From Perkinsus olseni (lineage: Eukaryota; Perkinsozoa; Perkinsida; Perkinsidae), in contig JABANP010000250.1 of the NCBI GenBank assembly GCA_013115135.1, positions 1 through 64,000 on the forward strand: a DNA stretch of 64,000 nt, given 5' to 3'. Of the stretch, positions 1 to 64,000 are shown piece by piece (within the stretch, counting starts at the first letter, position 1; the number at the start of each line of letters is the position of its first letter). A program made the position numbers and the translations under genes. The notes beneath the pieces are model-generated. The model did not search any database. It was not told where the DNA came from and saw only the letters and a program-made list of their open reading frames with translations.

Positions 1-116
1 ATGGGAACTCCAAACTGAATCCTCGGGCATTAGCCCTTACCGCAAGTGAGCGGAGCGAAGCGGTTTTTATTTGTTTTTTTCGTGCTTCGCTCCGCTAAGA
101 TATTTTTGTTTTTCAG

Positions 117-3100
117 GTGCGGAGTCTGAGGAACGCGGATAGAGAGACTTTCGAGAAATTCAAAGAGGTAAAAGATTCTTTCAGTTTTGCGAATTTCCCG
201 CAAAAATTTTCGGAAATTTTCGCGGAAAATTTCGTTTTTTTTCTGGCAGATTCAAGAATGGTGGTTCCGTTACGATACCAATGAGAAAGTTTTGACGCAC
301 AGTACTTTGATGGGAAATAAAGATGCTTTTTCATTCAGGTAGGCAAGAAAGTGTCGCGCGCCACAAAATTATATTTGCCGTCGCGCGCCACGAAATTATA
401 TATACCGTCGCGCGCCACGAAATTATATATACCGTCGCGCGCCACGAAATTATTGGTATCGCGACAGTCGAAAGCGTTTCAGTGGCAAGTGGCGAATCCC
501 GGACGACCCCGACGTGCAGAAGGCCCTCTTCCATAATAAGGCTTGGCTGTACAAGAATGGTATTCATACTTATATATCGGAGATACAGACACCCATGTAA
601 GAGGTCCCGGGTTCGAATCCCGGCGAGAGTATTTTAATGTCTTTTTTAGATTCCCGTTCATTGAGGATATTGATTTTGAAGGGACGTTTCATGACATCGA
701 AGGGTCGGGAGACTTGGATACCATTATACTGGATGAGAATCTTATGTTTTTGAAAGAGTAAGAAATGCGTATCTTAGGCTGATGCTAGGAAGATACGTGA
801 GATAAGATTCCCAAGTTATTGCCTTTTCCGGATGGTATTTCGGGGAGCGCTCGGTCCTGGAGAGTTCGGTCCTGGAGAGTTGAAAGACTCGTTTAGAACT
901 GGTATCTTCAGCCTCTGTATGCGGTCATGTTCGACCTAAGATACTCCCTGGTATCGAACTCTGGGCAGGCCCGCTGCCTGTGAAAATCCGCAGGGAAATT
1001 TTTCTCGATTCTGAAAAATGAAAAATGACTTTCGGGTTTTTAATTTTCGCCCTCTGTACGTTTTGCTAGAATATGTTATCATTGAAAAAAACGCCTCCGC
1101 CGGGGATCGATCCCGGGACCTTTCGATTGTCAGACGAGTGCAAGCCCTTCATCTCTTCTTCCCGGATGTGAGCAAGTTGAAATGCCACGTTTACTCGGCG
1201 TCGGGCTACAACAAAGGGAAGGAACGATGGAAGAGTTCGTTCCATTTAGTCTGGCCGGATCTGATTGTTGACGGTACTATGGCACCTACGATGAGGTAGT
1301 AGTAGAGGAAATGCAAGTGAGAGCAAGATTGCAAGATTTGGGAATCCTCAGGAACGTCACGGTTGAGCATTTTGAAGATTTGACGAGGAGGGATCCGTAT
1401 TTTAAATTGATGTAATGTGCGGGGATCGAACTCGGGTTATCTTGAAAGAGTATCTTATGTCGAAGCGTGCGGAAGATAAGTTTGAGTCAGAGAACAACAT
1501 GGTGTGAGTTCTGATGTTATTAATAACATAGTAATGTTATTTTAGCGTATCCAAGGTCGATCCATGCACATGATGGGGATGTCGGGCAATTTTTAAGATA
1601 CTATTTTTGTCGAAAATTATTTTTTTCGAAATTATTTTTTTCGAGAATTATTTTTTCCTCAGGTTCAAGCGAATGATGAGATTCTTCGACCAAAATATTT
1701 GGGAGAATGTATTTGATCAGACGACGGCGAGTGCTAAGAACGGATTGAGGATGCCATTCTGTAGGTCCCGGGTTCGACTCCTGGCAGGGGTACTTTTAGT
1801 GCAATTAATTTGACTGGAAGATAGGGAAGATGGTCCGAGTGGTGGAATATCTTAGGTTGAAGCGTGCATGCAACCGTATTTGAGGGTATCTTAGGTCGAT
1901 TCGTGTAAGATACGCTTTAGGTTGGGAATTTGATAATGGTTAGTTGAAATATTTTTGACCGGGTTCGAATCCCAGATGTTGCATTTTTATAGGTAATAAA
2001 GTGTCCTGGCATAAAGACGCTGAAGGAAGAAAGCAACCTAGGGTGGAAGATCGATTCTCTCTACCTATTGGTAGGTCGACTCTGGCGTTACATGGGTGAA
2101 TAAGATACGCTGATAGGTCGACTCTGGCGTTACATGAGTGAATAAGATACGCTGATAGGTCGACTCTGGCGTTACATGAGTGAATAAGATACGCTGATGG
2201 GTCGACTCTGGCGTTACACGAGTGAATAAGATACGCTGATAGGTCGACTCTGGCGTTACATGAGTGAATAAGATACGCTGATAGGTCGACTCTGGCGTTA
2301 CATGAGTGAATAAGATACGCTGATAGGTCGACTCTGGCGTTACATGAGTGAATAAGATACGCTGATAGGTCGACTCTGGCGTTACATGAGTGAATAAGAT
2401 ACGCTGATAGGTCGACTCTGGCGTTACATGAGTGAATAAGATACGCTGATAGGTCGACTCTGGCGTTACATGAGTGAATAAGATACGCTGATAGGTCGAC
2501 TCTGGCGTTACATGAGTGAATAAGATACGCTTGATTTCAGGTACGATTGAGTTTGAATTTGTTCGTAAAGAGGTTGATCCGAAAGAATTGGAAATGTATC
2601 GCGAGGCGGAGCGAAGCAGATTTGAGAAGGCTGAGCAAGACTTCAAGGAACGGTTACAGTAACACGACCTAATTCGTATCTTTCACGGATCAACCTAAGA
2701 TTCTCTTTCAGTGCAGCGAAGGATTATCGTGATATCCAAGGGGACCGGACGTCGGCCCACACGAGCGATAAGACGTCGATGGATCGAAGCTTGGCATTTG
2801 CTATGGCACTGAAGAAAGTCGGCGGAGGTAGTATCTTAGGTCGAAGCGTGCAGGAGACGAACGATGAAGATACTTTCTGTGGAAATCTTTTTTGTAGCAT
2901 ATTGAATCCAGTTCTATGAGCGAATCAATAGAATCTTGCTTGTCTTGATAAATCTTGTAATTTCTCAACGCGTTCAGATCCTCGTTACTTATTCGAACTG
3001 AATGCCAGCTGGGTGACAGGACCCCTGGCGAAGGATGATTTGAGAGACATGGAAATTGATACTATTGCAGATTGGATTGCGAAGGGTAATGTTGAGTTGT

Positions 3101-5279
3101 TTTGTATCTTGCATGCTTCAACCTAAGATATCTCGGATATTTAGGTTCTTGCCGGAGAGGACAGTATACGAAGGATGATGTTACAAGGTGGGGGCGAAGC
3201 GAAGCGATTTTTGTTTCGTTTTTTTCGAGTTTTTCCATTTTTTCTGTCAGTCCCAATGAAAAATTTGTGAAGGCTTATGAAGAAGCAGACTTCAAGATAA
3301 TCGAAGAGATCGGTGAGGAGGCTGGTGAAGATAGCGCTCGCCCAGCTGATCGATTTGTCAGGTCTCGACCGAATGAAGGAGACGGATCAGTGGAAGAAGA
3401 TGACGCCTTGTGCTCAGAAGGGAGTGTTGGAGCGATTTCAACAGTAAAAAGGCGGAGCGAAATTTGATCGATTTGGAAATTCGGCGGAGCGAAGTTTTTT
3501 TTATCTCTAGGTATCGGTCGAGACGAGGACTTTCAACTGAGGGAATAACGGTGAGGACTTCGAAGAATAGAAATAGGGGGAAGAAGAAGGTAACCTTTTT
3601 TGTATCTTGCATGCTTTAACCCTGGATATTCTTCAGAAATCTCAGGGAAGTCAGCAGCAGGTTGATGACGAAGAGACGGAAGTGAGAAGTTCAGGCGGAG
3701 CGAAGTTTGATCGATTTTGATTTTCATTCCTTTCAGGTTAAACCGCCAACCGGAAAGACTGGATCGGATTTCGATTATCATCAAGGGGAGTCATGTATTT
3801 GGAGGTGTGGCATAAAGTTGAGCTCTTCTGCATCTTGCATGCTTCAACCCAAGATTCTCTGGCACATGCACGGAGTTCAAGGAAAAAGTTCAACAAAGCG
3901 CTGATGGATGACGACATAGTCGACGCCGTAAGATACCCCAATCGATCGCTCGATCGATTTCCCATCCCCAGGGGTTCGGCGCGTTGCGAAGCTGCTTATG
4001 CCATCCTATCGGCTGCAACTGGTCGCGGAACCGAAACGGTCGGGGCGTCGTGTGGAGGACTCCGCCGGGGAGGGATATGGGTGATATCAAATCTTATAAT
4101 ACTAATGTAATATGGTTGGTATCTTAGCTTGATGCTTGCTCTGGGCAAGATAGGTCGGATATGGAAGATATTAGTCTTAGTATATGGTATCTTAACTTAA
4201 AGCTTGCTGGAGGCAAAATAGGTCGGATGCGGAAGATATTATTTTTAATATATCGATATTAACCGACAAGGAGTACGAACAATTCTCCTTGACAAGATCT
4301 CACTGTAGATCTGCTTGAGGAATCTTCCGTTGCATAGAAATGAAAAGCATATTGTTAAATAGAATTTTGTAAGTTTTTACCATTTATTATCCTGTAGTAT
4401 CTTTTTTATTTCATAGCATTGTAAATTAAAAATCACGTAAAGATCATTGTTCATGCGTATTAACTTTTTCAGGATTCGTTTCACCCCTGGAGAGGATCCG
4501 GATCGAGGATTTGGAAAGAGGGGAAGGACAGGTAGTTGGTAGGGGAATGGTAGAAGAGAGTATCTTTGTGTCACCATGGTATCTTATGGGGAGCTCGACC
4601 TAAGATACGCGACGCAAGAATGATTCGGTCGTATCTTTCAGTTTCGTACCACGATTTGGCCTTCGGGAAGATATGGTGGAAGTGAGGCATTACGAAGTGT
4701 CTCAGAGGGTGATACTCCTCGGTAACAACAATAGCCAGCTTTATAAGGTACTATCTTGACCTATTCTGTATCTAGCACGCTTCAACCTCGGATACCGCAT
4801 CTCTAGGTCGAGCGTGCAAGATACGAACTAGGTTGAGTTGTACCCCTTTTTTTAGGATGTTGCCAGCTTATTGGACGTCGTTTTTGATCTGCCCGACCCT
4901 GCACTGTACAGAACTCTCCCGAGCAGCGAGATGGCCGATGACGGAGACGTCCTGGCTGGAATCATGGATGATGTATCAGCGAGGAATGAACTTCAAGCGT
5001 AAGCGGAGCGAAGCTAGTCGGGTATCTTAGGTTGATGCGTGCTATATACAAAATAAGTTGTGCAAGGGTATACTCGAGAATCCTGAGGTCAAGCGTGCAA
5101 GATACGAAATAGGTTGGGTCAGGTACCGAGATGAATTGGATTCTTCGGACGGTGAGGATGAAGATGATTTCCCGGCTGCGTCACCGGTTGGGCGAGATGA
5201 GGGTTCATTTAATAGTGGCGGTTTGCAGACGCTCAGCGAGGAAGGGGAGAATCTTCCAGAGTTGAAAGAAACGTTTTGA
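117..5279 (+). CDS. Archaeo-eukaryotic primase (PrimPol-like) protein, about 24 exons, 5' partial
   Basis: Template-dependent nucleotidyl transferase (primase/primase-polymerase) of the AEP superfamily, inferred from three ordered catalytic motifs. Motif I hxDxD is IEDIDFEG (exon 650-757), motif II SxH is KSSFHLVWPD (exon 1134-1295), motif III is FDQTTASAKNGLRMPFC (exon 1663-1760). Exons that join in phase: 117-167, 250-338, 483-596, 650-757, 1134-1295, 1352-1411, a doubtful small exon near 1490-1600, 1663-1760, 1993-2070, 2541-2658, 2712-2827, 2978-3085, 3145-3187, 3251-3312, 3362-3443, 3511-3589, 3637-3681, 3737 to about 3803, about 3880-3927, 3972-4106, 4473-4531, 4642-4747, 4856-4998, 5123-5279 (TGA). 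The C-terminal half is Lys/Arg- then Asp/Glu-rich, and no Walker motif was seen, so a fused helicase is not supported. No ATG lies in phase upstream of 117, so the gene starts outside the window. It is followed in the same direction by SF3A3. Confidence 0.72.
339..482 (+). repeat. Intron holding four tandem copies of the CGCGCGCCACGAAATT motif
   Basis: Inside a primase intron the unit GTCGCGCGCCACGAAATT recurs four times between about 352 and 452, with AT-rich spacers of 14-16 bp. The first copy reads ACAAAATT. The same 16-mer occurs singly in many other introns (family B). Other positions, in either orientation: 6089, 7781, 8303, 9655, 11262, 11515, 12387, 21407, 21538, 63880. Confidence 0.85.
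597..649 (+). repeat. Intron built on a tRNA 3'-half (T-arm) sequence
   Basis: This 53-nt primase intron starts GTAAGAGGTC and runs straight into CCGGGTTCGAATCCCGG, a perfect five-base T-stem with the canonical T-loop/B-box, then closes with a T-rich tract and TTTTTTAG. It is the clearest family F intron. Comparable copies in introns lie at 1761-1800, 1945-1985, 6250-6300, 6550-6597, 8265-8290, 9832-9870, 10371-10420, 13200-13258, 13968-13996, 14520-14552, 21800-21844, 22690-22712, 29950-29990 and 30150-30210. Confidence 0.8.
2071..2540 (+). repeat. 42-bp tandem repeat (about 11 copies) that constitutes a whole intron
   Basis: Eleven head-to-tail copies of a 42-bp unit fill the interval between two primase exons. 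The unit begins ATAGGTCGACTCTGGCGTTA and ends GAATAAGATACGCTG. The first copy supplies the splice donor (GTAGGTCGAC) and a short non-repeat tail, TTGATTTCAG, supplies the acceptor. Copies differ at only a few positions (for example ATGAG, ATGGG and ACGAG variants). The unit carries AAGATAC, the same heptamer that ends the family A inverted-repeat element. The repeat stays open on the minus strand, giving a spurious 193-aa ORF. Confidence 0.92.
3086..3144 (+). repeat. Family A inverted-repeat element acting as a complete short intron
   Basis: A 59-nt primase intron whose core is TTGTATCTTGCATGCTTCAA followed by CCTAAGATAT: GTATCTT and AAGATA(C) arms enclose a conserved centre. It is the best example of the commonest dispersed element of the window, roughly 40 bp. 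Further copies in either orientation include 2680, 2830, 3596, 3828, 4115, 4600, 4758, 4800, 5020, 5089, 6795, 6900, 7010, 7126, 7505, 7560, 7925, 8980, 9335, 9500, 11378, 12135, 13395, 13668, 14855, 22985, 32320, 32505, 33970, 37605, 38155, 38237, 38820 and 38900. Confidence 0.85.
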
Positions 5280-5360
5280 TTTTTCGGAAATTTGTTTGGT
5301 TGAAGTATCCTCGGTTGAAGCTGGTTCTCCTCGGGAGAACGTTTGGGGTAGTGGCGGGAA

Positions 5361-5717
5361 GTATCTTCGGTCGAAGCCTGCTCTTCTCAGTAGAGTATCT
5401 TAGGTCGAAGCCTGTTCTTCTCAGTAGAGTATCTTAGGCCGAAGCATGTTCTTCTCAGTAGAGTATCTTAGGTTGAAGCATGTTCTTCTCAGTAGAGTAT
5501 CTTAGGTTGAAGCATGTTCTTCTCAGAAGAGTATCTTAGGTTGAAGCATGTTCTTCTCAGTAGAGTATCTTAGGTTGAAGCATGTTCTTCTCAGAAGAGT
5601 ATCTTAGGTTGAAGCATGTTCTTCTCAGTAGAGTATCTTAGGTTGAAGCATGTTCTTCTCAGAAGAGTATCTTAGGTTGAAGCATGTTCTTCTCAGTAGA
5701 GTATCTTAGGTCGAACC
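5361..5717 (+). repeat. 34-bp tandem repeat, 10 units plus a partial, just upstream of SF3A3
   Basis: Unit starts recur every 34 bp from 5361 to 5701. Each unit reads GTATCTTAGGTTGAAGCATG then TTCTTCTCAGTAGA, with C/T and G/A variants. Each unit contains both the left half of the family A intron element and an acceptor-like TTCTTCTCAG. The array fills most of the 450 bp between the primase stop codon (5279) and the SF3A3 ATG (5729), with the last partial unit 12 bp before that ATG. It could be a 5'-UTR intron, a trans-splice acceptor region or simply an expanded element. Confidence 0.9.
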
Positions 5718-5728
5718 TTAACCTCTCT

Positions 5729-8700
5729 ATGAGTGGCAGCATCGTCGAAAGGATTCGATCGGATTGGGAGGATTTGGAGACGATCGAGAAGGCGGCGTCG
5801 CGGGTGTTGGTCGACCAGTCTATGAAGGCTGGCACCAACCAGACGACCAGGGTAGTAGTGGGGAGGGATATCTTTTGGTATCTCAAATAACCTTGCAGCT
5901 GCGCAACTCGGCACAGAGTATCTTTTGGTATCTTCTTGTCTCCTTGACATATCTTGATGATTTCGTGAAAATCATCTAAATCAAACCCGAGGTTTCTCGA
6001 AGATCCGGATATCGGATCCGGGATCTTTTCGTCTGCGTTCTGCCAGAATGAACTTGAAGATTCGGCTCACTAAGAGTCGACCGGCAATTTCGTGGCGCGC
6101 GAAACTCTCGATATTTCAGATGGCCTATGACTACGCCTTGGCTGATTTGGTCTCTAAAAGTTGCGAGAAGGCGGAGGAGCTCGAGAAGCTTTACGAAGAC
6201 AAAGATGGGCAGAAGGAGGTAGTAGAAATGGCTTAGATGTTAAGGAGGATGGTTGCCCACCGCTAGGTCGTGGGTTCGATTCGCAACGGAAGACCAATGC
6301 ATTGCGAAACTTTCTCGGTGAATTATATACACTCGTTATAGAATATTAATAGTGGAGGGAGATATCAAGGATTCTCTCGAGACAGTCCCGCGGACCTGCA
6401 GTTTATTGAAGAACGCGGATAGCAGTTCCTCATGAACTAGGATATATATTCGCCGCCCGCCGACTTTTATTTATCTTTAGGATGAACTATCGGCTTTGGT
6501 CGGACGGGGAGGAGAAATTTGGACCGCATTTTACCGCAAAATAAAGGAGGTAATCCGATCACCCGGGTTCGATCCCCGGTGATGTCATTTTTGTTAGGCA
6601 CAGGATTACTACGCTCGAAATAGCGAGAAAAATTCCATGCCGAAGGTGAGGGAAAATTTTCGACTCCCCGGGGAATTAGCTAAATTATGGAGTTTTAGGT
6701 ATCCACGGTTGAGTCGTGGTATAAAGGAAGTTTGGCGCGCCAAAGAAGCGAATATAAATTTAGTGGCGAGGAATCTTTCGGCAAGTAAGTATTCAGTTGA
6801 ACCTTGTTCGTATCTTGCATTGTTCGAGCTAAGATGCCTTCGTTAGCCTCGATGCCTCTGCTCTGTCCGGACCTGGACTGAGATTGTGATTGATGTCGAC
6901 CTATTTGGTATCTTCCGTTGCTCGAGCTAAGATTCCCTCGTCATTTTCCATTCAACCGGCTCTGTCAGAGGATGTGACGAGATACTGACCTCAGTTGAAA
7001 TGAACCTATTCTGTATCTTACATGCGCCGAGCTAAGATACTCTTCTGCAGATACGTTGACATGCACGAGCTCTATGATCAGTTTGTGAACTTGAAGAAAT
7101 ACGGCGAGTAAGGATATGCCGGAAGAATCTTAGGTTGACCCTTGACATACACAAAATCTCGCCCCTCTCAGGTTCCGTCGGAAACAATTCCTCAGTACCC
7201 TGTGGGAAAAATATGAAAAGAAAATGGAAAGCCGCGCAGAAAAAGGGAAAAAATCGGAGGAAAAAATTCTTTCGCAAAAAGAATTTTTGGCGGCTCATGA
7301 AGGCGACTACAACGAGATCGATTATATTTCCTATTTGAAGACGTTCGAACAGTTCCATCATATTCCGAGGCACCTCAAGTAGGCCGGGCGCGCGCTTTTT
7401 CGTCGGTTAGATGAGAATTAGCTATATTGTGGCAGGTATAAACAGAAGGATTATTTGGAGTATTTGAAGGCCTTGCAGAAGTACCTTAGGTGAGTAGAAG
7501 GTCGACCTATTTTGTATCTATCGTGCTTCGAGCTATGATACCCTGTCGTTTTGCTCCGACCTCTTTCGTATCTTCCATGGGTGAAGCTAAGATACCTTCG
7601 ACCGTTCATCGTAGTTTTTCTCCGTCTCAGGGGATTCATTCAACGACAGCGACCGATCTTTGATATCGAGAAGCTAGAGAAAGAATCGGAAGAAGAATTC
7701 CAGGAGAGGTGGCAGGTAAGTCCAAATCGATCAGCTGATCGATTATTGAAGTGGGGTATTTTTTATAGGATATTTCTGTCACGCGCCACGAAATTCAGAG
7801 ATGCCATCTTCAGGCCAAATCCGTGCAGGGTTGGGGTGCTGGATTCACGCGGAACTCCCGACTCTACTGCCCGCCCACTGATCGACTCTTTGCAAATGAA
7901 CAAGCTCTGGAGGTAGCAACTTGACCTCATTCGTATCTTGCTGGAGTCGAGCTAAGATTCTTCTATTCAGGGCCATAAGAGGGGCAAGGAGTTCAAGAAG
8001 GCCGCCGCTAGGATGGCTAAAATGGAAAATGGAAAATGTTAAAATGGCTAAAATCCGGAGGAAATCGAGGCTTTGAATAAACTCTCGGAGAAGAGAGACA
8101 TGGAACTCGCTCGACTGGAGGTGACACGAAAATTGCAAAACATGAATCGCTTCGCTCCGCTGTTGATGATAATGTTTTTATCAGGTTATCATACAGAAGT
8201 ACAAGGAGACTCTGGCCGACACTATTGATGATACTGTACAGTACTTGACGGTCAGACAGGCGAGGTGCGAGGATCGATCCGGGGACCTTTCGGCTACCAG
8301 AATTTCGTGGCGCGCGGTAAAATCTTGGCCCTCCTCAGGACGTTGGATGAGATCGAAACTGATATATGGTATGAAGAGAACGGCGGAAGGGAGACGTTCG
8401 AGGACGAGAAGGATGATGTTTGGGATAAGAAGGTGAGAAGATACTTCTCGTCGTTCGATTAACGCGCCCGTGTGAGAAGGTCTGGCTTCGACGTGCTAAC
8501 CCCCACTGGGAGGACGACCTTTGTTTCCGGTCTCTATTTATATAGCGAATTAGTGTAGTGGTATTTACGTGGGCTTTCTACCGATGCATCCGGGATCAAT
8601 TCTAGCCTGAGGCATGTAAAGGGTGTTTTACTGCTGGGTGATTGACTTTGATCGTGGTCCCACCGGCGAGTAATGAGTGTTTGACGAAGAAAATTGGGCC

Positions 8701-9590
8701 CGACGAGCTCGACATCACAGAGAAGCTCGATAGATCCTCGACGTGTGCAACCAGAATTACAACGCGAAAGGACCTTCAAGGAGCCCCTCAGCCGCTGAGC
8801 CGCGATTTCCGAGGCGTCGCATTTTCTCGCACTCACGCCGCAGTGGAAGACCCTTTACGGTCAATTCTATCTGTTCTCGCGATCTGTCGAAGATCATCAG
8901 TCTTTCTCTTCCCACTCAGGAGCAAGATTCCGACAGCGAGTCTGAGGACTCCGACGATGGCGACAATCGCGCACTGTAAAGAGTATCTTAGGTTGACTCA
9001 TGCACTCGACGCGGATTCTCTAAGATACAATCCCCTTAACTTACCTCTCGGCTGGGACGGCAAGCCGATTCCTTTCTGGCTCTACAAACTCCATGGCTTG
9101 GGCAAACCGTTCAGGTGACGTCCGGTATCGATCGTCAGGGCGCGCGCTTTTTTCATTGTTCATTGTCGCAGGTGCGAAATTTGTGGTAATTATACGTACT
9201 GGGGCCGAAGGGCTTTCGAGCGGCACTTCACGGAATGGCGGCACGCGCATGGAATGAAGTGCTTGAGGATTCCGAATTCTAAGCACTTTCACGATATTAC
9301 TAGGATAGAAGATGCGGTGAGTGGCTTGGAAGTTGACCTGTTTTGTATCTTGCAAGGGTGAGTTTGAGATTCTTAGATTACTCTGTATGAGAAGCTGAGG
9401 CGCGAGCAGGCTATCCAAGGGTTCGATCCTGATACCGATATTGAGTGCGAAGATAACATGGGTAACGTGATGAATCAGAGAACGTAAGTCCCTTCGACCT
9501 ATTTCGTATCTTGCACGAGTCAACCTAAGATGCTCTTCATGTGATCTACTCGCTAGGTACCAAGATATGCTCAAGCAGGGGCTCATCTAA
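5729..9590 (+). CDS. SF3A3: Splicing factor 3A subunit 3 (SF3a60 / Prp9), 18 exons
   Basis: Subunit of the SF3a complex of U2 snRNP, which acts in branch-point recognition in the nucleus. Exons joined in phase: 5729-5851, 6120-6218, 6481-6549, 6598-6645, 6699-6784, 7051-7107, 7172-7378, 7436-7489, 7631-7715, 7814-7912, 7971-8120, 8185-8264, 8339-8432, 8920-8975, 9025-9114, 9172-9316, 9377-9483, 9557-9590; about 560 codons (human is 501 aa). Diagnostic blocks: [14 protein letters not shown] near the N-terminus, TVRQART, then [20 protein letters not shown], the matrin-type C2H2 finger [15 protein letters not shown]...[13 protein letters not shown], and the C-terminal MLKQGLI. Exon 7971-8120 holds two in-frame TAA codons (8040, 8049); a GC-AG intron at 8001-8060 would remove both and keep the frame. 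Family A, B, C, E and F motifs occupy its introns. Start ATG matches the usual N-terminal length. Confidence 0.95.
6550..6597 (+). repeat. 48-nt SF3A3 intron made almost only of a tRNA T-arm
   Basis: The intron reads GTAATCCGATCA, then CCCGGGTTCGATCCCCGG, then TGATGTCATTTTTGTTAG. The flanking ATCA and TGAT can extend the T-stem to about nine pairs. Little is left besides splice signals and the tRNA-like hairpin. Confidence 0.85.
7716..7813 (+). repeat. Intron with composite C + B motifs
   Basis: SF3A3 intron containing AAATCGATCAGCTGATCGAT (family C, palindromic) followed about 40 bp later by CACGCGCCACGAAATT (family B). The same order and a similar spacing recur at 12308-12405, and the reverse order at 9655-9720, so C and B travel as one composite of about 85-100 bp. 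Confidence 0.8.
8535..8605 (+). repeat. Degenerate tRNA-like relic in an SF3A3 intron
   Basis: The stretch has a D-arm-like GTGTAGTGGTATTT and a T-arm-like CCGGGATCAATTCTAGC, resembling tRNA-Gly/Glu A and B boxes. Anticodon and acceptor stems do not pair convincingly. It lies in the large intron 8433-8919. A related fragment, CCAGGATCAACTCTAGCC, is near 19305. Confidence 0.45.
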
Positions 9591-9755
9591 GAAGACGATA
9601 TTACGTTGGTTTATTTTCCGATCGGGAAGCCTCGTGTGCCGCGTTGAGTACATAAATTCGTGGCGCGCGGTCAGCTCCGCAACCTAGTTGTCAATGCAAA
9701 TCGATCGCCTGATCGATTATAGAAATCCTGTCCGAATCTCCACAAGTTGTTTGTT

Positions 9756-10532
9756 ATGATACTTTTCGGGGCTACGTTACTTGTCGCCCTTGTAGTATCA
9801 TTTCAAGGGTGTAGTCCAGAGAAGCCAATGCGTAGGTGGTGGGATCGAACCGTGGACCTTCCGATTACCCACTTCCCTCAGTTCCTCAGCCGGCTACCAA
9901 TATACCGGTACACATCCCCTGGTCCTCTCAAATCGGCGGTGAGTTTCCTGATGGGATCGGCTGCCCTCCGGTGTTCGAAATTTCTCTTCACTTGGTGTGG
10001 CGAGGGAAAAAATGAGAAAAAACTTTTTGCGTGATTTTTTCAGCAGATGACAATGGTTCTTTCGACAAGTTGGTTCATCTGTCAGGATCGGATCCAGGCG
10101 GACTATTTCGTTACGCTGGACCGGGGCCTTTTATCGGCGAGCAAGGCCTCATCGTGCTCGCCTTCGGCGAGTACGCGCTGATCGATTTAATGCAGGAAGG
10201 GGATACCATCTTGCTCATCTTGCATATCTTGAACTTTCTCAGGTATATGGGTTCGTTGGATAGGAAGAGTATATTTGTCGAGGCCCGGAACATATCTTAT
10301 AAGGTGCTGCACGAGGAGGTCATTATGGACCTCTCTGGTATACCGTTCTGGATAAGGTCCATTATAGAAGGTACGTTGACTAGGGTTCGAACCAGCGACC
10401 TTCGGCATGACAGTCGCGTTCTCTCCTCGCTCAGTTGCAAATATCACGTACGCGACGGCGGCTACTATTCGCCTCACATTCCCCTACCCGTTCAACGGCA
10501 CTACGATGGAGCTTCAGCGCGTCCCAAAATGA
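9756..10532 (+). CDS. Small protein with N-terminal signal peptide/anchor, function unknown
   Basis: Four exons join in phase: 9756-9831, 9882-9938, 10044-10370, 10435-10532 (TGA), giving about 185 aa. The first ATG codon at 9756 opens MILFGATLLVALVVSF, a typical signal peptide or signal anchor, so the product should enter the secretory pathway. A second hydrophobic stretch, ILLILHILNFL, lies mid-protein, but that piece (about 10200-10240) resembles the family A element and may really be a non-canonical intron. I recognise no domain. Introns 9832-9881 and 10371-10434 are antisense tRNA 3'-half types. It starts 165 bp after the SF3A3 stop and converges with the F-box gene. Confidence 0.6.
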
Positions 10533-11054
10533 TCATTCTTTTTTCATTGTCATTTCGGTAAATCTCAATATTATGACATCAGTCTTGTTGTGTTGCTCAA
10601 AGTACCCCTGCTGAGAAGCTCATTTTGTTTCTTGCATACTTCAACCTAAGTCAACTTCAATGATCGACGAATGCGCGCCGTCAGCTCTGTGATGGAGCGA
10701 GTCAGCTACGGGCCCAACGCCGTCGGCGGTGTAGTAAGAATGGCTACTTGACGATGAACTCCGTGCTGCCCATCGTCTTGTGCATGCGTTCAAAGCTAAC
10801 ACTGTTTAGGATTTATATATTGAGGACCGTGGAGGAATAGCAAGAATGCAAGATCCTGTAGTCTTGTCATTAACTATTCTCATTACACATTTATACAGTC
10901 ACTTATTATCAGAGGCTCTGCGACAAGTCAGGAGAGGTCGGTTACTGAAGTGCCCAAACTCCCGACTAGAACGAAGTGAAAAGACTCTACGCTGTGCCCG
11001 AATGCTGCGGCCACCACCGGGCTGTCAACACAAAATATCGGTCAACGAAAAAAA
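10533..11054. other. Convergent intergenic region
   Basis: Between the small secretory gene (+) and the F-box/LRR gene (-). It holds a family A half element near 10630 (TTTCTTGCATACTTCAACCT) and no convincing exon. Confidence 0.6.
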
Positions 11055-14000
11055 TCATATAACATCGTCTTCGGACACCTAGAAGCATTGAGATATTAAA
11101 AACGCCGGGGTCGCAGATTCCTACCAAACCGGAGAGGGCGTCGTCATCAGACACGTCCACGGTGGGGTCGAAGTCTTGATCGTCCTCATCGTCACTCTGA
11201 AATTCTTGATTTTGCAACTGCCATATGGGATTCCTGAGAGAAAAAAAACTTCGCTCCGCTGGAATTTCGTGGCGCGCGGTAATACCGGCTCATCATTTCC
11301 CGCAATTCAGTTTGTTCTCGTTCGACTTCACTTTCTGTCACCTCTAGTGCCTTACCTCGCCGAAGCCTGACATGAAGTATCTTAGCTCGACCCATGAAAG
11401 ATACAGAATAAGTCGGGATGGTCACCGTCACCTCTTAGGGACACTGTCATCTCCTCCGACAAGGGCCGTCATTCCTATCTGCAAGTCCTACGTTGAAGCA
11501 CCCTGAACCTTTCACTGCGCCACGAAATTATTCACCCACCGGGTTGCCATCATCTTCATCGTCATCGTCGGAGCTGCCGAGCCCATTGGGGGTGCCGATC
11601 GACGCCGCGCCATCTTCGACCTCGGATACGCTTTCGTCCGACCCACAGTCCGCCACCAGCGAACCTACCGACCTCAGGATGAGGTGATTGAGGAATTGAG
11701 GATCGCTGTCAACTGATCGATTTCGGTTATCAGCACGCGTGCACATAATTCCCCCTCGGAAGGCCTTCATCAGTTCCGTTGCCTACTGATGTCGTTGGCT
11801 GATAGCAACGCGAAGTTGCGCGACTCACAGCCAACGCTGTGCAAGTTGCAATTTATAATCGCAGGTTAATACACCAACAGTAATCGATTCTAGTAGACAA
11901 TGCCAAACTGTCACCGGCGTTGATGGCGAGATAGCTGAGTCGAGAAGACATTCTTGCCCGTGAGCAAAAGCGTATCTTTTGGCTTCGTCATGAGCAAGGA
12001 TGTTCGACCTCCTTTCTCACCTGCATCTTCGCCTTCCGGTTCGTCTTCTTGGAAGGAAGTTGATGAACTGGAGCGAACAGAGCGCTGTTGGAAGTCTAAG
12101 ATGCCTTCGGTTGCCTGAGTGGTCGATTAACTGACTTATTCTATATCTTGCATGCTCCGACCTTGGATTCCTCTAGCAAATTAACTGTCCTCTCCACAGC
12201 ATCGGCTACAGACCGGCACGGCCTGTTGCCGGCCAGGGCGAGATGCACCTTCTCAGCCGAAGATTCCGCCCACAACTGGACATATACCATCATCAGCTCG
12301 GGGACGTCCAAATCGATCACCTGATCGATATTGGATGCTCTGCCCCGGAAACTCCGGTCCTGCACACCCACTTCGTCAGTTCCACCGCGCGCCACGAAAT
12401 TAATTTGATTGTCGCTAAGGTCGACGTCGGTAAGCCTCTTCGCCTTGGACAATGCAACGAGGAGAGTAACAAACCTACAACCGTATTAGGGAATAGCAAG
12501 ATTGCAAGATTTCAAGATTTCCTACCCGTATGTGGAAATATAGTTTCCCATGAGACTAAGCGTTTCGAGCGCTGGAAAGCCGCCCGAACTGAGCGACTGA
12601 GCGATCGGATAGACGCCAGAGTCAAACAAGCAATTCTCGTCCAACTCCAAGTGTTTAAGGTTCTGAAAATCGATCACGAAGGCGAGCGCTTTTCACAATG
12701 ACAAGTTACCTGCAATCTTGAACATGTTTGGATGAGGTTGAAAGATACGCCATCGAGGAAGGCGAAGGGAATCTTTTCGATGCAACTTGTAGGTTGATCT
12801 GGAGTAACATCAGAAAAGATACGGGAAATTGTTATATAACGGTAAAAAATCCAAATCGATCAACCGTTTCATCAGATTTACGTGCGATATCTTCACTAAC
12901 AGCAGTAACAAAGTCCAAGCAAGGATTCCCCGAGCTGAGCCGGCGATCGTCAAAATGCTTCGTCGACTCGCAGCCGACCTTCTGGAGGGCACCCAGATGA
13001 CATTCGGTCATAACCTGCGTTGAGGAATTGCAAGATCGCAAGATTTCAAGATTCCTTACCAGTTTAGTGAGATCCTTGACTCTACCGATCGCACTGATGA
13101 GATTAAGGAGCGCGTTTGAGTATTGGCCGATATACACCCGATCGACCGCCTCCGACGTCGAACGCTTCCTTTTGGGGACTCTACCATCAGTCGCTGAAGC
13201 GGAGTGAAAAAAGCTTGCCCTGGGGATCGATCCGGGGACTTTCCGATTACGCACTTACCATGCTGACATCTGGTTAAGTAAACCCTCCTCAGTGCAGAGG
13301 GGGCGAAGACGCATTGCTCGAATCGGAGGACTTGCAACTCGGCGAAGTGGGGCACAATGGATGAGAGGAACTGAAGCACGCGTCACTTCGTCTAACCTGT
13401 TTCGTATCTTCCACGCTTCAACATAAGATACGCCGATTCTTTCGGGCGAGTTGACACATATTTTAGCAAAGATTCACAGAAAAGATTTTCCGGAAACTTC
13501 CCGCTTCTGTTTTTTCTTACATGTACAAAAGAAGGTCCCAGTTGGCATCGCTCAAAGATGAGGCAGCGAACTCTACTAGAAGTTGATCGTCTGAGTGGCT
13601 CCACCAGCCTCAACCAACACTCTCGACCTCTCTGAGAATGGATATCGGTCAAACTGGCTCTATCTTGACCTATTTTGTATCTCACCATGTCAACCTAAGG
13701 ATGCGCATTCCAAAGTCTGACTTACAATATTCCGAACTGACAGGTTCTTCAAATTAGCGTAATCTCCTAGTCGGCGAAAACTACACTCGTTGGCGTCTGT
13801 CAACTGAAACCCGGAAAATATTAAACCTGAATCGCTTCGCTCCGCTCAGAAATCAGAAAACTTACAGGATTTTTCGGGTCATCCATAAAATCACGGTAAT
13901 CCTCCTGAGCAAGTGTACCGTTGAGAACCCGTGGGAAGGAGTAGGGGTCAACGCCGATCATATATCTGAGGTCCCGGGTTCGATCCCTGGCAGGGTCAAC

Positions 14001-15102
14001 TCGCGATATTCCCCCAAAAAATTGCGGAGCGAGCGAAGCGAGCGGAGCATATACTGTCACTTCTGCGTTTTTTGTGCGTTCGTTCGTTCGTTCAAATTAT
14101 CTCTCCACGATTATGTCGATTCAACTCGCGAGACACATAACATTCGAAAGCACGCGGTTTGTGTATTCTATAAAAAATACGGAATCGCTCTTATCCCTGT
14201 TCTACCGAGCAAAACCGTCGTGGACCGTTGTAGATGAACTCGAAAAAATACGGAAAAAGCCCAGGCTGGGGTTCGAACCCGAGACTTTGTCCCGAGCTCC
14301 GCTTTTTTCGTTACGAAGGCCTAGTCACCACTTCCCTCAACCGAGATGCATTCTACTGAAGCATTGAATGACGAAATATCTTGAAAACTCGGGAAAACAA
14401 ATTTCCGATTTCCAGCTCACCTCCCGAGAGTTCCGCTTGACTCCGTCGTTGTCGCAGAGGCGTCAAAAGTAACGCTTTCGATAGCATCTCGGACTAAATC
14501 TGAGAAAAACAAAAATGCCGGGCGTGGGGATCGAACCCGGGCGGAGACTTACTGCAGAGCTTTCGGCAAGTCGGTGAGACTTGAGAGCACCTGAGGAAGT
14601 AAGACCAAGAATCGAGGTGATACGGAGGTTGAAGTCCGGCGTGTGTGCGGGGGCGTTTACCAACCACTAAAATCGAGTGACAGAATCTCTGCCTTTCAAA
14701 AGAATTTTTGATCATAAATTTCTGGGGAATTCTCGGAAATTTTTTCGCTATTTTCTCCAATCTGAATCGACTCACAGCTGCTCCTTCGGAAGGTAGCTGA
14801 ATATCTGCAACCAAGCGTCATGATTGAGGTCGGGCATCAAGTATAACTGGTGGGAGTATCTTAGGTTGACCCCTGAAAGATACGAATATATGCCGGTATT
14901 CACCATGGCTACCGCCGCCAAATTTACGAATTGGGACGAACAGCCGCGGACTGGACCCCGAGAAATACCCACCTGCACTCAGCGAGGCTGAGTTAACTGC
15001 CACACAAAACCATAAGTATCTCAGAAAACTCACAAGAGCATTGAAGATCGCCAAGTTGTTCTTGGTACAACCCGGAGATCTACGGTAACCTAGGCTGACC
15101 AT
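11055..15102 (-). CDS. F-box and leucine-rich-repeat protein with acidic tail
   Basis: Likely substrate-recruiting subunit of an SCF-type ubiquitin ligase, inferred from F-box plus LRRs. F-box: LNHDAWLQIFSYLPKEQL (exon 14776-14837) continuing LCSQVSPTCRKLCS (14553-14590). Further exons: 14421-14499, 13866-13965, 13726-13803, 13521-13631, 13259-13370, 13060-13193, 12882-13014, 12710-12798, 12526-12662, about 12170-12474, then 11540-11705, 11432-11487, 11286-11366, 11125-11233, 11055-11078 (TGA). LRR consensus is clear in NLKHLELDENCLF and RLTDVDLSDNQI. The last 100 residues are Asp/Glu-rich. The start is either ATG 15102, through an intron holding a family A copy, or ATG 14837. The region 11706-12170 is not resolved. 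Intron 13015-13059 is a 45-nt family D type and 14500-14552 a tRNA 3'-half type. Confidence 0.75.
13015..13059 (-). repeat. 45-nt intron made of family D motif
   Basis: On the minus strand the intron reads GTAAGGAATCTTGAAATCTT, then GCGATCTTGCAATTCCTCAA, then CGCAG. The same AATCTTGAAATCTTGCAATC block forms the intron at 12475-12525 and recurs at 1320-1350, 20205-20235, 31385-31410 and 49914. Confidence 0.85.
14255..14350 (-). repeat. tRNA-derived repeat, copy 1
   Basis: Read on the minus strand it has a T-arm TCTCGGGTTCGAACCCCAG ending CCTGGGC and an upstream GTAACGAAAAAAGCGGAGCT block. A second, diverged copy lies at 35820-35910 with the same order of parts, so this is a dispersed tRNA-derived repeat rather than a working tRNA. 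It sits in an F-box gene intron. Confidence 0.6.
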
Positions 15103-16400
15103 GGCAACTCTGTCGAGACACTATTTCCGGCAAGAATGCGAAAAATTTCTACATTATTTGCAAGGAAGTGGTCCGAAACAGGAGAGAAATACAAACTGCT
15201 GCTCTGAGACGGCAGCGAGTGGTCAAGGCAGTCCGAATATTCTTTGCCGGCTCCCGCGTCCGGGAGCGCAGAGTGGATGCCCATCCTCTACGCGTGCAGC
15301 AGTCAGTCCCAGTGTGGCTGACACAATGAAAATTTTCATCTTTCTGTTCGAAATTTTCAAAAATGTTCGAACATATAACAGAATCTATTTTTCTGTTCAA
15401 ATGCGGAAAGCGCGCGTCCGAAGAGAAAAATTGAAAAAATGGCTGTTCTTTGAGCGAATTTGGGGCATTTTCATGAATATTTTCTGCCACAATATTGCGG
15501 TCTAACCGACTAATCATTAGTCACTAATGTACGGCGGAGCTCCGAGCTATACAGTATCACCGTGCACTGTGTAGATTCCGGGTGTCAGTGCTTGTGCTCA
15601 AGTCAAACAGAGTTGTATTTGACACGACTTGATTTCGGGGGAGCTGAACTCCCGATCCGGGAGTCTCGGAGTTTAAAGAGACCCGGACAACAAGGCCTGC
15701 ACCTTTCGTCCAACTTCTGCACTATGAAGAAAATTCGCGAAAAACAACAGCTGCCCCGGCCTAGGTCGTGAGATATGGGATATTCACGTCGTGCATTTCA
15801 CGACATGAATTTCCTGTTGATAAACCTGATAATTATCTCGGAGACAAGGCCATACGTTGCTGTGATATCCTGTGTTCATGCGTAGCTAGCTTGTTGCGCG
15901 ACGCGCATGATACTGTACGACTTGCGCAGATGGACGGTCACCTACCGGCAGTAGGCTTAGCCTACTAGGCTACCGCCGAGCACCAACGGTTCTAATTTAG
16001 AGCGCTTGCTGGACTAAGAAGGATTGGCAAAGCCTATAAATCTCGTTCACTCAGTACTGCTCCTATGGAGTGTCGAAACGTCGCTGATATCGTGATGGCC
16101 GATATTGATTTATCCTAAATCTGCGACTTGAGTACCCTGGTTCCGGGAGATTTCTGCATTTTCGTCCCTATTTTTCCGTAAATTTTCTATTTTTTCTTAT
16201 TTTTCTTTTCTTTCCGTCGAAAATTTTCAAGCGAAAACTTTCCACAATTTATTCTGTCCGTCAGCCACACTGGTCAGTCCCGAATCCAGAGGTAGAATCG
16301 GGCTCACCCGCGGCTTCGGTCAGTACGTCGGGCGGGATTAATCGTCTCAGTAGATTCTGTATATTGCTCGATATGGAACTACCGTGGACTACGCTCTTGT
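15103..16400. other. Region with no supported gene
   Basis: Between the F-box gene start and the decayed secreted-family copy. Only short open frames without family resemblance occur. AT-rich stretches near 15330-15490 and 16140-16250 share a TTTTC-rich style with introns elsewhere, so undetected exons cannot be excluded. Confidence 0.5.
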
Positions 16401-16429
16401 GTGAGCTGTTACGAGTCGTAACAGCTCAC
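16401..16429. repeat. Perfect 14-bp hairpin
   Basis: GTGAGCTGTTACGA, one G, then TCGTAACAGCTCAC form a perfect 14-bp inverted repeat with a one-base loop. The left arm is part of a longer block (ACGCTCTTGTGTGAGCTGTT) that recurs near 18040-18060 without the right arm. Confidence 0.85.
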
Positions 16430-16665
16430 CCAAGAGTCGTAACTTACGACACCAGCATCCCTCAGTGTTGTGCCAATGTATCGGGTGACATCAGGAAATA
16501 GTCTGTCGAGGCATGTCGTTCAAGGTGGAAGTGTCGCATTTCGAGCACAGCGGAGCGAAGCGCTTCACTCAGTACCCGAAGGTTTTTTTCGAGCGTTCTA
16601 TTTTCCGGGCGAGCGAGATTGCCAGGCCCCATGGTGCTACAGTACAGTATCCTAAGTCTCTTATA

Positions 16666-17471
16666 ATGAAGTGGGCAGCCGCAGTCGGGCTTGTCGTCGT
16701 CGTGGCGACGTCCGTGGTCGATGAGAAGCTGAACTTGAAGCCTGTAGTGCGTTTACAACGTCTTCGGTGGGAGGACAACTCGGATGCGACCGCAGTCGGG
16801 AAGAAAAGGCGATCTCCCCAAAGATAAGTTTGTTAAGAGTGGTGCGGTATCGCATGGGAAAATGAGCCTCGGCCAGAAGGTCTGCAGAAAACTACTCCAG
16901 CAGTCTGGATGGATGAGAAGCTACGGATGACACCGGTGGTGCGTCTGGAGAATCTAAGGTTGAAGCGCGCCTTAGACGGAAATATAGATTCCACTGGGAC
17001 CGAGAAAAATGAGGAGCCGAGGCTCGCCCAAGAGGAAAGACGGGGAAAAGATATGCCTTCTCCCAAGAGGCCTCGTTCGTCGTCCGACCAGCCGTCCACA
17101 AGCCATGGAGAGAACACACAATTACCATCACTGGTTGAGGAAATATTCGGGACACTGGTATTCGGTCATCGGCATCAACCTCGAGATCTCTCAAGATTTC
17201 GCAGCCAAATTTGAGTTCACGAGTCTCGCGTCCAGGGGAGAGCAAGTCTACTGGTTGGATGAGGATGGAGAGAGTCCCTCTGGAGAGCTCCGAATGCTTT
17301 GAGCTGAGGGACTACGCTATTAGCGATGAGAAGGTGTTCGACTGGGCTTCGAGGATGGCCAGCTACCGATTCTCCGCGGGTCCGAAGCTCGTGGACATCT
17401 ACTCGCCTTCCGAGTCGGGAGTGGAGGTCGCCATTGGTGGAGAGATGGTGAAATTAGAGCGTGTAGGATGA
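16666..17471 (+). pseudogene. Decayed member of the MK...SGSGVE secreted-protein family
   Basis: Starts with ATG and a hydrophobic leader (MKWAAAVGLVVVVATSV). The frame then closes at 16827, and later pieces lie in different frames: SPKRPRSSSDQPSTSHGENT at about 17060-17120, and a C-terminus ending GVEVAIGGEMVKLERVG. Compared with the intact copy at 46667-47551 the N-terminal domain is mostly missing and the DEKL...PVVRL segment is present twice. A family A fragment (ATCTAAGGTTGAAGCGCG) sits inside. The 3' flank matches the other copies down to about 17555. Confidence 0.75.
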
Positions 17472-17671
17472 TGATGATGTTCATGTGTCTTTATTATGAT
17501 TGGATGTGGATTGATCGATTGTGTTAAGTCGGAGAGATAGTCCACTACTGATGGGATGAGTCAAGTTGACTCAACTTGAAGTCAAGTTGAGACTGAGACT
17601 TCATGGGTTGTCAGACAACCTAGGCTTCATTGCCAAAGATGTCGATATCACATACTAGAGAACCCAGAGAA

Positions 17672-18070
17672 GGTGCGACTGGGTTTATAGTCCATCGCTC
17701 ACGGTTCTTCCAGCTTAGTTCGACCCTCCCAGATGTGCTCAGTTGGGGGCTTTCTGTAGCCTTGATACGCAATGCAATGAGACAGACTGTCAAGAAGCTC
17801 TCCTCAGGGGTATTTCAACCAGAAAAGCTTTCCTTTCCTCCTGGCGCCAGCTCATCTGGACAGCAAGGGATATCTCAGTTGGCAACAGCGATAGTGTCTC
17901 CACTGACTTCACTGAACCTTCCTGTGTGTGCGGATCACTTTGCGAGCGTCCGCAACTTGTGTTGACCAATACCTTGACCACTTGCTCTCTCGCTCGATTC
18001 CCCAAGCATGATGCTTGATACTGAATCACCATGGACTAGGCTCTTGTGTGAGCTGTTACAACACCCTCAT
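17672..18070 (+). repeat. Dispersed repeat shared with 53750-53960
   Basis: The stretch containing GATGTGCTCAGTTGGGGGCT, CTTGATACGCAATGCAATGA and CAAGAAGCTCTCCTCAGGGG is recognisably repeated near 53795-53880 with scattered substitutions and small indels. No coding potential was recognised in either copy. Confidence 0.6.
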
Positions 18071-19441
18071 CCCTTGTTGAGCCTCAGTCATGGCTTGTTT
18101 TCAGCTTGTTGTAGTAAGATATCACTTTTAATAGCGATTGACACCTCTAGCTTCAATATAGGGTTTATGATGAACTCCCATAGTAATGATAAATCTAGTA
18201 TTATCGTAATATACCATAATGCATTGCGCTGCAAAACATCACAGGTACGCGACAACTGTCGTACTGCCTTCCCGTCATCATGAACCTTCACTTTCAGGAC
18301 GATCGTCGTCGAATTTCCAACTTCTTTTTAGTAAAAAGAAGTTGGAAATTCGAGTAAAAAAGTAAAAGCGGAGTAAAAAGTTTCTACTCCAAGGCAATAG
18401 GGAAACGAGAGTTCCCTGCGAGATTTCCAATCCGGAAAAAAACCACCATAAAATCCGAAAAAGTTTTTACGCCGAAACTTGACAGCTCAACTTCGTTTTG
18501 CGTCTCCACCGAAGAAGGGCCCAAGATCTCTCTCACCTTCCGCGATTCTCTGCGCCCCTACGCCCACTAAAGCAGTGACGGTAATGATACGACGGGAGGG
18601 CAAGTGAACGGCTGTCATCTCGTCAGTTCAAGGAGGGGTTCCAGGAGGACGATCGTAGACAGCCGATAGTGGAACCGCAGGAGAGCGGAAAAGTCAAACA
18701 TCGTCCGCGGCCTTGAACCAATGAATGACGAATTATTCTATCATCCTAATTGGCGATCCGACCATCTCTCACACGAACGTGAGTGCCCTTTTTTACGAGG
18801 CGGCCGCGAGTGTCGATTTCTTATTAACCCAACCTTGCCGCAGCTAGGATGCCTTCTTGGCATATACCCAGAAAGTTCCCGTGCGCCGGAGTGTTCGTTA
18901 ACTCCGATGAAGAGGCTCTGTCGCACGGAAAAGTTTCCATCGGGTTCCACCACCAGACTACGAGACATTCAGAGAGCATAAACCCCAACGGCGTAGATGC
19001 TCGAGCAGACATTTCGCATTTGCACCTCTTCTTCGCCGAGGCGCCCTGACTCTCGTTTGAAGCAACGATCGCTTACGCTGTGCTTACAAGCAGCATAACC
19101 AGGCGTCACTCCGACCTCTAGGGAATCTTCTACCATGATCAACCTAAGATTCCCTCAGCATACTCGGTGAAGTAACGTCTACTACCGCAAGTAGCCTCAC
19201 TCATATCTTTCCATGATCAACCTAAGATACTCTATGACTATACTCGATAGGATCGTCTGTAAACGAGCCTGCGTTCTCTCAATCTCAAAGGCAACGATCC
19301 AGGATCAACTCTAGCCTATCGTAGGAAGGAAGCAACCATTTGCCCGCTACTCGACCTACCCCGTATCTTCCCATGATCAACCTAAGATATCTCGATCAAC
19401 ACAACACCTTCAACCTAAGAAGCTACCCATAAATCTATCAT
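18071..19441. other. Region with no supported gene
   Basis: No exon was supported here. It holds an inverted AAGTTGGAAATTCGA pair near 18315-18355 (a hairpin of CTTCTTTTTAGTAAAAAGAAG type) and three family A right halves near 19145, 19205 and 19370, each reading ATGATCAACCTAAGATA or close to it. These suggest introns of an unrecognised minus- or plus-strand transcript. Confidence 0.45.
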
Positions 19442-22400
19442 TCAATCTTCATCGTGATGGTGATGATGACGTCGGCGCTCGCGGCTGCGCGATCTGTTCC
19501 TTCGGGGCTCTCGACGCTCGCGGTCTCTATCGCGGTCACGACTGAAGAGGAGAAAAAATATACTCGAAAAAAATACAATTATCACTAGCCTGTCTGATCT
19601 AGTCAATAAAAAAACCGAAAGAACTGAAAAATTCTGATTCCTTTTGTTTTCGGAGTGGAAGCTCGAACACGATCGATACCAGACAGGTCGAATATGGTTC
19701 GAAAAAGACTAGAAAGATACGCGAAAAAATCATGAAGATTTAGAAATTTCTGAAACTGAAAAATCACCATTAGTCTGTCTAGTAAATGAAAAAACATCGG
19801 AAAATCTCGAAAATTCTGATTTTTTCCCGTTTTCGGGAAAGCTGTTGACATGAAAAATAGTCCAAAAAAGACGACAGAGCTACGCGAAAAATATCGTCGG
19901 CATTCGCCTTTCTAGCGAGAGGCACGAACCAAAACAGTCACTAGATTCTGACCAAAGATTCGCATCCGTAAGATGCTCTTCCCCATAGGTTAACTTCGAA
20001 GTAAAAGATACCAAACTCAGTGCTGTCATACAAGGTCCCCGGTTCGAATCCTCCCAGCGACATTTTTCCATATTTAACTCACCGTGATTCCCCAGCATCC
20101 TCGTCCCTAGCCCTAGCACGATCTCTATCACGATCTCTCACGCGAGGACCAAACTCATCAAACGGCCTGTGAGGGGGCGGGCCACCATCATCATACCTGA
20201 GCGTTGAGGAATTGCAAGATTGCAAGATTGACCAACATCCACTCACCTAGATCCCTTTCCTTTACCCTTGCCCCAGCTGGACTCGTACGGAGGTGGTCCA
20301 CCGTATCTGGGCGAAATCATCCAAGCTGGGACAAATTTACCCAATTTTCGTGAAAATTTCTCTCACAAATAAACGCTCATCCCTCGTAATCCACACTGTC
20401 ACTTCTCTCCCTCCCCCAAGACAATCCAACCAACGAAGACTCGAGCCTGCAATCCCGTCGACGATCGCACAGTTGTGGTTGAATCGCTCAGGCCGTCGAA
20501 CGACAGCGGCAAAATTCCGCGCAAACATCCGTAAAAATTATCTCTTCCACGCACAAAAAATGACTGATGACAGCAACATCTCCGTGAAGGGCAAAAGCGT
20601 CAGCACAGAAAGATGCCGCTGATTTTGTAATACAAGAGCCAAGCTAAGATACTCCTGCAACATTTCCGTTATTAACGATACCACATTTCCACCAAATCCC
20701 GTAATCTATTACCCCTTTCTGCCCTTCCCAAAGTCGTCCATGCCCCATCTCGGTGGCGGTCCTCCCTTTCCTTTTCCCTTCCCTTTGCCATAGCCATCAT
20801 CAAACATCATACCACCTTTTCCCTTACCCCAAGATGACATCCTCGGCGGGTACCCGGAGTCCCATTCGGGCGGGCCAAATGGCGACGGCGGAGGACCGCC
20901 CGGCGGACCCTTCTTAGACTTCGGTTTGGCAATCCTGAAGAAATATCTTTCATGCTCGACCTTCACAGGTAGAGCTCAGGAAACTAATGATACTGGTATC
21001 ATACTCATATTTTCACCGCTGCCACACAGCAGCCATTGAAAAAATAAAATTCAGTAAACTTTTCCTAGAAAATCCGAAAAAAATTTTTGGAAAATCTATT
21101 CGATCTGCCTAGCTTACGTGAAACTACCAAATCCCCTTGTCAAGTCGCTAAGATCGATTATAAACCTGATACTCATCACAAAGATACTCAAGAGTACTTT
21201 AATGATGCTTATCATTGACAACCTCGGCGACAACAATTATACGCAACCAAACCCCGCCCTCTTCTATCACCTTCCACTTCCCCGTCCACCGCCCATCCGG
21301 CGAGGTATCCATCCCGAAACCGTCCTGCCTCGCTCTACATCAACGAGGACTCGGCGCCCGTCGATTTTGATACCATCAGCCTAACGGTAACGAAAAATAG
21401 GGGAGAATTTCGTGGCGCGCGACGTACGTTTTTGTAAGCTTGCTTGAGGCTGCCTTCGTTGTCATATTCGATAAAAGCATATCCGCGACTTCTACCTTCC
21501 TTATCATGGACGATGGTAACCTGAAGATACCAAAAATTACCGCGCGCCACAAAATTGGACCAGTCGCATATCTTTCGTCTCGATCATACGCCAGCTCAAC
21601 CTCAAAGATATGTCCCGAGAAGCGTAACCAGGTGAGTATCTTTGCGCACAGCGAAGAATCTTACCTTTCGTATCGGACCATATTCCCCAAAGATGTGCTG
21701 CAGTTGCTTCTCCGTCGTCTCATACGCGACTCTCGCAACGAAGAGAGTTTTGAAGGGATCCCCAGATACCTGACAAAGTGGAGAATCTTCTTGCGCACAG
21801 CGAAGATTTCAAGATAGGTCCCCGGTTCGAATCCCCCCGGTTACTTTATCATTATTCTGAGGCTTATAGTCCGCTCGTAGACGTTCAATCAACTCCTCGT
21901 ATCTGAACAGGAATTCATCCTGGACACCCAACGACCCCGGTTCGATCCCGACCCCGGGCATCTCACTATATCAACAAAAATTAAGTCTGCACCCTTGCAC
22001 CAGTCAGCTCAACCATAATTTCTCGCTGTCATTGACAGCAACTCCGGCTTAGAAGTTTCAATTTTCTGCTTCCCATCCTCGGTTAGGCTAGCGGGAATTA
22101 GCCACAACACCACCGATGGCTGGCCGGGTGTAATATCGGGCTACTCACAGCTCGCGTTTTATAGTACACAAAGTGTCCACAAGACGCTAATACCAACTTT
22201 TTCACAACTAATTCAAAATCTCACGACGGCAGCCCAAAGAACCACGTCGACTCAGCAGCCTCTCGGTCGTTCACATCCCAAACCAGATCGGGAAGGGACA
22301 AAATTGCATCCTGCAGTCGACAACATAAGCAATTTTGCGTTAACCACGGGTCCACATAAGATACGAAATTTCGATTACGATAACGGCTCGCGAGAGAGCG

Positions 22401-23161
22401 AAAGCTCATCTACAACGTCCGGTGTTCCACCGAAGAATCCAAGCTCGATCACGGGTGAAGGCGGGCGAGGTCGCCTATGTAATTTACGTAAGGTAAAGAT
22501 ACTCGACAAGAGGAGTCCAGTTGGTTCAACTCTCTCAAGTGCGATTCTACCAAACGTATCGGTAGGCGTCGGCCGGCGGCAATGAATTCCGAAAGAGCCT
22601 CCCTCGGAGGGAGACGAGGGAATTTAACACTCTCACGATGATGAGCGCTCGATTGATCGACTAGGATAAGTGTTTCGACTCTCTCAAGAGAGGTCCCGCG
22701 ATCGATCCCCGCGTAGTACTTTTCCTTCTTCTCCTTAGCTTTCCGTTTCTTCCGTTCCAAAGGCGTCTCGTTGTGCTCACGTTCCGGCGGCTCACCACCT
22801 TCGAAGCAGTCGACAAAATCCGCCAAACCTGATAAGAGCGAGTGACTCGGAATATCTAAGGTTGAAGCGTGCAGGATGCAGAGAAGGTCGCATTGCAGCA
22901 TTGAGTCTCGCTAGGGCATCCAAGGTTGCAGACGGTAAGAAACGGAATAGAATCATTTTCAATCGTTAAATATCCCTCTCTGATCTCAGAAATATCTTGA
23001 GGTTCACCTTGAAAGATACAAAATAGGTCAAGATCGAGCCCCTCACCTGTCAAGTGATGAGCAGTCACCGGCGCCTTGCGTATCTGCGGCTTCTCATACG
23101 CTTGCGGCGGCCTCGGGCAAAAGAGCGCCAGCAAGTGCGGAGGCATCCCCTGAGCACTCAT
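19442..23161 (-). CDS. SNRNP70: U1 small nuclear ribonucleoprotein 70 kDa (U1-70K)
   Basis: RNA-binding core protein of U1 snRNP, which recognises 5' splice sites. N-terminal exon 23047-23161 begins [20 protein letters not shown] as in U1-70K, and exon 22713-22828 carries the basic helix ([18 protein letters not shown]). The RRM spans 21845-21902, 21665-21769 (RNP2 [10 protein letters not shown]), 21428-21520 (RNP1 RGYAFIEY) and 21271-21380 ([14 protein letters not shown] and GGGRGSG). The tail is Gly/Lys-rich (exon about 20709-20950), then RD-rich ([14 protein letters not shown]) and ends in an RS/His stretch with TGA at 19442-19444. Exon 22713-22828 appears to end at a GC donor. The part between 21903 and 22712 is unresolved; a [20 protein letters not shown] frame at about 22220-22310 may be an exon. 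Introns include a 47-nt family B type (21381-21427). Confidence 0.9.
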
Positions 23162-23984
23162 GGTGGAGGTAAGAAAAGGGAAGCTGAAGAGTAGTAGTAA
23201 AACATCACAATCAATGGACGATGACCAACAAGAAGTCGTTGGGGAAATAGAAGTTTGAGTAAGATTGCAAGTGAGCGAACAGCGCAGGTTATATTTTCGC
23301 TCGCCTGGCATTGCTGAAGTGCGGATACCTGTGCCACATCGCGTTGCGTGCCTCCCACATGGCGCCTCAACGTGGCGTGGGAGTGATACTCATTCGGAGT
23401 ATGCGAAGCTAGACCGACTACACCGAACTCGACGATCACCCAACGGGTGGTGACTGAGTGGCGGTAAAAATTCCCTCCTCCCCACTTTCCATCCATCTAC
23501 GCCCCCTTCTCGTCTCTGCGATGTCGAAACGCCGCTACGATTACTACCAATTCCTACTACTGTGTCACAGTGCGTGTGCCACATCGATCCACTGGATCGG
23601 TTACTTGACTCGATTGGCCCCTACACTAACCGGGCGGCCCGTGCCTAAGTATCCGATTCACGTGAGAAGTCCCGAGTAGCAAGGAGGGGTTGTTAACCAC
23701 TAGGGGGCTCAGGTCAATGGTAAAGTGGAATCCTGAGATTCTATCAATAATAAGTCTGATAAAGTCATCACCTAGCGTCGAGCTGACCTCAGGTTCCATA
23801 GGTGACAGCGATTGGACTATTAGTTGAGCTGCACCTTGTGCACCTGCTGCAGGTGACCTGCAGCACTACAGGGGTCATTTCAGAAAATCCGTCCCTGGGT
23901 GGTGGTGGTGGTCGACCACTCAGCAGTCGCACGTAGGTACTCTACGCCCAATATGTTACATTCACTTTCGACTCGAAAGTTTCG
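23162..23984. other. Upstream region of U1-70K; no gene seen
   Basis: No supported coding exon. A decayed copy of the 49477-49833 gene begins at its right end. Confidence 0.5.
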
Positions 23985-24052
23985 AGCTTCCTATGGTGTA
24001 TACTCCGCCAATCACCTCGAGGATGATGATCAAGACGCCTGAGCTATGCGAA
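23930..24052 (+). pseudogene. Fragment homologous to the 3' part of the gene at 49477-49833
   Basis: TACGCCCAATATGTTAC and the terminal coding block for ANHLEDDDQDA plus stop match the minus-strand ORF ending ANRLEDDDQDA at 49477, with several small indels that break the frame. Downstream non-coding sequence to about 24240 is also similar, in inverted orientation to the 49285-49515 copy. Confidence 0.6.
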
Positions 24053-24132
24053 TCTTATAATTTGTCATGAGCAAGCTTCGACTTCCAACCCAACACGTGA
24101 TTCCAAAGCTGATAGAAGTAATTTCCCCTCAT

Positions 24133-24535
24133 TCAGGATTCAAAATCTTCTTCACGGAAATGCAATAAATAAAACAATCGTAATTTCCTAGAAAGATATC
24201 TTCCCGCCATAATCACCACCAATGTTACAACAACCACACCCAAGAGACGGGTAAAATACGAACGATGATGCCCGCTAGCAGCGGCTCTGCGTGATGGGCT
24301 GAGCTCTCCGACATCAGACAGACTCGACAATCTCCTCCTAACCGTCTCAGCGTTGCGCTCCATCACTTCGTCAGAGCTCACCAGCGGTGGTAGCGAGTCA
24401 GCGGCCTGTATGAAAGGTAAACCGTTAAAGAAAGGCCTTGCGGATCCTCACTTCTTTTTTGCCACCATCTTTCCGTTTTCTAATACCCCGCACGGACGTC
24501 ATTAAGAAGACTATCTGTATGATGATGGTCGGCAT
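24133..24535 (-). CDS. Small membrane protein with two hydrophobic segments, neighbour of secreted family
   Basis: Two exons, 24452-24535 and 24133-24405, give about 118 aa. The N-terminus MPTIIIQIVFLMTSVRG is hydrophobic and followed by RKRKDGGKK. The C-terminal region has a strong transmembrane stretch, LLGVVVVTLVVIMAGRYL, then a short basic tail, suggesting a tail-anchored or two-pass protein. I recognise no family. It lies 84 bp downstream of the secreted-family gene at 24620-25522 on the same strand. The same arrangement recurs at 42806 (exon 1 intact) and 48937-49390 (decayed). Confidence 0.55.
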
Positions 24536-24619
24536 CACATCAGTAGTGGAATATCTCTCCGACTTAACACAATCGATCAATCCACATCACATCATAATAA
24601 ATACACATGAACATCATCA

Positions 24620-25522
24620 TCATGCTATGCGGTCTAATTTCACCCTCTCCCCACCAATGGCGACCTCCACTCCCGACCCGGAAGACGGACAGATCTCCAC
24701 CAAAGTCGGGCTAGAGACAGTCTCGCCGGCCCCTGCGAAAGCCCAATAGAAAGCCTCCGAATCATCCATGGCGAAGTCGTCAATTTGGAAACAGGTCACG
24801 CCGTCCACCATCGTTCTTCTAATTTTCATACATCCCGTGCATCTCGAGTCAGCTGAACGCGCGAAGGCGAAAAACGCGGAATCTTTAAATACATGAAGGT
24901 TAATGCCGAGCTCAGAGCCCCATTGTCCCCAATATGCGCCCTCAACGGAAAAGAGCTCCTTCTTGGCCTCTTGGCGCCTCTTATTCATTGACGAAGCTTC
25001 TTTTCCCTCGGATTTTCTCTTAATGGAAATTTGCTCGTCTTCACGTCTCTTCTCGACCGACGGAACATCCTTTCTCTCCGATCTACTATTGACATAGGTG
25101 TGATCGTCTCTGCTGTCCGGACCAGCAACGTGATTGAATCTGACCTGTTCTACATCGTACTTGAGGGACAAGATACCCTCTCTTCGGCACAACTTGAGTG
25201 AATAGCTGTTTATGCGCGTTCCGAACTGTTCATTAAATTTCCGACAAAACGCTTCGAACCCCCTGTTGAATCCGAGCGGGGGGCACAGAGTGTGGCAAGC
25301 GCCAATGGAAGGATAAGCTTCCAAAATCGGAGAAGTAGTGATCACGCTCCCCTCCATGAGAATCTTCAACTGTAGCGTTTCGTTCTGATGCACCTCCATG
25401 GTAATGTTATGCCCACCAGGCAGATTGTCTCCATTGACATACACTCCCGGTGACACGTGCAGACTGTCCATAGAGGAGGCCCCGGCAAGAGCAAACAGCG
25501 CGATTGCTGATACCCACTTCAT
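24620..25522 (-). CDS. Lineage-specific secreted protein, SGSGVE family, intact copy 1
   Basis: Single-exon 300-aa ORF. Signal peptide MKWVSAIALFALAGASS is followed by a shared N-terminal domain (SPGVYVNGDNLPGGHNITME, then an FCRKFNEQF-type block), a Lys/Arg/Glu/Ser-rich linker (about residues 140-195) and a conserved C-terminal domain ending PSSGSGVEVAIGGERVKLDR. Five copies occur in this window (16666, 24620, 41837, 46667, 47948). I know no named domain. A single-exon structure among intron-dense genes, secretion and tandem amplification fit a fast-evolving host-interaction or surface protein family, but function is unknown. Confidence 0.8.
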   Translation of the reverse strand: MKWVSAIALFALAGASSMDSLHVSPGVYVNGDNLPGGHNITMEVHQNETLQLKILMEGSVITTSPILEAYPSIGACHTLCPPLGFNRGFEAFCRKFNEQFGTRINSYSLKLCRREGILSLKYDVEQVRFNHVAGPDSRDDHTYVNSRSERKDVPSVEKRREDEQISIKRKSEGKEASSMNKRRQEAKKELFSVEGAYWGQWGSELGINLHVFKDSAFFAFARSADSRCTGCMKIRRTMVDGVTCFQIDDFAMDDSEAFYWAFAGAGETVSSPTLVEICPSSGSGVEVAIGGERVKLDRIA

Positions 25523-27127
25523 ACAGGGTGTTCAACAAACCAATTCTGAAACTAACACCCAAATCTGAAGCCGAATTTTACGTGAAAAAATCAATACCTG
25601 AATCGACTTTCGTTAGCCAGGCGAATGAAGGAATTCTTTTTTCGAGCGGTATATCTCGGGAGCTGCTCATTCGTGCGCCTTGAAGGATCGCGCTCGCCTC
25701 GCTTGAGGTTGAACACTTAGCGCGAAGCACCTGGGGTAATCCAATAACCAGGTGGAACTTGGTCCGTTCATTCTCAATCTGTAATCATCTCAATTGCATG
25801 CGAATAGGTGAATGGCACAACACTGAAGTCTAGCAGTCTAATACGTTAATCCGTATTTTGTCTACGTCACCTTGTTTGCCGTTATAAAGGGACGAAGAGC
25901 TAGTCATCGGAGATCATTATATTTATCCGTTCGAGGACATGACGCACCTCAGCGCGCTAACATACCCTTGGCCAACCGGCACACAAGGGACAGCGCAAAT
26001 ATCACAAAGAATGAAGGCTTCATTGTCACGTCTCGCCCCGAGACTCTCGGGTACCGCCAGACTCCTAGAGAAACTCTTCTCCGGTGTCCAGAGGAGGATT
26101 CAAACTTGAGCAGAAATCCGGACTGCTGAGATCGTCCCAAATCCGCAACCGTTCTCACTCGGCGCTGTATTTCCGTCTAATTTTTCAAACTTGTCTTATC
26201 TCCTCTTTCTGTTGGAAGTTCTGAAGAGAAAATTTCACGAGCATTTATTCTGTCCGTCAGCCACATTGAGAAAACTGAAGTTTCAGAAGTTCATCCCTTC
26301 TCACACTGTGAACCAGTATGTGACCCCATCACGCATCCGAATGAGTCTAACTCGATGGAGGGGACTGCGGTTCTACAGAAGATTCACGGAGTATACTTCG
26401 ATGACGACCCTCGAAAATTCGAGGTCAACTCGTTGGGCCAGTTTACTCGGCGATGACGCTCGGCGCACAAGGGACAGCGGCTTTGTGTTCGGGCTAGTGG
26501 GTGGTTCGGCTGAGAAGAGTTCGGTGCGAGTAGGATGCGTTTGCATCGAGTTTAGTTTGATTCGACCTTTGAAAGAACCTCCCGCCCACCCTGGCGATGT
26601 GGTGCGGCTGGCTCCCCTGTTGGGGGGGGGGCGGCCCCGTCACATTGGCCGAGGACCTGGCGCTCCTTGCGCGGTCCTCTGGCCCACGCCCCAACGCCGG
26701 GGAGGAAGGGAGCCGGGTAAACACAAATAGGAATCTTAGGTTGAACATGACAAAAAAGAAAAAATATGATTTCTTCGTTATAACGCTAACACGTCATATC
26801 GAGGAGCAACCACACCAAAAAAAACCGCAAAAGCGGTACTTCACACCAGGCCATGCTTTCTCGGAAAGTCCGGTATCGCCGCGTACCTGTTCATAGCAGG
26901 TTGAAGCTTGCTCATCACGGAGTCGAAAGATTCCTTACAGGTGCCGTGGAAATCGCGTCATCCTCTCGACGTGTGACTCCGTCTCCGCTTTAAGTTTCGC
27001 TTTCTTTCGACCGCTCAATTTCCGACTCAGGACGGCCGAGATCTTGCTATGTGAAGAACCATCTGCGTTGAGGAAACGCAAGTGCACCCAAGACTGCAAG
27101 ATCTTCTCCTACACGGCGAAGCAGCCC
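25523..27127. other. Region without a supported gene
   Basis: Contains a GC-rich patch at about 26580-26720 with a run of ten G around 26622 and open frames of low-complexity composition. GGGTGTTCAACAAACCAATT near 25525 resembles GGGTCGTCCAATAAACAAATT near 43808. Confidence 0.5.
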
Positions 27128-30100
27128 TCAAGTACGCCTTTCGCGTTCTACTCGAGATCCTCCCTCCCGGTCGACGCCGTGAAGATTCTGACGGGAATCA
27201 AATCGAAGCGACGGAAATTGCGCAGCCTCACTCGCGCGGCGTATCTTAGGTTGATCAACGAACGCCATGAATTTGGCGTGTTCTTCTCGCTGGAATTCAA
27301 TCATCGTTTTCAAACCCGCCGACCGCTCCAGCAGGCTCTTCAACCTCTCTCGCTCTGACCAGGGGCCGTATGCGGATACTGATTCGAGGGGTGAGTCAGA
27401 TTTTTTGCTCAGAGAAAAAAATCACACAGTGAGTTATACGCCGTGATTCAGTGATTTTTTACTCCAGAGTACGGAATCAGAATCTTTCGAGCTTGAGTTG
27501 AATCTCGACCGTGATTCAAAAATCAGAAGCCGATTTTTTGCTTGATTTTTACTCAGAACCTCTGATTCAAAATCAGATGGTCAATTCGCGGTATCGCTCG
27601 ATCACTAAATTGAATCACCCACTTGAGGCGGAATATGGGAAGTGGGTTAGCGCTCGCCGAAACGAGCGATCCAGCGACTTAGACAATTTCGCTGTTCATT
27701 GCCCAGAAATGTCGGATGGCGGAAAGCCCTTGGGGCCTTCTTCCGCGAATCACGACTCTTAATGCCTCGGGGAATTTGGTGTAGCGGATAACAACTTGGA
27801 CCGTCATTCACTCCACCCGAGTTCTATTCTTAGAGCGACCATTACCGATGCCAAGCCAGTGCGGGAAAATTGCATGAATACTCAGCGTGGAGAATCTGAA
27901 TCAGCCTTCGGTGCCGGGGGTCCGGACCCCGAGTACGAATCAAGCGAAATTAACGTGCAAAAATGGGGATACTCAAGACGTGAGTATGATTCGGAATCAC
28001 ACGCTGAGTAAAAATGTGATTCTGAATCTGCGGCGTTCTCGAGTTGAGTAAAATACTCACGAGTATGAGTTTTAAATCACAATCACGTTGAGAAAATCTA
28101 GGATCATGATTCTTACTCACTGGGTTGAGTAAATACTCTGACTCATTGATTCAGAATCAGAATCAGCGGCTGAGTATGATTCTGAATCAGGAATCATGAT
28201 TCTGAATCAAGAATCAGAATCAACGCTTGAGAAAAATCAGGAATCAGGAATCATACTCACGAATCCTGAATCTGAATCCGGAATCAGTAATCATACTCAC
28301 GAATCATGAATCTTACTCATGGATACGGAATCTGAATCAACACTTGCGAATCATGGTGTGAGTTGAATCAAAATCGGAAATCAGATAGTGAGATGAATCA
28401 GTGCCTGTGATTCTCGAATCAGTATCCGCATACGGCCCCAGGAAATGGAATTTTACGCCGCTCGAAATCCTTGTTGCTCATGCTTCTCTAGGATTACGAC
28501 CTGCAATAGCTCACCACACAAAGCTTCGTCCCGCTGTCCTATTCATTCAGTTTCTCTTTTCTACACTTATGCTTATCGGAGTTATTTGAGTGTTAGGTTA
28601 ACACTGTAGGTTCCCGACCCGACTACTCACCTATAGCGATAACAGCGATGAATGCCGCTGTTTCCTCACGATGCAGCCGCTGAGTAGCATGCAGATCTTC
28701 GCATATCTTTTCATGCCTGAATAAAACAGATACATAAGATACCACTGAGGAATCTTAACTCCTGATACAAGCTCGGCCATGCCGGTGAAAATCTCCCAAT
28801 TTTCACAACGCATTTTTCTCACCTCTGCAAAATCTCCCGGGCATTCCTTAGCCACAACTTCTCCTTAACAAGCTGGCGCTTCGCCTCAGCCTCCCTAAAA
28901 TCGATCACTCGGGCGAGCGAGATTGTCACGGCTATGAAGAATCGAGTTGAACTCTCGTACTCTCCTCCTTCGGTCGAAAGATCTTCTGCCTCCGTTATTT
29001 CCCCCTCGTCGGCAACATTGATTTCTCCTTCCTTCAACCTAGGATATGCGATGCAAGCATGAATGAGGACAAAGCGGACGCGCTCGCCCGAGCGATCGAT
29101 TTCCACTCTTTCGTAATGAAACAGATTCTTCCGATTCATGATGGGTTAGTCGTTTAATGAGTGGACGAGTGGAAGCATGCGCGAGAAATCCTCAGAAGCA
29201 GGTCGCGAGTTCGATTCCCAATGGCAACGATTTTACAACAATTATTCCTGTACAGTCGAAACTAATAGCACACACTCCGTCCCGCAGTCGTCCCACCTTT
29301 GCCGCAGACCCAAAATCTTCTCCTCTAGCCGATGGACCTCCCGTCGTAGACACCGCAGAGCGCTGCTGCGACTTCCATCCAACGTATCTTAGGTTGAAGA
29401 GAGGCTATCACACTCTCCAAAGATTCCGATACCTTTCTCAGTATGCCGCCCTTGACGGACGTGAGCAACTCCTGTCGATGCGGCAATCGGCGTGAGAAGA
29501 CTGAGCAACTGGTTATCTCTGAACCTCCTCTTGGGACTCTGAAGCCTTAGCGGAGCGAAACGATTCATGTTTCGCATATTCGTCAACCTTTACCAACCCG
29601 AAAGAAGCGACGTTTTCTTCACTTTTGACCACCTCCGTCGGTAGACCAAACATGGCATACATCGATGCTTGCTTCGTAGCGATCTGACCAGAACGTTTTA
29701 ACCCGAGTTAAAACACCACAAATGCCCCCACATCAAGACGAGGTGTGTACACGGGGGTGGTAACTTCAGCAACGGTGTGATGGCCTGAACGAGACGATTC
29801 GGAAATCTTCGGCGAGCACAGGCTACTGCTGTTTGCTCCGCTCGATCCGACTTCTGACAGTCCATCTTCTATCGTGGGCTCGCACCCAGAGCACGACTCC
29901 TCCATAGCAAGCTCGAGAACTCCTCTTAGCTGAGCATGGAGCACGTACCATATCCACCACGGGAGTCGCAGGTTCAATCCCAACAAGGAGTATCTTCTCA
30001 CCAATTTTTCCGCCAGGTCTTCATGAAGCCAATCGTAATCTGACATCAAAACTGGCATCTACAAAACGGTCGTTCGATCGACTCACCTTCACTATTCGAT

Positions 30101-30910
30101 AGAACACTCTCCTCCCCGTCACTTGGTATAGACTCGCGCCTGAGAACACGAATAAAATGTCGCTCGCCGGGATCGAACTCGCGATCTATATACCGCCTGC
30201 CCGAAAGTTTCCGAGCTTACTCCGCAGTAAAACAAGCCTCGACTGAACGGTCAACAACATCCTCAAGATTCATCTCTTCAGAGACCTGCGAAAAAAACTC
30301 CCGCCGACAAAAAACGCGCGAACTCACTGAAGACTCCGAGTGAATAGAGTCAGTCTCTGTCTGGCAACCTGAGCGGGAGAATCAGTAACTCCAGTAGTTG
30401 TGAACTGGGACCACTCACCGGGAAAGCTTTCAAGGGCCTCCACACAATCGATCAGTTCCCTGAGTGAGGTAAATATTTGTCAACATCCACCTTGCCGGGA
30501 AGCTTACTTCGAATCTTGGCACACCGCTGCGACTAGATCCTCCGCAACTTGGGAGAACACCTGAGAAGAAAGTTTTAACCACTCGGAAATATCCTTCTCT
30601 ATTCCCGTATCGAACTTCCTCCATTCTCGATCGATGAGAATATCCCTTATAAAAGGTCTTGTTATGAAATTCCAAGAGCGAGAGCTAAAAGCCTTCTGCC
30701 GGAGTTGAACCGGCGACCTCCCGCTTACTAAGCGGGTGCTCTACCAACTAAGCTAAGAAGGCTGATAACAAATACCGGCCCACGCGTGAGATTTCGGCAC
30801 CAGCCAAGAAAGACACACCCACCCTTGAACCTCACTGGAGAGCAGGAAGCGTTAGATGATGCCGACGCGACTGACGAGGCCGGTGAGACGAGGCCTTCGT
30901 CATCCGGCAC
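27128..30910 (-). CDS. Multi-exon protein of unknown function (acidic, coiled-coil-like)
   Basis: Exons that chain on the minus strand: about 30839-30910 (MPDDEGLVSPASSVASASSN), about 30530-30630 (FDTGIEKDISEWLKL), 30425-30465 (LRELIDCVEALESFP), 30226-30287, 30110-30150 (IPSDGEESVLSN), 30003-30042 (DYDWLHEDLAEKL), 29750-29940, 29585-29660, 29440-29530, 28820-29120 (ARVIDFREAEAKRQLVKEKL), 28625-28700 and 27128-27358 (LKSLLERSAGLKTMIEFQRE, stop at 27128). Heptad-like helices and Ser/Glu-rich linkers dominate; no family recognised. Odd features: a tRNA-Thr gene inside the first intron, tRNA-half introns at about 29950 and 30180, and a terminal-inverted-repeat element filling the last intron. Exon ends are approximate. 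Confidence 0.5.
27362..28437. repeat. 1.08-kb terminal-inverted-repeat element filled with GATTCAGAATC-type repeats
   Basis: GGGGCCGTATGCGGATACTG plus ATTCGAG at 27362-27388 is perfectly inverted at 28411-28437. The interior consists of degenerate GAATCA/GATTCT/GAGTA words in both orientations, so the whole block is largely self-complementary. It ends 6 nt from the splice acceptor (CTGGTCAG on the minus strand) of the last exon of the 27128-30910 gene. No transposase frame is present. The CAGGGG end resembles hAT-type termini, but I see no 8-bp target duplication. Confidence 0.75.
29694..29714. repeat. Short hairpin GTTTTAAC...GTTAAAAC
   Basis: GTTTTAACCCGAGTTAAAAC is an 8-bp inverted repeat with a four-base centre in an intron of the 27128-30910 gene. 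Confidence 0.6.
30691..30762 (-). tRNA. tRNA-Thr (anticodon AGT)
   Basis: On the minus strand a complete 72-nt cloverleaf: acceptor GCCTTCT/AGAAGGC, D-arm GCTTAGTTGGTAGAGC, anticodon arm CCCGC-TTAGTAA-GCGGG with AGT at 34-36, variable AGGTC, T-arm GCCGG-TTCAACT-CCGGC. All stems pair (one G-U). A TTTT terminator follows directly. It lies in the first intron of the 27128-30910 gene, same strand. Confidence 0.95.
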
Positions 30911-31487
30911 ACTGAAGATGGAGTGACTCGATAAACTCTACGCTCTGATTATTGAATCCTCAAATTCGTCACGCGCCTGAAAATTGCCAACAGCTCGACA
31001 GCGGGAACGCCCAGCACGACCTGCTTGCGAACGCGCAATTCTAGAAATTACCGAATCCCGAGTAAGTTAACGTCTTAAAATTATCGCCGGAAATTTTCGT
31101 ACCGGAAGAGGCTTCCAAATTTTTCAGAGGAAAGCGAGACATCCACTGGCGGCATTCGAGAATGATTCCGAACCTCGGACGATCTTTCCGTAATTTTCTG
31201 TATCCTCACAACACTCTCAACCTCACCATCAAAGTCGCGCTTGAAAAGATATCTGCGACGAACTCGGCAGCAATGAGGGAATCTTTCGACATTCGAGGAC
31301 AACATAAATGAGGTTGAAAGATACCGTTCCGATTACATCAATCCACAAGACGCCCCACTGACATCTCACACCAAGAACAGCCAAAATCTTGCAATCTTGA
31401 AATTCCTCAACTCTCCCCCTCATCGAACCAACGCATCAACCCAAGATACTCTAGAAACACATCCGAAACAACATGTACTCGTCAAAC
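30911..31487. other. Gap between two minus-strand genes; possible exon
   Basis: A minus frame at 31081-31305 (FDGEVESVVRIQKITER...) may be an exon of the neighbouring unknown gene, but splice partners are unclear. A family D copy lies at 31385-31410 and a family A half at 31435-31452. Confidence 0.4.
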
Positions 31488-33947
31488 TCAAATACCATCT
31501 TTTACCATCAACCTCGCTCGATTATCCGCCGCAGCTTCCTCGCTCTCAACCACCGCTAGCCGATGCAAAAACGCCGCTTCGCCCGGTGTCCACTCGATCG
31601 AGCAAGCTTCTCCAAACTCCGCCAGGACGCTTCTCACGGCAGTCAGGACGCTCCAAGTACTGATCAGATAGACTTCGTGTCGAAGTAGGGCAGACAGACA
31701 AGAGTGGCCGAATTCAGCAAGCCAACAGTCCGGGCCGCCGGGATCGAACCTCTGCCCATTGACGTCCGACAGCGACTGCAAGGCGCCCTCAACCTCCTCA
31801 TCTATTTCACTCACGACATCGTTGCTCGCCAAATCCCTCCATTCCTTATGGCAGAAAGGCTTCATCGCCTGCTCGATATGGATCGCCCTCAACCCCTGCA
31901 GACCGTGATGCAGCATCAGTGATCTCAGAATCAAGCAAAGATGCGCCGTCGATGGGCTCCACGCCGACAGGCCCTCCACAGCCGCAAGGATACTCGTCCA
32001 GTGGGCCGGATCTAGCTGATTTTCGAGCGTCAAGTTTTCCACCGTCTTCGCCAAATCGAAGGGTCTCGGTGGTAAAGTGGTCCCCAAACTGCTGAGATTC
32101 TTCCCCAGCTTCGCTCCGCCTTTTTTGTGATCGACCTCGGTGGTCAAAGATCTTATCAAAGACACGATGGCGAATTCTTGTCGAACACCGAGCTTGGCGA
32201 AAGCCGTCAAGACCGCGACCGTTTGGACTTGGTTCAGCGCGCTGGTGAGGGCGGGACGGCAAAAATTGTCGACCAGGGCCTTCAAAGTCTGAGGAAAAAA
32301 AGAGCATCTATTCAACCCATAACATGCCAGCTTCAACCTAAGATACGCATTCGTATTCCTCACAGATATTGATATGAACAAGGCGAGACGGCATCAATTC
32401 AAACGACACGATTCTTCTCCTCGAAAACCAACTGATCGATGCATCTCCAGGGGTGCGGCTCACAAGGCAAATCGATCTCGTGATCGATATTGCCAACCAT
32501 TTCACGCAAGCTTCAACCTAAGATACTCCCAACGTACCGTCTTCATCAACCCTTTCGGTATCTCCTCCGCGTGATGACTCAATACCGCCAACAACTGCTG
32601 ACTCTGCGCTCCTCCCAACTTCGACACTCCCTTCTTGTTTACAACCGTCAGGCACGTGACCGCAAGTTCTTCCGAAAAATGAGATAACTTTGACAGGGCG
32701 CAAAAAGTCGTCGCCGCGCTGCAGGGCGACCAGGCCGAGATATCCCGACTCATCACCGAGTCCATCAGTTCATGGACAGCCTCGCCCACTACCGGTCGTC
32801 GCTTCTGTACCGCCAGGAGGAGTTGAGTAATATTAATTTCAGAAAAAGTTGGTATGAGCTCCTTTGCACGCATGCACAAAAGATTCAAAACCTCCTGCTC
32901 GGGGTCAAGCGAAGTGTTCAGCCGCGACACCACCGTCATCAGATTCAGCATCTGCGGTCCGCTCATACCAACTTTTTCGCGAATCGCAAGAAGACACAAC
33001 AGCCTCTCCCGGGCCCTCTCCAGGAACTCTCCATCATAGACCTCCTGTCTTGCAAAGATTCCCATCAGATGACTCAGTTGCCCAACTTCCATTTTTTCTA
33101 TCAGTTTCACCGCCTCCCTCGCCACATCGTGCATCACGCAGTAATCAACACAACTTTGCCGCTGAGCCGCATCAGCGATTTGCAGTAATTCCCGAACCGC
33201 TCGAATTTCGGAAATTCCATCTGAAATTTTCACCGCCAAAAAATGCTGCATCTCCTCGCTCGGCTGAACCCCCAGTCTGCCAGCTGCAACCATAATGTCG
33301 CGAAAAATTCCGAAATCCGCTTCCGGATTTTTTCGCGCAATTTCACACATCCTCGTCATCATCTCTGGCGTCGTTTCAACGCCCTCATTCGCCAGCAGCA
33401 TTTTCGGTTGAAATTTTCCCAAAGTGCAAAACGCCGAAATCGCCGGCAAATTCAACTCCTCCAGACGCACCGCCAAGGCCTCCATGCATATCTGAGCTTG
33501 ACGCTGGTCTTTAACATGATCACAAGATTCCACCGCCCGGCAAGTCGCTGCCAAAAGCTCAGCATCACTTCCGAGCCTGTTAAGAAGCCTCCCCAGGATC
33601 TCCCGCAAATTTTTATTCGGTAATTTTCGGGCCCCCACAACCCTTATCGCTTCAACCAACTCCTTCTCAGTCAACCTCGGCACCACGCAAGACAGCGCTC
33701 GTCCAACCGCTGAGTTTTCGTCCGATCCAAAGCCGTTTTTCGCTTCCCCAAAAGTTCTCAGAAACTCCCTCCGGGCGGACTTTCTGGTGACACCACCGGT
33801 ATGAAGAAGATGAGCTGCGAGGTTTGGAGTATTTTTTCGGCGGCTAGAACCCTTCCGTGAGCGAGTAAGGAAAAGGAGGACCGGCCGGGAAAGATGCCGC
33901 GTGCATTGACGGCGACCCGACAGGGGTGGATGTGTCATTTTCAGCAT
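31488..33947 (-). CDS. Large alpha-helical repeat protein (probable organellar RNA-binding type)
   Basis: Two exons, 32538-33947 and 31488-32288, join in phase for about 736 aa. The sequence is a run of helical hairpins of about 35-40 residues (for example ELVEAIRVVGARKLPNKNLR, VARLTE-like and SEINITQLLLAVQKR blocks), typical of the octotricopeptide/heptatricopeptide-like proteins with or without a RAP domain that alveolates use in mitochondrial RNA metabolism. The N-terminus is rich in Arg/Ser/His and could be a mitochondrial presequence. No RAP domain was seen at the C-terminus. The intron 32289-32537 holds two family A copies and one family C. Family assignment is an inference from repeat pattern only. 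Confidence 0.6.
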
Positions 33948-34850
33948 GTGAGAACCGTGAACTGAACCAAGGTATCTTAGGTTCACCCATGTAAGATGCA
34001 AAACATCCTAGCAATACTACCACAGACGGAGACATAACAGAACGGCCGAAGGATGAACCCGATAAGAAACATCCCGGATAACCACGAACAAACAAAATCT
34101 ATTTCCAAATGCCTGATGATGGTGTCTCCGAAGCTTCCTTCACAGGTATCACCAACTCGTCTCCTTCCCTCACACGACCGAAGCGCCCGCACCATCCACA
34201 GCCCGTTTCAAACCGCGCAAAAACCATCCTCAAATATCTTTATTTGGCACCCGCAAAGGGAAGGGTCTAACCCGGAAGGGTGTCTTACAAATCCTGATAC
34301 CAACAACCACGTCGCTCGATCGGAGTCCCCCGGGGAGACTGTAAAAGACGTAAAGAACCAGTACGGTCAGAATCGGTCAGATACTGCCGACCATGGAAAA
34401 AGACTTTTATGGGGCCCAGAATTTTCTCGGAGCGAGTTTTTCTCATCTGAAAGGAAAAAAATTTATGATTTATTTTTCAAAATTTCTGAAGATTTCGACC
34501 GAAAGTATGGGTCACATTATGTAGAAGAAATTCTTTGATAGATTACCAATTACGAAATCATAATAACCATAAATCACGAGATATTCATCTTTCACTTTCC
34601 ACTCGGAACCACCGCTGGATTTACTACCACTGAAGCTCCTACCCACAAAAAGCGGCCGTCGTTCTGAGGCTCCCCGTCGGTGGGGACATGTTAGCTTCTA
34701 GGAAACTGCGCTACCACAGAAACTCCCCTGGTAAAAACGCAAAAACCACAGTCTGGCAAAACACGAACAAGGCAGGACAGCACAGCACATGACAAATTGA
34801 TAAAAAAGAGATTATCGGATACATTCTCGACGAGTGACCTTTGGATGGCT
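33948..34850. other. Region without a supported gene
   Basis: Upstream of the helical-repeat gene. A family A copy (GTATCTTAGGTTCACCCATG) lies at 33971. No coding exon could be supported; a plus frame at 34053-34538 shows no family resemblance. Confidence 0.45.
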
Positions 34851-34967
34851 CTCACTCGCGGTTGGCCTTACTCCAATAGTCAATGTAACTCTCTCCATAA
34901 CTCAAACGAGAACGTGGCTCCCCATTCCTTGGCAGACTGTCCGGGGTTCGAGTCCCCCCTTCACCAC

Positions 34968-35686
34968 CGACCAGCCACATGAAGATAGTTGTGAACATGG
35001 CAGCGTAACCCTTAGCGAAGGGGTCAGGGTAGGGGAGTCTCTCCTTCTCTTGGACATAGGATAGATAGCTGCGCAGCTGTTTGTCGCAAATATCGAGAAG
35101 GTAGTCGTCAGTCCAGTTTCGGGCCGGGTCCGGCAGGAAGCGCCTCGCCCTCTCCTCCAACTCCCTCAAACGACCAATGTCAAATTTCAATTGCTTCTTC
35201 CTGAACGACGACGCACTAGCACACGCGACAGCGACGGGTATTCTTACGGGACGTAATTTCGAAGGCTAGTTAATAACCTAGAGATCTTGAAGCCCTCAGC
35301 TAGCCCAGTCATCTCCAAATCGATCCGTGTGGGCCAACCAACCTATATGAAGGAGAAGAAAGATGCGACGCTCAAACCACCGCCAACAGCAGCAGCAGCA
35401 TAACAACCTACCCTATTATGCCCGTGACGGCTAAACCACCAGTCCAAACTCCAATCCTGAAGGTCTCGGCACACGGATCATCTTTGAAAATCCACCATAC
35501 TTCAAAGTTCCGTAGTCCTTCCGCATCGGCCAGGCGCGCCAAAAGATGCCCCTTAAGAGAAGGGACTTCGCCTCCCGTCTCCCGGTCAGGGATCGATAAT
35601 AAACTATCATCGCTCTTGAAGCGTCTATGGAGCTCCTCATTGACGAGAACGTCGCCATGATACTGGAAGCCCGTGTCCCTAGTCAC
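34968..35686 (-). CDS. Membrane protein fragment, unknown family
   Basis: Two exons join in phase: the upper one ends 35412 (TRDTGFQYHGDVLVNEELHR ... TFRIGVWTGGLAVTGII) and the lower is 34968-35200 (KKQLKFDIGRLRELEERARR ... PYPDPFAKGYAAMFTTIFMWLV). Two hydrophobic segments are likely. First and last exons were not found; the ATG may lie near 35745. The intron after 34968 begins with a tRNA T-arm-like CGAACCCCGG sequence (family F, antisense). I do not recognise the family; a mitochondrial inner-membrane subunit is possible. Confidence 0.5.
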
Positions 35687-35819
35687 AGCAGGAACAGGGA
35701 TAGCTCAGATGGCAGCGGCTGTCTCACCCATGGTCTGTCAAAACCGCAACCGAAATCGCCTCCAAGGCTCCTCCCCGCCGTCCCATGATCAACGTGTGCT
35801 GCCAGAAATAACAAGAAAA

Positions 35820-35910
35820 ATGCGGAAAAAAGCCCGGTCTAGGATTCGAACCCGAGACTAAGCGCCGAGCTTTTTCGTTGCGAAGGTTGTCTGCATTTCT
35901 TTACTAAGAC
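35820..35910 (-). repeat. tRNA-derived repeat, copy 2
   Basis: Minus-strand T-arm TCTCGGGTTCGAATCCTAGA ending CCGGGC, preceded by CGCAACGAAAAAGCTCGGCG. Diverged partner of the copy at 14255-14350. Confidence 0.6.
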
Positions 35911-36115
35911 AAATTAGTATACAGATAGAGCCCGGGCCTCAGACTGTGATTCTGAGTGATTCGCATTTGCACTCTTTTACTTTCTCCTATTCGTCAGCCC
36001 GAAAGGGTGTCGCCTCCGGCCAAAGGGGAAATAATAAAAATTCAATCGTTGTTCGTTAATAATACCAATTCTCATGTAGATCGTGATGCAGTACAGACTG
36101 ACATTTTACCATTTT

Positions 36116-36430
36116 TCATGGGAAATTTTTAGAAGCACAGAGTAATTTTACATGAATCGTATCCTTGCTCCGGTTAGAATATACATTAGCTGTATAATAA
36201 CCATCCGCCGTCCCCCGAAGGGATGCCGCTGGGGGAGCCGTAGTAGCAGCCTGAGCGAGACGACAGCGGCCATGAGCTCGGCCCGGCAGTACTATTCTCG
36301 GATCGGAATTTTAACTCACTTTCGACTCAACCTTGTCCGACGACCTGCCCTGAGTAGTTAGTATTCCCCCTGCCACCGCCAGCGGGGGGGTCAGTCCCAA
36401 GATCGCCATGCAGGAGAGTAGAATCAGCAT
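36116..36430 (-). CDS. Small secreted protein (81 aa)
   Basis: Exons 36320-36430 and 36116-36250 join in phase. The first exon is almost entirely a signal peptide: MLILLSCMAILGLTPPLAVA, then GGILTTQGRSSDKVESK. The second encodes a Thr/Ala/Pro start, DGYYTANVYSNRSKDTIHVK and ends LLCASKNFP. Mature size is about 60 aa with a single Cys, so a disulfide-rich fold is unlikely. The start ATG is chosen because it opens the hydrophobic leader. Function unknown. Confidence 0.5.
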
Positions 36431-37066
36431 GATCGGTTGAAGTGGAACAGGGTATGACCAGGCCAGACGGAATGAATTGGTTTAGCAGGCTTAACAAAAT
36501 AAGGGATACCGAACACGCGCTCATACCAACTTTCTTTGAACGGGCAGAAGAATAACTAAAGAGGCAACATGCCACGAGTATACCATCACTATGATGGGAC
36601 GAAGGAAGTATGCCAGACAAGCACGTGGAATATTGAGTAAAAGAAAAGGAGAGGCTCATCGAACACCGCTGAAGGTTTTTGTTATTATCATCGACCGTCC
36701 GCGCGAAAAAAACAACCTTACACAATACAGAGTTACCAGAGACCACTTCGCATCCGCCACACGCAAGACGTTTCCCAGGCAAACAACCCAGGATCAATCC
36801 CCGCACCCGTCAATTAATAACACCAGCCATACCATCCACATCCGAAACGTCTCTAATAACAACTAGGACGCCGACTGATCGATTGAACATTACCAGAGAG
36901 GCTGCAGCAATATCTTTATTAAAACGTTGAATTTATACTGCATCAAGTATTCAGAATGGCGACAGTAAAAATAATAACAACAACAACCGGAACCACGGCA
37001 GCACGTGGTCTCCTCCATAGCTACTAATATAATGATCACCTAGACGGTAACTCGACGAACCTGCAA

Positions 37067-37133
37067 GAAATACCTCACTGGTAGAGCACACGGTTAGCAT
37101 CCCGACGACCCAGGTTCCATCCCTAGTACCTCC
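37067..37133 (+). pseudogene. tRNA-Ala(AGC)-like relic
   Basis: TCACTGGTAGAGCACACGGT, TTAGCAT anticodon loop and CCCAGGTTCCATCCCTAG resemble tRNA-Ala(AGC) from D-arm to T-arm, ending GTACCTCC. The anticodon stem no longer pairs and the 5' acceptor half is missing, so it is a relic. It lies just beyond the stop codon of the EamA transporter on the opposite strand. Confidence 0.55.
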
Positions 37134-37135
37134 TT

Positions 37136-39140
37136 TTATGCACCTCTTGCACATGGCGAATTACTCTTCCCTCCGCCACTACTCGTCGCCGAACCACAAA
37201 AGCTGACTTTCAGTGGGTCCGGCATCTTCGTATCAGCGGCAACCTTCTCGTCGACCACCGGCTCCAAAGATTCCTAAACCAAAAAATATCTTACGGTTTC
37301 ATAAGGTTGTGGGGGGCTAACCTCTTTCGGCTTCCACATGGTCATCAAAGATACTCCGACGATCACACAGAACATACCTGACGATTAGGAGTTGGCGGAA
37401 AGATGGTATGATGAACGTGAATTACCAATTATTTTCGGGTAGCTCGGAACTAATCCGAGTAACAACCAATTTAATATCAGCACGACGATTGAGTTTGACG
37501 CCGCAATGACATTCACAACCGCCGTGGACGGATAAATTAACGCACGATTAAGGGCGAGGACTCCGACTGCTTGTGATGCACCAGACACTATTGGCCATAC
37601 GTACCTGAGGTTGAACCATGAAAGATACAGAATAGGTCAGCACGAGTGGCGATAATCTCATTTTATGCGAAAGCTACTATGACATCCGAGCTCGAAGCAC
37701 GAGAGCAAAACAATGACGAAGATACTCACGACGAAACCACTACTCTCTCCTCGTTCTAGTAGTGAGAAAACCACACACGTATCCAAGCTCCACGCGTGCA
37801 AGATACGAACTAAGTCAACGTCTCGCCCATTACATATCTTTCCACAAGGAGGAGTCGTGGACAATAAACCCGCCATTGAGTCCAGAGTCTCCCAACGCAA
37901 TCAAGCCCATGAAAAACATAACACCCATCCGTCCAATAAAGCCAGACCTGAAAAAATGCATAACAAAAATTACTTCGCTCCGCTGGATATCTTACCAAGC
38001 ATCTATGCCGTCTATACACGAGCTTCTGATGCAAACGATGCTCGCGGCAAAACTAAGCATGCCCAATATGGCATAGACAAATCCGAGGGGCTTGCCACCA
38101 CCAACTCCACTATCGAACGAGGCTCCCATAATGATAAGGCCTGATGGAATGACGTATCTTAGGTCGATGCATGCAGGATACGAATGAACTCGACATGTAT
38201 GCGCAATATGCCAACAACGAGTGGATGAAATGCCCAGTATCTTTGGTTGAAGCATGCAAGATACAGAGAAGCTCAAGACGAGTCCCATCTGCTCACCTGT
38301 CAACACAACGAGAATAGCCACCGCTTGCGTCCAAGTTAACTTCTCGTTATACACAAAATGACAGTAGACGCCGATTACCTGACGCACCAATACAGTCAAC
38401 TTTCTGACACCTCTAGCTACGAGTCTCAAGCAAGCAAAGATACTCTTCCCGTTAATTACCAGAATATCCGAAGATATGACGGCGGTGAGAGGCCCTGAGG
38501 CCGCAGGATCGGTCGCGAACGCCCACTTCATCATCAACTGCGACAGGCCCACACAAACACCTGAACAACAAGTATAAATATCTTTCAAGCTCGCCCTACA
38601 CAGAAAGGTCTACCTCCAACTAACGTAAGTATCTTTGCTCGAAGAGAGATATCTTCCAGGTGAGGTTGAGGAATCTTTTCTCCATCAGAAAGATAAACGT
38701 ATCCTGACTCGCCGACCTCGGGATCTTGGTGCGAGCTCGTTGGTATCTTCCGCAGCGAATAGTCGAGATATTCAGCGGTGAAGAAAACGCGGCCAATTTT
38801 GAACCTGAGTGAGCATATCCAAGGTTGAACCACGAAAGATACAGAATATGTCAGACTTCCTCGAAACGAAGATTCCCATCCTAAGCCGTAGTCACTGGAA
38901 GTATCTTAGGTTGAAGCGCGAAAGATACAAAACAGGTCAACTAGAAGTACCCATCCCTGGCTACCAGAAGTAAACTCCTGTCAACACGCCTATTAGCCCC
39001 GAGGTGAACCAAATCCATCCAATAACCGCCCAGGGGTCGATGCCGTCGACGTTTGTGTAAGAAATCAAGAAGTTGGTCAGGCCGAAGGTGACGTTAGAGA
39101 TCACTGACCAGCCGACGCAGTACGGAGATACCTTCACCAT
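37136..39140 (-). CDS. Drug/metabolite transporter (EamA-type) membrane protein
   Basis: Likely carrier of small metabolites or nucleotide sugars (DMT superfamily; substrate unknown). Exons include 38965-39140 (MVKVSPYCVGWSVISNVTFG ... DPWAVIGWIWFTSGLIGVLT), 38614-38804 (hydrophilic loop), about 38480-38560 (GVCVGLSQLMMKWAF), about 38297-38380 (VIGVYCHFVYNEKLTWTQAV, the EamA-end motif), 38006-38143, about 37855-37960, about 37430-37605 (ASQAVGVLALNRALIYPSTA), about 37325-37380 and the tail to the stop at 37136-37138. Six or more introns carry a family A element with strong GTATCTTTCxxGxTTCAACC similarity, which makes this the densest introner host. The C-terminal tail (PVVDEKVAADTKMPDPLKVS) is hydrophilic. 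Some exon ends are approximate. Confidence 0.75.
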
Positions 39141-39424
39141 GGTTAGAAGAGGAAAGAGGAAATTTCTGATGAAAAAAAGGTAAAATCCCTTCTACTGTCA
39201 TAACTAGCATTGCAACCTGCGCTTGTATCTAGCCTAAGTAGACACAGCACACAACTTAGGTCGGGAAAAATAAAAATAAATATTTATCAACTATTGAAGC
39301 TTCCCCTATTCATCGTGCTGGACATGGTACAATCGCCATGTCTCTCAGCTCAAAGACCGCCGACGTCACACCAGTTCTCCACAATAGTAATTTTCAAAAC
39401 TCTTCCGGTCACCAGCGACTGCGG
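39141..39424. other. Upstream of transporter / left flank of LTR element
   Basis: No gene seen. The last four bases (GCGG) repeat after the right LTR, as expected for a target-site duplication. Confidence 0.6.
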
Positions 39425-39806
39425 TGTACCAAAATCGATATCTCTCTGCTATAACTAGATAAGCCAACTCGACTCCAGCTCCTTTGTATACCAGCTAACT
39501 TAGTAATACGATATGTGGCACTAGCCGGTTAGTAGAGTGTTTGGTTACTGTCGATCGATACCAATAACAGAAGATGGAGATGAATAAGACAGTACAGCCA
39601 AAGGTCGATAGAAATCGATCCTCAAACCGAACCGAAACTTGAACTTGAAAACTTGAAACTGAAATGAATCAGATAACATCAGATCACTATAATACATATA
39701 TCTTCGATCGATCAAACTTATAGCGAATACACTTCAGCGGTAGAGTGGGACTTCAGTCTTCCTGCAACTTGCGTAAAGCCTTGCACGCAGACCCTCGTCC
39801 AGAACA
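39425..39806 (-). repeat. LTR (3' LTR of the minus-strand element)
   Basis: 382 bp, begins TGTACCAAAATCGATATC and ends CGTCCAGAACA on the plus strand. I found no difference from 41180-41561. Confidence 0.95.
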
Positions 39807-39812
39807 CTCCCC

Positions 39813-41222
39813 CTAAAGCTTCTTACGAGGAGCTTTACTAACCTCTTCCATCTGCTCCAATACTCGCTTCTTTCCCCGGGTCAATACACCCGGGCCAGAG
39901 GTCGACATAGCCTTCACAGTATCCCTCCAGCGGCGTAAATCCTTACGATCAATCTTCAGATCTCGGGCTCTGAGGGCATCATAATTCTGCTTAGGCCGAC
40001 GGTCGTCAATCCACGGAATCTTAACAACTCCTGGCCGAACCCTTCTCGTCTTCGGTAGCTCACTTCGCTCCGCGCTGTGGACGGCTGCGTCGCTCGTCTC
40101 CGGCCCTCCCCCGTGAGGGGTTGTCTCATCGCCACTGAACAGTAGGTAGTCACCGCTATCGGACGCCCCTGGCTTCACCCAGGCACAACTTTCTAACACC
40201 CATGTAGGCAATACCACTTCCCACCGTGACGAGTTCACGATGTAAGCCGAGACAAAGACATCAGTAGCGCCCGTGTCTAGGAGCGCGACACTGGTAACCT
40301 GATCTTGCAGTCGAACCGCCACCGTCGGGAGTCCGTTCGCCGTATATTGAACGGGCAGCCTCGAGTGGAGTTCCTCACCGGCCTTCCGATTCTTGACGGA
40401 TTCGATTCCTGCTCTGGTTTCGATATTCTCAACCTCGATATTACTAGCAGGTCCGTCCTCTTGGAAGGCGCTCTTGAAGCTCTTAACCTGGTCGATCTCA
40501 ATGGTGCTCTCAAAGCTCTTAGCCTTGATGTCAATGGTGCTCTCGAAGCTCTTAGCCTTGTCGATGTCAATGGTGCTCTCGAAGCTCTTAACCTTGTCGA
40601 TATCAATGGTGCTCTCGAAGCTCTTAATCTTGTCGATGTCAATGGTGCTCTCGAAGCTCTTAATCTTGTCGATGTCAATGGTGCTCTCGAAGCTCTTAAC
40701 CTTATCGATATTCTCGCAGTCCCGACATTGCTCTCTCGAGCGTAAAGCAACCCGTCCTTGATGTTGTTGACTCGATAGTCTCTCCCCTGCTGGGGTACCA
40801 GCCCAAAGGCTCTCATCAACGACGCCGTTCTCAATACTCAGAGCATGAAATTCTGCCGAACTGCAGCTGTCCTCCGACGAGGATTCTTGACACTGCTCTC
40901 CAGAGCGTAAAGCAACCCGTCCTTGATGTTGTTGACTCGATAGTCTCTCCCCTACTGGGGTACCAGCCCAAAGGCTCTCATCAAAGACGCCGTTCTCAAC
41001 ACTCAGAGCATGACATTCTGCCGAGCTGCAGCTGTCCTCCGACGAGGACCCTCCTTCTCGACAATCTTTCTTCGACCCTTCTTTCACCGTCGCTTGGGCG
41101 ATGGTCGGAGCCTCAGTGCTTCCCACCAACAGCGAAACATTGGCATCCATGGCGTGGATAGTCAGTCTTCTCGGATGATTGTACCAAAATCGATATCTCT
41201 CTGCTATAACTAGATAAGCCAA
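39813..41222 (-). CDS. LTR-element protein with retropepsin-like aspartic protease motif
   Basis: Open frame of 469 codons; the likely start is the internal ATG at about 41147 (MDANVSLLVGS) because the upstream ATG lies in the LTR. The N-terminal third contains a 53-residue segment repeated twice (each starts SSSEDSCSSAE and ends VALRSxEQC). It is followed by about six copies of a 12-residue unit (SFESTIDIDKVK), then the retropepsin catalytic block VALLDTGATDVFVS in a 100-residue protease-like domain, and a basic C-terminus (RRWRDTVKAM, KAPRKKL). No nucleocapsid zinc knuckle and no polymerase are visible. The internal repeats have the antisense shadow ORFs expected of repeats. Confidence 0.85.
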   Translation of the reverse strand: MAYLVIAERYRFWYNHPRRLTIHAMDANVSLLVGSTEAPTIAQATVKEGSKKDCREGGSSSEDSCSSAECHALSVENGVFDESLWAGTPVGERLSSQQHQGRVALRSGEQCQESSSEDSCSSAEFHALSIENGVVDESLWAGTPAGERLSSQQHQGRVALRSREQCRDCENIDKVKSFESTIDIDKIKSFESTIDIDKIKSFESTIDIDKVKSFESTIDIDKAKSFESTIDIKAKSFESTIEIDQVKSFKSAFQEDGPASNIEVENIETRAGIESVKNRKAGEELHSRLPVQYTANGLPTVAVRLQDQVTSVALLDTGATDVFVSAYIVNSSRWEVVLPTWVLESCAWVKPGASDSGDYLLFSGDETTPHGGGPETSDAAVHSAERSELPKTRRVRPGVVKIPWIDDRRPKQNYDALRARDLKIDRKDLRRWRDTVKAMSTSGPGVLTRGKKRVLEQMEEVSKAPRKKL

Positions 41223-41561
41223 CTCGACTCCAGCTCCTTTGTATACCAGCTAACTTAGTAATACGATATGTGGCACTAGCCGGTTAGTAGAGTGTTTGGT
41301 TACTGTCGATCGATACCAATAACAGAAGATGGAGATGAATAAGACAGTACAGCCAAAGGTCGATAGAAATCGATCCTCAAACCGAACCGAAACTTGAACT
41401 TGAAAACTTGAAACTGAAATGAATCAGATAACATCAGATCACTATAATACATATATCTTCGATCGATCAAACTTATAGCGAATACACTTCAGCGGTAGAG
41501 TGGGACTTCAGTCTTCCTGCAACTTGCGTAAAGCCTTGCACGCAGACCCTCGTCCAGAACA
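41180..41561 (-). repeat. LTR (5' LTR of the minus-strand element)
   Basis: Second 382-bp copy; on the plus strand begins TGTACCAAAATCGATATC after GATGAT and ends CCAGAACA before GCGGTCC. Confidence 0.95.
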
Positions 41562-41836
41562 GCGGTCCTCTCCCCATGCAGTTGCTAATTTCGCTCCATT
41601 ATAGTCTTCATCTGATGCTCGAAGGCCTCGCGGCTTGATTTTTTCAAGTCCTGTCATGAAGGGTCGCTCCCCCTTCTCACCACCGAGAGAGCATTTTACA
41701 TTAAAGAAGTCTTCCTTCGAGAAGATCTCAAATCTGGAAATTCATGCGCTCGAGAAGGCGAGCGCGAAATCATCGGGCGAGCGAGATTCACAGCTCAAGT
41801 TTGTACTTTGTCGTTTCATTTCCCGTGTCTGAAACT

Positions 41837-42721
41837 ATGAAGTTGATCTTGGTCTTCGACCTGCTCGCTGTTGTCGAGGCTTCTACGGTTGGTAATGAAC
41901 TGCATTTAACACCGGGGGTGTATGTCAGTGATGATAAACTACCTGGTGGTCATGACCTCACAATGAGAATACACCCTGATCGGACGCTACAGATCGAGGT
42001 GGTCACAAAATTCGACTACATCACGTCGCCCAAGTTTACAACCGTTTTCCGAGACGGCAATTGCTACGATCTTCGCCTACTCGAACGCCGCAGAGGACCG
42101 CTCGGCGGCTTCTCCAAAAGATTAAGGAATGCCCTCTCTAATCGGGCTCTCAAGTGCTCATTCGCGGTCTGCAAGCGTGAAGATGAGATCTCTCTCATGG
42201 TGGACCAGTTCAAGTACGATCTCCGATTGAAAACCAAGATCGAAAGTATCAGAGCTCCACAAAAAAGAAAATTTGTGGTAAGCGGCGAACCGCCATCGCC
42301 CAAGGTTCCACGGACTGTCGAGGAGATGGAATCACCTACCGGTCATATCTCGAGCGTAATTGAAGAATCGATTCTTCCGGTTGGGAATTATTCTGGCGAG
42401 TACAGTAAACGCTGTACCGTTGGTATCCTTCTCGAGGTGGTTGGATCTCTACCGGTCGTCAAGTTGCAGTTGAAGCCATTCCGTGACGAGCGGGCCAGAA
42501 GCACGGGAGAGATGACGCTCACAAGAGACAACCGCGGGGACTGTTTCCGAGTGAAAAACTACAACGTTGAGAGCATCGCCGTTCTCTTCACCTGGGCCGC
42601 CAAAGCGACAGCTTTTCGCTTCATTCCCAGTCTTGCAAGGATGAGAATTTGTCCGTCTTCCGGGTCGGGAGTGGAGGTCGCCATCGGCGGGGAGAGGGTG
42701 AAATTAGAGCGTGCAGGATGA
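41837..42721 (+). CDS. Lineage-specific secreted protein, SGSGVE family, intact copy 2
   Basis: 294 aa, single exon. Signal peptide MKLILVFDLLAVVEAS, then the shared TVGNELHLTPGVYVSDDKLP domain, an Arg/Lys-rich middle with KRKFVVSGEPPSPKVPRTVE and the conserved end PSSGSGVEVAIGGERVKLER. The ATG is chosen because the leader and the alignment with the copies at 46667 and 47948 begin there; an upstream in-frame extension to 41744 is not shared. The 3' flank (ATGATGATGATGTTCATGTG onward) is conserved in all copies. It begins 276 bp after the LTR element. Confidence 0.8.
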   Translation: MKLILVFDLLAVVEASTVGNELHLTPGVYVSDDKLPGGHDLTMRIHPDRTLQIEVVTKFDYITSPKFTTVFRDGNCYDLRLLERRRGPLGGFSKRLRNALSNRALKCSFAVCKREDEISLMVDQFKYDLRLKTKIESIRAPQKRKFVVSGEPPSPKVPRTVEEMESPTGHISSVIEESILPVGNYSGEYSKRCTVGILLEVVGSLPVVKLQLKPFRDERARSTGEMTLTRDNRGDCFRVKNYNVESIAVLFTWAAKATAFRFIPSLARMRICPSSGSGVEVAIGGERVKLERAG

Positions 42722-42805
42722 TGATGATGTTCATGTGTATTTATTATGATGTGATGTAGATTGATCGATTGTGTTAAGTCGGAGAGATATTCCACTACTG
42801 ATGGG

Positions 42806-42889
42806 ATGCCGACTATCATCATACAGATAGTATTGTTAATGACGTCCTTGCGGGGTATTAGAAAACGGAAAGATGATGGCAGGAAAGAA
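42806..42889 (+). CDS. First exon of a small membrane protein, second copy
   Basis: ATG-initiated 28-codon exon MPTIIIQIVLLMTSLRGIRK... followed by GTGAGAATC, equivalent to exon 24452-24535. A matching second exon was not found; a possible one at about 42942-43010 (AAMPALGVITLAIWKNIFF) is unrelated in sequence. It may be a truncated or neofunctionalised copy. Confidence 0.4.
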
Positions 42890-43397
42890 GTGAGAATCAA
42901 TTCCTCGCCCGTACATGCCACTGTAGCATGGAGAAGTGAGGCCGCCATGCCAGCGCTCGGGGTCATCACATTGGCGATCTGGAAGAATATTTTCTTTCGC
43001 TCTGAAGGGGTGACGTCGTTTGAAGGCACAGTCCTATGAAAAAAGAAGGAAATGTGAAAAAACGAGGCCATAGTGGCCTCAAATTTGCATGTTACATCTT
43101 TTGCCATATCAAAAGTAGCAAGAGAGAATCTACAAGGAAAATAATAGAAACACTTTGGGGCGTGCCCCATCCTGGTTTAACATTGACGATAGCTCTGATA
43201 CATTTTCCCGAACATTAGGCCACACGTAAGAATGAGACCACCATGACACAAAGAAGCAGCAGGCGCCGTTCTCGCGAAATCTCTGATACCGGAAGATGCA
43301 TCATTCGACCATTGACTCAGACACAACTCAAGCGATGGAGTTGCCTCGGAAAAAGTAAGAAAAAATATCTTGTCATTCCTGAAGGGTAGTGAGCAGC

Positions 43398-44928
43398 TCA
43401 ATACATCTGTCCAGTGGAGAGGAGGTTGCCGGTCTGCCAGTCGAACTCCTGGTCATCTCGATACAGCTTGCCGCTCATGGTCGGGTCATAGTCGACCTCC
43501 GCGGCCAACCACGCCATCACCTGGGCGCCCGTCTCGGCGCTGCGGGGGCCGCTGTGACTGAAAAAATACAACAATTATCTAAGACTTCACATGAGCTTCA
43601 TCCGTAATACGTGAAGTAGCGTTTTCCGAGAAGTGAAAAACGCGAATGAAGAATGGCAATGAAGGCCTCGAAGCCCTGGCCTTCTCGCGAAAAACACGTA
43701 GTGAATTTAGTATCACGAAATTCTCAGTAATTTTCGACGAAATTCTTAGGAGCAAAACTCGGATAACCAAGTTGGTTACAGGGCAATCTGGGTGGCTAGG
43801 TTGTGGGGTCGTCCAATAAACAAATTCTAAAACTCAGAATCGATTCTGGAACTGTTGCATTTTACAAGTAAAAATCAATTCCAGAATCGCTTCTGGAACT
43901 GTTGCATTACACGTGTAAAAATAAATTCCAGAATCGATTTTGAGTTTCAGAATCACTTTCTTAAACGGAGGTTGTGCTAGCATTTGATAGGAAAGAAAGA
44001 TACTCACCTGCTCATATCGGTCTGGCACCAGCCGGGGCAGCAGCCCGTGACGAGTATCTTTCGAGAGTCAGCCATGGCCTCTCTAGCCAATACTTTGGTC
44101 CATGCGATAAGGGCCAGCTTGGACATGCCGTACATACTATCGCTGAAGCCACGCTCCTTGTAGTCGCCCTCCTTCACACCGGTCAGGAACTCTTCCACGA
44201 GATTGTCGATCGACTCCTCAGTAGCATTGGGGTCCGAGAACCTCTTCTGCAGAGGCTCAGAGACCTGGCGAGGGAGACGCTCAGTCTCTTGCGCGCTTTG
44301 TGAGGTTTCTACCTTAGAGAGCCTGCCCACGAAGCTGCAGACATTGACGATGCGGCCGTGGTCGCTGAGGAGGGGGTAGAGGGCCTTGGTGACACGCTTC
44401 GCTCCATAGTAGTTGATGCTCATGGTAAGCTTAGCCTGATCATCGTACGGTCAATCTACCACCCGCGCGGTTGTCGGAAAGATACCTCGTCATAGCCGAA
44501 AGCATTGCCATGGTAGGCGAACCCAGCGTTGTTCACAAGGGCATCTATGGAGGGCGAGAGACGTTTTATCTGCCACAAGAAACGAGAAAAAGTGAACGAG
44601 GGAAACCGGGGGCCACGGGAAGGGCTGAACCCTCAGCCCGGTAGGGCCGCGGTGACACGAACCTCTCCCAGCTCACCTCCTGCTTGGCTTGCTCCACCGA
44701 GTCATCGCTAGTGACGTCCAACTTAACAGCACCGAAGGGCTTCAGTTCACCTGAGCGGCAGTAGTACTGATATTGGAAGAAAACGGCAGTCCACTCACTG
44801 GCAGCTTTGTCCAGTCTTGATTGGTCTCTCGCTGTCATGATGACTTTGGCGCCATCAGCGATGAGCTTCTTGGAGATCTCATAACCGATGCCTTTATTAG
44901 CACCGGTCACGACTACTACTGGAGACAT
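43398..44928 (-). CDS. Carbonyl-reductase-like short-chain dehydrogenase/reductase
   Basis: NAD(P)H-dependent oxidoreductase of the classical SDR family, closest in plan to CBR1. Exons 44677-44928, 44486-44569, 44008-44435 and 43398-43557 join in phase to 307 aa; a further 48-nt intron inside the first exon (near 44760-44810, GTGAGTGGAC...CCGCTCAG) is likely. Seen: the nucleotide-binding TGANKGIG at residues 8-15, NNAG, an NVCS strand, the catalytic YGMSK (YxxxK) and the CCPGWCQTDM segment. Cytosolic, no leader. Its last intron (43558-44007) contains a 48-bp direct repeat. It converges on the secreted-family copy at 41837. A decayed second copy lies at 55036-56403. Confidence 0.88.
43834..43940. 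repeat. 47/48-bp direct repeat in SDR intron
   Basis: CAGAATCGATTCTGGAACTG recurs as CAGAATCGCTTCTGGAACTG 48 bp later and as a partial third copy at 43929. Each unit contains the palindrome CAGAATCGATTCTG or a near version. Confidence 0.75.
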
Positions 44929-46600
44929 TATAAGGGAAATAATAACCTCGCAGAAGGAACGCCTGCTTCCTACCAAGCGTCACGAACGTCTGAGCAAGCG
45001 CTCAAATAATAAGGCTAGTCGCCGTACCACTCCTTTCTGTAATCATCTCACATTACAGTGGGGCGCACCATGAGGCAGAACGGAAGATGTTCCACTTCGG
45101 CTAGAGTCGCTGTTGTGAAGGTCACGGAATCCTCGCAGGACTCCAAACAGGGTTGTCCCTCCGGAGCCAGCGGCGCGACACAAAAAATGTCTCCCAGAAT
45201 CTGCCACTTCCCGCGTACGACGTCTGAGCATCATGGCGTTGCAAAAACGCGGATTTGATTCTCATAACGACCAAATACGACCTACGTCAATCCATCAGTG
45301 GCACTGAGCCAGTGCACCACAACTCGGTCGACTGATCATTGAAAGAGAGGCCTTATCATGCTAGTACAGAGGACGCCAACAGTTTTTCCCGACACTAGCC
45401 CACGGATCTTCATTCATTGGGGCGTTGGCAAAAACGTGGATATATCATCATAGCAAGGGGGCATGACCCGCTCCCGTCATCAGTGAGTTGCCGCGCTGCA
45501 CCACGATTCGGTATAAGATCATCCGAAGGGCGGCCGACAGAGGCTAATACGAACGATTTCACCAGTTTTCACCGACAACCCGACGTCGCTGTCCTGCACT
45601 GGCCCGTCTATCTATATTCAGTAAGAGTGAGCGAACAACAGCAGCGGCATCAGAGCTAGTGGGCTAGAAGGGAGGTAGACGGCTCAGGACTTCGTACTAA
45701 GAGGACCGCAGCACCTGGTGACTAGAGTTTTGAAGACCACTATTATTGGCGTGACAGCCGGAAGCACCCTCTGTGCTTGGAGACATGGCGATTGTACACC
45801 ATTCGCAGCACGATGTATGAAGAGAGCTTCAATCGATGACTTCGTTGGGAGGGCAGGGCTATGGGGACACTACGACACAACCCACCATTGCACCGAAAGC
45901 TCAGCTACAGGGGATCGCCTTTTCCTCATAAACCACGTCCGAGAATGGCACGCTTGCAGTACTTGATAGATTTTAGGAGTAACTTCTTCGGCGGCCTGCA
46001 TTCGCTCGCATGTCCGGAGTGGTTCGCTAGGGAGTGTACTCCCGTCTGTCTTTCTTCTGTTTGGGCCTGGTGAGAACACCGGGGCTGTTGGCCAGCCGAC
46101 CACAACTCGCATTCGACCCTCGTGGTCACCGACGGTAGTTCGTCTTCATTCTCATCACTCACAGGGTTCATCTGACGGCCTGGAGCTCACAGAGACAGAG
46201 CGAAAAATGGGGGAGAAGCATTTCGGTGGCAGGGATTTGGTCATTGAGCTGACACTACGCCGGATATGACAGAAGGGGAAGAATGCTTTTGAAGGTTGCT
46301 GCATTGAACTAAGTATTGGCGCAGCCCATCAGGCTGAGCTTGGCGATAGACGTTCTTCCATTGGGGACACACGTTGTGTGCCGGACAGCGGCAATTGGAC
46401 CGGAAAGGGTTCATCGATTGATAACTCCAATTCGGTGGAAGACTCCGACTTCCAATAGCAACGAGTGTACTTGGGTTTGGACTGGCTTACCACGAATGGT
46501 TACCTCATGATTTGATAGAGGTCCTCCGCACGACGTGTGCACATGACGATTCGGGCGATGCCGCCAAGGAAACTCCATTGCTCGGGCAGGCGGGCGGGCT
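44929..46600. other. Region without a supported gene
   Basis: No exon chain, RNA or repeat array could be supported in this 1.7-kb stretch; short open frames only. Confidence 0.45.
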
Positions 46601-46632
46601 GTCCACGGGCGAGCAAGATTGCTCGCTCGCGC
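46565..46632 (+). promoter_or_regulatory. Conserved GCGAGCAAGATTGCTCGC palindrome upstream of secreted-family gene
   Basis: The stretch CGGGCGAGCAAGATTGCTCG lies about 50 bp before the ATG at 46667 and an identical core about 60 bp before the ATG at 47948. Copies at 41837 and 16666 keep the left half (GGGCGAGCGAGATT). The 17-18-bp inverted repeat in a conserved position suggests a shared promoter or regulatory site; function is inferred. Confidence 0.5.
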
Positions 46633-46666
46633 GTCTGGTGTGGCCGGGTTTCCCGTCTCTTAAACT

Positions 46667-47551
46667 ATGAAGTTGATCTTGGTTTTCGAGCTGCTCGCTG
46701 TTGTCGAGGCTTCTACGGTCGGTAATGAACTGCAATTGAAACCGGGGGTGTATGTCAGTGATGATAAACTACTCGGTGATCATAACATCACAATGGAGGT
46801 GTTCGAAGATCAGGCGCTGCAGCTCAGATTAGAAACGGAATCCGACGTGATCACTTCTCCCATCCTGAAAGGCTACCCTCGTCCTGACGGCAGCTACCAC
46901 CTGAAACCACCCGACGGCAAATTATTGAAACTCGGCTTTTTCTGCAGGAACGTGAATAAAGTGTTGAGGCGGTCCGTGACCAGTAGAGACTTCAGCGTGT
47001 TGCCTCAAGAAGGGCGTTTGTATCTCAACGTCGGGATATACCGTCTCCGATTGGTGGAGCGCTCACGTGCGGAGTCCTCAGCGCTCGCGAGGGAGAAGGC
47101 CGCAGTGCTGAAGCGGAAGTCCAATGGGAAAGATACCGCGTTACCCAAGAGGCTTCGTTCGTCATCCGACCAGCCGTCCACAAGCCATGGAGAGAACACA
47201 CAATTACCATCACTGGTTGAGAAGTATTCAGGACACTGGGATTCGAACATCGGCATCAACCTCGAGATCTCTCAAGATTTCTCAGCCAAATTTGAGTTCA
47301 CGAGTCTCGCGTCCGAGGAGAGCAAGTCTACTGGTTGGATGAGGATGGAGAGAATCGTCGCCGAAGGAGAGGAATTGTCCGTATTGAACGACTACACCAT
47401 AGGCGACATGGAGGTGTTTGACTGGGCCTCGAGAATGGCCGGTTACAAACTCTCCGCGAGCCCGAAGTTGGTGAATATCTTCTCACCTTCTGGTTCGGGA
47501 GTGGAGATCTTCATTGGTGGAGAGATGGTGAAATTAGAGCGTATAGGATGA
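46667..47551 (+). CDS. Lineage-specific secreted protein, SGSGVE family, intact copy 3
   Basis: 294 aa, single exon. Signal peptide MKLILVFELLAVVEAS; N-terminal domain VGNELQLKPGVYVSDDKLLG with an FCRNVNKVL block; basic, Ser-rich linker with KRLRSSSDQPSTSHGENTQL (about residues 160-185, could act as a nuclear signal); C-terminal domain with VFDWASRMAGYKLSASPKLV and ending GSGVEIFIGGEMVKLERIG. Closest relatives are the broken copies at 16666 and 47948. The conserved 3' flank is cut short at about 47607, so the small membrane-protein neighbour is missing here. Confidence 0.82.
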   Translation: MKLILVFELLAVVEASTVGNELQLKPGVYVSDDKLLGDHNITMEVFEDQALQLRLETESDVITSPILKGYPRPDGSYHLKPPDGKLLKLGFFCRNVNKVLRRSVTSRDFSVLPQEGRLYLNVGIYRLRLVERSRAESSALAREKAAVLKRKSNGKDTALPKRLRSSSDQPSTSHGENTQLPSLVEKYSGHWDSNIGINLEISQDFSAKFEFTSLASEESKSTGWMRMERIVAEGEELSVLNDYTIGDMEVFDWASRMAGYKLSASPKLVNIFSPSGSGVEIFIGGEMVKLERIG

Positions 47552-47947
47552 TGATGATGTTCATGTGTATTTATTATGATGTGATGTGGATTGATCGATT
47601 GTGTTAAGTGGCTCGACCTACTGAGAAGACTAATATCGTATTCGTCTATTTACCTTTGCCCTTTTTGATTGACAGTTATCATGTAGTGCATGCATTGTAT
47701 TTACCAACTACGTGTACATGTGATAGCTCATGTAATACTCGCCATGTACTATTGACTGATCAGCGTCACCTAGCCTTGAATATGAGGCACTTTGTAGCCG
47801 GAGCAACGCTACAGGCGCCGCTAGTGGAAGCTGCACGACACACAACCAGGAAACTCCATCGCTCGGGCAGGCGAGCGGACAGTACACGGGCGAGCAAGAT
47901 TGCTCGCTCGCGCGACTAAAGTTGTCGAATTCCCCACCGCTTGCTCT

Positions 47948-48846
47948 ATGAAGTTGATCTTGGTTTTCGAGCTGCTCGCTGTTGTCGAAGGCTTCTACGG
48001 TTGGTAATGAACTGCAATTAACACCGGGCGTATATGTCAGTGATGATAAAACTACCTGGTGGTCATGACCTCACAATGGAGGTGTTCGAAGATCAGGCGC
48101 TGCAGCTCAGGGTACAGAAGGGATCCGATGCGATCATATCTCCCACCCTGAAAGTCTACCATCGTCCTCACGGCAGCTACTCCCTGATGCAGCCCGGCTA
48201 CCGGGTCCAACAATTCGGCACTTTCTGCAAAAAAATGTGAATAAACGGCTGAATGTGGGAGTTGATACTTATTCCTTCACTGTGTCCCTACGAAAAGGTC
48301 GTTTGTACCTCAACGTAATCGACCTCGGGGTATACCGTCTTCGAGCCCCGCAAGGACTCAACTGCGCTCGCGAAAGAGAATGCCCCAGTGCTGAAGCGGA
48401 AGTTCAATGGGAAGAATACCGCCCGAGTACCTAAGAGGCTTCGTTCGTCGTCCGACCAGCCGTCCACAAGCCATGGAGAAAACACAATTACGACGCTGGA
48501 TGGGGAAATATTCGGGCCCTGGTATTCGACCATCGGCATCAACCTCGAGATCTCTCAGATTTCGCAGCCAAATGTGAGTTCACGAGTCTCTCGTCAGGGG
48601 AGAGCAAAGTCTACTGGTTGGATGAGGATGGAGAATCAAAGTGCGCCGAGGAAGAGGAATTCTCCGTATTGAACAACTACACCATAAAGTGATGACATGG
48701 AGGTGTTTGGCTGGAGCCTCGAGAATGGCCGGTTACCGATTCTCCCGCGAGCCCAAAGTTGGTGAGATATCTTTCTCACCCTCCGGGTCAGGAGTAGGAG
48801 AGTCTTCATTGGTGAGGGAGATGGTGAAATTAGACCGTGTAGGATG
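47948..48846 (+). pseudogene. SGSGVE-family copy 4 with several frameshifts
   Basis: Leader MKLILVFELLAVVE is intact, then a one-base gain near 47990 shifts the frame. Later pieces (DKTTWWS region, KRLRSSSDQPSTSHGENT at about 48430, and GSGVG...VKLDRVG at the end) lie in different frames, implying at least six small indels relative to 46667-47551. The pattern of single-base gains in runs (AAA, GGG) would also fit uncorrected sequencing error. Confidence 0.7.
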
Positions 48847-48936
48847 ATGATGATGTTCATGTGTATTTATTATGATGTGATGTGAAGATTTATCGATTGT
48901 GTTAAGTCGGAGAGATGATCCACTACTGATGGGATG

Positions 48937-49390
48937 CCGACTATACGTCCTTACAGGTCGTAGTATTTATTAATGACGTCCGTGCGGGGGTATTAGAAAC
49001 GCAAGATGGTGCCGGGAAGAAATTGTGAGGATCTGCAGAAGCCTTTCATTAACGGTTTTACTTTTCATACAGACCACCAACGCGCTACCACCACCACCGC
49101 TGAGTCGAGCTGCGGGGATGTGTTGGAGCGGCGCAACGCAGAGGGCTGTGAGGAGGAAGTTGTCCCTGGCTGCTAGACTCTAGCGTATCTGATGTTGGAT
49201 AGCTCTCAGCCCGCATCGCATGGAGGCACGCTGCCGCGGTCATCGTCGTTCGTATTTGCCCGTCTCTTGGGTGTAGTTGTTTGCAGCATTGGTGAGTGAT
49301 TATGGCGGGAAGATACCATCTTTCTAGAAAGCTGCGCTTGCTATATTTTATTGCATTTCCGTGAAGGAGATTTTGAATCCTGAATGAGGG
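48937..49390 (+). pseudogene. Decayed copy of the small membrane-protein gene
   Basis: GATGGGATGCCGACTATACG, GGTCATCGTCGTTCGTATTT and GATTATGGCGGGAAGATACC match the minus-strand gene 24133-24535 in order, but the frame is interrupted repeatedly. It follows the broken secreted-family copy exactly as in the 24-kb locus. Confidence 0.6.
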
Positions 49391-49476
49391 AAATTACTTC
49401 TATCCAGCTTTGGCATTTACGTGTTGGGTTGGAAGTCAGAAGCTTTCTCATTTACAAATTATAAGATTCGCGTAGC

Positions 49477-49833
49477 TCAGGCGTCTTGATCATCATCTTC
49501 GAGGCGATTGGCGGCGTATGTGCGCCATCGAAGGCTCGAGAAGTGGATATTCGGAGTAACATATTGGGCGTAGCAAGCAGTTCCCAGCAGCATCCACTCA
49601 AACGTGTGGTAGGAGGGTCTGCCTGCCCCTTCTGGCCTGGCTTTTAACTGCGATGAATCGATTGCCTTGTGCTGAGAGACGCGGCGGTGTACCATGTACA
49701 GCACGATAGGCGAGGAAAGCTTCAATCCGAGTCGATTGATCGCTCTATTGATGTGTAAATTGACTCCGTTTTGGTACCGGAGGAGAATCGTAGAGATAGT
49801 AAGAACGCGCAGGATGAGTGTGAGCGTGCGCAA
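49477..49833 (-). CDS. Hypothetical protein, conserved with fragment at 23930-24052
   Basis: 118-codon ORF; only the last 45 residues (FEWMLLGTACYAQYVTPNIH ... ANRLEDDDQDA) are supported by similarity to the inverted fragment near 24000. It points toward the secreted-family/membrane-protein pair. The first part may be an extension into non-coding sequence. No family recognised. Confidence 0.4.
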   Translation of the reverse strand: MRTLTLILRVLTISTILLRYQNGVNLHINRAINRLGLKLSSPIVLYMVHRRVSQHKAIDSSQLKARPEGAGRPSYHTFEWMLLGTACYAQYVTPNIHFSSLRWRTYAANRLEDDDQDA

Positions 49834-51274
49834 GCATTTATGACATCACGTGACCGCGCAGCATAGGAACGATGTCGACGACATCATGTCGTTGTTTCTA
49901 CATTCAAATAAAGGGTATTGCAAGATTGCAAGCGGTGGTACATAGGATAGAGGGCACTCATGCTGTCAGATTTTTAATCCTAGGTGGAGATGTTCAGCTG
50001 ATGGTGAGGCAGTTCACCGTTAACTCTATTTACCGACTTAAACACACTAACGGTGTGACACTATCGTAAGACATGGACAGCACCAATGCCTCGACCATAA
50101 TGGTCGAATGATTCATCGGACAACGAGTATTCCGGGCTTTGGTTGCTATCCCCTTTCCACACTCTCCGTATACAGGGTTTTCAGCCGTTATCAGCTACCT
50201 CTGATTGTTGATCGTGCGGAGCCCAAGTAGACAGTTTCTGGCGGGCGCCGGAGTCTTGAGCGTAGCTTATGGTATTGTATAAGCTACTTGTATCTTATGC
50301 GTCAAAGGATCGGTGACAAATTGGCACTGACAGTAGAAAGTCTTTTGAGGATTCTTCTGGGGGTTATTGTTGCCAACCTTAGTCGGCCTCAGTCCAGTCT
50401 GAGTGTATCTGTGTTTAGCTTTGGGATTGCGTTGCCATAGTTATTATCATCGACTACCTACATATCAATCGACGGCCCGGTTACGACTTCGAGCATACCC
50501 CGCCCACAAGTATGCACACGCGTTATAGCAACTGCATGGATCGCTCCTGAATCATTGGGAAAGGGGTACCTGCGTTCGATGGGCGCGTGATACCTCAATG
50601 AAGATTATGTTCCTCCGCTCCGCCCTTGACGCAGTGGTTGCACCCTTCACCTACCAATTGCTAATCCCGATTATGCTGTTTCGCGCCCTGCGCGTCTGTA
50701 AACTGCCGAGGCAACCCTCCTAAGAGTTATCGCTGACGTTCAGTACGGCCGGAGCCCCAGCACTCAGCGGCTGTGACGTCACTGCACGGCTGCCGTGCCA
50801 CAGCATGGCTGCGGCTCAAACCTGAACAGCTCAGGCGCTGCGCGTCTGCTCAGCTACTACTATGACGATTTAGTAGAAGAGTGTATCGCCTCAGATCTCA
50901 AGTTGACTATTGTGTATTGCCTCTCGCATGGCCGTGAGCATCTTCTAGCAATGTCATCTCGCCTCGTCGAGGACGAGACGTCAGGACGATAATGATGGGA
51001 CGAGTCCGTCCTATCACAAAAGCCTCCACTTCTTATGCTAATACTATTACTGCTGCTTAGCTGCTACACATGGTCCCTGCTACTGTGGCACTGGGAAGGC
51101 CGGGGAAGTACTGTCTCACGAGAGACCCTCAACAGCTCGAGGGCATGACTGCCTGCTATTCCAGTACAAAGCCCCTTACGCTTTAGTAGCACTGAGATTA
51201 GCCTGGAGGCTCCGGAGGCCACAAGTTCGTCTTTATATACGACGACGTAACCAATCGATGACGGGTGGGTTATT
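49834..51274. other. Region without a supported gene
   Basis: Nothing beyond short open frames and a family D fragment at 49914 (TTGCAAGATTGCAAG). Confidence 0.45.
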
Positions 51275-51811
51275 TTGAAGCGCGTATACCTGGGGAAAGA
51301 AGAAGGTTTCAAGCTCTTCCCTCTCTCTCGTTTGAATTCGAAGTTGAAGTTGACTCCGGTGTGCTCCATTTTACAGCCAATAGACGGAGGGGCTCAAGGT
51401 TCCACAAGAGGTGTGAGGAGCTGGAGGGACGTCAGTAGCTTCGATGCAGTTCGGTATTTAATTTCCGACTCCCCAGGTTTCACTATCGGGACACGAGTCT
51501 ATTCGGCGACCCTCAATAGTGATTACTGTGGCGTCGTCATGGATCCCTTCCACTTAGCAATGTACGTTACTCACCGACTCCAAGGACCTATGCAGTATCA
51601 TACTGGACCATGTAGAGCCTTTCAAGCGAGACACGGAGTCTCTCATTTCAAGTACATGAACTTCACCTGTTCTCACCGTTTCCTACTCGCGAGGATCTTG
51701 TCGGGACACGGGGACACTTTGCAGTATGACAAGGGCGATAAGATCTTTTCTACTATCTGGGACTGCACTGAGTCAGGCTGGAACTGCCCCCTCCACAGAA
51801 GCCAGCACTGA
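51275..51811 (+). CDS. Hypothetical ORF, 178 codons
   Basis: Open frame with balanced composition and several Cys/His, ending DCTESGWNCPLHRSQH. There is no signal peptide, no recognised motif and no paralogue in the window. It is reported because it is one of only two long single-frame ORFs in a gene-poor 5-kb stretch; the ATG at 51275 is just the first. Confidence 0.25.
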   Translation: MKRVYLGKEEGFKLFPLSRLNSKLKLTPVCSILQPIDGGAQGSTRGVRSWRDVSSFDAVRYLISDSPGFTIGTRVYSATLNSDYCGVVMDPFHLAMYVTHRLQGPMQYHTGPCRAFQARHGVSHFKYMNFTCSHRFLLARILSGHGDTLQYDKGDKIFSTIWDCTESGWNCPLHRSQH

Positions 51812-52030
51812 TTTCGATGACCCGGTATGATTGAACCTCTAGCGTGGAAAATCACTGCAGGACCTATTCAACAACGGAACGTTGGAGTTCCAGTAACGTC
51901 TCAACTCATTCATGTGGGACTCCACTTTTGCTGCAGATGGGAAATTTGGTATCGCTTTTCACGCGGGACCAATTCTGCCCGGGACAACCCGGGGCCACTA
52001 GCTCTACCAGGAACTATGCCGCCATTCCTA

Positions 52031-52546
52031 TCATGCCGGCGGAATCGACTGGATGGTATCCGTCGTCATGTCCTGCTTCTCCAATGGCTTTTTCCAGCCA
52101 CTGAGCACTGTAATGCCTCCATGTATAGCCTTGCTGTCGTTGTAGGCCGCCCAGTACACGCGGTCTTGGTCTTGAGTCCATTTGTCTGCCTTGGGTCTCG
52201 GATCACTACGAGTGCTCGCCGTTGCGTTGAGAGGCATAGCCTGGATAAGCGGAGATTCTGCATCAAAATTTCGACGCGGCGTGAAAATTCGTAGCCATGT
52301 TAGCACTGAATGCGCGCTTTGTGGCACTCTATTGTCGCCGGGCTTTACGAGCTTATCTACTGTCAGGGTGCCCGGAGAGTACTCCAGAAGGATATTCGTC
52401 GAGTGAGTGTGAAGCAAAGCATTACTACATAGCGAAGTAAATTTGTTGCTTTCGCCAATGATCTCGTGACAATTTTCAATATCGACAGGGCGCTGTAATA
52501 ATATCATCGGATATAATGCGCAAGAAAAGGGGAAAAAGAGTGTCAC
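52031..52546 (-). CDS. Hypothetical ORF, 171 codons
   Basis: The N-terminus MTLFFPFSCALYPMILLQ is moderately hydrophobic; the C-terminal half (DKWTQDQDRVYWAAYNDSKA...) has globular-like composition. No family recognised. It could be one exon of a longer gene. Confidence 0.3.
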   Translation of the reverse strand: MTLFFPFSCALYPMILLQRPVDIENCHEIIGESNKFTSLCSNALLHTHSTNILLEYSPGTLTVDKLVKPGDNRVPQSAHSVLTWLRIFTPRRNFDAESPLIQAMPLNATASTRSDPRPKADKWTQDQDRVYWAAYNDSKAIHGGITVLSGWKKPLEKQDMTTDTIQSIPPA

Positions 52547-53569
52547 AGGAAAAACTTGGAAACTTGGGACGAATTATTGTGCGCAGTACGGGGATAAATC
52601 TCATGCATGCGCCAAGCGTTCACGCCATGGTGTTCAAGGACGATTACAGATTGTTATCTTTCGCCGCCTCACAGTCAATCGGAAATCGACAATGTCGTGG
52701 TGGAATTCGCAGGAACCCCACGACATTCCGGAAGAGGAACTACAGTCGCGTTCGATTTTGACAGTCAAAGAGCGGGGAGACGGAGTCCTTGCGTCGAAGG
52801 AACGACGCGACTTCCTCGGTCATCCGTGCGATGGGCTGCATCCCCTCCACGTGTAGTTGAAGACAGAATCTCAAGCTTCCAACCAAATACCTCTCGAGTT
52901 CCTGATGGTTAACAGCCTACCTATTTCGCGGCTCTCTCCAATCACCGGCCACACGAATCATGTCTTTCAATGGACAGCGCCATAATGCTAGCCGTCGATT
53001 GAAGTCGCATATCCGCCTTCCAGCGGGCAAGTCCAATAGACGGTCGCGTAGTGCTACGCTACGCGAGCCGCCCGTCCACCGCAAGAGGGGCAAGTTGTAG
53101 AGGAAAGAAACACAACGCAAGGTCACGACTCAACCGAGTTGGACTCAGCGAAGTTATAGTTATCAAAGTGATAGAGAAATGATGACAAATCAGTAGGGAA
53201 ATATTCAATGCACAGTCGATCTCGAGCTTCCTGGCTTAATCCGGCCTCAACCCCTTCCACGATATTCATGCAACAGGGGAGTCTGCAACTCGCTTTTGCA
53301 CCGGTCTGAAGCGGAGCGAAGCGTCCTAGTGGCGATCGTTAGAGACGCCCCACCGGTTTTCTTTTCTCGGTACCCCGCCACGCGAGTCTGCTGTCGCGGT
53401 GATGCCGCGTGAACGGTCGCAATATCGGCCGTCGCCCGAATCCAATATCGCTCACTCTCTTCCATCTGCAGACAACACGGGTCAATCTAAGATCCGTCAT
53501 AAGCGCCTCATCTCGAACTGTGAGGAGACATTGCCTAGCTCCAGAACATCTCACATTCTTAGCCCATTC

Positions 53570-54590
53570 CTCCTCCTCCAACCTGAGCAGCCACTTCTTC
53601 CTTAAGTGAAGTACCAAGCTGCCGCCTGCCGAGATTACCCAGACCCACCACTGACAGCCGGCCGCAGAGGCGATCAGGTAGCCTCCGATTATAGGGCAAT
53701 ACAACTGCATAGACAAAAGTATTTTCGTCGTGTTCGCCACCCAGTGCGGGTGAGTTTATAGTCCGACGTTAGTTACGGATTAGTTCTACTCTTGCCGATG
53801 TGCTCAGTTGGGGACTTTCTTTAGCGTTGACATGCAGTGCAATCAGACAGTTGTCAAGAAGCTCTCCTCAGGGGGACATTCCCAGGGGCTGTCCAGTGTG
53901 ACACTGTCTTCAGCTAGGATTAGTGGTTCTTAAATAGAACTGTCTATGCTTGACTGAGATTAACCTCTCCAATATCTGGTACTTGTGTTCAAGTTAATTT
54001 ACAAGTATCTTAGCGCTAGACTGACTCGCTGGGAAGATGCTCGCCCCGGCCCGGATGGACCCTCTTGACTTACCATCTGCCAGTTGTCGAACAGCCTCCG
54101 ACTCGCCAGAGTTGCCGCGGCAGTCAAGAGAGCAACTACTCCCACACCAAGGTGAAAATACGTGTACTGCTGAGAGACCGACGTCCAGACGACATACGTG
54201 ACGAGGCCTGAGAGACACCCAGTAGGGGCCCTCGATTCTGCGTGGCTCCCTTACCCGAAGCGCAGGCAGATGACGCTATCACCGCTATGAGGGGAAAGAA
54301 GACCGTCGAAGTACCTGTACAAAGCGGTCGTTGCAACTGACTGAGCTTGGCGTCTTACCGACCACCACGGCCATCACAATGACAAGTTGCATTGGTAGAA
54401 AGGGCGACGCGGCAAGGATGACGGCAGCGACGGACAGCGTCACGCACACCACTATGTGCGTGAAGTAGCTCGGCCCGTGTATTCGAATCGGATAGATCAG
54501 CACTATTAACGGAGTCGTGAAGTTCAGCCACCAGGAGGCGAACGTGGATGGGAAGCTCGGCATGGCCATTGACGAGGTGAATGCAAACAA
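53570..54590 (-). CDS. Polytopic membrane protein (transporter-like), partial model
   Basis: Exons 54359-54590, 54255-54314 and 54074-54207 join in phase and encode at least five hydrophobic segments, including WWLNFTTPLIVLIYPIRIHG, VTLSVAAVILAASPFLPMQ, VFFPLIAVIASSACASG and LGVGVVALLTAAATLASRRL. A further membrane-rich frame at about 53570-53740 (QLYCPIIGGYLIASAAG, then LRKKWLLRLEEEEWAKN) is probably its last exon. The plan is reminiscent of an equilibrative nucleoside-type or MFS-like carrier, but no diagnostic motif is seen. 5' exons are unresolved. The repeat shared with 17672-18070 lies in the intron 53741-54073. Confidence 0.5.
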
Positions 54591-55035
54591 GCTGAGGATG
54601 CGGCAGTGGGTAGGAGCACAACAGTCGGAGCTTAGCCTAGCTCAAAGCTAGCATATGACACAGAATCTCAGCATTGCCCTAACCATGCAGTGCTGGGTTC
54701 TCACGACGGTGGCGGAGAAGCCGCCTCAGACGTGCCGTCTGCCACATATCACTTCTCTCCCCTAACCCTATACGTCTCACGTAGAGACTCATGAGCGGGA
54801 ACTCACCGCAGGAGAGGTAGAAGTTTCGAAGCGGGTGAGTGAAGATCTCTGGACGGAACGTTCACAGAAAGGCCGCACAGAAATCATGCCTGTGAAAGAC
54901 ACAGGTCGACCAACTGTCATACGGAAGCTCCAGTAGAAGCTACGTCGACAGATCCGCGGCAAACAACAACGATTTAAGCACTCCCCGATTGGCAAAAGAG
55001 AGGTAAAACTGAGACTTCACAGGTGTGAAGTTTCA

Positions 55036-56403
55036 TCAGTTGGTTCCGGTCGGAGTCGAATAAACCTCTCCAGTAGAGAGGAGGTTGCCGGTCTGCCAAT
55101 CGAACTCCTGGTTATCTCTGTACAGCTTGCCACTCATGGTCGGGTCATAGTCGACCTCAGCAGCCAACCAGACAACCACCTTGGCGCCGGTCTCGGCACT
55201 GCGACGACCCGTGTGACTGAAAATTGACATGTCAGGCCACACACGAGCAGCCCGGATACAATCATTCAGCATCGCCTGTATTACTCACGCGTAGAAGGGG
55301 ACGCTAGGAGACGTGCGGCTCAGCAGCAAGCCTCCTAGTTCATGTGGGAAGGCTCGTGTCAGACATGAGCCTTCCGCAGCACTTCTCAACCACAGTGGTT
55401 GACATGAGCCTCGCGTCAGCTGGAGCAGCTAGGGTTTCGTCGTATCGTTCCTGAGTGGCTTACTTGCTCGAATCAGTCCGACACCAGCCGGGGCAGCAGC
55501 CCGTGACGAGTATCTTTCGAGGGTCAGCCATGGCCTCTCTAGCCAATACTTTAGTCCATGCGATAAGGGCCAGCTTGGATAAGCCATACATGCTGTACAT
55601 GCTATCGTTAAAGCCACGCTCCTTGTAGTCGCCTTCCTTCACACCGGTGAGGAACTCTTCCACGAGATTGTCGATCGACTCCTCAGTAGCATTAGGGTCC
55701 GAGAACCTCTTCTGCAGAGGCTCGAGACCTGACGAGGGAACCGCTCCGTCTCTTGCATAGCCTCATAGATGCTAACTGAGCAGGGCTCGGCATTTACCTC
55801 AGCAAGTCTGCCCAAGTAGCTGCAGACATTGACGATGCGGCCATGGTCGCTGAGAAGAGGGTAGAGGGCCTTGGTGACACGCTTCGTTCCGTAGTAGTTG
55901 ATGCCCACGGTGAGCTCAGCCTGATGACACGATTGAGCACAGTTGAAGGTGGTGCAATGGGAAGACCTTCGCAAGCTCAAAAGACTCGCTGTGGTGGGCG
56001 ACGCCGGCGTTGTTGACCAAAACATCGATGCGAGGCGAGAGACGTTTTATCTGCAGAAGGAGACCGGCATCATCCAAGTTGCAAGAGCAAGCTGAGAACC
56101 GTCAGCATACAGCACGTCCGCGGTGACACGAGGTTCCCCCCACCTAACCTTCTGCTTGGCTAGCTTTACCGAGTCCTCGCTAGTGGTGTCCAACTTGACA
56201 GCACCGAAGGGCTTCAGCTCGCCTGAGAGCAAAACATTAATGCTGAAGTTAGAGGAAGACAGCTGTCCCCTCACCAGCAGCTTCCCCAATCTAGATTCAT
56301 CTTTATCTGTCATGATGACTTTGGCGCCATCAGCGATGAGCTTCTTTGAGATCTCATAACCGATGCCTTTATTGGCACCGGTCACGACTACTACTGGCGA
56401 CAT
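55036..56403 (-). pseudogene. Second carbonyl-reductase-like SDR copy with two frameshifts
   Basis: Same exon plan as 43398-44928: ATG at 56403 (MSPVVVVTGANKGIGYEISK), NNAG exon ending in a short intron, INYYGTKRVTKALYPLLSDH exon, CCPGWCRTD exon and the last exon ending at 55036. Relative to the intact copy one base is missing just before the small first intron (about 56280; with that intron spliced the frame closes) and one in QVS/EPLQKR (about 55733). The catalytic YGLSK is preserved. Single-base deletions and otherwise high similarity mean that either recent decay or assembly error is possible. Confidence 0.7.
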
Positions 56404-57990
56404 TTCAAACAGCAAAAATTCTTTGGGAAGATCTCCAGTTGGTTGAACTCGCTCACGGAGTCGATCGCAAGAATAGCCCCAACTGAGTCGACTGGCGGTG
56501 AGAGCACTTCACAAAGATGCTCCCCGAGCTGATGGGCGACACTAGCACAATAACCTTCGATGTCGTCGGAAACACTGCAGTCATTCCATGGTTGACTCGT
56601 TATACATCAGCTCCATGAAGCGAGCCCGCTTGGCACGATTCTTCTCGTGGAAATACCTACAACAAGTACATATATCACCCAACAGGGCAAATACGGCTGA
56701 TCAAAAATTTCCCTGACAAGATCAGAGACACGCACATCAGAACAGTGAACGCTGTTCCTTGTGTTCTGAGATCACAAGGGAAATGAATTCTCCATTTGCG
56801 GTTTCGGATAGACCACGATTCATTCTTGTTCATAGCGAAGCCCGTCTGTCGGCGACTATACGCCCGGTGCTGTACGAAGGATTCGGTACCCCTTAACACA
56901 ACTTCCATGTCCGGCACGCTACAGCCACAAAGTTGGTCAACATGACCGATGTGAGATGGAACGCCGCGTAGCGGTCCTTCATAACTCCGCCGCTGACCTT
57001 CAGCGAGGGATATAATCTTAGTGTTCAGAGGTACTCCCCTACATTAGCCTCGATGATCGAGGCTCGATCTCAGTTACTGGTACTGCGACGCGGTTGTGTG
57101 AAGTGAGCTATGAAGCTTCTACCTTCGACGTCGACTCTGCCAGCCATGGCATTCCCCAGTGTGGTGCCTGGCATGACGGCGTGAATGTAGCCGGACGTGA
57201 ATTCCATTACAGTCTCGCACACAGCGACGAAATCGACCTTGAGGATTGCCAGTGAGGTAGACGGCGCCAACGTGGTAGCCTGCAGGGTTCACGCAGATCT
57301 TCATACGCGACCTCAACAATCATGTCACATGACACTCAAATGACAACGGTTTCTCGTGTCACGTGACATGTGAAGATCTCACATGGTCAAACCAATGGTA
57401 CCTCCACCATTTCTTGTTTTCTCCACTGGGACCTCCCTTCCGCCGTCTGTTCTGCCTTATCCCAATTTGCAATACAAGTCTTGTACGCTGTTCCTCCAGC
57501 TGTCGTGGTTTCGCTTGATCAGAGTCGACTGGCAGTCTCTTGCAGGCAAAATACGAGCGATGTGTCCTTAACGCTTGCACGCAGGACATTCGATGATAGC
57601 ACACTGCCATCATATGCCCGGTTCGTTAACAAGCAGTATACACGATGTCGGTCTGATATTATCAGAAGTCACTGGTCATTCAGCTCGGATGTGACGGTAA
57701 CTCCCACAGTGGTAAACTGAAATGGAGAAGCATCTGTCAATCGCGAATGGCGTAAAACCACTAGATGGTAATCGCGTGAAAACTGCGCATGCGTGCAATC
57801 GACTCTACTACATCTCGTTTTAGCAATGAAGTTACAAATCAATCGCTATGACGACAGCAGTCCGCCAAACTCCGGCTTAGTGAGCCACCTTACATGTATT
57901 GACCTGCAGATCATACCGCTAATCTTTCCTGTACGGCCGCCGTGGTAACCAAAACCACGCCAAGTAGCAGCGCAGGGCCTCCTCCGCGCC
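56404..57990. other. Region without a supported gene
   Basis: No exon chain recognised. Duplicated AGTAACGGT or TCACATGTGACAT-like short palindromes near 57325-57370 are the only structure noticed. Confidence 0.4.
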
Positions 57991-58326
57991 ATCTCACAGG
58001 TCCTCAATAGAACTGACACCTGCCACTAGTAGGCTTGCTGCCCACGGCTCACCGTGAGGCACTCCCACGCGGCTCCGTTCCACCGTTACTCCCTCTCCTG
58101 ATCGCCATCTGGCTGCCCCATGAAGGCAGTGGAGAGCTAGATAACTCACGTCTCGCCACTGGCCCAGGTCAGGGCTGGGGTGTTGAACTCCATTAGAATG
58201 TCGCGTTTTTGCTGCTCCGTTAAGCCTAGGTCGCACCGCGCGGCTGACAGAGGGCTTCTTCCAGCTGACGAGCAAGATCGATCGCATGCAACGCCGTTCG
58301 CGTCGTGATTCACGATGACGCCTTAC

Positions 58327-58464
58327 TTCAAGATCGATCACAACAACAAGGCGATAGGCATACCAGCCGCCGTATTTAGGGTGGAGATTGAGCCCCAAAA
58401 TCTGAGCAACAGACAGCTGTAACAGCTGAGATGCTCGCGCAGGGAGGCGCCGGCGGTGGCGCAC
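58327..58464 (-). CDS. Possible MMACHC-like (cobalamin processing) exon
   Basis: Minus-strand exon 58327-58416 encodes AQILGLNLHPKYGGWYAYRLVVVIDLE, resembling the HPxxGGWxAxR block of MMACHC/cyanocobalamin reductase, and ends in GTAAGG. A following piece at about 58145-58235 in another frame reads LGLTEQQKRDILMEFNTPAL, similar in kind to the EEQK...FxTP stretch of that family. An upstream piece, GLDMHLAPEYLKDGPELTRW (about 58640-58720), may be another exon. Exon joints are not resolved, so the assignment rests on one motif. Confidence 0.4.
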
Positions 58465-58817
58465 CGCTGTTTGACGTTACTCTCCACTGGAGAGTCTCCA
58501 GTGAGCTGAATAGGATCGGGACGCCATTATTTTGCCAAATCCTGCACCGTACCGCGAGATGTTCCTTCCCACCTTATCGTATGCCGAGCCCCACAAGTCA
58601 GGATCGCGCACGTCATGCATAGTTTCTCTGACTCTCAGCCTCCCATCTGGTCAGCTCAGGGCCGTCCTTCAAATATTCTGGAGCCAAGTGCATATCGAGA
58701 CCAATGGCATGACCGATCGATTGGACCTAGATGGCGTGGAGATGTCGTACGACCTTCCCAGAGTCCCAGTAGACGATGATGCTCAATCACAAACAGATTG
58801 AAAAGGCAATTTATGAA

Positions 58818-58898
58818 CGATCTCGGTGGACTCGGAACCCACAATCTCGGATCTTTGGTTCCGAAAACCAACGCCTTTATCCATTAGGCCACGAGACC
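58818..58898 (-). pseudogene. tRNA-Arg(TCG)-like unit 1 of array, degenerate
   Basis: 81 nt; extra bases in the anticodon-variable region (AATCTCGGATCTTTGG on the plus strand) and in the D side break the fold. Confidence 0.7.
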
Positions 58899-58988
58899 AC
58901 AGTGAGCTCACGATGTCTTTACGACCTTCCTGAGTCCCAGCAACCTATAACATTCAACTACGACGATTTGAAAAAGCAATTTATGAAC

Positions 58989-59061
58989 GATCTCGGTAGG
59001 GACTCGAACCCACAATCTTTGGTTCCGAAGACCAACGCCTTATCCATTAGGCCACGAGACC
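58989..59061 (-). tRNA. tRNA-Arg (anticodon TCG) unit 2, one extra base in T-stem region
   Basis: Matches the consensus except GGTAGGGACTC for GGTGGGACTC (plus strand), a one-base insertion. Confidence 0.65.
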
Positions 59062-59154
59062 ACGGTGACCTCTACCGATGTCTTGACCTTCCCCTGAGTC
59101 CCACCAGACCATAACATTTGCGACTACGACAGAATGAAAAAACATTTTATAAAC

Positions 59155-59227
59155 GATCTCGGTGGGACTCGAACCCACAATCTTTGGTTCCGAAGACTCA
59201 ACGCCTTATCCATTAGGCCACGAGACC
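59155..59227 (-). tRNA. tRNA-Arg (TCG) unit 3, one extra base in anticodon stem
   Basis: Plus strand has GAAGACTCAACG instead of GAAGACCAACG; the rest is consensus. Confidence 0.65.
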
Positions 59228-59319
59228 ACGGGTACCTTAGCGATGTCTTACGATCTTCCCAGAGTCCCACCAGACCGTAACATTCAACTACGACAGATTG
59301 AAAAACAATTTATAAAAAC

Positions 59320-59393
59320 GATCTCTCGGTGGGACTCGAACCCACAATCTTTGGTTCCGAAGACCAACGCCTTATCCATTAGGCCACGAGACC
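59320..59393 (-). tRNA. tRNA-Arg (TCG) unit 4, 2-nt insertion at acceptor end
   Basis: GATCTCTCGG on the plus strand carries an extra TC; body and anticodon arm are intact. Confidence 0.7.
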
Positions 59394-59482
59394 ACAGCGA
59401 CCTCACGATGTCTTACGACCTTCCCAAAGTCCCACCAGACCACAACATTCAACTACGACAGATTGAAAAACAATTTAAGAAC

Positions 59483-59554
59483 GATCTCAGTGGGACTCGA
59501 ACCCACAATCTTTGGTTCCGAAGACCAACGCCTTATCCATTAGGCCACGAGACC
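59483..59554 (-). tRNA. tRNA-Arg (TCG) unit 5, structurally intact
   Basis: 72-nt cloverleaf on the minus strand: GGTCTCG acceptor, D-arm GCCTAATGGATAAGGC, anticodon arm TTGGT-CTTCGGA-ACCAA with TCG at 34-36, variable AGATT, T-arm GTGGG-TTCGAGT-CCCAC, closing TGAGATC (G-U at the last stem pair, and at pair two). TTTTT follows within 20 nt. Confidence 0.92.
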
Positions 59555-59649
59555 ACAGCGACCTCACTGATGTCTTACGACCTTCCCAAAGTCCCACCAG
59601 ACCGATAACATTCAACTACATTGACAGATTGAGAAAACAATTTAAGAAC

Positions 59650-59721
59650 GATCTCGGTGAGATTCGAACCCACAATCTTTGGTTCCGAAGACCAACGCCT
59701 TATCCATTAGGCCACGAGACC
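59650..59721 (-). tRNA. tRNA-Arg (TCG) unit 6, structurally intact
   Basis: 72 nt; T-arm GTGGG-TTCGAAT-CTCAC (one G-U pair), acceptor GGTCTCG/CGAGATC, anticodon TCG; a T-run terminator follows. Confidence 0.92.
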
Positions 59722-59810
59722 ACAGTGACCTCACGATGTCTAACGACCTTCCTGAGTCCCAGCAACCGATAACATCTAACTACGACTAATTGAAAAGGCA
59801 ATTTATGAAC

Positions 59811-59883
59811 GATCTCGGTGGGACTCAAACCCACAATCTTTTGGTTCCGAAGACCAACGCCTTATCCATTAGGCCACGAGACC
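59811..59883 (-). tRNA. tRNA-Arg (TCG) unit 7, T-loop change and one extra base
   Basis: T-loop reads TTTGAGT (invariant C56 lost) and the variable region has an extra A (minus strand). Confidence 0.6.
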
Positions 59884-59976
59884 ACAGCGACCCTCACGAT
59901 GTCTTTACGACCTTCCCAAAGTCCCACCAGACCATAACATTCAACTACGACAGATTGAGGAAAACAATTTGAGAAC

Positions 59977-60050
59977 GATCTCGGTGGGACTCGAACCCAC
60001 AATCTTTGGTTCCGAAGACCAGCACGCCTTATCCATTAGTCCACGAGACC
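59977..60050 (-). tRNA. tRNA-Arg (TCG) unit 8, 2-nt insertion after anticodon stem
   Basis: Plus strand ACCAGCACGCC for ACCAACGCC; D-arm also has one changed base (TTAGTCC). Confidence 0.55.
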
Positions 60051-60146
60051 ACAGTGACCTCACGATGTCTAACGACCTTCCCTGAGTCAGCAACCGATAA
60101 CATTCAACTACGATAGGTGGAAATTGAGTGCTAGTAATTTATGAAC

Positions 60147-60218
60147 GATCTCCGGTGGGACTCGAACCCACAATCTTGGTTCCGAAGACCAACGCCTTAT
60201 CCATTAGGCCACGAGACC
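60147..60218 (-). tRNA. tRNA-Arg (TCG) unit 9, compensating 1-nt indels
   Basis: One extra base in the acceptor (GATCTCCGG) and one missing in the variable region (AATCTTGG). Confidence 0.6.
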
Positions 60219-60316
60219 ATTGTAGTGACCTCACGATGTCTAACGACCTTTCCCTGGAGTCCCGCAACCTGATAAATATCCAAACGCATGACAAATTGAA
60301 AAGGCAATTTATGAAC

Positions 60317-60386
60317 GATCTCGGTGGATTCAACCACAATCTTAACCTGCTAAAGACCAACGCCTTATCCATTAGGCCACGAGACC
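60317..60386 (-). pseudogene. tRNA-Arg-like unit 10, degenerate
   Basis: 70 nt; anticodon arm altered (plus strand CTTAACCTGCTAAAGACC) and T-loop disturbed (GGATTCAACCAC), so not a working Arg tRNA. Confidence 0.7.
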
Positions 60387-60439
60387 ACACAAACCAAAAC
60401 GATGTCGCAGGACCTCGCCAGAGAACCCGCAGGGATAGG

Positions 60440-61830
60440 ACTGAACTACGACATACCAAAATGGATATTCTTTTGAACGGCTCACGAGACCGAGAAACCC
60501 AATGCGAAATTGACGACGCCATCACCCCTCAAGAAGCAGGACCTACATGGAGGAAGGGGGCTTATCCACGTTCATAACTCTGATGAAAGACTCATCGCAC
60601 CCGATTTCTTCCACCAGCGACCTGCCGAGGATCGGAGCCGAAAACCATCGAGAGCTCAGTCTTGGACTAACAGAGCAGCAGAAGACTCCACCTCCTACAA
60701 TTCGACATTACGGTCTCAACATCCCTCCCAACGTCATCGCTAGCCTCAGCCACAAAGTCAAACTTCCGCTGCGCCTCCCCGTCGCCTTCTGAGATTCTTC
60801 CGGTAAGTCCCCAAAACCGCACCTGCCCCCACAGCTCAATGCCCCCTGCAGCCCAGGAGACGTCCAAAACGAGAGACTTTTCGCACACGCCCAACCACGG
60901 CTCCTCCGTAATGGCCGTTCTCACGACAGCTGCCATCATAGATCACACTCAAGCAACACTCTCAGCCAGATTTTTACTTGCACCAGGGCAGACCCTCAAA
61001 ATGCGTAATGAAGTTGTACCAAAATAGCATGTTAACGACACGTGGAAAATGCCGTCCTTGCGAGAATGCTCAGATCGAATCAACTCACCCGAGCCGTTGG
61101 ACATTCGTTACAAACGGGAACCCTCGACCTCACTTCTGAAGAAGTCCTTGTTCGACACGCAAACCACACCCAGTCGGTTCCGTCCCGAAACCTCGATCAA
61201 CTGAGGCATGTCCGCCGCGACTTCTAGTCGAAAATCATTATACCTGCGAGTGCCAAGCTTCGACCTCCGAAGCTAACCTATTCCACGTCGAACCTTATCC
61301 ACCCGACCAACTAATAAGAAGGATATCTAATATTCCGTATCTTACTATGGTGAGCTGCTATAACCAGGCTCATCCATTCGCTTTGAGCCCATCCTACCAG
61401 TCCACCACAAAAGGGGTCGCCTCCATGCCAACCCCGGCCAACACCTCCTCGCACCTCCGCAGGACTCTCTCCACCATTGCTGGGCTCAAGGTCAGCGACA
61501 TCACGAAAAAATCAAATAAAACATGTCGATAGCGAGTTGACAATTCGACCGACGGCAGACTGTTTGCCAACCTCCCCATGGAAGCTATGAATAAGTAAAA
61601 GATATCAAATCTTTGTAATATTTCTTCAAAAATATCGAGGTTAAACGATTCATTCGGCGACAAGAGTTCAAAGATACTTTTCATCAACATCAGAATAACA
61701 CTACCACCCTCATCAATGCGCCCCCCCAAAAAACACTCAAGTAGAAAAAAATCAAAAAATCCAAAAACTAAGTAAACAAATTGTACAGAACAAATGAGCA
61801 AGAATAACAATAAAAAACTCTCTAGTAAAT
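60440..61830 (-). CDS. Unknown multi-exon minus-strand gene (partial exons)
   Basis: Best-supported exon is about 61398-61690 (FELLSPNESFNLDIFEEILQ ... LTLSPAMVERVLRRCEEVLA ... TPFVVDW, ending in GTAGG), a helical hydrophobic/charged sequence. Downstream candidates: about 61120-61228 (ADMPQLIEVSGRNRLGVVCV) and about 60830-60939 (TEEPWLGVCEKSLVLDVSWA). Joints are not proven and no family is recognised. It lies between CKS1 and the tRNA array. Helical-repeat proteins of the type at 31488-33947 are an option for the first exon. Confidence 0.4.
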
Positions 61831-62266
61831 GTCCTCTACAAACTCAACAGCCGCATAGATCTCCCTCGCAACCGCCATTGGTGCGACCAGTCGAACAGCC
61901 CCACCCAATTAACAAATACTAAACTCAACAAACTGGGATATATGATCATGAATTACCACCAGAGGGAGAGGGAAAATCTGAGAAAAATCTTGTGCAAGAA
62001 CGATGACCAACTTTCCACACTACGAACTAGCTCATGCTTGCAGCTCACAGAAAAAAAGATTCAACTTGAGATGAGACACTGGGCCTGCATAATTTCGGAA
62101 AAATTAGGTATCATCATTATCTAAACCCTCCTCCGGGTATCGAAAATTCACACGCCGAGCCTGGCCTAACCAACAGGCTGATCCCCCAGGAAAAGAACCC
62201 ATCGCCAGCGTTGGACTTCATACTCACGCTCACCCAAGGTCCAGCACACACTACCGCCATTATCCC

Positions 62267-63481
62267 TCATCGCACGATATTGGCCTGGGGCGGGGGCTGC
62301 ATCTCGCCAGGCACTCTGTCGACTTGCCCGGTGAGGGGGTTGGTACCCAGCGGACGACGGAAGAGAAGAATGTGAGGTTCCGGCCTGCAAGAAAACAACA
62401 GGAGAGCTCAGTGGACTCAACTACGAACCACTCCGGTCGGCTATGCTGATCACCAGCGCATGAGAATTTAAGCCAGTCTTGACTGGGATATCATTCAATA
62501 GTGATTTGTGAGCTCCCTCCGGTGAACCCATCCTCGTCAAGGGAGGCCAATGTACTATAACGATACAAGCGATGACAGTCGCCACCCCGTATCCAACCTC
62601 CCCTCGACCAAATCCGTATCTAGCCAGGGCCGACCTATGATTCTCGTAGTGCATCCAACCACGACTCTGTTGCACTCCCAACCCCCTCCACTCCGACTCA
62701 GTCAGCAACCTGGGTTCCGCTGTGGGCCTGAAAGAAATTGATCGAACCACAGCAGACAGTCCAGCCAAGGGAGTCAATGAAATCCGTGTAACCGCAAGTT
62801 GGGGATGACAATTCTGAGAATTATGATTCCGGAGAGAGAATCATCATAGAAAATTGAATTTATTCCAGATCGGTGTAAAACAGTGAATTTTCATCCGTAA
62901 TACGCGAACTGGCGTTTTTCGAAAAGTGACAAAATTACATTTTTTCTCCAGAATCGCGAAGACATGCACGTTTTTGACTAACAGTTTCCATATCGCGGGT
63001 AAAACTCCAGTGAACAGAGAACTTCCGCCCTCCCTCAAATTCTCCGAGCTCCTGTATAATACAACCCTCGGTAGAACTAACATACTCTTCCAAATTCATT
63101 CTGCTTCAGCAAGACACTATGTCAAGATAATCATTCACAAATTGACGATAGTTTTCCCAACCACGGCTGTACCGATACCAAGAGCTTTTTCCACCGCAAT
63201 GAACTCTAGTCCAACACCCAACCACACGGCGCCCCCGTCCAATACCGCCTTTCGCAGTGCTCGCGAGAAACTCACCATATCGAAGAGAATAAACCAAGCA
63301 CTGCTACCTTCCCCCTATAAGATAGTACCATAACATTCACTAAACGTGCCCTAAGCCCCTTCCCCAGTCGGTCTATCACCTTCCCCTCATCTGCGCCTCC
63401 GCCTGGAATATTCTGAACATATCCTTAGCGATACGCTTGGGTAGAATAACATGACGATACTCGTACTTATCGTCAGCGTAC
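62267..63481 (-). CDS. CKS1: Cyclin-dependent kinase regulatory subunit (CKS1/Suc1)
   Basis: Small CDK-binding adaptor of the cell cycle. Exons: about 63381-63481 (RYADDKYEYRHVILPKRIAK), 62635-62727 (PTAEPRLLTESEWRGLGVQQ then SRGWMHYENH) and 62267-62384 (RPEPHILLFRRPLGTNPL, stop at 62267-62269). The signatures YEYRHV, LPK, ESEWRxLGVQQSxGWMHY and PEPHILLFRRP are those of CKS proteins. A C-terminal extension of about 25 residues (TGQVDRVPGEMQPPPQANIV) goes beyond animal CKS1. The last two exons join with a split Arg codon. The first coding exon upstream of 63481 is not resolved, and the intron 62728-63380 is long for this genome. Confidence 0.9.
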
Positions 63482-63499
63482 CTGATACCATCCCTTCAC

Positions 63500-64000
63500 C
63501 AGATCGCAGCACGGATGGACTTCTCTGTAGACCACTAGCAACAGCAAAAATCCTCACCCACCTCCTTTGGAATTTTCTGATCGACCGCGAATCACCATTA
63601 TTACTCTATGGATTTCAGTAGGCATCCCAGGATGAAACCAAACGTGTAGTACACGGTCTTGGAAACTCAGGAGAGGCCGCGGTCTATGGTTACCCAAACT
63701 TTAACCATCAATAAAGATACGCTTCGCACAGTAAAGATTCTCCCCTCCAAGCTAGCCAAAAAAACCCCTTTCCCGAATACTCATCACCCCTACCACACCA
63801 TTCTTATTACTTATCGCTGTACTCCACTTCGTCCGGGTAGTGGGGCATCTTCAGAACCAACAAAATCACCTACAACCACCCAATTTCGTGGCGCGAGAAA
63901 TTTACCAACGACCAACCCAAGCACTCAATAACAAGGTAAGTAACTAATATTACGTCGCTAGACAGTTTTATCATCGGTCATCCTAGCATAGTGCCCCGAC
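63500..64000. other. Right end: probable upstream exon/promoter of CKS1
   Basis: No exon firmly identified. A family B copy (AATTTCGTGGCGCGAG) at 63882 suggests an intron of a transcript reaching past the window. Confidence 0.4.

What the first reader, a model, noticed from the sequence alone, without database searches (positions are those of the whole stretch)
117..15102. Introns are built from six recurring short motifs: candidate introner families
In the primase, SF3A3 and F-box genes almost every intron of 44-150 nt is splice signals plus one or two recurring words. A: GTATCTTAGGTTGAA...AAGATAC inverted repeat. B: CGCGCGCCACGAAATT. C: AAATCGATC...GATCGATTT palindrome. D: TTGCAAGATTGCAAGATTTC. 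E: GCGGAGCGAAGC. F: tRNA 3' half. The same word occurs in introns of unrelated genes and both orientations, but only rarely in exons. Introner-like elements are known in other protists; a set of six, including palindromes and tRNA pieces, in one 64-kb window is to my knowledge unusual.
Basis: partly seen in the sequence, partly recalled or inferred. Interest (0 to 1): 0.92.

Follow-up and report, generated by a model that had tools for sequence, protein, structure and literature searches.

The report
Micro-repeats fill Perkinsus introns
In a shellfish parasite, most introns of two neighbouring genes consist largely of a few short repeated words scattered in many copies over the genome; the words are real and surprisingly dense here, but they also lie between genes, and nothing here shows that they created the introns.

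Summary
The window is Perkinsus olseni. In two genes whose exons are fixed by homologous proteins (a primase with an AEP_C962R domain, and SF3A3), 31 of 38 introns carry a word A-G, against 2.3 expected (maximum 8 in 300 simulations); 29 without G, which I defined from these introns. In these genes 52 hits are intronic, 5 exonic (p=1e-7). Words A, B, D, E, F have 324, 747, 252, 167, 61 genome-wide matches; reversed controls 0. The introner reading is only partly supported. On 200 kb of another contig 2 of 71 short predicted introns carry a word, and words are no commoner in introns than in other non-exonic DNA. End-to-end intron similarity is met by 1 of 820 pairs, weakly. Fourteen hand-picked copies persist in 23 of 23 comparisons with ~5%-diverged duplicate contigs, unconserved. 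Yet 14 of 14 short introns holding one A, C, D or F module leave only 11-40 nt without it, less than nearly all ordinary introns. Best reading: dispersed micro-repeats that fill, perhaps found, introns.

The parts
47..116 (+). primase intron: word E and its inverted copy at the other side
   Evidence: acceptor from P0131/P0132; the donor at 47 set by hand, the aligner chose a GC donor at 42
339..482 (+). primase intron: word B in tandem (27-nt period, 3.7 units)
   Evidence: 9 of 10 proteins aligned place it
597..649 (+). primase intron of 53 nt: tRNA T-arm/3' end (F) plus splice signals
   Evidence: 9 of 10 proteins aligned place it
758..1133 (+). primase intron: A in both orientations and F in reverse
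   Evidence: P0130-P0132
1296..1351 (+). primase intron of 56 nt: word D
   Evidence: 6 of 10 proteins aligned
1412..1662 (+). primase intron with A
   Evidence: 5 of 10 proteins aligned
1761..1992 (+). primase intron: F, A, A, F
   Evidence: 7 of 10 proteins aligned
2071..2540 (+). primase intron: 11 copies of a 42-nt unit that looks related to A (by eye)
   Evidence: the A word with up to 3 mismatches does not hit it, so it counts as an intron without a word
2659..2711 (+). primase intron of 53 nt: one A copy (reverse), 37 nt of it
   Evidence: P0130, P0133
3086..3144 (+). primase intron of 59 nt: A (reverse)
   Evidence: 5 of 10 proteins aligned
3313..3361 (+). primase intron of 49 nt: word C
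   Evidence: P0130, P0133
3444..3510 (+). primase intron: E and C
   Evidence: P0130, P0133
3590..3636 (+). primase intron of 47 nt: diverged A (36 nt aligned)
   Evidence: P0130, P0133; not counted as a word hit
3682..3736 (+). primase intron: E and C
   Evidence: P0130, P0133
3928..3971 (+). primase intron of 44 nt: C palindrome
   Evidence: P0133 only
4748..4855 (+). primase intron: A, and a second partial A by eye
   Evidence: P0130 only; P0133 gives a longer intron with the same acceptor
4999..5122 (+). primase intron: E and A, with a second partial A by eye
   Evidence: P0130, P0133
5360..5715 (+). tandem array of A (34-nt unit, 10.5 copies) between the primase and SF3A3 genes
   Evidence: gene ends
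5852..6119 (+). SF3A3 intron with B in reverse
   Evidence: acceptor in 11 of 11 references, this donor in 6 of 11
6219..6480 (+). SF3A3 intron with an F word
   Evidence: 11 of 11 references
6550..6597 (+). SF3A3 intron of 48 nt: F plus splice signals
   Evidence: 11 of 11 references
6785..7050 (+). SF3A3 intron with A, three copies by eye
   Evidence: 11 of 11
7108..7171 (+). SF3A3 intron of 64 nt: A (forward)
   Evidence: 11 of 11
7379..7435 (+). SF3A3 intron with word G
   Evidence: 11 of 11
7490..7630 (+). SF3A3 intron with A, two copies by eye
   Evidence: 11 of 11
7716..7813 (+). SF3A3 intron with C and B
   Evidence: 11 of 11
7913..7970 (+). SF3A3 intron of 58 nt: A (reverse)
   Evidence: 10 of 11
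8121..8184 (+). SF3A3 intron with E (reverse)
   Evidence: 11 of 11
8265..8338 (+). SF3A3 intron with F (reverse) and B (reverse)
   Evidence: 11 of 11; (the shorter F word does not hit it)
8976..9024 (+). SF3A3 intron of 49 nt: A (forward)
   Evidence: 10 of 11
9115..9171 (+). SF3A3 intron with word G
   Evidence: 11 of 11
9317..9376 (+). SF3A3 intron of 60 nt: diverged A (20 nt aligned)
   Evidence: 11 of 11; not counted as a word hit
9484..9556 (+). SF3A3 intron: A (reverse)
   Evidence: 11 of 11
12490..12510 (-). word D in the F-box/LRR gene region (intron status not verified)
13024..13044 (-). word D in the F-box/LRR gene region (intron status not verified; the frame also reads through)
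20208..20228 (-). word D, present in both duplicate contigs C284 and C199

Best explanation
P. olseni carries at least six families of very short (about 13-40 nt) dispersed repeats. They were copied into non-coding DNA at DNA level, in either orientation, and some copies were then multiplied in place as tandem arrays. Exons are purged of them, so within genes they survive in introns. In parts of the genome rich in them (such as this window) they have become the bulk of short introns, with little beyond the splice signals left around them. Family F resembles tRNA 3' ends. How the copies spread is inferred, not shown: capture of short repeated fragments during break repair fits the very short length, the unlike flanks and the differing end letters of the F copies somewhat better than one transposase family.
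For: 31 of 38 introns carry a word against 2.3 expected. Genome-wide matches against zero for reversed controls. No orientation bias of A, 12/11. Exon depletion in the two genes (5 of 57 hits in exons or introns, p=1e-7) and on C112 (4 of 52, p=0.011). Also found outside introns: A array at 5360-5715 and 42 of 52 hits on C112 outside predicted genes. In-place multiplication: arrays with 34- and 42-nt periods, and a stretch near 32.3-32.5 kb, probably an intron but not verified, with extra A units in contig C199. Not conserved between duplicate contigs: 27 of 632 sites differ inside, 71 of 2458 outside, p=0.097. F copies differ in the letters after the T-arm (31 copies seen). An A copy lies in a predicted intron of a p23 gene on C112; the alignment of the spliced protein to a solved p23-type structure (residues 8-114) runs across that junction at residue 96, although the Pfam CS match (9-80) does not reach it.
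Against: 14 of 14 short introns holding one A, C, D or F module leave only 11-40 nt without it, while ordinary short introns have a median of 48 nt and 3 of 71 are below 40: a plain insertion into a ready-made intron should give longer introns. Post-insertion shrinkage has to be assumed. No insertion event was caught.
Confidence: 0.6

Rival explanations
1. True introners: the short elements insert into exons and are spliced out, creating the introns that consist of them.
For: Short introns with one A, C, D or F module are mostly module: remainders of 11-40 nt, 14 of 14. Two intron pairs in different genes are similar at E<=1e-5 (2659-2711 with 9484-9556; the p23 intron with 7913-7970). High intron density: 17 accepted introns in SF3A3, whose model has 541 residues (the gene finder counts 18).
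Against: End-to-end criterion met by 1 of 820 pairs, at E=0.006. No preference for introns over other non-exonic DNA on C112. 23 of 23 comparisons with duplicate contigs show the copy. C112 genes hold many short predicted introns without any word (69 of 71).
Confidence: 0.2
2. Functional motifs: binding sites or splicing/chromatin signals kept by selection (F contains the B box bound by TFIIIC; that identification is recalled).
For: Short recurring cores with free flanks, many copies. Three of the 29 introns folded have a strongly structured RNA (z below -3).
Against: Cores diverge at least as fast as their surroundings (4.3% against 2.9%, p=0.097). A arms are not kept by compensatory changes: 3 paired and 4 unpaired double changes against 97 single ones. 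No general excess of RNA structure: median z -0.18 (29 introns up to 160 nt, 5 of them without a word) against 0.09 on C112, p=0.49. No orientation bias of A.
Confidence: 0.08
3. Debris of larger transposons or SINEs: each word is a piece of a longer mobile element.
For: Longer repeats exist here: a 1.09-kb and a ~980-nt element with inverted ends, and a ~310-nt repeat (14017-14326) with a tRNA-like stretch and an E-like GC-rich end.
Against: None of the four longer repeats examined contains A-E at the thresholds used (E up to 1 mismatch); one F word with 3 mismatches lies in the 310-nt repeat. The flanks of the copies look unlike each other (by eye). Other longer repeats of the genome were not examined.
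Confidence: 0.12

Closest known systems
Introners (Gozashti et al. 2022, PMC9860276; outline, passages and one method section read)
   Same: Similar sequence in introns of non-homologous genes, both orientations, canonical GT-AG
   Different: Similarity mostly stays inside the intron; elements are 13-40 nt, also between genes and in tandem arrays; creation of introns not shown. Perkinsus is not mentioned in the main text
Introner elements of Amoebophrya A25/A120 (Farhat et al. 2021, PMC7789003; passages read)
   Same: Related alveolate lineage; repeats with inverted parts inside introns; there too a minority sits in canonical introns
   Different: There: mainly non-canonical splice sites, 8-20-nt inverted repeats between the two intron ends and 3-5-nt direct repeats at the borders. 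Here: GT-AG introns; paired ends seen by eye only in 47-116, not tested in every intron
MITEs (recalled)
   Same: Short, dispersed, inverted repeat in A
   Different: Much shorter; target-site duplication not testable without an empty site; no parent element found in the repeats examined
tRNA-derived SINEs (recalled)
   Same: F resembles tRNA
   Different: F holds only the 3' part, with differing end letters, and no common body

Membership tests
Introner | Introns in non-homologous genes share sequence (E<=1e-5) | tested here: met
   4 of 820 pairs of 41 introns at a nominal search space of 1e9, 2 of them between different genes
Introner | Similarity reaches within about 10 intronic nt of both ends in both introns | tested here: not met
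   1 of 820 pairs, and that one at E=0.006; single local alignments only, the paper's comparison of ends was not repeated
Introner | At least four such introns per family | tested here: not met
   sample of 41 introns only, not the genome
Introner | Presence/absence at orthologous sites (intron gain) | tested here: inconclusive
   23 of 23 comparisons (14 copies, two ~5%-diverged duplicate contigs) show the copy; no sister species available
Introner | Commoner in introns than in other non-coding DNA | tested here: not met
   C112: 6 of 48 non-exonic hits in introns, p=0.69; introns there are ab initio and missed genes count as other DNA. Not a criterion in every published case
Amoebophrya introner elements | Non-canonical splice sites (in most, not all, published cases) | tested here: not met
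   all 38 accepted introns are GT-AG (one donor set by hand); the aligner allowed only GT/GC donors and AG acceptors, so other sites could not appear
MITE | Terminal inverted repeats | tested here: inconclusive
   A: 66 of 111 copies have a second arm within 2 mismatches, control mean 38, maximum 53; the other families were not tested
MITE | Target-site duplication | not tested
   no empty site was found to define it
tRNA-derived | tRNA sequence in the element | tested here: met
   F copies carry T-arm letters, often with an oligo-T after them (by eye); ARAGORN and Rfam call no tRNA at the F copies in the two genes

The most novel reading that the evidence does not exclude
A genome with a battery of at least six unrelated micro-introners of 13-40 nt, smaller than any introner I know of (recalled), some resembling tRNA gene 3' ends whose oligo-T run can serve as the pyrimidine tract: short DNA fragments captured at breaks in exons and made harmless by splicing.
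Probability: 0.18. Interest if true: 0.85.

Novelty: new variant of a known kind. Interest (0 to 1): 0.52.

Why it matters
How new introns arise and what they are made of is a long-standing question. Here several introns of 44-60 nt consist mainly of modules that recur tens to hundreds of times in the genome, in a lineage for which I found no reported introner: the library search for Perkinsus with introner returned only the Amoebophrya paper. If sister genomes show gains, this would be a natural series of intron birth from fragments of only 13-40 nt. If not, it is a caution: intron-intron similarity can come from general micro-repeats.

Tried and rejected
Hairpin-driven splicing: as a group the introns are no more structured than ordinary ones (three single introns are), and A arms show no compensatory pattern. 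Known RNA families: none of the Rfam matches falls on a word (whole window at gathering score; bases 1-20700 at E up to 3). Viral source: no exact match of one D-based and one A-based pattern in viral contigs. Paralogue presence/absence: the two SDR genes show aligned but diverged intron-like stretches and no words by eye; six other aligned pairs gave three indels of 15 nt or more, none holding a word by eye. A strict two-armed E pattern gave 0 matches genome-wide. A first gene finder fused genes and was discarded; the second recovered 17 of 17 SF3A3 introns, but SF3A3 was in its training set, so that is no independent test, and it missed the primase. A 29-nt indel that takes part of a C copy and of its flank (C199) looks like a loss. 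Rows dropped before counts: uncertain stretches 3805-3927, 4473-4747 and 8001-8100; tandem A copies at 5300-5710; the partly deleted C copy and the stretch near 32.3-32.5 kb; the introns with E, G or B, with several modules, or longer than 110 nt, and the first row of the A list (intron 47-116, an E intron scored falsely). The 71 ordinary introns come from genes scoring above 100, so the p23 gene (one A intron of four) is not among them.
Full report
What the sequence is. The window is base 1-64000 of contig C169 in a 61.5-Mb, 968-contig genome. An open frame at 46667-47548 is 100% identical over 96% of its length to Perkinsus olseni FOZ60_006176, a spliced-leader word known from Perkinsozoa (recalled) occurs 146 times with up to one mismatch, and the first gene matches P. 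olseni FOZ60_006165. The length of contig C284 (54990) equals that of the record holding FOZ60_008827, so this is probably the same assembly. For SF3A3 no hit named Perkinsus is among the 120 listed of 2042.

Gene structures. For the two genes I did not rely on ab initio introns. SF3A3 (5729-9590) was aligned with splicing to 11 of the 120 listed proteins, 38-44% identical to the assembled query. Most introns were placed identically by 10 or 11 of the 11. Weaker ones are 5852-6119 (this donor in 6 of 11) and 8433-8919 (this donor in 2 of 11; 7 chose 8418). The primase (AEP_C962R domain) was aligned to four P. olseni models of three locus-tag series and six distant homologues. Where P0130 and P0133 disagree I took one of them: 2828-2977, 3928-3971 and 4081-4472 are from P0133, 4748-4855 from P0130. 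The first donor (47) was set by hand. Deposited models may themselves be predictions, so RNA evidence is still missing.

The words are there. 31 of 38 introns hold at least one of A-G: 17 of 21 and 14 of 17. In 300 first-order Markov simulations of the same intron DNA the mean was 2.3 and the maximum 8. G was named after seeing these introns; without it 29 of 38. Hits: exons 5 in 3516 nt (1.96 expected from simulation), introns 52 in 5124 nt (2.58 expected), intergenic 12 in 452 nt, all A, uncertain stretches 3. The exon share is far below chance (5 of 57, p=1e-7). Two further introns (3590-3636, 9317-9376) carry A too diverged for the word but aligned to its consensus, and 2071-2540 is an array of a 42-nt unit that looks related to A.

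Genome-wide. Matches on both strands, against the same pattern reversed: A 17-mer, exact, 324 to 0; B 16-mer, exact, 747 to 0; D 21-mer with up to 2 mismatches, 252 to 0; an extended E 16-mer, exact, 167 to 0; F 19-mer, exact, 61 to 0. C and G were not counted genome-wide.

But not an intron property in general. C112 was chosen because a hit showed it to be long. On C112:1-200000, 2 of 71 short introns predicted in well-scored genes hold a word. A set of 55 short introns of eight genes there, A-bearing ones included, shares no more 9-mers than shuffled introns (18; shuffles mean 15, maximum 27). With slightly different word definitions, 52 hits fall 4 in predicted exons, 6 in predicted introns, 42 elsewhere: exons are depleted (p=0.011), introns are not enriched over the rest (p=0.69). 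The rest includes genes that the finder missed, so this test is blunt. Word density is 28 per 10 kb in the window, highest at its left end (66 hits in 1-8000), and 6 per 10 kb on C112. The loose F word adds background in both (49 of 182 and 57 of 120 hits).

Shape of the families. A: GTATCTTAGGTTGA-AGC-N-TGC-AAGATAC followed by GAAATAGGTCGA in good copies; the second arm starts 21 nt after the first in 38 of the 66 copies that have one, out of 111. B: a 16-18-nt core with free flanks. D: a 27-nt core ending TTCCTCAACG. E: a 12-14-nt core. F: T-arm and a short run, often to an oligo-T, with differing letters where the tRNA acceptor strand would be. C: AAATCGATC with a palindromic or GC-rich partner. 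These shapes were read by eye from the listings.

Age and constraint. Contigs C199 and C284 duplicate parts of window 18992-34007, mostly at 94-95% identity, either haplotypes or a segmental duplication. I fetched 16 short pieces around copies that I chose. In the nine window stretches analysed (15 pieces), all 23 comparisons of 14 hand-bounded copies show the copy, and the copies differ at 27 of 632 sites against 71 of 2458 outside (p=0.097; outside may include exons). So these copies are older than this split and decay freely. In the stretch left out, near 32.3-32.5 kb, the C199 version carries additional tandem A units.

Do the elements make the introns? Nine short introns with one A (eight here, one in the p23 gene on C112) and five with one F, C or D module leave 11-40 nt, median 26.5, after subtraction of the module; 71 ordinary predicted introns of up to 80 nt have a median of 48 nt and 3 are below 40 (p=4e-9). 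Spans of the F, C and D modules were set by hand; introns with only E, B or G were left out, since these words are shorter. Either these introns began as the element, or introns shrank back after insertion. A simplified form of the published introner test (similarity to within ten intronic bases of both ends) is met by 1 of 820 pairs, at E=0.006; several pairs fall just short, such as 2659-2711 with 9484-9556 (43 nt, 88%). I therefore do not file them as introners, but the working resemblance stands.

Literature. A search for Perkinsus with introner returned one paper, on Amoebophrya. Of 27 papers with introner and intron gain 25 were listed, of 35 with Perkinsus and intron terms 15; I saw the listings only, apart from the three papers named here. 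Gozashti et al. (outline, passages and one section read) does not name Perkinsus in its main text; its supplementary species list was not seen. A 2025 Amoebophrya genome paper reports mainly GT-AG introns (passages). I saw nothing on Perkinsus introns built of repeats in the listings either. Most subscription papers and preprints are not held, so absence from print is not proven.

Noticed in passing
window 58741-60389: Tandem array (period about 166 nt) of nine tRNA-Arg(TCG) genes and one tRNA-Leu(TAG).
   Followed up: no
window 27358-28443: 1.09-kb repeat with 27-nt inverted ends (GGGGCCGTATGCGGATACTGATTCGAG); nine nearly full-length copies at 94-97% listed, and partial ones up to 99%: a young DNA-transposon-like element.
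   Followed up: partly
window 15304-16283: About 980-nt repeat with inverted ends (CCAGTGTGGCTGAC); four nearly full-length copies at 92-95% listed.
   Followed up: partly
window 14017-14326: About 310-nt repeat, 26 other copies listed at 89-94%, with a tRNA-like stretch and a GC-rich end resembling word E: a SINE candidate.
   Followed up: partly
window 53744-53881: 138-nt repeat with 18 other copies listed at 78-88%.
   Followed up: no
window about 17.0-17.5, 24.6-25.5, 41.7-42.7, 46.6-48.9 kb: Family of predicted proteins (MKLILVF...); for the copy at 46667-47548 the 9 database hits are all P. olseni, and no Pfam family matches.
   Followed up: partly
window 1-5276: Single-base frame differences between this assembly and the primase models of other isolates, read by eye; sequencing error or allele not decided.
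   Followed up: no
L017-L036 joined, 31.6-38.4 kb: Three similar Hsp70-type genes in tandem (91-93%) on C112 (the name is by eye).
   Followed up: no
window 168-249: Primase intron without a word but with a long inverted repeat; a sub-threshold Rfam match to CopA (E=0.51) lies on it.
   Followed up: no
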